Under the pieces are notes generated by a model, which saw only the letters and a list, made by a program, of their open reading frames with translations, was not told the origin of the DNA and made no database searches. Shown piece after piece: positions 1-30,438 of a stretch of 30,438 bases of DNA (the stretch's first letter is position 1; each line of letters begins with the position of its first letter). This DNA is from a virus. Location of the stretch: IMG/VR virus record IMGVR_UViG_3300027834_000293, positions 1 to 30,438 of that record, one strand, 5' to 3'. The translations under genes and the position numbers were made by a program.

Positions 1-120
1 ATGTGTTGTTTTCCTGTGCCCCTTGGCGGGGGCCTCCGGAGTAACCTTGGTTCGGCGCCTCTTTTATGCGCTGATATTCCACAGCTTGCCTCCGCAACCA
101 ACACTGGAAGGCACGGCATC

Positions 121-939
121 ATGCGCACTGAACCATTCAAACTCATTCTTATCCTCACGATCGGACTCCTCGCGTCATGCGGGCAACAGGAAGAACCAGC
201 CCATGCGAAACCCTCTCAGCCAAAACCTGCGAAACTAGTCGCAGAACCGGAGCCTATAGAACAACCGGCCGACCCTGTAGAATCAACTCCGCCGCAGCCT
301 GAAACACCACCACCCAATATTGAACCTGAAGAACCCGAGCAACCCGAGTACTCATTCATCGGTCGACCAAAGCCATTCCACTATTCAGACATTCGCCGAT
401 TTGATATCCGCATCCGAGTCGAGCATGGTCACACGCGCCAAGAGATTGAATCAATCCTTGAGCAAGCTGCTCGTGCTGCAAAGGCATCAGTTCGTGGACA
501 CGCGTTCGATGTATTAGCCTTTGCTTCTGGCGACGACTCTACCGGGATGGCAACCGTAGGCCGCGGCATGCTCGCACCGAACGGACGCTGGGCAGATGCA
601 GATTCATCAGACCCCATCACGTTCCGTGTTCTCTTTCTCAGCGATGCCTATTTCCAATCGGAAGCTGAAAAACAAAGCTGGCAACCTGGCGATCAGGTTG
701 TTCTGCAAGACGACGATGACGATCCCATCCGACTCACTGACCGTTGGGACAACTGGAGCCAAGCCCATGAAGTCGCCTCCGTACCTCACGGTACTGAAGC
801 CACCATTCTGCAGAAGCACACCGAGCCAATGGGCGATGGTTCTGCATTGATCCGCTACGAAATCGAAGCGGTGATCGACAGCAAAACCGTTCGAGGCTGG
901 GTTCATCGGGAAGCTGTCGAGGGATCGACCGCTCCCTGA
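121..939 (+). CDS. Putative lipoprotein with C-terminal SH3-like region
   Basis: The open frame runs in from base 1, but the ATG at 121 is chosen because it begins a clear lipoprotein signal: a basic N-terminus, a hydrophobic stretch and the lipobox LASC with Cys20. The product is 272 residues and is probably anchored in a membrane facing the periplasm or cell surface. Residues 25-80 are a Pro/Glu-rich linker. A folded region follows, starting near the FDIRIRVEHG motif. The last 80 residues contain an acidic Asp run and end in a VRGWVHREAV pattern, which resembles the closing strand of bacterial SH3-like (SH3b) domains; this is a pattern judgement, not a database match. No enzymatic motif is visible. 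The gene is probably a chromosomal neighbour outside the mobile DNA. Confidence 0.7.
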   Translation: MRTEPFKLILILTIGLLASCGQQEEPAHAKPSQPKPAKLVAEPEPIEQPADPVESTPPQPETPPPNIEPEEPEQPEYSFIGRPKPFHYSDIRRFDIRIRVEHGHTRQEIESILEQAARAAKASVRGHAFDVLAFASGDDSTGMATVGRGMLAPNGRWADADSSDPITFRVLFLSDAYFQSEAEKQSWQPGDQVVLQDDDDDPIRLTDRWDNWSQAHEVASVPHGTEATILQKHTEPMGDGSALIRYEIEAVIDSKTVRGWVHREAVEGSTAP

Positions 940-1014
940 ACACAATCTGTAGATAGTCTCTCGAATAGCACGATACCCGCTTGCTATCTCCCTCAGATGA
1001 TGGCTATATGGGGT

Positions 1015-1031
1015 AAGCGGATTCCCCGCTT
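1015..1031 (+). terminator. Weak hairpin after lipoprotein gene
   Basis: AAGCGG and CCGCTT form a 6-bp stem around a 5-nt loop, followed by only a short T stretch. It sits between the lipoprotein gene and the DUF2924 gene and could be a weak terminator. The lack of a real U-tract keeps confidence low. Confidence 0.25.
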
Positions 1032-1150
1032 TCATCACCCCGGCCACGCCCCGCGGCCAGCCCCGGATCCAACGCATCACGCACCATCTCAATGAGAGAA
1101 ATGTCTGCATGCGCCGAGGTCAGAACGCACAGGCACATCAAGGAAACCCG

Positions 1151-1606
1151 ATGACCATCGAACTCCACACCCTGACCAATATGACTCCAGCCCGGCTCCA
1201 ACAGGAATGGGCAAATCTCGGCATCCGTGGCGATCCCCCGCACTTCAAGCAGGCTCTCGTCCGAGGCCTTTCGTGGCATCTCCAGAAGCAGGCCCATGGC
1301 GGGCTCGACGCCGACACACGCCGCTTGCTCAAAGCCGCGACCCGCAACGCTCCGACACCGGCATCCAAGCAGAGCGTCGCCGGACAGCGGAAGCAGCCAG
1401 ACCCAATCAAACTCCCTGAGGGCACCACCCTCGTCCGAACATGGCGCGGGCACCACCACGAGGTCACGGTCCTCGAAGAGGGCAAACGCTTCCGGTACCG
1501 GGAAACTGAATTTGCAAGCTTGTCCGAGATCGCCCGCGAGATCACCGGGGCACGCTGGTCCGGACCTCGCTTCTTCGGCCTCAAAAAACTCAAGCAATCT
1601 GCATAA
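1151..1606 (+). CDS. DUF2924 family protein
   Basis: This is a 151-residue basic protein. The N-terminal pattern is a helix with LQQEWANLG, then LVRGLSWHLQKQAHGGL, and the C-terminal half reads G(T)TLVRTWRGHHHEVTV, FRYRETEFASLSEIAREITG and a GPRFFGL ending. This is the typical DUF2924 layout, a family of unknown function that is commonly encoded just upstream of large serine recombinases in phage-like and integrated elements. The ATG at 1151 is preferred over the upstream ATG at 1109 because an AAGGA ribosome site precedes it and the family starts here. It ends 9 nt before the recombinase, so the two are probably co-transcribed. A second diverged copy lies at the other edge of the window, also directly upstream of a recombinase. 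Role as a recombination accessory or DNA-binding factor is inference. Confidence 0.85.
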   Translation: MTIELHTLTNMTPARLQQEWANLGIRGDPPHFKQALVRGLSWHLQKQAHGGLDADTRRLLKAATRNAPTPASKQSVAGQRKQPDPIKLPEGTTLVRTWRGHHHEVTVLEEGKRFRYRETEFASLSEIAREITGARWSGPRFFGLKKLKQSA

Positions 1607-1615
1607 GGAATCACC

Positions 1616-3352
1616 ATGAAAACCACCCGCTGCGCAATCTACACCCGCAAGTCCAACGAAGAAGGGCTCGACATGGCCTTTAACTCACTCGACGCTCAGC
1701 GCGAAGCGGGCATCGATTACATCAAGAGCCAGAAGCACGAGGGCTGGCTGCTGGTTGAAGATGAGTACAACGACGGTGGATTCTCTGGCGGCACCATGAA
1801 ACGACCTGGGCTCAAGCAGCTGCTTGATGACATCGACCGGGGCCGCATTGATGTCGTCGTGGTCTACAAAGTCGATCGGCTGAGCCGATCGCTCAGTGAT
1901 TTCGCGCGGATGATGGATGTGTTTGATGAGAAGCAGGTCTCGTTTGTGTCGGTGACGCAGCAGTTTAACACCACGACCTCGATGGGACGCTTGACACTCA
2001 ACATGCTGCTCAGCTTCGCCCAGTTCGAACGTGAGGTGTCAGGCGAGCGAATCCGCGACAAGCTCGCGGCAACGAAGAAGAAGGGGTATTGGGTCGGCGG
2101 CACACCACCGCTCGGCTACCGGCTCCAGACGGGCGAAGAATCCAAGGGACTCTTCATCATTCCAGAACAAGCGGATCTTGTTCGCACAATCTTCGAGCGG
2201 TATATTGATGGCCCTTCACTCGTTGCCGTGGCAAATGAACTCAACGAAGCCGGATACACCACGAAGCAATGGACGAGCAAAAAAGGCATTATTCATGGTG
2301 GAAAACGACTCTCTCAAAAATACATCCATAGCGTCCTGACCAACCGGATCTATGTCGGCAAAATTACCCATACCCGGGGCGATCACACCGAGATCTACGA
2401 CGGCTTGCATGTGCCCATCATCGATCAGGTTACATGGAACACCGCGCAAAAACTCATGACCAAACAGGACCGCAAGAACCTCCACCGCTGGACCCATCCG
2501 CATCTACTCAAGGGCAAGCTTCGCACGAGTGATGGATTCGCGATGAGCCCGACCTCCACGCATCGACCACTCACCAAGAAGAGTGAGACCAAACAGAAGC
2601 GGCTTGTGCGGTACTACATCAGTCAGAAGGCGATCAAGCACGGCTTCAAGAACTGCCCGATCAAGACCATTAATGCAGTGCATCTCGATGAACTGGTCCG
2701 AGGGCTAGTGCTCGGACACCTCAATCACAGCGATCTTGACCGGCAATCCACAGAAGTCCGGGACCGCTGGATCCGGAAAGCCATCCACGAGGTCACGCTT
2801 GCGCCAGACTCCATCACGATCCAACTTGATACCAAGAAGATCGAGCAACTCCAACGGCATTCCTTCAGATCACCGCCGGATGTCATCCCGTCGCGTCCGG
2901 TCTGCTTGCGAATACCAGAGATCGATGACCGCGGCGAGCATATCGAGCTGAAACTGCAGCTCCAAATCAAGAAACTCGATGGTCGCCGGTTGCTTCTCAG
3001 CCCCGATGGCCATGACCTGATCATTCCTTCCACGCCCGAACCAAGACAGCACATTGTTGATGCCATTGGTCTGGCGTACCGCTGGCATGATGGGCTTATC
3101 AAATCCGGGCTGCAAATTCGTGAATACGCAATCGAGCATCAACTCAATCGCACGCGCATCCTGAATCTGCTCCCTCTCACCCTGCTCAGCCCAAATATTC
3201 TCCGTGACGCACTCGCAGGAACACTCCCAAGCAGAATCACACTCGGCGATCTCCTGACCGCTTCAAAGCAACTCGACTGGAATCGCCAAGCTTCTGAACT
3301 TGGGATCAATACTGCGACGAGCCAGTTCAGCACCACACAATCCGCCAGCTAA
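1616..3352 (+). CDS. Large serine recombinase without zinc-ribbon cysteines
   Basis: This 578-residue site-specific recombinase would cut and exchange DNA through a serine-phosphate intermediate. The resolvase domain occupies about residues 1-150: YTRKS with catalytic Ser13, the VVYKVDRLSRS motif, and a QQFNTTTSMGRLTLN segment leading into LLSFAQFEREVSGERIRDK. The recombinase domain follows at about 160-270, with VGGTPPLGY. At about 295-345, where the usual zinc ribbon has CxxC pairs, this protein reads LLKGKLRTSDGFAMSP and later RYYISQKA, so three of the four cysteines are gone. This matches a known zinc-less subfamily in which the equivalent text is like DDRGNRMSP. About residues 480-560 form a ParB-like helix-turn-helix tail. 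It starts 9 nt after the DUF2924 gene. It is intact and probably active; its target site is unknown. Confidence 0.93.
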   Translation: MKTTRCAIYTRKSNEEGLDMAFNSLDAQREAGIDYIKSQKHEGWLLVEDEYNDGGFSGGTMKRPGLKQLLDDIDRGRIDVVVVYKVDRLSRSLSDFARMMDVFDEKQVSFVSVTQQFNTTTSMGRLTLNMLLSFAQFEREVSGERIRDKLAATKKKGYWVGGTPPLGYRLQTGEESKGLFIIPEQADLVRTIFERYIDGPSLVAVANELNEAGYTTKQWTSKKGIIHGGKRLSQKYIHSVLTNRIYVGKITHTRGDHTEIYDGLHVPIIDQVTWNTAQKLMTKQDRKNLHRWTHPHLLKGKLRTSDGFAMSPTSTHRPLTKKSETKQKRLVRYYISQKAIKHGFKNCPIKTINAVHLDELVRGLVLGHLNHSDLDRQSTEVRDRWIRKAIHEVTLAPDSITIQLDTKKIEQLQRHSFRSPPDVIPSRPVCLRIPEIDDRGEHIELKLQLQIKKLDGRRLLLSPDGHDLIIPSTPEPRQHIVDAIGLAYRWHDGLIKSGLQIREYAIEHQLNRTRILNLLPLTLLSPNILRDALAGTLPSRITLGDLLTASKQLDWNRQASELGINTATSQFSTTQSAS

Positions 3353-3496
3353 ATCCCTGCTCGCTCCCCATTCACATTGCATGAGGACATCCCTCATATC
3401 GCCCCGAGAGACACTCGCCTCATACTGGGCAGATATTGGCTGATGTGGTCAATACGGATAATCCCAGAGACGCACCAAACCGCCTGGCACGCCCCA

Positions 3497-3533
3497 AAAC
3501 GGCAGAAACGACGCCTTTGTGGGGACGCCGTTT
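3497..3533. other. Hairpin with AAACGGC/GCCGTTT arms
   Basis: The 7-bp arms AAACGGC (3497-3503) and GCCGTTT (3527-3533) are perfectly complementary; an alternative GAAACG/CGTTTC pairing overlaps them. It lies 144 bp past the recombinase stop and 20 bp from a tRNA 3'-end fragment. It could be a terminator for either strand, although the T-tracts are short (TTTC on the plus strand, TTTT on the minus strand), or part of a recombination site. Confidence 0.4.
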
Positions 3534-3552
3534 CGTATACCGATTAAGTCAA

Positions 3553-3577
3553 CGGAGCAGAGGGGATTCGAACCCCT
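3553..3577 (-). other. tRNA 3'-end fragment, candidate attachment site
   Basis: On the minus strand the sequence reads AGGGG TTCGAAT CCCCT, a perfect T-arm with the canonical T-loop, followed by CTGCTCC and G. These are the T-arm, the 3' acceptor strand and the discriminator base of a tRNA. The expected 5' acceptor partner GGAGCAG is not found in the 75-100 bases where the rest of a tRNA should be, and there is no D-arm or anticodon arm, so this is only a 3' fragment. A discriminator G would suit tRNA-Ser. Such fragments usually mark one end of an element inserted at the 3' end of a tRNA gene by a tyrosine integrase. Confidence 0.65.
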
Positions 3578-3972
3578 GTAGACACCACTTTATAAGATCA
3601 TGATTGCGGATTTGACACACCGTACACACAAATACGCATACAAAGAGATGGCATTCATTGCCATGAAAAGTCGCATACAGTCCAAGCCTGGCCAACACTG
3701 TTGTACATTTTCGATTACACCCCGCACATAGGACAGGCAACGAGTTGGTCGATATTGGGGAAAATACTGTGCGATGGGGAATGCTATAGCGCTCAAAATC
3801 TCCTCATAACCCGGGCGCGTGTCTCTGAATCAAAGCAGAGACTTTGAAGCAAATCGGCAACAATCTGTTCTTCACCCATGCGCCTCCGGTTAAGAGCCCT
3901 GAGTCACCAGAGACTCTCGTCACTCCCCCGCCATCTCCAAAAACTCCCCACAATCCCGCAGACAAAGAAAAA

Positions 3973-3996
3973 CACCACCGAGTTCTCTCAGTGGTG
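3973..3996 (-). terminator. Rho-independent terminator on minus strand
   Basis: The arms CACCACCGAG and CTCAGTGGTG flank a TTCT loop. Read on the minus strand the stem is 10 bp with one G-U wobble and runs straight into TTTTTCTTT; read on the plus strand the same position is a C-A mismatch and there is no T-tract. The strand is therefore clear. No minus-strand gene is visible just to its right, so it ends an unrecognised small transcript or is left from a lost gene. Confidence 0.6.
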
Positions 3997-4230
3997 CAAA
4001 TCGTTTACTGTGGAGTCGGCTGCGTTTGCAACCGGCTTACAAATAGCGGGGGCACGATTCGATTTGACTAACTCTATTCACACAACCAAATTTCGCTACC
4101 GGTAGAACACACAAGCTCTTACATTCAGTGGCATACTGACTGCACATATGATTCTCAAGAAGCCGAGTCAAATGGTTTCAAAAATCAATCTAATTGAATA
4201 TACACTAAATGTCATAATTATTTGTATTTT

Positions 4231-4325
4231 TGACCCATAGATCTATAACTCATGTACAACCACGCCCTCCATAGCCGAAATGGCCCATGGAACCGAGAGA
4301 TTGGTTGCTACGAACCGAGTTTGTT
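4231..4325 (+). promoter_or_regulatory. Conserved promoter/leader block of the first RHS gene
   Basis: This block aligns with 18412-18505 (minus strand) upstream of the second RHS gene over about 95 bp with a single 1-nt gap. Shared parts are TGACC near the start, the palindrome TAGATCTA, TGTACAA, and a nearly invariant core reading AAATGGCCC, a purine, TGGAACCGAGAGATTGGTTG, then ACGAA. AACC and GGTT within the core can pair. It ends about 40 bp before the start codon, so it probably includes the promoter and 5' leader. The exact -35/-10 boxes are not evident. Confidence 0.7.
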
Positions 4326-4362
4326 AGCAGCAAGTATATGCATCATTCCGCAGGAGTCAGAT

Positions 4363-7300
4363 ATGAATCGTCGAGATACTTTTGTTTCAAGTATTGGACT
4401 AGCAACAATTTACGCAAGCCTTACGTTCGGTTATGGAGGAGTTCCGGATTCAACGGGGAAGCCTTGCGATGATTGCTCTTGCGAAGGCGAAACCCAGGGC
4501 GGATCAGGTGGTGACGGCGGGAAAGACAGCAGCGATCCGATCAATCTATCGACGGGGGACTACCAGCTCGCGCAGACCGATCTCATGATACCTGGCCGAG
4601 GCCTTAACTTCGAGATTCGGCGTTTTTATAGATCTTATAGTGGGCTCCAAACCGTTGACGGGACCCCAAACGCATATGAAGTAAATGACGCACATGCAAT
4701 CAACAATCGCTTTGCAAATTTAAACGGCCCATCCCCGCTTGGTGATCATTGGGATTTCAGCTACAACATGCGAATATCGACACCGAGGCCTGTGATTGAT
4801 TATGTGGTTGCCGATCCTGCTCTTTCTCCTGAACCTATGGCGTTTGAAGTCTATCCACTCGAAATTAACCTCCTGAGTGGAGCAGGGCGAGTTGACAGAT
4901 TTGAGTCCTACGATTCGGTAATTGACCCGAATGAGCCCGGTTTAACAATCGGCCAATACCGGCACGACGAAGAACAAATTGCAAAGAAGGTCTTGTACAG
5001 AGGCTTTGACCAGACCATTGCTATTCTTGATTCGAACATGGTTGAATATCGTTTTTTCCCTATCTACAAAACAGCAGGCGGGGCATTCCATCAGTTTGCT
5101 GGGCGGCTTGAGTCCATCGTGGATCGCAACGGGAACACCATCCAGTTTGAGTATGAGCTCACTGATACGAGCGGAGCGCCTCGAATCGATTACGCCATCG
5201 ATACGCTTGGGAATCAGATTGATTTTGTATACCACGACCAACTTGATTATGACGATAACCCATCACCACAGATGTCTACTTCCGAACAATGGGATGAGCA
5301 CACAATCTGGATTATCGCGGATCTTATCGACGGCGTGGGAGGCGTAGGCACTCCACGTAGGGAATGGCGTTACGAGTACATCGACGGAATATCCACTGCT
5401 TACTTTAATCCACTTCTTAACAGTGTGACTCTCCCACAAATACAGGATGACGCAGAGTTCCCTATGATGAATAATCCTCAGCACGCACGCTTTGATCAGA
5501 CAGGCGATCGGAAGTGGCAGTTTGAGTACACGGAAGTTACACAGTGGGAAAATCGTTTGATGACGAAGGTAACGAATCCCAATGGGGATATCGTGCTAGA
5601 AAACGAATATTGGGGAGACGTAATAGACCAAGGCGCGAATGCGGTTGGGAGAAACATTGCACGTGTCGCCCATCAGCATTATGGCAACTCAACATATTCC
5701 TACGTCGCTTCGCACACAGATCCGACTCTATATGCCAATGCAGCAGAGAGCATAGATCTCGCTCTCAACGATCTTTACTATGATTACTATGTCTGGGTCA
5801 ATGATCGACGAGGTGCAGTTACAAGATTTAAATACAGTGGCAACGACATTGGCAATCGCGCATCGGGCCCATTCCATCGCGCGCTTCTAGAGAAGGTTGA
5901 ATACGATGGATTTGTAGAAAACAACGCAAGTGACATCGTTTGGGCAACTATCGATGCAAGCGGAATTCACACATGGTATTACCTTGACTCGAGCAATCCT
6001 AACGCGATACCAGTAGCGTTCAGTGGACCATCTGGAACTGAACGCTATGTAAAAACATGGGAATATGACGAACACTGGAATCCTATTGGAGAGCAAAGCC
6101 AAGGTCTAATCACGCCGCCAGCAGCAATCTCACTTGACCAAGACTTTTCCTCATACTTATTTGATCGGTACAGCGAAGACCCACTTCGTTGGGGCGCGAT
6201 GCTGAGCCGCACCCGCTACGACAGTGATGGAGCAGGAGGAACAACAGAATCTATCACAGAAGATTGGCTCTATGACTTCGAGTTCGGTGGCGGCTCGGGC
6301 GGCAGCGTTTGTGGGTGCAGTTCAGATAGCTTCGTCACCGCTTACAGAGACGGGGACAATAATGTCACGCTCAAGGAATATGACGAATCAATAAACGCCG
6401 TGACCGGTCGCGCAACCGGTAATCTTCTCAAAACCTACCATGATATTCCGAATTTCACGGGTAGTGCAATTTCCTTAGCTGATCCAACAAACGCGACATC
6501 GGTTGAGGAGTTTGATTACAACTTGCACGGGCAAATTACCAAACACATTCATGCCCACAAGGAAACTCTTACCGGATCATTGCAGCGAGAAGATCGCTTT
6601 GAATATGATACCGACCAGGCTTCACATAGCTATGGCCGCATGGTTCGCAAAATTGTGGACTATGGCGATGGCAATTTGAATCTGACAACGGAGTATCTCT
6701 ATGATTCAGTTGGGAATCTGATTCAACAGATTGATGCTGGCGGCGATGTGACATCGCTCTACTACAACCAGGATTCAAATCTGATTATTAAGGAACAGTT
6801 CAACTCGGCAATGACAGCCCTGTTTTCACGCGTTGAGTTCTATTATGACGCGAACGGGAATGTTGTTCAGCAAGAGGTCGCGAATTTAACCACGGATTCT
6901 CAAAGCCCTGCTGGCGCACTCTTCAATCCAGACGATCCATCTTTCATCACGCTATATGAGTACGACATCCACGACTATCGCACCAAAGCCGCGCATGAGC
7001 ATGGGGAAATGCAGAGTTCAACAGCAAGCATTACGGACCCGGCCAATGGAACAGTGTCCATACCGGTCTTCCCAGCAAGCGATGCCGATCACCTTGCCGT
7101 CGAAGAGTGGGTTTACGACGGAGCCAAAAATCTTGTGAAACATGTCACGGGGGAATCCGCAGGAGGGTCTGATCCAACAGTGGCCCACTATGCGTACGAC
7201 GCTCGCGATCAGCTTATAAGGCAGTTCTATGGCATTGACGAACAATCAATCCTTGTTGAAATCGAGTTTGACCGCGATCAAAAGGGACGCATAACTGAGG

Positions 7301-10300
7301 CTAGGGTGAATCCTGATGATGTATCGAGGACTCAAACCTACATCGTCGAGTACGACGGCTTTGACCGCACAACCGCGATCATCGATCCAATGGGGAACAC
7401 CGTAGCGTACGAATACGACAACAATCACAATCTATTAGGTTCAAGTCTTCTCGGCCCGTACGAACAAGACACGGTCGCTAGTGACACTGCTATTTCTGTT
7501 AAACTGATGGACATGATCTATGAGTATGATGCTCGTGATCGCCGAACCCACGAGAAGGTACAGGTCTATGGCTACAACTACGATGGCTCAACTGGCATTG
7601 GCTCTGTGACCGAGCAGATTACCGAGTCCGTATACAACGAGGACGACTCAATCAAACAAATGCTTGTTCCAACATCTACCGGAACACCGAACCTGATCGA
7701 GTATTTTTACGATACAGCAAGCAGGCTTGAATCAACCATCGAGAGTGATGGAAACGGCATGCTTTATATCTATGATGAGGATTCAAATCTCATCACTCAA
7801 ACGAGGACTGACGCAGCCTCAGATGGCTCGGGGGCTATTGAACGGTTCACAACAGATTATCATTACGATGACCTGCATCGAATCAAGAGAATCATTCAGG
7901 ACCCACAAGGCTTGGCTCTGGAAACATTACTCAGTTACGACACACGCTCAAATCTTGTTAAACAAACTGATCCGAGAGGCAATGTTACAGAGAATTTGTT
8001 TGACAGCATGAATCGGCTCATCCAGTCATCGGTAGCAATGACCGACACCGGAGTTGGCAGCGGCGCTCCCATCGGCACTATCGACACCTTTAAGACATAC
8101 GACGATTCGAGCCGCTTGACATCAGAAACCGACGACAACGGCAACACCACATCCTATGAATACGATGCACTCAACCGGATCACAAGAATCGTGATGCCAG
8201 ACTGTGAGGATTACACTACGACCTACGATCAAAATGGCAATGTGGATACCTACACCGATGCCCGAGGCGTGGCTATTACACACTTGTATGATCTGAATAA
8301 CCGTCTTGATACACGCACAATCTCAGGTGCGAGCGTTGCAGGGACAACATCAGAGAGCTTCCTCTATGATGGCCTTGGTCGGATGATTGCGGCATCGAAT
8401 GACTTTGCGGTGATTGTACGCGAGTACGATTCACGCTCAAATATCATCCGTGAACTCCAGAATGTTGACGCACCAAGCTTCCCTGAATTGAGCGATCGAG
8501 TGGTCCAGTACGCCCACGACGATGCCAACAACATGACACAAATCGTGTACCCGAGCGGCAGGACGATCGATCGGTCGTATGACATCCTCAATCGCCTCAC
8601 GGGGATCAGCGATCCGCTCATGACCAATCCTCTGATCACACAGTTTGATTACATCGGCGGCCGCCTCCTCCGCCGAACCAACGGGAACGGGACACAGACC
8701 GATTATGCGTACAACGGATACGAAGGGCATTATTTGGGCGGTAGCGATCTTGGATTTGGCCGAGTGGCATCAATCAGCACGACCAACTCCGTATCAGGCA
8801 CAGAGCTCGATGCGTTCGACTTTACTTGGGATGCCAACCAAAACCGCACCAGCTATCAGGATGTTGGCTCTGATATGATCAACCGACGGGTACGCAGCTT
8901 TGGGTACGATTCCTCGAATCGGTTGATCTCCACCGATGTTGACTACCCGGATCCGCTCACCGATTACACAGCACCAATCAATAATGGGATCACAAACTAC
9001 ACCCTCGATGGCGTGCATAACCGCGTGGATGTCACCGGGTTTGATGAAAACGGAACCCCAGTAGCTTCCTACGCCGTCAATGAGAACAACCAATACACCA
9101 GCACACTGAACGCTGACGGTACAGAGTGGGTATATCTCTACGATGAAAACGGAAACTTGGTCCTCAAGGCTCAGAATAATTTTGCAGACTTTAACAATGA
9201 CTATGCGTTTGACACTTTTGATCTGAACCCATTTCTTGCTGCATACGAGAACCAAGATCCATCGGCTGATATCAATGGGGATGGTTCATTTGATTTTGGT
9301 GATATCAACGCGTTTATGAATGAGTTCACCGCCAATCAGGGTGTGGACCTAGAGCATGAACACTACACCTATGATTTTCGGAATCAGCTCATAGGAATAT
9401 CCATGAAATCCGGCCAACTTGATGTAAACAGAGTGGTGACGAATCGGTACGACCCGCTGGCACGCCGCGTGGTTGAGCATGTCGACATGAACGGCGACGG
9501 CTTCAACGACGGCGAGAAGCAGATGGTCTACGGCTGCGCCTCCCTATGGGAAGTGATCGAACAACTCGACCTCCTCAACAACGATTCCGTGCTCAGCACA
9601 CATGTGTTCGGGCTGGGGATCGACGATGAGGTGCACTACCAGCGACCCAACGCCGCAACGGACAAGAATATCTGGTCGCACCGTGATGATCTCAACTCGC
9701 TCACCAGCATCACCAATGAGTTCGGCGATATTCTTGAGCGGTACGAATACGGCGACTACGGGCAGGTCCGGATCTTGGACGAGATCGGAACAGAGCAGGG
9801 GTTGTCAATCTTTGGAGCGTTCCACATCTACACCGGGCGGCCATTGATCTCGGGGACGGAGTTGTTTGACTACCGGTTCCGGGTTTTGGATCCAGATACG
9901 GGGAGATTTGCGCAGGAAGATCCTATGGGATATGTTGACTCTATGAACTTGTATAGCTATGTCAATCAGTCCCCATTAGTTTACTCTGACCCATTTGGAT
10001 TAATGATTGATCCCGGCTGGGTCAGGCACGCAATGAATGAACGCAATAAAGGCGGTAACGATTATGCACCATTTACCAAAGATCAAGCGAACACCTGCTT
10101 TAACGCCCTAGCCTGTATAGGTGATTGCATAGATGATGTGTCTGGCAATTTAGGTGGTCTTTTGGCTGGTCTTGCTGGAGCACAAAATTTGCCTCCAGCA
10201 CTTGGAACAGGTCAATTGAGAAATATTAACCCTGTTCCTCGACCACTCAGAGCCAAATTTGGCGGGTTATTCACAGGGAGAGGTGGCAACACTACAAGTT

Positions 10301-10470
10301 ATCAAAACTTGTGGAAAAAACTACCTGGTGGACTAAAAAAAGGTGTCCCATTGAAAGTTTTCAAATTTCTTGGAAGAGCAAATATTGCAGTCCTTCTTGC
10401 TGAAGGAGCCGTGATGCTTGCGATAGAGGGATATTGTGCTGTTGAATGTGCGAACGGGAATCGCAAATAA
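4363..10470 (+). CDS. Giant secreted RHS/YD-repeat protein with EF-hand pair
   Basis: The start at 4363 is set by the CAGGAG ribosome site 6 nt upstream and by the hydrophobic N-terminal segment; 2035 residues result. After a Gly/Cys-rich linker comes the DPINLSTGDY entry motif of RHS proteins, then long runs of YD repeats (patterns such as YEYDALNRI, FLYDGLGRM, YDENGNLV) that build a beta-cocoon shell. A Gly/Cys motif with CGC sits near residue 650. Residues 1609-1655 carry two EF-hand-like loops (DFNNDYAFDTFDLN and DINGDGSFDFGDIN), a planctomycete-style dockerin pair. The conserved RHS core ends with YRFRVLDPDTGRFAQEDPMGY and DPFGL at 1876-1880. The remaining 155 residues are a Gly-rich, hydrophobic, AT-rich tip of unknown activity containing several cysteines. 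The protein is probably exported and cell-associated. It shares upstream sequence and core with the opposing RHS gene at 12497-18361. Confidence 0.93.
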   Translation: MNRRDTFVSSIGLATIYASLTFGYGGVPDSTGKPCDDCSCEGETQGGSGGDGGKDSSDPINLSTGDYQLAQTDLMIPGRGLNFEIRRFYRSYSGLQTVDGTPNAYEVNDAHAINNRFANLNGPSPLGDHWDFSYNMRISTPRPVIDYVVADPALSPEPMAFEVYPLEINLLSGAGRVDRFESYDSVIDPNEPGLTIGQYRHDEEQIAKKVLYRGFDQTIAILDSNMVEYRFFPIYKTAGGAFHQFAGRLESIVDRNGNTIQFEYELTDTSGAPRIDYAIDTLGNQIDFVYHDQLDYDDNPSPQMSTSEQWDEHTIWIIADLIDGVGGVGTPRREWRYEYIDGISTAYFNPLLNSVTLPQIQDDAEFPMMNNPQHARFDQTGDRKWQFEYTEVTQWENRLMTKVTNPNGDIVLENEYWGDVIDQGANAVGRNIARVAHQHYGNSTYSYVASHTDPTLYANAAESIDLALNDLYYDYYVWVNDRRGAVTRFKYSGNDIGNRASGPFHRALLEKVEYDGFVENNASDIVWATIDASGIHTWYYLDSSNPNAIPVAFSGPSGTERYVKTWEYDEHWNPIGEQSQGLITPPAAISLDQDFSSYLFDRYSEDPLRWGAMLSRTRYDSDGAGGTTESITEDWLYDFEFGGGSGGSVCGCSSDSFVTAYRDGDNNVTLKEYDESINAVTGRATGNLLKTYHDIPNFTGSAISLADPTNATSVEEFDYNLHGQITKHIHAHKETLTGSLQREDRFEYDTDQASHSYGRMVRKIVDYGDGNLNLTTEYLYDSVGNLIQQIDAGGDVTSLYYNQDSNLIIKEQFNSAMTALFSRVEFYYDANGNVVQQEVANLTTDSQSPAGALFNPDDPSFITLYEYDIHDYRTKAAHEHGEMQSSTASITDPANGTVSIPVFPASDADHLAVEEWVYDGAKNLVKHVTGESAGGSDPTVAHYAYDARDQLIRQFYGIDEQSILVEIEFDRDQKGRITEARVNPDDVSRTQTYIVEYDGFDRTTAIIDPMGNTVAYEYDNNHNLLGSSLLGPYEQDTVASDTAISVKLMDMIYEYDARDRRTHEKVQVYGYNYDGSTGIGSVTEQITESVYNEDDSIKQMLVPTSTGTPNLIEYFYDTASRLESTIESDGNGMLYIYDEDSNLITQTRTDAASDGSGAIERFTTDYHYDDLHRIKRIIQDPQGLALETLLSYDTRSNLVKQTDPRGNVTENLFDSMNRLIQSSVAMTDTGVGSGAPIGTIDTFKTYDDSSRLTSETDDNGNTTSYEYDALNRITRIVMPDCEDYTTTYDQNGNVDTYTDARGVAITHLYDLNNRLDTRTISGASVAGTTSESFLYDGLGRMIAASNDFAVIVREYDSRSNIIRELQNVDAPSFPELSDRVVQYAHDDANNMTQIVYPSGRTIDRSYDILNRLTGISDPLMTNPLITQFDYIGGRLLRRTNGNGTQTDYAYNGYEGHYLGGSDLGFGRVASISTTNSVSGTELDAFDFTWDANQNRTSYQDVGSDMINRRVRSFGYDSSNRLISTDVDYPDPLTDYTAPINNGITNYTLDGVHNRVDVTGFDENGTPVASYAVNENNQYTSTLNADGTEWVYLYDENGNLVLKAQNNFADFNNDYAFDTFDLNPFLAAYENQDPSADINGDGSFDFGDINAFMNEFTANQGVDLEHEHYTYDFRNQLIGISMKSGQLDVNRVVTNRYDPLARRVVEHVDMNGDGFNDGEKQMVYGCASLWEVIEQLDLLNNDSVLSTHVFGLGIDDEVHYQRPNAATDKNIWSHRDDLNSLTSITNEFGDILERYEYGDYGQVRILDEIGTEQGLSIFGAFHIYTGRPLISGTELFDYRFRVLDPDTGRFAQEDPMGYVDSMNLYSYVNQSPLVYSDPFGLMIDPGWVRHAMNERNKGGNDYAPFTKDQANTCFNALACIGDCIDDVSGNLGGLLAGLAGAQNLPPALGTGQLRNINPVPRPLRAKFGGLFTGRGGNTTSYQNLWKKLPGGLKKGVPLKVFKFLGRANIAVLLAEGAVMLAIEGYCAVECANGNRK

Positions 10471-10512
10471 CGACCGTTGAAATCAGATTTGATTTGCAAC
10501 TAAGGACACGAC

Positions 10513-10932
10513 ATGAACATGGCTGAATGGTTATTAGTTATTGCCGCACTAGCTGCCAGCGTAATATTTATAACATATTGGCATGAAAGACATTTGTTTA
10601 ATCGCAGAAAAAAACGCCTTGCTTCAAGGCCCGTCATGAATGAGAATGAGTGGCGAGCTGAGTATTTTCATAATGCATCAAGTGAAATTTTGCGATATAT
10701 CAGCGAATTGCTGTCAAATGAAATCGGTGTCGGAGTGACTCAACTTCGCCCTGAGGACCAATTTGGCATAGAGTATGCGCTAGAATATTCGAAGTGGCCA
10801 GTTCCAATTGGCGATAGCAGTCTGGAGAAAATCTATTATTGTATCATTGAGCAATATGGTGTCGAAGTGTCTCCAAACGATACGCTCACAAGCATTATTA
10901 CAGCCTGTGATGAGCGGGCGAAGGGGGAATAG
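10513..10932 (+). CDS. Small membrane-anchored protein, possible immunity partner
   Basis: This 139-residue protein starts at an ATG preceded by AAGGA and lies 42 nt after the RHS stop, so it is probably in the same transcript. Residues 4-24 are one hydrophobic membrane helix, followed by a basic stretch (NRRKKR) that would stay in the cytoplasm. Residues 45-139 form a soluble acidic domain with helices around SSEILRYISELLSNEIGVG and a SLEKIYYCIIEQYGVEV segment that loosely recalls acyl-carrier-like folds. I do not recognise the family. Its position right behind the variable RHS tip is where immunity genes of polymorphic toxins sit, and that is the only basis for the suggestion. The TAG stop lies exactly at the edge of the inverted-repeat element that follows, so the C-terminus may have been altered by the insertion. 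Confidence 0.75.
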   Translation: MNMAEWLLVIAALAASVIFITYWHERHLFNRRKKRLASRPVMNENEWRAEYFHNASSEILRYISELLSNEIGVGVTQLRPEDQFGIEYALEYSKWPVPIGDSSLEKIYYCIIEQYGVEVSPNDTLTSIITACDERAKGE

Positions 10933-10933
10933 T

Positions 10934-10961
10934 GGTCCCGTAGGGTCCAAAAACTCAGCCG
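10934..10961 (+). repeat. Left terminal inverted repeat
   Basis: This 28-bp sequence begins GGTCCCGTAGGGTCC and ends AAAAACTCAGCCG. It is perfectly repeated in inverted orientation at 11426-11453. The outer 2 bp of the element, on this side GT, differ from the other end by one base. Confidence 0.9.
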
Positions 10962-11425
10962 AAGCGAGTTCGGTAATAGAGGTCGCGCAACCCTCTTCGA
11001 AAAACAAACAGAGACACTTTTCTGAGAGTGCTTCAGAATCTGAGTCGGGTTGCAAAACCTGACCCGCTGGTTATGTGCTTTTAGGCTCCTATGTGGGGGG
11101 CCAGCACTTTGTGATGATCCCGAATCGTTGATTCTGGTTCAAAAATAAGCATAGCATCCGCGATGTACAGTCTCCGAACACGAAGCGTGTGGCACCTGGT
11201 TGACTCTGTTGCGACGGCCATGTCCCAATCATACGGCATCTTGAGGGCTCGCGCATTGACCGAATGATGCATCGAACCAGAGATCATAGTGACTCGACAA
11301 TCAGCACGCGGCGACCCGAAACTCTTCCGGCTTGTGTTTCGTGTCAGGGAACGGATACGAGCTACGTGAACAACCTCTCAAACACCGAAAACAGAAGGAC
11401 ACTAAATCGCTGGACCGCTACTCAC

Positions 11426-11453
11426 CGGCTGAGTTTTTGGACCCTACGGGACC
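11426..11453 (-). repeat. Right terminal inverted repeat
   Basis: It starts CGGCTGAGTTTTTGG and is the exact reverse complement of the left repeat. The sub-motif GGACCGCTACT at its outer edge (11449-11459) is also present 37 bp inward at 11412-11422, suggesting a nested or partly duplicated end. Confidence 0.9.
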
Positions 11454-11459
11454 GCTACT

Positions 11460-12482
11460 TTAGTTGTCTGCCGGTATCTCAATTAGGCGGCTGTGCTGGC
11501 TGCGAGCATTTCTTTGCATGTGATTAATTATTATTTTTGCTCTTCTATTTGTGAGTTCCACGCTATCTATATATAGACTTGATGTGTTGATATCATAGCC
11601 ATCAATATTATCCACCTCATAAATAGCCCCAATCACGGTGTCTACTGCAAGCAACATCCCGTCTTCAGACGCCACCAAGACCCATTTATCATACCTGTCG
11701 CAGATTGTCCCGCGACATACATCACGAAACACGTCCAAAACTCCATCATTTGTTTGTAATTTATATAATTTAACTAATGAAAATCTACGATCTGTTTCAC
11801 CCTCTTGACTCTCAACTACAACTATATCGCTTGCGAATTCAATCGATTCGATCGCATCATGCTCGTCAGCCATTATCAGCTTCCGACCACCTCCGTGCCG
11901 ATCTATCTTCACTAACCCCGCACTCTTTGATATGACAACCAAACTATCTGTATCAAAATAAATCTGAGTGCTTATTTTGCCCTGCAAAGCATAGAGTGAA
12001 CTGTCACCCCCAACAATTAGCAACACCGTGTCCCCGCTAACAGTTTGATATGCTATACAAAACTCTTTTGTTTCATCAGAATAGACAGCGTTTTTAACAT
12101 ATCCATCGCCAATATCTACTAAAGCTTGTTGGTTATAATTTTTATTAAGAATAAGGACCTGCTCGTCCATTATGTATAACCAACCAAATATCCCGTCCTT
12201 GACACAAGAATAAATCGGCACTACAGCCTTTGTATCGGTCCAGTTATTGCTAATCTTTGCATCTAGCAACTCCAGCACTCCATCCGACCTTACAAATGGC
12301 CTTTTAGTCCTTCCCATTTCAAGTTTACCGAACTCGATTCCGTTTTTTGATCGATAAACCACTTCTTGATGAGAGTTATTAGGTTCGCACAAATAGATGC
12401 GATTAGTATTTTCGGCTAGAAAACCTTCTGCATCGTGGGCTAATCCAATCGCCAATAATGATATAGCAATATACTTGTACAT
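11460..12482 (-). CDS. Secreted beta-propeller-like protein, possible RHS partner
   Basis: This 340-residue protein begins 14 nt after the stop of the minus-strand RHS gene with a GGGAG ribosome site, so it is almost certainly co-transcribed. Residues 1-19 look like a Sec signal peptide (hydrophobic ISLLAIGLAH stretch). The rest is rich in short beta-strand patterns such as DGVLELLDAK, GWLYIMDEQVLIL, GDTVLLIVGGDSSLYAL and GMLLAVDTVIGAIYEVD, which resemble blades of a beta-propeller; no catalytic motif is visible. It is strongly AT-rich compared with the RHS core, like the tip next to it. A role as immunity protein or accessory of the neighbouring RHS tip is inferred from position alone. It ends 4 nt outside the inverted-repeat element. 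Confidence 0.8.
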   Translation of the reverse strand: MYKYIAISLLAIGLAHDAEGFLAENTNRIYLCEPNNSHQEVVYRSKNGIEFGKLEMGRTKRPFVRSDGVLELLDAKISNNWTDTKAVVPIYSCVKDGIFGWLYIMDEQVLILNKNYNQQALVDIGDGYVKNAVYSDETKEFCIAYQTVSGDTVLLIVGGDSSLYALQGKISTQIYFDTDSLVVISKSAGLVKIDRHGGGRKLIMADEHDAIESIEFASDIVVVESQEGETDRRFSLVKLYKLQTNDGVLDVFRDVCRGTICDRYDKWVLVASEDGMLLAVDTVIGAIYEVDNIDGYDINTSSLYIDSVELTNRRAKIIINHMQRNARSQHSRLIEIPADN

Positions 12483-12496
12483 GTCTCCCAGCCTTT

Positions 12497-15400
12497 CTAT
12501 TCATTATACTCGTTTATCTGATCAATTAGGTCGTCAAAACTTCCGGGCTCATTTGATCTGTCCGCCATTGAACACAGCCCCATACACGGCTGCAAGCCTG
12601 GGTGAACGCCCTTTAAAAATTTACCGGGCGATCCGCCGCTGCGTTTCTTTTTCTTTCCACACATCACTTCACAAACCAATTGGCATGTATCGAAATTCCA
12701 ATTGCGATTATTGATATCAAATGGTTCTTTTTGCCACCATTTTCTCTTGTCAACAAATTCATCATCTTCATCTAAATCCCAGTCGTCATTCTGGTCATCT
12801 ATATTATACATAATGCCCTGTATGTGCCCGCCGCTCACTGCCACCTTGTTCACCATATACGGAGCTTCCGGGTTAAAGCCGAACGACGATTGCAAACTAT
12901 TATAATTGCTGGGCATCAAATATGAGTTGTCATATACATTTCCGTCATTCAAATAATCTGGTATAACTGCGTATAATCCAAATGGGTCCTTTTGTTTAAG
13001 TGGCGATGACTGGACATACCCATACGCACTCATCGAATCAACATACCCCAGCGGATCCCGCTGCCTGAACTGCCCAGTCTCCGGATCCATCACCCTAAAC
13101 CTGTAATCAAACAACCCCGTCCCCGTGATCAGGGAGCGGCCGGTGTAGAGGTGGATGGCGTAGACATCCGTGTTTACCCGTTCGAGCCCCGTTGCCGGAT
13201 CGAAGATGGTAACCTGGCCGTAGTCGCCGTATTGGTAGCGTTCTTTCACATCGCCGTTCACATCCGTGACGCTGGTCAGGGAGTTTAGATCATCACGATG
13301 GGACCAGTAGTCCTCAGTCGTCACCAGGTCCTCGATCCGGTACGACACCTCGTCATCAATACCCAGCCCGTAGATATGGGTCGATACGAGTGTCTCAGGG
13401 AGCGTGCCGTTGTCAAGCTGAATCTTTTCGATAACTTCCCATAGGGAGGAGCAGCCGTAGACGAGCTGATTCTCAATCGCACCGGTCCCGTCGTCCACCG
13501 ATTCGAGTACACGACGCGCGAACGGGTCGTAGGTGTTTGACACGGTTGTTAAAACATCCGATCCATTTTTGAACTCGATATCGATCAACTGGTTCCGGAA
13601 ATCGTAGGTGTAGTGCTGATTGTCAAGATGCAATCCGGTTGTAAATGCCGCCAGGAACTCTGCGATATCTTGGTTGTCCCATAGGCCGTCGTTATTGAAA
13701 TCGGCAGATGATTCCTGGTTACCAAATGCAGTAAGAAATGCATTGATATCAAAGGTATCGAGCTCGTAATCCCCTGTAAAGTCCGTGACATCGTACTGGG
13801 CCTTGAGCACCATGTTCCCGTTCTTGTCGTAGGAATAAATCCATTGACCCCCGCCCTCGCGCGGCGAGAAGGTGTACTGGTTGTTCTTCACATGATCCGG
13901 TAGATCCTCCGCGACATCCTTGTAGATGCCGATCGGGGCACCGGCTTCTTCAAAGCCGGTCACCGAGAATCGGTTGTGTACGCCGTCGAGGTCGTAGGCG
14001 GTGATCCCGTTGTTGGTCGGGGTTGGGAAATCGGTATTGGGGTCCGGGAAATCAACATCCGTCGAAACAAGACGGTCCGATGAGTCGTACCCAAAAGCAC
14101 GCTCGCGGCGGTTCTTCATGCCCGAACCGTCGTCCTTATAACTCGTACGGTTCTGGCTCTCGTCCCAGCGGAAGCTGAACTCATCCAAGGTGCCAACTCC
14201 AGCTTTGGTGGTTTTGATCTTGGAAACCCGGCCGAATCCGTGGTCATCAATATGTACCAACGCTCCTTGGTACCCGTCGTATTCATAGGCCGTGCGAGTG
14301 CTGTTCCCGTTGTTGCGGCGTTCAAGCCGTCGTCCGACATAATCGAACCCGGTCACGACTGACATCGGCGTATTCTGCACATCATCAATAGCGATCAAAC
14401 GATTAATCGAATCGTACGACCGCTCGATATCCCGCCCGTGTGGATAGAGAATCCGGGATGTATTGTCGGCCAGATCAAACTCATAATCCACCACCCGATC
14501 AGAGGCTATCGGGAAACTATTGGCCCCATCAGCATTCTGGATCTCGCGGACGACCAGACCACGCGAGTCGTACGACCGGGTGATCCTGGTCAACAGGTTC
14601 TCCGCCACTGTGATCCGCCCGAGCCCGTCATAAGTAAAGTCTTCGAACTGGCTCCCGGCCGGGATTGCCCCGGAGACATTGACGGCACGGCGAGTCAGCC
14701 GATTATTGAGATCGTAAGTGAGATCAAGCACGACCCCGCGTGCATCGGTGAGCTTAGAGGCCACGCCGTTGTTGTTGTAATCGGTCAGGTAGTTTTCACT
14801 GATAACAGGCATCATGACCGCAGTCCGGCGGTTGACCGCATCGTATGCGTAGCCCGTAGTCTGCCCATTATCGTCTGTTTCTGCGATCACCCGGCTTGAA
14901 TCGTCATAGACCATCGTGGTCAGAATCTCGGCGTTTGTAGCAAGAGCCGGATCATTCTCGGGCCCATCACCGTCGGCGGTCATCCGGACTTGTGATGCGA
15001 TCAGCCGGCTGAGGCCGTCGTAGTCATACGAGGTCAGATTGCCACGCCCGTCGATCTCTTTGACCATGTTGGATCGTGAATCGTACCCCCATTGAGTCAA
15101 GTTCAATGCGCCATCTGTAGAAGTAACACGCCGATCAAGCTCGTCATATGTATAGGTTTTTGTGAAACGCTGCTGACCCGAGCCGATCGTTGAGAGATCG
15201 ATCTGATCGATCAGTGCCAGGTTTGAATCAAGATCGTACCCGTATCGAACTGTATTGCCGGCACCATCTTCAATGTACTCAAGACGGCCAACTGAGTCAT
15301 AGAAATATTCGGTGGCATTGGAAACCCCGGCCTGGCCCGAGGGCGCATCCACCTGACGAAGCGATGAATCCTTATTGTAGGTGTACGTCGTAATCCGGTG

Positions 15401-18361
15401 CTGCACTGCTGACTGAGCACCGCTCAGGTAGTCGAAGACCGAGATATCTTGTTCAATCATCCGATCCTTGGAATCATACTTGAGCACCTCGTTGTACAGC
15501 ACAACCGCGGTGTCACCACCGCCGATATCCAGATCCTCATCATAGGGACCGAGCACTTCAACCTCTACACGGTTATGGTTCTTGTCGTATTCAAAGTTGG
15601 CGACATTCCCCTTTGGATCGGTGATGCTGATGAGCCGACCATGCCCGTCGTACAAGAACTGCTCGGTTTGAGCGAGTCCATTGATGGCATCCGGGTTGAC
15701 AATTCGTTTCTCAAGCCGTTTGTTCACATCGTAATCAAACTGGACAACAAGCTCGGTTGCCGAGCCCGCACCATTGGTCTGTCGGTAAAGCAACTCTCGA
15801 AAATCATATTCATAGGTGATCTTGTTGTTCGCGTCACCGGCCAATGACGCGTGCTGATCTCGCACCGCTTCGCCATCTTGGAACTCGATCAAGTTGCCAT
15901 TCGCGTCATAGACCCACGCCTGGGTCACCCAATCTTCGCCGGTTGGTGCTGTGGCGCGATGAGACGAATCTTCTTCAACGGTTTCATTGGGAATATCACT
16001 CTGCTCGATACTCTGCTTGGTAAGGAGATCACGCAGGTCATATTCGTAAACCGTCGAGATAGTAGGATTTCCTAAAACTACGGCAAAGCTGTCATCAATG
16101 TTTTTAACCTTCTCGATCACCACATTCCCGTTGGCATCATAGAAATAATCTGTTTGTGCCAGAAGCGTTTGTTGAGCTGCGGAATCCCAATACTGCTCTC
16201 TGACAAGCTGACGGCCTTGATTGTAGAGGTAGATCCTCACATCGCCGTCGGGCTCAGTGATCTTTGAAACATTCCCAATGGCATCATACTCGAAGTGTGT
16301 TTCAAGAATCTCGCCGTTTATATCAACTATCTGAGTTTTAACCTTGCCGTTACTGGAAATATTTTCTGGGCTAGCACTGGTGCCGTATGCATCCGGGTAA
16401 TAGAGGTACTCATCGACTGGGGTGTATGGCTGAGGACTCCCATTCACTAACCTGGTTGTTTCAGCATGCGTGTACGTTGCAACATTCCCGCCGCCATTCG
16501 GAACATACGAATAGTTCTCAATTGCAGCAGGCGTTCCCAGACCGCCAGGGATGTCGTGACGGATCTGCGTCACATTCCCATTGACATCATAATCCTTCTC
16601 GGTATGGTTCCCGTTCCCGTCAATTATGGTCGTGGCAAACCTCCCTGATCCACAGCCGCACCCACCACCCACACTAGGCCAGAAACTGAATCCGTCGTAC
16701 TCATATGTGGTTGTGATCCAGTCCGGGTGTGAGGTGATCGGATCACCATTACCGTCAACCACAGTCCCACCTGGCTTGGAAATCACTTCGGTGAGTGATT
16801 GGCGTGATCGTGCGTCACCAGCGCCTGAGTTGTATTTATACTCTACAACATCACCATTTGGCTCGGCAAAACTAGTTTGACTCCATTCATCGTCAAATCC
16901 AAAGTTTTTCGTTACGGCGACATCGGTTGAACGCTCAGCGGGCAGGAGATCAAACACAGTTGCTTGCGAAGTCGGTGTATCAGCAAATTTCCACCGACCG
17001 CTGGCACCTGCTGCTTCATCAAACCACACGAGCTTTCCTTCGGCATTCTGGGGAACCTTGCCAGGGTAATCTGTTCTACTGATCAGCTTGTGCCCATCAT
17101 TCCACCCATCGGGCTGACTAAACACATGACCACCGGAGTACACGAGCTTGACAATGAATCCGTCCCGCTTCTGCACCCAGATCGCAATCTCATCAGACTC
17201 CGATGGATCTTTGTTTGAACCATCCACATTTGTAAGCATATGAGTATAGGTATCTCCTGCAAATACCTGGCGGTACAACCTTCGACTTCGATCTACAAAG
17301 TAATCATTGAAGAGCGGTTGCTCGTAGGTATTTTCAAGTATCACCAAACCGTTCTCATCGGTGATCTTCGTCAACAAGCCAGTGAACTCCGAGTTCGGGT
17401 GATAGTCATATTTGATGCTCCGACCATTGAGAAACCTTTCGTGCTCCGGTGGTAATACGAATGTACCGGAAGCCTCTTTATGAGCGGGCAAGACCACCTC
17501 GGTAAGCTGGCGAATTTCTAAGTCGCCAGTTAAGAACTCGTCACTGAACTGATACTCATATACCACTTCACGACCGACATGATCCGTCACTTTCCACAAC
17601 AGGTCACCGAGTACCTCTCTAGCCACTGAGTCCAAGCCGGCCCATGGTGCATTCGGGTCGCTGTAATAGCTGAAATCCAATCTGTTCCCCAAGCCATCAG
17701 AAACATACATAATCCGATTTCTGACCACGCCGTTTTCATAGGTAATGGTCACAACATTCCCGTTGCGATCCGTGATCGACTCCAACATTCCTACCCCATT
17801 GCCTGCTGGTGTAGGAAAGAACTGGTAAGTCGTATTGTCACTCGTGATATACTTTACAGGATCAAGACTGGTTGTGTACTCGATCACCGCATCATACTGA
17901 TCTGCACTGTAGGTGGTTGTTGTTGCCGTAGTCTCAGGGTCAAATGTCACCATCCGTTCGTTTCCGAGATACATTTCTATTTTATATGGTTGCCCCAAGC
18001 CATCAATATTAAATGTTTCGATCCACATTTCATAGTTATGGCTCCAGTTTAAGCCCATGGCAGACCGACGCCCGCCTTCAAAGCCGGTACTCACTCGGGA
18101 GCGAGAGCGATATGAGCGTTCAAGGTACACATCGAGACCACGACCGGGAAGAAAAATATCGACATGACTATCGATAAACTCGCCGCGAGGGAGATACACC
18201 GGATCATTAAGCTCGTCGGGTTCTGCGGTCCCATCGGTCCCGCCCTGGCCTTCATTTGGTGGGCAATCGTTTGGTCCATCCTCGTGATCGGGGTCACCAG
18301 CTATTGAGAAGGCCGCAGCCAAAGAAAGGGCCATGAGTACCGTAAGTAGCCGTATTTTCAT
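12497..18361 (-). CDS. Second giant secreted RHS/YD-repeat protein
   Basis: The ATG at 18361 follows an AAGGAG ribosome site by 8 nt and begins a good Sec signal peptide (KIRLLTVLMALSLAAAFSIAG); the frame open further upstream is just leader sequence. The product is 1954 residues. The order of parts mirrors the first RHS protein: acidic Gly-rich linker, an RHS entry region (DPVYLPRGEF), YD repeats, a GGGCGCGSGRF motif near residue 565, an EF-hand/dockerin-like pair at 1527-1573 (DFTGDYELDTFDIN, DFNNDGLWDNQDI), and the core end YRFRVMDPETGQFRQRDPLGY with DPFGL at 1792-1796. The 158-residue tip is unrelated to the other one, acidic in its middle, with a CQLVCEVMC cluster, a basic KKKKR run and a PCMGLC pair. 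Tip activity is unknown. It converges on the first RHS gene and shares its leader. Confidence 0.93.
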   Translation of the reverse strand: MKIRLLTVLMALSLAAAFSIAGDPDHEDGPNDCPPNEGQGGTDGTAEPDELNDPVYLPRGEFIDSHVDIFLPGRGLDVYLERSYRSRSRVSTGFEGGRRSAMGLNWSHNYEMWIETFNIDGLGQPYKIEMYLGNERMVTFDPETTATTTTYSADQYDAVIEYTTSLDPVKYITSDNTTYQFFPTPAGNGVGMLESITDRNGNVVTITYENGVVRNRIMYVSDGLGNRLDFSYYSDPNAPWAGLDSVAREVLGDLLWKVTDHVGREVVYEYQFSDEFLTGDLEIRQLTEVVLPAHKEASGTFVLPPEHERFLNGRSIKYDYHPNSEFTGLLTKITDENGLVILENTYEQPLFNDYFVDRSRRLYRQVFAGDTYTHMLTNVDGSNKDPSESDEIAIWVQKRDGFIVKLVYSGGHVFSQPDGWNDGHKLISRTDYPGKVPQNAEGKLVWFDEAAGASGRWKFADTPTSQATVFDLLPAERSTDVAVTKNFGFDDEWSQTSFAEPNGDVVEYKYNSGAGDARSRQSLTEVISKPGGTVVDGNGDPITSHPDWITTTYEYDGFSFWPSVGGGCGCGSGRFATTIIDGNGNHTEKDYDVNGNVTQIRHDIPGGLGTPAAIENYSYVPNGGGNVATYTHAETTRLVNGSPQPYTPVDEYLYYPDAYGTSASPENISSNGKVKTQIVDINGEILETHFEYDAIGNVSKITEPDGDVRIYLYNQGRQLVREQYWDSAAQQTLLAQTDYFYDANGNVVIEKVKNIDDSFAVVLGNPTISTVYEYDLRDLLTKQSIEQSDIPNETVEEDSSHRATAPTGEDWVTQAWVYDANGNLIEFQDGEAVRDQHASLAGDANNKITYEYDFRELLYRQTNGAGSATELVVQFDYDVNKRLEKRIVNPDAINGLAQTEQFLYDGHGRLISITDPKGNVANFEYDKNHNRVEVEVLGPYDEDLDIGGGDTAVVLYNEVLKYDSKDRMIEQDISVFDYLSGAQSAVQHRITTYTYNKDSSLRQVDAPSGQAGVSNATEYFYDSVGRLEYIEDGAGNTVRYGYDLDSNLALIDQIDLSTIGSGQQRFTKTYTYDELDRRVTSTDGALNLTQWGYDSRSNMVKEIDGRGNLTSYDYDGLSRLIASQVRMTADGDGPENDPALATNAEILTTMVYDDSSRVIAETDDNGQTTGYAYDAVNRRTAVMMPVISENYLTDYNNNGVASKLTDARGVVLDLTYDLNNRLTRRAVNVSGAIPAGSQFEDFTYDGLGRITVAENLLTRITRSYDSRGLVVREIQNADGANSFPIASDRVVDYEFDLADNTSRILYPHGRDIERSYDSINRLIAIDDVQNTPMSVVTGFDYVGRRLERRNNGNSTRTAYEYDGYQGALVHIDDHGFGRVSKIKTTKAGVGTLDEFSFRWDESQNRTSYKDDGSGMKNRRERAFGYDSSDRLVSTDVDFPDPNTDFPTPTNNGITAYDLDGVHNRFSVTGFEEAGAPIGIYKDVAEDLPDHVKNNQYTFSPREGGGQWIYSYDKNGNMVLKAQYDVTDFTGDYELDTFDINAFLTAFGNQESSADFNNDGLWDNQDIAEFLAAFTTGLHLDNQHYTYDFRNQLIDIEFKNGSDVLTTVSNTYDPFARRVLESVDDGTGAIENQLVYGCSSLWEVIEKIQLDNGTLPETLVSTHIYGLGIDDEVSYRIEDLVTTEDYWSHRDDLNSLTSVTDVNGDVKERYQYGDYGQVTIFDPATGLERVNTDVYAIHLYTGRSLITGTGLFDYRFRVMDPETGQFRQRDPLGYVDSMSAYGYVQSSPLKQKDPFGLYAVIPDYLNDGNVYDNSYLMPSNYNSLQSSFGFNPEAPYMVNKVAVSGGHIQGIMYNIDDQNDDWDLDEDDEFVDKRKWWQKEPFDINNRNWNFDTCQLVCEVMCGKKKKRSGGSPGKFLKGVHPGLQPCMGLCSMADRSNEPGSFDDLIDQINEYNE

Positions 18362-18411
18362 CCGAATCGCTCCTTCATAATCTTCATTCAACAATCGAAT
18401 AACTCGACACC

Positions 18412-18505
18412 CAAACCAGATTCGTGGCAACCAATCTCTCGGTTCCACGGGCCATTTGGGCTAAAGTGGAGCGAGATTGTACACATATTCTAGATCTACT
18501 GGTCA
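18412..18505 (-). promoter_or_regulatory. Conserved promoter/leader block of the second RHS gene
   Basis: The minus-strand copy of the block at 4231-4325, starting TGACCAGTAGATCTAG and containing the shared core through ACGAA. It ends about 50 bp before the ATG at 18361. Because the same block precedes both RHS genes while the protein N-termini after it differ, it is likely a common regulatory sequence and not coding. The stretch 18506-18693 beyond it shows nothing recognisable. Confidence 0.7.
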
Positions 18506-18693
18506 TAAATCCCTAGAGTTCAGGACAATTGGGTATTTTTTCGCTGGATCAGTCGTTCACGAAATTATAAGAACATCGGCTTTGCAGACTTAGGTTGTTT
18601 ATATAGCGAGCATTAAGCATTTTGTGTATCGCCTGATGATGCTGTATGCACTTCGCAAACCCCTCTTTGAACTGCCTTCATATTCTGTACCAC

Positions 18694-18873
18694 CTAGCTC
18701 TCAACTCGCTCGCCGATCGCCCCCACCACCGACTCAGGCTCTAGATGATCAAGGTACCGTATCGTGGTCAGCAGCGAGGCATGCCCGAGTTGCCGCTTGA
18801 TCACCGCGATGTCGATCCCTTCGGTCCGCAGCTCGGCCGCGTGCGTGTGCCGCCACAATGAATCAAGGCCCCG
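18694..18873 (-). pseudogene. Truncated tyrosine recombinase C-terminus
   Basis: From RHTHAAEL to the stop, 52 residues match the C-terminus of the intact recombinase at 20432-21019 with 45 identities by my hand alignment. The catalytic HxxR arginine, the LGH histidine and the nucleophile in TTIRYLDH are kept, but the first catalytic Arg and Lys and everything upstream are missing, so it cannot be active alone. An ATG at 18873 could express a 59-residue remnant overlapping the end of the gene at 18863. The remnant lies on the far side of the zinc-ribbon membrane gene from the intact copy, indicating duplication followed by decay. Confidence 0.88.
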
Positions 18874-20344
18874 CATCTTGCGAGGTTCTTTCTTGTGCTC
18901 CCTTAGCCGCCTTGACGGCATCGGTATAGAGGATATCGACTTGTCCGTTCCATACTCGCTCTGCCTCGTATACTTCAAGTGCGAGAGCAGGATCACCAAT
19001 AATCCTCACACGCAATGTTCCGTTCTTGATCGCCTCCTGAGCACGCTGTGGATATACCTCGTACTGCTCCATCGTGGTGCCCATCATGCTCGTTCCAAGA
19101 TGGATTGAATCTCCACCTAAGTTCATCCACTGATGCTCTGCTTGGGCAAGAAACTCATCGCCGGCGTACACCTGAACCTTGATTCCAAAGCCAATACCAA
19201 AGAACGCAGGCTTTAGCCACACTGGATTCCGAAAATCAAACTCATCAAGCGAGTTGCTCAACCAAGGTACCACCTCAACGATCATCGCTTCGCGGATCTG
19301 CTCATTGTCCACAAGCTCGATCACATCGGACATCTTCTCCGCGATTGTCCACTCAAGAACAACATGCTGCGTCCGCTCGGGCTCGGGGAGTGGTTTGTCG
19401 TACCAGTCGCTGTTGACCCGATGGTAGCGGAGTTCCATCTCGCACCGGACCGTATCCCCAGCCTGCCCTCGGGCTTTGAGTTGGAAGTTGTTCCCAAAGT
19501 ATTTGATTTTAACATGCTCGGGATCATCCTGATGCCCAGAGATCACCAGCGACGCGCTCTCGATAAGCTCGCCTTTTACGGGCCAGCGTGGATACTCGGC
19601 TCCAGACCAAACCGTCACCACCTCACCTTCAGGCCAAACCGATCGCGTGTGCGCATCCCACGCCGGGAGCACACGCATTATCCGATCAATCGCCTCCATC
19701 AACACTTCGTCGGCGGGAGTTCCGTCAGGATATTGCCAACCAGTCTCAAGGTACGGCCACCCACTCCCCTTCACACGAAAGTGAAAAATCTGACCATTGA
19801 ACCATTGACCCGTCGTCCGCCCCCACCGATTTGAACCCGGCGTGACAAAGATATTCCCCTCTGCTGCTCGGTTGAGAATGTCAACGATCTGCTCATGCGA
19901 AGTCACGCGCCCGTTATATTCACCAAGCCGATACGCTAACTCGGTGTGGGGGTAGTTGGGGTTTAAAGCACCCTTTAAACGATCAGGCTGAGGCATAAAC
20001 GGGAACATCTCGATCAACACCCAACTCGGCGCATGAGCCAGCAACTGTCCCTGTCGATATCCATGGATCAATAACTCTGTCGGGGCAGCCAACGCCAACA
20101 CCAATCCAGCTGCCACCATCTTCTTATGCCGACGCACCCGGGTCATCGACCGCTGGGTCTTTGACACCCGCCCGCACTCTGAGCAGGTGATCGCCAGCTC
20201 ACCGGAGTCAGTCAGGTCATACCAACACTTCTTACATCGCCTGCTAGGCCGACCACGACGACCCGGACGATCCCAGAACAACCCGAGTGCGAGAAATATT
20301 ATGGATAAAACTACAAGCAGCCAGAATAGGATTGTCCAAATCAT
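18863..20344 (-). CDS. Zinc-ribbon membrane protein of unknown function
   Basis: This 493-residue protein has a first membrane helix at residues 2-23, then a Cys4 zinc ribbon (CKKCWYDL with Cys37/Cys40, and CSEC with Cys54/Cys57), then a second helix at about 76-96. The pattern CxxCxYDL...CxECG next to membrane helices is very common in planctomycete membrane proteins. The remaining 390 residues are presumably outside the cytoplasm and show strands such as VVTVWSGAEYPRWPVKGEL but no known enzymatic motif. No good Shine-Dalgarno precedes the ATG; a TATAGT box lies 5 nt upstream, hinting at a leaderless message. The C-terminus (QERTSQDAGP) falls exactly where the recombinase fragment begins, so the last residues may be replaced sequence. 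It sits between two recombinase copies and could be cargo. Confidence 0.85.
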   Translation of the reverse strand: MIWTILFWLLVVLSIIFLALGLFWDRPGRRGRPSRRCKKCWYDLTDSGELAITCSECGRVSKTQRSMTRVRRHKKMVAAGLVLALAAPTELLIHGYRQGQLLAHAPSWVLIEMFPFMPQPDRLKGALNPNYPHTELAYRLGEYNGRVTSHEQIVDILNRAAEGNIFVTPGSNRWGRTTGQWFNGQIFHFRVKGSGWPYLETGWQYPDGTPADEVLMEAIDRIMRVLPAWDAHTRSVWPEGEVVTVWSGAEYPRWPVKGELIESASLVISGHQDDPEHVKIKYFGNNFQLKARGQAGDTVRCEMELRYHRVNSDWYDKPLPEPERTQHVVLEWTIAEKMSDVIELVDNEQIREAMIVEVVPWLSNSLDEFDFRNPVWLKPAFFGIGFGIKVQVYAGDEFLAQAEHQWMNLGGDSIHLGTSMMGTTMEQYEVYPQRAQEAIKNGTLRVRIIGDPALALEVYEAERVWNGQVDILYTDAVKAAKGAQERTSQDAGP

Positions 20345-20349
20345 GCAAG

Positions 20350-20355
20350 ACTATA
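20350..20355 (-). promoter_or_regulatory. Candidate -10 box of a leaderless transcript
   Basis: TATAGT on the minus strand ends 5 nt before the ATG at 20344, so a transcript would begin at or within a base or two of the start codon. There is no ribosome site between. A convincing -35 box is not seen at 17 nt. Confidence 0.35.
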
Positions 20356-20431
20356 CCACACATTGCTTGTATTGGACTACATTTAACCGTGAGCCCATGA
20401 CCTGCCCTCATTGTTTGTACTACTACCAATG

Positions 20432-21019
20432 TTAACGCAGAGCATAACCCTCCATTCGTTCACCGATCGCGAGCACCACCGACTCGGGCTCAAGATGATC
20501 AAGATACCGGATTGTCGTCAGCAATGATGTGTGCCCGAGTTGCCGCTTGATCACCGATATATCAACGCCTTCAGCCCTGAGCTCTGCCGCGTGGGTGTGC
20601 CGCAGGCCGTGGGCGTGCACCCGCTTGTAGATCCCCGCTACTCGTCCGAGCTCAGGAAGCTTCCGTCTCAGGTACCCCTGCGATACAGCACGACCGCTCG
20701 CAGTCATGAAGAGCCGGTCGCCATCTGACTCACCAAGCTCTCTGTGCTCGTTGATCCATGCGCCAAGCACCCTCGCTCCTACCGGGTCGATCCCCACCGT
20801 CCTGGCCCTTCCTCCCTTGCCGTGCAGCACCCGTATCGCTCCTCGCTCAAGATCCATATCGCACGGCCTCAAAGCCAATGCCTCCGAAAGTCTCAGCCCC
20901 GATCGGTACAGCACCATGATCAGCGCGTAGTTTCTCCGATCCGTCCACTTCTGTTTCCCGCACGCATCGAGCAGATCTTTCACCTCACGCCGCGTCAGCA
21001 CCTCGATCGGGTATCGCAT
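20432..21019 (-). CDS. Short tyrosine recombinase (catalytic domain only)
   Basis: This 195-residue DNA strand-exchange enzyme belongs to the phage-integrase/XerC-like family. All six catalytic positions are present: Arg43 in SGLRLSEAL, Lys68 in HGKGG, His137 and Arg140 in HGLRH, His163 in LGH, and nucleophile Tyr172 in TIRYLDH. Typical members have about 300 residues; the N-terminal SAM-like core-binding domain is absent and the protein begins directly at the catalytic fold (LTRREVKDLLDAC). The start is well supported by AAGGAG 6 nt upstream. A long inverted repeat lies just upstream of that ribosome site. A broken paralogous C-terminus is found at 18694. It is probably an active resolvase or transposition enzyme, possibly needing a partner for DNA binding. 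Confidence 0.92.
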   Translation of the reverse strand: MRYPIEVLTRREVKDLLDACGKQKWTDRRNYALIMVLYRSGLRLSEALALRPCDMDLERGAIRVLHGKGGRARTVGIDPVGARVLGAWINEHRELGESDGDRLFMTASGRAVSQGYLRRKLPELGRVAGIYKRVHAHGLRHTHAAELRAEGVDISVIKRQLGHTSLLTTIRYLDHLEPESVVLAIGERMEGYALR

Positions 21020-21030
21020 GGGTCTCCTTT

Positions 21031-21067
21031 CTATGGATACGCTTTGTCTATAAAGCCGTATCCATAG
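21031..21067 (-). other. Long inverted repeat upstream of tyrosine recombinase
   Basis: Perfect 11-bp arms CTATGGATACG (21031-21041) and CGTATCCATAG (21057-21067) continue inward as CTTT/AAAG with one bulged base, leaving a 6-nt loop (GTCTAT). It ends 11 bp before the recombinase ATG and abuts the AAGGAG ribosome site. It could be a recombination site for the enzyme, an operator, or a hairpin controlling translation. There is no T-tract, so it is not an ordinary terminator. Confidence 0.7.
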
Positions 21068-21094
21068 AGTGATACCTCATCACTCCCGCATCAG

Positions 21095-21322
21095 TCAAGG
21101 CAAATCGTCCGGCATTGTCCGCTGCACCCACCCGTCGGGCGGCTTGGCATCACCCAGCACAACCACAATCCCCTCGCGGCTGCACCCGAAGCAGGGCTCG
21201 GGCATCTGCTCGTGCTCCATAATAAACGAGACGGTCTTGCCTCCGCCGCACTTGGGACATCTACCCGGCGATGAAATCCTTCGCTCCATTTGTTTGACGC
21301 GGTGCGAAAACCGGCCGCTCAT
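21095..21322 (-). CDS. Small zinc-ribbon protein
   Basis: A 75-residue protein with two cysteine pairs: CPKCGGG at residues 22-28 and CFGC at 44-47, spaced as in a zinc ribbon. Its ATG overlaps the TGA of the preceding gene in an ATGA arrangement, which fixes the start and indicates translational coupling. A basic N-terminus (HRVKQMERR) precedes the ribbon. Small zinc-finger proteins of this sort are frequent in phage early or packaging modules, but the family is not identified. It may bind nucleic acid or a partner protein. Confidence 0.75.
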   Translation of the reverse strand: MSGRFSHRVKQMERRISSPGRCPKCGGGKTVSFIMEHEQMPEPCFGCSREGIVVVLGDAKPPDGWVQRTMPDDLP

Positions 21323-21735
21323 GGCTCGTCCTTCCGAGTGACCGCCTCAAGCATATCGATCCGCGCCGCAAGGTCATCAAGCTCGATGCTCTCGCGGGCA
21401 AACTTCAGGATGTTGGTCGCCGCCGTGACCCGTGCGGCGGCCGTTGTGCTGGGGTCGTGCATGACCCGCAGCAGGATCGCCACAGCGGCGGCGGATGACC
21501 GCTGCGTCAAAGCGATCGCCTGGCAGAAGGCCTCCCTGCGCGCAAAGCGGTACTCCTGCGAAAAATGCTCAAGCCGCATCCACCGGTGCAGCGTCCGCTC
21601 CCCCACATTCGCCTTGACCGCCGCGGCGGCGACCGACGGCTCAACGAGTAATGCCAGGATCGCCCGCTGCTGCGAGGTTGATATTTTGGTCTTGCAATGG
21701 CGGAGCGTACTCAGTGGGTTATGCGTATCGGTCAT
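21319..21735 (-). CDS. HTH protein resembling phage terminase small subunit
   Basis: This 138-residue protein has an N-terminal helix-turn-helix region (AILALLVEPSVAAAAVKANVGERTLHRWM) followed by a long Ala-rich helical region and a C-terminal coiled segment (LDDLAARIDMLEAV). The layout recalls the small DNA-binding terminase subunit or phBC6A51-type HTH proteins of phages. The ATG at 21735 is chosen because GGAGG lies 5 nt upstream; a TTG 12 nt earlier overlaps that site. It is coupled by ATGA to the zinc-ribbon gene. No large terminase is present in the window, so a role in packaging is uncertain, and replication or regulation remains possible. It diverges from the HARE-HTH gene across about 115 bp. 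Confidence 0.75.
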   Translation of the reverse strand: MTDTHNPLSTLRHCKTKISTSQQRAILALLVEPSVAAAAVKANVGERTLHRWMRLEHFSQEYRFARREAFCQAIALTQRSSAAAVAILLRVMHDPSTTAAARVTAATNILKFARESIELDDLAARIDMLEAVTRKDEP

Positions 21736-21814
21736 GGGGACCTCCAAAGAGTTTTCGATTCCAGGGGGATTGGCCTTGCAATCCAGTGGATGTCATGCCT
21801 TCATGGTGCGTGTT

Positions 21815-21831
21815 GCCCGCACGCCGCGGGC
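21815..21831 (+). other. Hairpin in leader of HARE-HTH gene
   Basis: GCCCGC and GCGGGC form a 6-bp GC stem around ACGCC. It lies 19 bp before the ATG at 21851 and just before the GAAAGGA ribosome site, in the shared region between two divergent genes. It could affect translation or be an operator. Confidence 0.35.
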
Positions 21832-21850
21832 TTTGAAAGGACCATACAAA

Positions 21851-22252
21851 ATGACGAAGAACACGAAGACAGCGGCCTACACGATCGCCACAAATCCCGC
21901 GTCGCGAGCCAAAGCGAGCAAAGCGACAAACCCCCGCAAGCCCGCCAAGAACGCCACACGGGGCAACGACGCGCCCACTGTGCAAGCTGTACCAACTCGG
22001 CACGCCAAAAAAGCCCCAGCCCCCAAACTCAGCGCGATGAAAGCGGCTGTCAAGGTGCTGGCCAAAGCGCCCGAAGAAGGCATGAGTACCAAGGACATGG
22101 TCGAAGCGATGCGTAAAAAGGGCCTGTGGACAAGCCCCGCTGGCAAGACGCCCGAGGCCACCCTCTACGCGGGCATCACCAGAGAGATCGCCAAGAAGGG
22201 CGACGAGTCCAGATTCCGAAAGGTATCCAAAGGGCGCTTCGTGCTTCGTTGA
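21851..22252 (+). CDS. HARE-HTH domain protein
   Basis: This 133-residue protein has an N-terminal Ala/Lys/Thr-rich basic tail (about residues 1-58) like a DNA-binding linker, then a HARE-HTH winged-helix domain at about 60-133: MKAAVKVLAKAPEEGMSTKD, then MVEAMRKKGLWTSPAGKTPE, then LYAGITREIAKKG and a closing FRKVSKGRFVL strand. The domain is known from eukaryotic ASXL proteins, RNA polymerase delta subunits and phage or restriction-linked bacterial proteins, and has been proposed to recognise particular DNA states. The start has GAAAGGA upstream; the frame open further upstream is antisense to the terminase-like gene. It converges on the methyltransferase gene 15 bp away, with a terminator inside that gene's 3' end. 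Confidence 0.88.
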   Translation: MTKNTKTAAYTIATNPASRAKASKATNPRKPAKNATRGNDAPTVQAVPTRHAKKAPAPKLSAMKAAVKVLAKAPEEGMSTKDMVEAMRKKGLWTSPAGKTPEATLYAGITREIAKKGDESRFRKVSKGRFVLR

Positions 22253-22266
22253 GATCCGCTGCATAT

Positions 22267-23622
22267 TCATGACTTCGCCCCCGTTGCTATGGGGGCGTTT
22301 TCAGTGGAAGCTATACGCTCCGCCTTCTTCCCCGTAAACCCCTCCCACCGCTCCACGATCACATCGCAGTACGCCGGGTCGATCTCCATCAGCAGCGACC
22401 TGCGCCCCATCTGCTCGGCGGCCATCAGCGTCGAGCCGCTCCCGCCAAAGAGATCAAGCACACGCTCGCCGCGTTTCGACGAGTACTCCATCGCTCGGCT
22501 CGCAAGCTCCACGGGCTTCTCGGTCAGGTGCACCATGCTCTGCGGGTTCACCTTTTTGATGGGCCACACATCGGGCACATTCATCGGCCCGTAAAACTGG
22601 TGCGCCGCGCCCTCGCGCCACCCGTAAAAACACCACTCGTGATCACCCATAAAGTCCTTGCGGCCCAGCACCGGGTGGAGCTTGTGCCAGATAATCGACT
22701 GGCTGAAGTACATGCCCGAGTCCTTGAAGGCCGACGGGTAGTTGGCGATGTTGGCGTAGCCGCCCCAGCAATAAAAAGCCCTCCCTGGCATCAGCACACT
22801 TGCCAAATTGCCAAACCAAGCCCTCAGCAAGGTTGCAAACGCCTCATCGTCCATGAAGTCGTTGGCCAGCGGGCGGTCCTTGGCACGCATCTTCTTGGTT
22901 GTTGGCGTCGATTTCTCGGGGTGCCGAGACAGATCCCGCTGCTGCATGTGCGTGCTTGCCTTGGTTGCGCTGGTGGGGAATGAGGACAAGCCAGCGGCGA
23001 TCGCGTTGTTGGATCGGGGCTCGACCTTGACGTTGTACGGGGGGTCGGTGTTGACCATATGGACCTGCTTCTCCTCGCATAACCGATCGACATCGGCTTC
23101 GATTGAGCTGTCGCCGCACAGCAGGCGATGGTCACCAAGTATCCAGAGGTCGCCCGGTTGGGTGATTGGATCGTCGGGGGGCTCGGGGATCACATCAGGG
23201 TCCGGCTCGCTACCAAGACCCATGGAAGACAACTCAGCGAGCTGCGCATCATCAAAGCCAAAGGCGGCTAAATCGCTCACGGCGTAACCGAGTTCGTGCA
23301 GGGCCTCGAGTTCCACCTCAAGCAATCCCTTGTCCCACTCGGCCAGCTCGGCGCTCCGGTTGTCGGCCAGCCGGTAGGCACGCGCTTGCTCCGGCGTGAG
23401 GTCGCTGGCGACATGCACAGGCACGGATTCGAGCCCGAGCTGCGTCGCCGCCTTCCAGCGGGTATGCCCGCAGACAATCACCGTATCGCGATCAACCACG
23501 ATCGGTTGCCTGAACCCGAAGTCACTAATGCTCTTGGCCACCGCATCGACGGCCGCGTCGTTTGAGCGGGGGTTCTTCTCGTACGGGGTAATCGCCGACA
23601 GTGCTTTCATTTCAATCTTCAT
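22267..23622 (-). CDS. ParB-domain DNA methyltransferase (beta class)
   Basis: This 451-residue protein starts at an ATG with AAGGAG 8 nt upstream. Residues 1-95 form a ParB/Srx-like domain (NPRSNDAAVDAVAKSI, GFRQPIVV, CGHTRWKAA at 51-59, ARAYRLADN). After a Pro/Asp-rich linker comes the methyltransferase: catalytic motif IV is TDPPYNV with DPPY at 193-196, and the S-adenosylmethionine-binding motif LDLFGGSGST comes near the C-terminus, preceded by TEKPVELASRAMEYSS. Motif IV before motif I is the beta-class order of N6-adenine or N4-cytosine methyltransferases. ParB-fused enzymes of this type are typical of phages and integrated elements. No restriction gene is beside it, so protection or regulation of the element's own DNA is more likely than a classical restriction-modification system. 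The target sequence is unknown. Confidence 0.94.
   Translation of the reverse strand: MKIEMKALSAITPYEKNPRSNDAAVDAVAKSISDFGFRQPIVVDRDTVIVCGHTRWKAATQLGLESVPVHVASDLTPEQARAYRLADNRSAELAEWDKGLLEVELEALHELGYAVSDLAAFGFDDAQLAELSSMGLGSEPDPDVIPEPPDDPITQPGDLWILGDHRLLCGDSSIEADVDRLCEEKQVHMVNTDPPYNVKVEPRSNNAIAAGLSSFPTSATKASTHMQQRDLSRHPEKSTPTTKKMRAKDRPLANDFMDDEAFATLLRAWFGNLASVLMPGRAFYCWGGYANIANYPSAFKDSGMYFSQSIIWHKLHPVLGRKDFMGDHEWCFYGWREGAAHQFYGPMNVPDVWPIKKVNPQSMVHLTEKPVELASRAMEYSSKRGERVLDLFGGSGSTLMAAEQMGRRSLLMEIDPAYCDVIVERWEGFTGKKAERIASTENAPIATGAKS
22276..22301 (+). terminator. Terminator of HARE-HTH gene
   Basis: CGCCCCC (22276-22282) and GGGGGCG (22291-22297) form a 7-bp stem around an 8-nt loop, followed by TTTT on the plus strand. 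It terminates the HARE-HTH transcript from within the last codons of the opposing methyltransferase gene. Confidence 0.75.
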
Positions 23623-23653
23623 CGTCTGTACTCCTTTTCCGCCAGTTCAAAGG

Positions 23654-23845
23654 GTGACGCACTACGCACTGTGACGCACTTCTGCAGTAACTCTCCCCCG
23701 CGCGCCCGCGCGTTAGGGACTTTTCTGCATATCTGTGTCACCTGCGTCACCTTTGTTGTAAACACCCATAGCACAAGGACTTTGGGGGTGACGCACCCAA
23801 CCCAAAGTGCGTCACAGTGCGTCACCTTTTTGGCAAGTGCGTCAC
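23654..23845. repeat. Iteron-like cluster, candidate replication origin
   Basis: Seven copies of an 8-9-bp motif occur in about 190 bp. GTGACGCAC is at 23654-23662, 23671-23679 and 23788-23796; the reverse orientation (GTGCGTCAC or TGCGTCAC) is at 23743-23750, 23807-23815, 23817-23825 and 23837-23845. A partial GTGTCAC lies at 23735-23741. The cluster fills the gap between the primase-helicase and methyltransferase genes; the last copy overlaps the primase stop codon. A GC-rich run (CCCCCGCGCGCCCGCGCG) splits the two groups. Such arrays next to a replication gene are typical of iteron origins or operators. Confidence 0.7.
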
Positions 23846-26055
23846 CCATGATCCGCCCCCTCCCCCTCGCGCAGCTCGATCCCGATCCACATGCGGCACG
23901 ACTTGGTTGACTTGCTGTTGATCCCCCGCTGTGAGATGCGTGTGCTGAATGTGTTTTTGGCCAGCGGCTCTTCGCCCTCGCGACCGCACCACCGCTGGTA
24001 CGCCGTGTACAGCTCGCCCTTAGCGACAAACACCCCATCCGCCTGCTCGCAGCACTCACCAATGAAACGACCGACATGATCGCTCTGCCCCCGGAAGTCT
24101 TGCGTGGCTTTTGCCACAACGCTTGGCGTGCTGAGCCGATCACGCTGCCACAGAAGGCACCCCTCCACCATCCACGCCAGGATCCCGTCCCTCTCGCCCT
24201 TAAGAACATCTAGCAGGTCAAGGTCACGCTCGCTCTCAGGGATCGACACCTCGAACGGGATCAATCTCATTCTCCGCCAGATCCCCGCGTCCGTTCCGCT
24301 GATGGTGGGCTTGTGATTCCCGTAGAGAAACAGCTTGTGCGTGGGATCAAACTCAACCGGGTCCTTGTAGAGGCCCCGCGCCACGATCCGGTCCCCGCCC
24401 GTCAGGTCCTTGATCCGCGCCTCGCCGAAGCGTTGCTGCTCTTCGAGCTCGGAGGTGACCACCAGACGCGCCCCCCGCAGCCTTGCCAGATCCGGCGACG
24501 CCGACCCCGGCGACGACCGGTCTGCCTTCATGATCAGCTCGGCCGGTGCCCGCTGCCCGTAATCGCCGAAGACATGAATCAGTGCCGAGGCCAGCACGCT
24601 CTTGCCATTCTGACCAAGGCCGTGCATAAAGAAAAGACAATGCTCGGTCGTCAGACCGGTCATCATGTACCCCGACACCTGTTGGATGTAGCTGATTAAC
24701 TCAGCGTCGCCGCCGAATATCTGCTCAAGGAACAGTGTCCACCGGGGGCACCCGGCCTTTGGATCGAAAGACGCGGGGGAGATCTTGGTGAGCATGTCAC
24801 TCCGTGCGTGCTTGCCCAGCGTCCCCGTCTTTAGGTTGATCGTGCCGTTCATGCAGTTGAAGAGCATCGGATCGCCGTCGATCTTGCCCAGATCGATCGA
24901 CATCCCCGGCTCTGAGCACGCCATGAACAGGATCTCATCAACTCCCCGCTTGGAGCTTGTCTTCTTGCGGTGACCTCCGTCCTCGATCGAACGGGCGGAG
25001 AGCTTTGCCATCTCCGCAACACGATCCGGGCGTACCGACCAGCGTGTCGTGTCCCACACATACCACTCCTTGAGCGCGAAGCAGTACCGGGCATCCTGAG
25101 CATGCATCGAAACAAACCGCTCGCCGTTTCCGATCCCGTTGAGCGAGTAGTGATTTGCAGATCCATCAACGGTCGCTTGATTGGGGAGTCGCTGCCCGTC
25201 CTGTAACCCAGCTTGGTATCCGCTGTCGAAGGTGGTCTTAGTTTCGAAGGGCTCTAGCCCGCACAGTCGTGATGCCCGCTCGCAGAGTTCCCAAGCCTGC
25301 CCCCGATCAATCCGCTTGTTTCCGAGCTCAAAGGCTACCTTGTTGAGCGCCTCATTGCGGCCAGGCTCGCTGGCCTGACCACGGAGGAACCGGAGCGTTG
25401 TTGAAGTCAGTTGTACCGGCGGTGCCTCGGGCAGCTCATTGATCACGCACGATTCGAATTCTCCGCTGATATACCGATCGCCCCCCAGCTCATTTGGCTC
25501 GCCGGGAAGCCACACCTGCGTCAGCTTCTCCGTCTTGGGAAACACCTCAGGTTCCCCTGATCTATTGAATCCCCACAATTTTAACCACCCCACAAAGTCT
25601 CTGGTCGGCATTGGCTCTTTGAGCTTGAAGAAGCCGTGAAGCCCCTTACCACCCTTCGAAGAGAAATACAACGTTGTAACACCAAAGAACCGTGAGAATG
25701 AATCACGGAGATGGGCGTGACCCCCGTCCCCGGTATGGTCGTCGAGATCGAGACAAAATACCGTAACCAACGAGTCTCGGTGCGGGACCAGACCCAGACG
25801 CGTCGCGCCGTGGATCGCGTAGGGCTTACCGTCCTTGGTTACGGAATCGAAGCATTCACTTTCAAGCGTCCTATCCACGAACGCCTTTGTTGCTCGCAGG
25901 ACATCGTCCTCGCCCTTTACCCAGCCAGGCGAGTCCTTCCCACTCGACTGCTTGTACATCACCGCAGCGTTCTCATGGTCACAGTACGGCTGCAACCACC
26001 TGATCAGTCCATGGCTCGTGATCCCCTTTTCTGATTTTGGAAGACCAGGCAACAT
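23842..26055 (-). CDS. D5-type primase-helicase (SF3)
   Basis: This 737-residue replication protein would prime and unwind DNA for an extrachromosomal or phage-like element. The N-terminal primase half carries FCLDLDD (metal-binding acidic residues 103-106) and SSKGGKGLHGFF at 132-143, as in archaeo-eukaryotic-type primases. A D5_N-like region follows around 370-460 (FNCMNGTINLKTG, SGYMMTG). The superfamily 3 helicase then shows Walker A HGLGQNGKSVLA near 477-488, Walker B LVVTSELEEQQ, and the sensor segment KLFLYGNHKPTISGTDAGIWRRM leading into RLIPFEV. A C-terminal wHTH tail ends the protein. The ATG at 26055 is preferred although the frame is open to 26196, because the upstream part overlaps another gene and reads as noise. 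It overlaps that gene by 77 nt in another frame, and iteron-like repeats follow it. Confidence 0.92.
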   Translation of the reverse strand: MLPGLPKSEKGITSHGLIRWLQPYCDHENAAVMYKQSSGKDSPGWVKGEDDVLRATKAFVDRTLESECFDSVTKDGKPYAIHGATRLGLVPHRDSLVTVFCLDLDDHTGDGGHAHLRDSFSRFFGVTTLYFSSKGGKGLHGFFKLKEPMPTRDFVGWLKLWGFNRSGEPEVFPKTEKLTQVWLPGEPNELGGDRYISGEFESCVINELPEAPPVQLTSTTLRFLRGQASEPGRNEALNKVAFELGNKRIDRGQAWELCERASRLCGLEPFETKTTFDSGYQAGLQDGQRLPNQATVDGSANHYSLNGIGNGERFVSMHAQDARYCFALKEWYVWDTTRWSVRPDRVAEMAKLSARSIEDGGHRKKTSSKRGVDEILFMACSEPGMSIDLGKIDGDPMLFNCMNGTINLKTGTLGKHARSDMLTKISPASFDPKAGCPRWTLFLEQIFGGDAELISYIQQVSGYMMTGLTTEHCLFFMHGLGQNGKSVLASALIHVFGDYGQRAPAELIMKADRSSPGSASPDLARLRGARLVVTSELEEQQRFGEARIKDLTGGDRIVARGLYKDPVEFDPTHKLFLYGNHKPTISGTDAGIWRRMRLIPFEVSIPESERDLDLLDVLKGERDGILAWMVEGCLLWQRDRLSTPSVVAKATQDFRGQSDHVGRFIGECCEQADGVFVAKGELYTAYQRWCGREGEEPLAKNTFSTRISQRGINSKSTKSCRMWIGIELREGEGADHG

Positions 26056-26365
26056 GCTCGCCCCGCTTCCAGGAATCGACCTTCCTGACCTCCTCAAGAT
26101 TCGCGGGCTTGATGGTGTAGCTCCCCTCTCCCAGATCGTGATCCAGCAACGACGAGAAGATCCGCAGCACAGTCTGACCGGGGGCCTCGCTCGCATCGAT
26201 TAGCAGCCGAAGCCCCCCGTCGTCGTGCCAGTTGTGGACATCGATACGCAGCGAGGAATCAGCGTGGAGCCCGCAGGCCGCGATCCGTGCGTTGATCAAG
26301 AGTTCTTTGCCCTCCTTGTATTCGAGAGCATTCATAAACTCAATGGTGAAGACATTGGACGGCAT
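25979..26365 (-). CDS. Hypothetical protein coupled to primase-helicase
   Basis: A 128-residue protein with an ATG preceded by GGAG at 9 nt. Residues 1-95 look like a compact alpha/beta domain (FTIEFMNALEYKEGKELLINARIAA, LRIDVHNWHDDGGLRLLIDASEAPG, VLRIFSSLLDHDLGEGSYTI). The last 26 residues are translated from sequence that also encodes the start of the primase-helicase in another frame. The overlap suggests coupled expression. The family is not recognised; a replication accessory role is inferred from position. Alternatively the two genes were once one and were separated by a frameshift. Confidence 0.65.
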   Translation of the reverse strand: MPSNVFTIEFMNALEYKEGKELLINARIAACGLHADSSLRIDVHNWHDDGGLRLLIDASEAPGQTVLRIFSSLLDHDLGEGSYTIKPANLEEVRKVDSWKRGEHVAWSSKIRKGDHEPWTDQVVAAVL

Positions 26366-26443
26366 GGCTGGAACTCCAAAATATGGACGACTGGCTCATG
26401 CTCACATGCAGAGCCAGCCCCCATTAGTACCTATGCCGTCTCG

Positions 26444-27118
26444 CTAAGGTCTGTCCGGAAAGTTGAATATTTCCTCTAAGTCAGAGCAAGTTGAACGAAT
26501 CTGGGACAAGCGAATGTAAACTTGACTGCGACTAATACACAACTCTGAAGCTGTTCTCGATTTGCCAATTTGGCTCACAGAGATTAACAGCTGAAATTCG
26601 TCTGAGGAGAGTCGTGAACGGCAAGCTTCGAGAAGGTCCGCTGTGTCAATGTTCTTGCAGTCGATCTCCGATTTGCTTGGATTCATCGGCTCATCGTGAT
26701 CTCCAAACCAGCGAGTCGAGAGATGCCCCTTTCGGATTAGCCGCTTGCTGTATCGGATTCTCATCAATACCCAGGTCCTAAGCAAGCAGTTTACATATGC
26801 CACTACTGGGCTACGATCTGGATCATATTGATCTTCCTTTTCTATCAAGAAAATCCGCATATCCTGCTTCAGATCTTCCTGATCCGACGGGCTATGCCCA
26901 CAGCAACGGCTCATTCGCTTTGCTGATCGATCGATTAGGTCCTCTACAGTTGGTTCATCTACAGATGGTTCATCTACAGTTGGATCATCTAAAATCCACC
27001 CGGGTAGTTTCTTCTCTGTCTTGTCGGGTTTGATTGATGCTTTGATTTCGACGGAACTCGTGGCCGCCACGGTATGTGTGTCTTGAGAAAGCATATCAAA
27101 GGGCAAAATTGAACGCAT
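26444..27118 (-). CDS. Sigma-70-like factor of the mobile element
   Basis: This 224-residue protein is set to start at the ATG at 27118, where GGAG lies 8 nt upstream. Residues 62-130 resemble sigma region 2: DLIDRSAKRMSR, then DLKQDMRIFLIEKEDQYDPDRS, then VVAYVNCLLRTWVLMRIRYSKR. Residues 162-215 resemble region 4 with a helix-turn-helix (LSSDEFQLLISVSQIG, SRTASELCISRSQVYIRLSQIR). The organisation is that of ECF-size sigma factors without an anti-sigma partner nearby. Residues 1-60 are an extra N-terminal tail containing a short acidic repeat (TVDEPSVDEPTVED) encoded by 15-bp tandem repeats. It probably directs RNA polymerase to element promoters, or acts as a phage-type transcription regulator. 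It is upstream of the replication genes on the same strand. Confidence 0.78.
   Translation of the reverse strand: MRSILPFDMLSQDTHTVAATSSVEIKASIKPDKTEKKLPGWILDDPTVDEPSVDEPTVEDLIDRSAKRMSRCCGHSPSDQEDLKQDMRIFLIEKEDQYDPDRSPVVAYVNCLLRTWVLMRIRYSKRLIRKGHLSTRWFGDHDEPMNPSKSEIDCKNIDTADLLEACRSRLSSDEFQLLISVSQIGKSRTASELCISRSQVYIRLSQIRSTCSDLEEIFNFPDRP
26944..26988 (-). repeat. Three 15-bp tandem repeats inside the sigma-like gene
   Basis: Plus-strand copies CTACAGTTGGTTCAT, CTACAGATGGTTCAT and CTACAGTTGGATCAT lie end to end at 26944-26958, 26959-26973 and 26974-26988. Each adds five residues to the N-terminal tail, so copy-number change keeps the reading frame. Confidence 0.9.
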
Positions 27119-27317
27119 TGCATATCTCCGTATGTGAATGAATGAACATTTCAACACACCGATCGCGTAGAACCGCCTTCGTCATGTGGAACATGATTGA
27201 GTGCAGGTCGAAGGACCGCTGGCTAAAACGAATGGCCACAGCGATACATTTCAATATGGCTAATACCCATAAATCCATGTAAAACGGTGTGCCTAAATGG
27301 AGAAACCTACGATCTTG
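27119..27317 (-). other. Upstream region of sigma-like gene
   Basis: About 200 bp without a convincing gene or clear promoter boxes. A 60-codon frame at 27096-27278 overlaps the sigma-like start and has no ribosome site. Presumably this region carries the promoter for the sigma-like gene. Confidence 0.4.
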
Positions 27318-27535
27318 CCTCAGGCAGGAAATGAATCCCGCGATTGGCTCTTCAGGCAGGCGCGATCAGGCGTTAGGCAGGGGACTGGCCCCTGCGATGG
27401 CCCTCAGGCATAAATAATTAATCCTGCGATTGGATCCTCAGGCGGGGCAATTTCCCCTGCGATTGGTACCTCAGGCAGGAAACTTTGACCTTCACGATGA
27501 ACCCGGGCGGGGAAAGGGTTCTCCCCGATTTCGGC
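27318..27535. repeat. Degenerate tandem array of hairpin units, period about 33 bp
   Basis: About seven units share CTCAGGCAGG followed by a variable middle of roughly 8-13 nt and then CCTGCGATTGG. The CAGGC-like start occurs at 27321, 27353, 27374 (TAGGC), 27405, 27439, 27472 and 27504 (CGGGC), giving spacings of 31-34 bp except one short step. Several units fold: GCAGGGG/CCCCTGC at 27377-27395 (7 bp), GGGG/CCCC at 27444-27457, and CGGGGA/TCCCCG at 27508-27527. The middle differs in sequence while pairing is kept in these units. The array is not coding in any frame that I trust. It lies between the sigma-like gene and a small gene, inside the mobile module. Confidence 0.8.
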
Positions 27536-27573
27536 ATCAGATTAGAACAAAGTCAAATCACGCGTGCAGCGTA

Positions 27574-27813
27574 TTAGCCACACAGTCGCAGTGTACTGGG
27601 ATATTTTCTAAACCAAACCCCTGGGATAAAATAAATGAAATTTTGTTGTCGTTTGATCAGAGTATCAATATCATGACTCATGCAGTTCTCAATGCTTGAA
27701 CATGAAAACAAGCTCCCTTCTGATCTTTGATTCCAAGACCCTTCCAAATCAGACACTGACTCAGGTAGATTGCCGATCTGCTTGAGAACCTTATTGGGAT
27801 CAAACGCTGGCAT
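27574..27813 (-). CDS. Small hypothetical protein
   Basis: A 79-residue protein with a very strong ribosome site (AAGGAGGTG) 5 nt before the ATG, which is the main support for it being real. The N-terminal part (DPNKVLKQIGNLPESVSDLEGSW) looks like a short amphipathic helix plus linker; the rest contains two cysteines and an aromatic segment (NFIYFIPGVWF). The family is not recognised. A TTGACA box lies on the minus strand at about 27870-27875 but no matching -10 box is clear. The position, alone between the hairpin array and the recombinase operon, would suit a small regulator or inhibitor, but nothing in the sequence proves this. Confidence 0.55.
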   Translation of the reverse strand: MPAFDPNKVLKQIGNLPESVSDLEGSWNQRSEGSLFSCSSIENCMSHDIDTLIKRQQNFIYFIPGVWFRKYPSTLRLCG

Positions 27814-27926
27814 TGAGACACCTCCTTGAATATGTATGTTTCATCGAAATCTCTCCCACATTCAGAGTACCATGTCAACTGTAATATTTAGTAAAACGAT
27901 GAACAACCGACAGGCTCAGGCGGTAT

Positions 27927-28373
27927 TTATAGCAAAATACGAGATTTTTGTGCCTTCCAATCCACTTTCTGCTTACGCCAATCCACCTCCCGGGCGATCG
28001 GCCGCAGATCCCGCTCCGTAATCGGGTCTTTGCCGACCCGAACCCGTTCCAGAAACAAGATCTCCTCCTGAATCCCCGGTGCCAGGTGCAGCAGATTCAT
28101 AATCTGGGTCATCCTCGGCTGGGAGACCTGCGCCAGCTCGGCAAGCTGTGATTGGTTTCCCACTACCCCGTCCCTGAGCAGCCCGTCAAAGCGGATCGCC
28201 AGCGCCATGAGCTTGGAAACCCTTGGCACGCGCCCGTCGTTGGGTTGTGTGACCCCGCTTCGCTTGGGCGAAGGATTCCCCGGCGAGGCGTTGGTGTCGC
28301 GTGTCAGCGTAATCACGGCCCGCTTGTGGCGACCCTTGAGCGCAAAGTGGATCGGTCTAGTGACGGTTGTCAT
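27927..28373 (-). CDS. ParB-like HTH partner of serine recombinase
   Basis: This 148-residue protein begins in an ATGA overlap with the stop of the recombinase gene, so translation is coupled. Residues 45-125 contain a helix-turn-helix typical of the ParB/KorB fold: RVSKLMALAIRFDGLLRDGVV, NQSQLAELAQVSQPRMTQIMNLL, then LAPGIQEEILFLERV. The tail has DPITERDLRPIAREVDWRKQK. In many recombinases of this group, including the one at 1616-3352, a comparable HTH segment forms the recombinase C-terminus; here it is a separate protein. It probably helps recognise or select the attachment site or controls directionality, which is inference. The first 40 residues are basic and likely disordered. Confidence 0.85.
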   Translation of the reverse strand: MTTVTRPIHFALKGRHKRAVITLTRDTNASPGNPSPKRSGVTQPNDGRVPRVSKLMALAIRFDGLLRDGVVGNQSQLAELAQVSQPRMTQIMNLLHLAPGIQEEILFLERVRVGKDPITERDLRPIAREVDWRKQKVDWKAQKSRILL

Positions 28374-29941
28374 GCGGCCTCCCTTGTCCCCTTGCCCAGC
28401 AACGCACGGATGCTCGTGGCCCGGAAGGTCACGCTGATGGTTTCATGCTCTGCGTCGTACTCCACAGTGGATATCAAGAGCTGCAGCAGCCGTGCCTGCT
28501 CACGCGGAATCAGGTTACCCCAGAGGGTATCGAATGATTCAAACGCGGCATGTGCCTCGTCCGGGGTAATCGACTCGCACTCAAGCTCGACGATGCGGGC
28601 ATTGATCTCAGGTAGCCGTCGCTGGCCATGGGCGACCCGCTCATGAAGCTCAGCAATGCGATCTGTTGAATCACCCGGATCCGTCGCCAGCCGTACCAAC
28701 TCGCGTTGATGCCGTTTCAACTCCTTGGCCAGATCAGTTTGCTCGGTCTGCTTGATCTGAAGTTCATGCTCGATCTTGTTCTGTGATTCTGCCAACACCA
28801 GCTTGAGCAACGATTTGTCCTTGGCAATCGCACGGATCTCATCGACCACCACCCGCTCGATCTCGGCTGCAGGAAGTGTCCCTGATATACAAGTGCAGCT
28901 CCCGCTCTTGATCGCCCCGACGCACCGGTAGTACCGGTACTGGGTTTGTTTCTGGCCTCGTGTCGTGGTGAAAGTATGCGTCATTGACCGATCGCAGGCC
29001 TTACACCGCAGGATCCCCCGCAGCAGGGCCCCGTAGGTGTTGCGGGCCTCAGCTCCCCCGCCGCGACCGTTGGCCTTGAGCAGGCTTTGGACACGCTCGA
29101 ACACCTCCAGATCAATGATCGCATTGTGCTTGCCCTCAAACACCTCGTCCTTGTGGGTGATCTTGCCGATGTAGACCGGGTTGGTCAGGTGGTTATAGAG
29201 GGTGCACTTGTCGAAGGGTTTATTGCCGATCAGCTTGCCCTTCTTGGTGATCCGTTTCTTGTTGCACCAGCCCTTGGCGGCAAGCTCATGGACCACAGGA
29301 AGCAGCGACCCCTTGGCCAGATAGAGATCAAAGATCGCCCGGATCCGGGCCGCCTCCTGCGCGTTGATCACCAGCTTGGGGCTTGCATCACTGCGGTCGA
29401 CATCGTACCCAAGCACCGGCACGCCCCCGGTCCACTTGCCCTTACGCTTCTGGGCGGCGATCTTGTCACGGATCCGCTCGCCGATGATCTCACGCTCGAA
29501 CTGAGCGAACGACAGCAAGATATTGAGTGTCAACCGCCCCATCGAGTGCGTGGTATTAAACTGCTGGGTGACCGACACAAACGAGACTTCACTCCGCTCG
29601 AAGGTTTCGAGGATTCGTGAGAAATCCATGAGCGATCTGCTCAGGCGGTCTACCTTGTAGACGACAACGCAATCGATCTTCCCGTCGTCGATATCGCGAA
29701 GCATGCGGTCGAGCGCTGGGCGCTCCATGCTTCCGCCCGAGAATCCACCATCGTTGTACTGCTCGGGTAAGCACACCCACCCCTGCTCCTTCTGACTTGA
29801 GATGAAGGCCTCGGCGCTCTCACGCTGCGCATCAAGAGAGTTGAACTCCTGATCGAGCCCCTCTTCGCTGCTCTTACGGGTGTAGATTGCGCAGCGGATA
29901 GTTGGCGATGATTCCTTCGGCTTTGTCTGCTTCTTGGCCAT
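28370..29941 (-). CDS. Large serine recombinase with zinc ribbon
   Basis: This 523-residue integrase-type serine recombinase has a resolvase domain at about 12-165: YTRKS with catalytic Ser24, VVYKVDRLSRS, the QQFNTTHSMGRLTLN segment, and LLSFAQFEREIIGERIRDK. The recombinase domain follows with WTGGVPVLGY and YIGKITHKDE. The zinc ribbon is intact: LRCKACDRSM near residues 311-314 pairs with YYRCVGAIKSGSCTC near 341-352. A coiled-coil region (ELQIKQTEQTDLAKELKRHQREL) sits at about 390-450, as in integrases whose coiled coil controls synapsis. The C-terminus is short and lacks the HTH tail, which is supplied by the next gene. Its start overlaps the DUF2924 stop by 1 nt (TAATG), so DUF2924, recombinase and HTH form a tightly coupled operon. 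It is probably the integrase of the right-hand element. Confidence 0.95.
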   Translation of the reverse strand: MAKKQTKPKESSPTIRCAIYTRKSSEEGLDQEFNSLDAQRESAEAFISSQKEQGWVCLPEQYNDGGFSGGSMERPALDRMLRDIDDGKIDCVVVYKVDRLSRSLMDFSRILETFERSEVSFVSVTQQFNTTHSMGRLTLNILLSFAQFEREIIGERIRDKIAAQKRKGKWTGGVPVLGYDVDRSDASPKLVINAQEAARIRAIFDLYLAKGSLLPVVHELAAKGWCNKKRITKKGKLIGNKPFDKCTLYNHLTNPVYIGKITHKDEVFEGKHNAIIDLEVFERVQSLLKANGRGGGAEARNTYGALLRGILRCKACDRSMTHTFTTTRGQKQTQYRYYRCVGAIKSGSCTCISGTLPAAEIERVVVDEIRAIAKDKSLLKLVLAESQNKIEHELQIKQTEQTDLAKELKRHQRELVRLATDPGDSTDRIAELHERVAHGQRRLPEINARIVELECESITPDEAHAAFESFDTLWGNLIPREQARLLQLLISTVEYDAEHETISVTFRATSIRALLGKGTREAA

Positions 29942-30438
29942 TACGATTTATCTCCGAGCATGAAGAAGCGAAAGCCGTTGATGTGGGTACCCGTGATTAC
30001 TTTCGCCACCGCTGTCAGGGTGCGGTACCGCTGGCCGTTGTATTCAAAGCCCTCTTCAGCATCAAGCACAACCACACGAATCGCTTTGCCTTTGTACTGA
30101 CGCACAATCGCTGAGCCAACAGCAGGAATCCTTGGATCACGCTTGGCATATCGCTTTGTGGTCGATCTCGATACACCCGCCTGAGGCGGGCAGATCAAAC
30201 TCTTGGGAGCCATCACGCGCACATCAGCGTCGTTGGCAAGCTCCCTCGCACGCTTGCGGGCACGATCAGACAGATCCCCCATAGCGTTGGCCTGAATCCT
30301 CCACGCCAACTTGCGGATCAAATACTGCCGATGGCGTGTCCGCACCGGCTGCCCGTGGAGATCGTGGTACTTCTCAGCGAGTTCGTTCGTACTCATGTAG
30401 TGCAAGTCATCGATCGCGTTTGCGGTCTGATCGGTCAC
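29941..30438 (-). CDS. DUF2924 family protein (reaches window edge)
   Basis: A DUF2924 protein of at least about 150 residues. The frame is open to the edge of the window, where a GTG codon happens to sit, so the true start may be there, at the ATG at 30396 (MSTNELAEKYHDLHG, which fits the family start), or beyond the edge. Recognisable segments are RHRQYLIRKLAWRIQA, VGSAIVRQYKGKAIRVVVL, FEYNGQRYRTLTAVAKVITG and the ending NGFRFFML. It is a diverged paralogue of the gene at 1151-1606 and, like it, lies immediately upstream of a serine recombinase, here with a TAATG overlap. Its function is unknown; the strict linkage suggests an accessory role in recombination or its control. Confidence 0.85.
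   Translation of the reverse strand: MTDQTANAIDDLHYMSTNELAEKYHDLHGQPVRTRHRQYLIRKLAWRIQANAMGDLSDRARKRARELANDADVRVMAPKSLICPPQAGVSRSTTKRYAKRDPRIPAVGSAIVRQYKGKAIRVVVLDAEEGFEYNGQRYRTLTAVAKVITGTHINGFRFFMLGDKS

What the first reader, a model, noticed from the sequence alone, without database searches (positions are those of the whole stretch)
4363..18361. Two convergent RHS operons with different tips and partner genes
Both genes have matching cores ending in DPFGL, followed by unrelated tips of 155 and 158 residues, each followed by a different small gene (membrane-anchored 139 residues; secreted 340 residues). This is the layout of polymorphic toxin-immunity loci, but neither tip nor partner matches a toxin or immunity family I know, so they may be new.
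Basis: partly seen in the sequence, partly recalled or inferred. Interest (0 to 1): 0.75.

Follow-up and report, generated by a model that had tools for sequence, protein, structure and literature searches.

The report
Two RHS toxin-immunity pairs as cargo
Two giant secreted RHS proteins of a planctomycete-type mobile element each end in a different unknown tip followed by a different small gene, the usual layout of bacterial toxin-plus-antidote pairs; the kind is known, but these tips and antidote candidates match no known family.

Summary
Two convergent genes (RHS1 4363-10470 +, RHS2 12497-18361 -) have cores 58% identical over the last 667 residues. Both end in the autoprotease motif DPxG-X19-DPxG. 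The tips (155 and 158 aa) are unrelated, and each gene is followed after 42 or 14 bp by an unrelated small gene (139 and 340 aa).

Relatives of the core occur in Phycisphaerales. Seven intact genes of this clade, including these two, keep the core and carry seven unrelated tips and seven unrelated downstream partners. One relative's tip is a Peptidase_M91 effector domain. This supports polymorphic toxin-immunity pairs; toxicity and protection are untested. The tips and the 340-aa partner have no convincing relatives in the collections searched. The 139-aa partner has one weak relative, away from any RHS gene.

Not in the finding: all seven cores embed a GC-type-dockerin-like segment. The genes sit on mobile elements; the RHS2 side is syntenic with an element in another genome that carries an RHS gene in the same slot. 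The two operons share a leader sequence and are separated by an IS-derived element that abuts the partner stop codons.

New member of a known kind; activity of the tips open.

The parts
4225..4362 (+). promoter-leader region of RHS1; 52-nt core 4272-4323 repeated (88%) upstream of RHS2
   Evidence: inverted repeat I4; upstream alignment; no copy upstream of the relatives' RHS genes
4363..10002 (+). RHS1 core: N-terminal hydrophobic leader, DUF6531, YD/RHS repeats, dockerin-like segment (about 9184-9333), Rhs_assc_core, autoprotease motif DPMG-X19-DPFGL
10003..10470 (+). RHS1 tip, 155 aa plus stop, net charge +8, one hydrophobic helix (tip residues 128-146); proposed toxin
10513..10932 (+). partner 1 (139 aa): N-terminal TM helix, then an R/K-rich stretch and a probably helical domain; proposed immunity protein
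   Evidence: weak relative P0005
10930..11457 (.). 528-bp IS-derived non-autonomous (MITE-like) element between the two partners, 32-nt terminal inverted repeats, no transposase remnant found
11460..12482 (-). partner 2 (340 aa): hydrophobic leader, probably beta-rich; proposed exported immunity protein
12497..12973 (-). RHS2 tip, 158 aa plus stop, acidic, five Cys; proposed toxin
12974..18361 (-). RHS2 core: N-terminal hydrophobic leader, DUF6531, YD/RHS repeats, dockerin-like segment, Rhs_assc_core, DPLG-X19-DPFGL
18362..18500 (-). promoter-leader region of RHS2 with the 52-nt repeat 18412-18463
1109..3352 (+). DUF2924 plus large serine recombinase, left module preceding RHS1
20432..30438 (-). 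mobile-element backbone read toward RHS2: DUF2924 (cut by the record end), serine recombinase, HTH, sigma-70-region-2-like, D5 primase, ParB-methyltransferase, small-terminase-like HTH, tyrosine integrase; most genes syntenic with genome G329

Best explanation
Each gene is an exported RHS polymorphic toxin with its own immunity gene. Shown: a hydrophobic N-terminal leader, a conserved YD/RHS shell region, an intact two-aspartate autoprotease motif (DPxG-X19-DPxG) directly before the tip, unrelated tips of about 16-18 kDa, and an unrelated co-directional gene 14-42 bp downstream. Inferred: the shell encloses the tip, cuts it off after DPFGL and releases it into or at a competing cell, while the downstream protein protects producer and kin from that tip alone; tip and partner are replaced together, leaving the core. 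The pairs ride as terminal cargo on integrating elements of Phycisphaerales-type planctomycetes, where a toxin-immunity pair would both harm non-carriers and penalise loss of the element. The specific activities are guesses: tip 1 (basic, one hydrophobic helix, membrane-anchored partner) could act on membranes like the Rhs pore-former Tse5; tip 2 has no assignable activity, and its partner, with its export leader, would neutralise it outside the cytoplasm.
For: Core relatives with swapped tips: RHS1, RHS2, L002, L003/L093, L092, L125 and L004/L126 have 33-68% identity in the last 250 core columns, 10-23% after the junction, and no tip-tip blastp hit better than E 0.04. All seven have DPxG-X19-DPxG, the spacing reported for Tse5 (PMC10684867). 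All seven have a different co-directional gene close downstream, pairwise unrelated; five of these begin with a membrane or export-type hydrophobic stretch, one of them a lipoprotein by its lipobox. L002's tip is Peptidase_M91 (E 2.9e-6, above its curated cut-off), a family Pfam describes as 'Effector protein'. Tips are lower in GC than their cores in six of seven cases. A close analogue, bacterial teneurin-like proteins, has downstream immunity genes verified by experiment (PMC13018210). Mobile-element cargo: RHS2 side syntenic with G329; serine recombinase and RepA precede L125's RHS.
Against: No toxicity or protection has been tested. Neither window tip has a recognised catalytic motif or relative. 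AlphaFold2 models of the partners are of too low confidence to use (mean pLDDT 53 and 38.5), so binding could not be examined. More distant Phycisphaerae RHS genes often have repetitive or low-complexity tails and no dedicated small downstream gene, so not every RHS gene of the class is such a toxin. The only relative of partner 1 (P0005) lies away from any RHS gene.
Confidence: 0.8

Rival explanations
1. The RHS proteins are surface adhesins or structural (teneurin-like or dockerin-tethered) proteins; the tips are fast-evolving tails without toxicity and the downstream genes are accessory surface proteins.
For: A dockerin-like segment lies inside every core, G001 and G002 use the same kind of segment in many other proteins, and more distant Phycisphaerae RHS genes have repetitive tails without partners.
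Against: Drift does not explain a sharp drop at the protease junction together with a complete change of the downstream gene in all seven cases; one tip is an M91 effector peptidase; the autoprotease motif is intact in all seven.
Confidence: 0.1
2. RHS1 or RHS2 is a decayed or orphaned copy: tip and partner were toxin and immunity once, but are now inactive cargo left by recombination and IS activity.
For: An IS-derived element abuts the 3' ends of both partner genes, with its terminal repeat overlapping the stop codon of partner 1; a frameshifted relative exists in G543; the tip of RHS1 does not have codon usage like the rest of the window.
Against: Both RHS frames are open over 1954-2035 codons, with ribosome-binding sites, intact protease motifs and a conserved leader; partner frames score best of six for codon usage.
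Confidence: 0.07
3. The RHS genes serve the mobile element's own life cycle (a phage-like surface or fibre component) rather than bacterial competition.
For: The record is classed as viral and the genes sit beside integrases, a D5 primase and a small-terminase-like gene.
Against: No capsid, portal, large terminase or tail gene was recognised among the window proteins scanned; core relatives lie in other element types (RepA, ArdC, Rep_trans neighbours) with the same toxin-type layout; the proteins have export leaders.
Confidence: 0.03

Closest known systems
Sec-exported RHS/YD polymorphic toxins (SEC/T2SS class of Zhang et al. 2012, PMC3482391)
   Same: leader, YD repeats, conserved core end, variable C-terminal tip, downstream partner; planctomycetes are listed among carriers of polymorphic toxins, and adhesive domains embedded among RHS repeats are described
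   Different: tips and partners match no family found here; the embedded domain is a GC-type-dockerin-like segment (the word dockerin does not occur in the held text of that paper)
Tse5 of Pseudomonas aeruginosa (PMC10684867)
   Same: DPXG-X19-DPXG autoprotease, tip of about 16 kDa; its membrane-acting tip is the model proposed for tip 1
   Different: Tse5 is a T6SS effector with a PAAR-like domain; no such domain was found here, and tip 1 has no detected sequence relative
Bacterial teneurin-like proteins (PMC13018210)
   Same: long YD-shell protein with autoprotease, variable toxin end and a diverse downstream immunity gene
   Different: teneurin-specific domains were not tested for; Pfam and NCBIfam reported no such domain here

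Membership tests
RHS polymorphic toxin | YD/RHS repeats and RHS-associated core | tested here: met
   PF05593, TIGR01643 and TIGR03696 hits in both proteins
RHS polymorphic toxin | two-aspartate autoprotease motif DPxG-X18/19-DPxG before the tip | tested here: met
   DPMG-X19-DPFG and DPLG-X19-DPFG; X19 in all seven relatives; X19 also in Tse5
RHS polymorphic toxin | tip exchanged among genes with the same core | tested here: met
   seven cores, seven unrelated tips
RHS polymorphic toxin | gene directly downstream that changes with the tip | tested here: met
   seven of seven, co-directional, pairwise unrelated
RHS polymorphic toxin | export signal | tested here: inconclusive
   N-terminal hydrophobic leaders read by eye; no signal-peptide predictor available
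RHS polymorphic toxin | tip is toxic and partner neutralises it | not testable with these tools
   needs expression and rescue assays
T6SS PAAR-RHS effector | N-terminal PAAR or other T6SS trafficking domain | tested here: not met
   no such Pfam or NCBIfam hit
GC-type dockerin (NF041540) | score above the curated cut-off of 29 bits | tested here: inconclusive
   26.0 and 28.7 bits here; 17-29 bits in four relatives; same place in the core of each
known toxin or immunity families | profile match of tips or partners | tested here: not met
   no meaningful Pfam match for tips or partners; partners also without NCBIfam or PADLOC match
acyl-carrier-protein fold (partner 1) | profile similarity over the whole domain | tested here: inconclusive
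   35-column similarity only, hhalign probability 60%; no PP-binding hit in Pfam

The most novel reading that the evidence does not exclude
Both tips and both partners are founding members of new toxin and immunity families, carried as exchangeable terminal cargo on a family of serine-recombinase integrating elements of Phycisphaerales, with a shell tethered or assembled through an internal dockerin-like segment.
Probability: 0.45. Interest if true: 0.6.

Novelty: new member of a known kind. Interest (0 to 1): 0.45.

Why it matters
Planctomycete RHS genes seem little studied: no paper in the library searched joins Phycisphaerae, dockerin and RHS. A clade in which one core carries at least seven unrelated tip-partner pairs is a compact source of candidate new toxins and antidotes, and gives simple paired predictions for assay. 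The place of these pairs as cargo of integrating elements suggests how they spread, and why a plasmid-like or phage-like element would carry them.

Tried and rejected
Structure prediction of both partners from single sequences gave unusable models, so no fold search was run. A weak PDB sequence match of partner 2 to a chain named Ika8 (E 6.5e-6, no stretch passing on its own) fits a beta-rich repeat protein but is not taken as homology. PlyG_CBD for tip 2 (E 0.029) and FtsL for partner 1 (E 0.13) are treated as chance. Searches for tip 1, tip 2, both partners, the whole RHS1 protein, the core and the D5 primase in viral contigs found no relatives; plasmids gave none for the tips and partner 1, phages none for the partners. 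A tRNA-derived attachment site for the 32-nt repeat was considered and dropped: ARAGORN finds no tRNA in the window, and the motif flanks transposase genes in L130 and L131. No Rfam family in the window. A GIY-YIG nuclease in the tip of L126 is suggested by eye only; Pfam did not report it.

Full report
What is there. The window is a 30,438-bp record classed as viral. Two long genes run toward each other. RHS1 (4363-10470 +) and RHS2 (12497-18361 -) have hydrophobic N-terminal leaders, DUF6531, YD/RHS repeats and the RHS-associated core. Their last 667 core residues are 58% identical and both end in DPFGL. The tips of 155 and 158 residues have nothing in common. RHS1 is followed after 42 bp by a 139-residue protein with one N-terminal membrane helix (KD 2.16) and an Arg/Lys-rich stretch after it. 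RHS2 is followed after 14 bp by a 340-residue protein with a weaker hydrophobic leader.

Relatives. A scan of species genomes with the core profile found its closest relatives in Phycisphaerales-type planctomycetes: L002 at 61% and L003 at 57% in the best segment, L004 at 39%. Genome searches added L091/L137 and L092 (both G329), L125 (G479) and a frameshifted copy in G543. Among seven intact genes the last 250 core columns are 33-68% identical for every pair, and the columns after DPxGL are 10-23%, the level of forced alignment. Tip against tip gives no blastp hit better than E 0.04. Each gene has a co-directional gene close downstream: a 119-aa lipoprotein (L002, lipobox by eye), 166-aa and 186-aa proteins with an N-terminal membrane helix (L003, L125), a 113-aa protein without a leader (L092), and a 285-aa LRR-like protein (L126, LRR_14 E 2.6e-4, below the curated cut-off). 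With the two of the window these seven partners are mutually unrelated. The tip of L002 matches Peptidase_M91 (E 2.9e-6, above cut-off), and the tip of the more distant L005 resembles the M35 peptidase (E 1.3e-6, just below cut-off). More distant Phycisphaerae RHS genes mostly lack a dedicated small downstream gene, and several have repetitive tails, so the layout is a property of this clade, not of every RHS gene.

Processing. All seven cores have DPxG-X19-DPxG at the junction. The same 19-residue spacing is reported for Tse5, where both aspartates are needed to cut off a 16-kDa tip held inside the shell (PMC10684867). The tips here are 149-213 residues. That the window proteins cut themselves is inferred.

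Embedded segment. A GC-type-dockerin-like segment lies before the RHS-associated core in RHS1, RHS2 and four relatives scanned (17-29 bits; curated cut-off 29), and the same pattern is visible in L002 and L091. G001 and G002 have many other proteins with a matching segment. Zhang et al. describe lectin-type domains embedded among RHS repeats (PMC3482391). A role in anchoring or assembly is a guess.

Novelty of tips and partners. Tips and partners gave no meaningful Pfam match; the partners gave none in NCBIfam or PADLOC. No convincing relatives were found in PDB sequences, 251 genomes of the order (tip 1, partner 2), 298 genomes of the class (tip 2), plasmids (tips, partner 1) or viral contigs. 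Single hits near E 0.01 were not counted. Partner 1 has one weak relative, P0005 in G145 (E 5e-5), which is not beside an RHS gene. A profile of the two touches acyl carrier proteins over 35 columns (hhalign probability 60%), a lead only.

Genetic setting. Reading toward RHS2 on the minus strand come DUF2924, serine recombinase, HTH, a sigma-70-region-2-like protein, D5 primase, ParB-methyltransferase, a small-terminase-like HTH and a tyrosine integrase. G329 has DUF2924 (69%), serine recombinase (63%), HTH (56%), D5 primase (53%), ParB-methyltransferase (84%) and integrase (66%) in the same order, followed by an RHS gene. RHS1 follows a second DUF2924 and serine recombinase on the left. L125's RHS follows a serine recombinase and RepA and is followed, beyond its partner, by ArdC; L126's lies near Rep_trans genes and a weak integrase match. 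No capsid, portal, large terminase or tail gene was recognised among the window proteins scanned. RHS toxin-immunity pairs as cargo of integrating elements is the reading that fits.

Details of the pair. The leaders of RHS1 and RHS2 share 52 nt at 88%, within a longer conserved upstream stretch that includes the palindrome TAGATCTA; no such match was found upstream of the relatives. This is more alike than the genes themselves and suggests shared control (inference). Between the partners lies a 528-bp element with 32-nt inverted ends (97%); the motif was not met in shuffled sequence. The end motif flanks transposase genes in L130 and L131 and recurs in five of seven genomes or records searched, with no hits for the reversed control. 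So the convergent pair is separated by a non-autonomous IS derivative, whose repeat overlaps the stop codon of partner 1.

Verdict. Layout and novelty are well supported; function is not shown. New member of a known kind.

Noticed in passing
10930-11457: 528-bp MITE-like element with 32-nt terminal inverted repeats between the two partner genes; the end motif flanks transposase genes in related genomes (L130, L131).
   Followed up: yes
4272-4323 and 18412-18463: 52-nt inverted repeat (88%) in the leaders of RHS1 and RHS2, with a hairpin and a shared upstream palindrome TAGATCTA; not seen upstream of relatives' RHS genes.
   Followed up: partly
18695-18853 and 20445-20603: 159-nt direct repeat (80%): the integrase 3' region is repeated on the other side of a 493-aa gene (18863-20344 -) that G329 lacks at this place, as if that gene had been inserted there.
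   Followed up: partly
1109-3352 and 28370-30438: two DUF2924-serine recombinase pairs at opposite ends in opposite orientation, suggesting two elements meeting head-on or a composite element.
   Followed up: partly
L126 6853-8319: relative's tip looks like a GIY-YIG nuclease by eye, with an LRR-like partner; not confirmed by Pfam.
   Followed up: no
L113 1531-1869: P0005, a small protein related to partner 1 (34% in a two-sequence alignment), encoded away from any RHS gene.
   Followed up: partly
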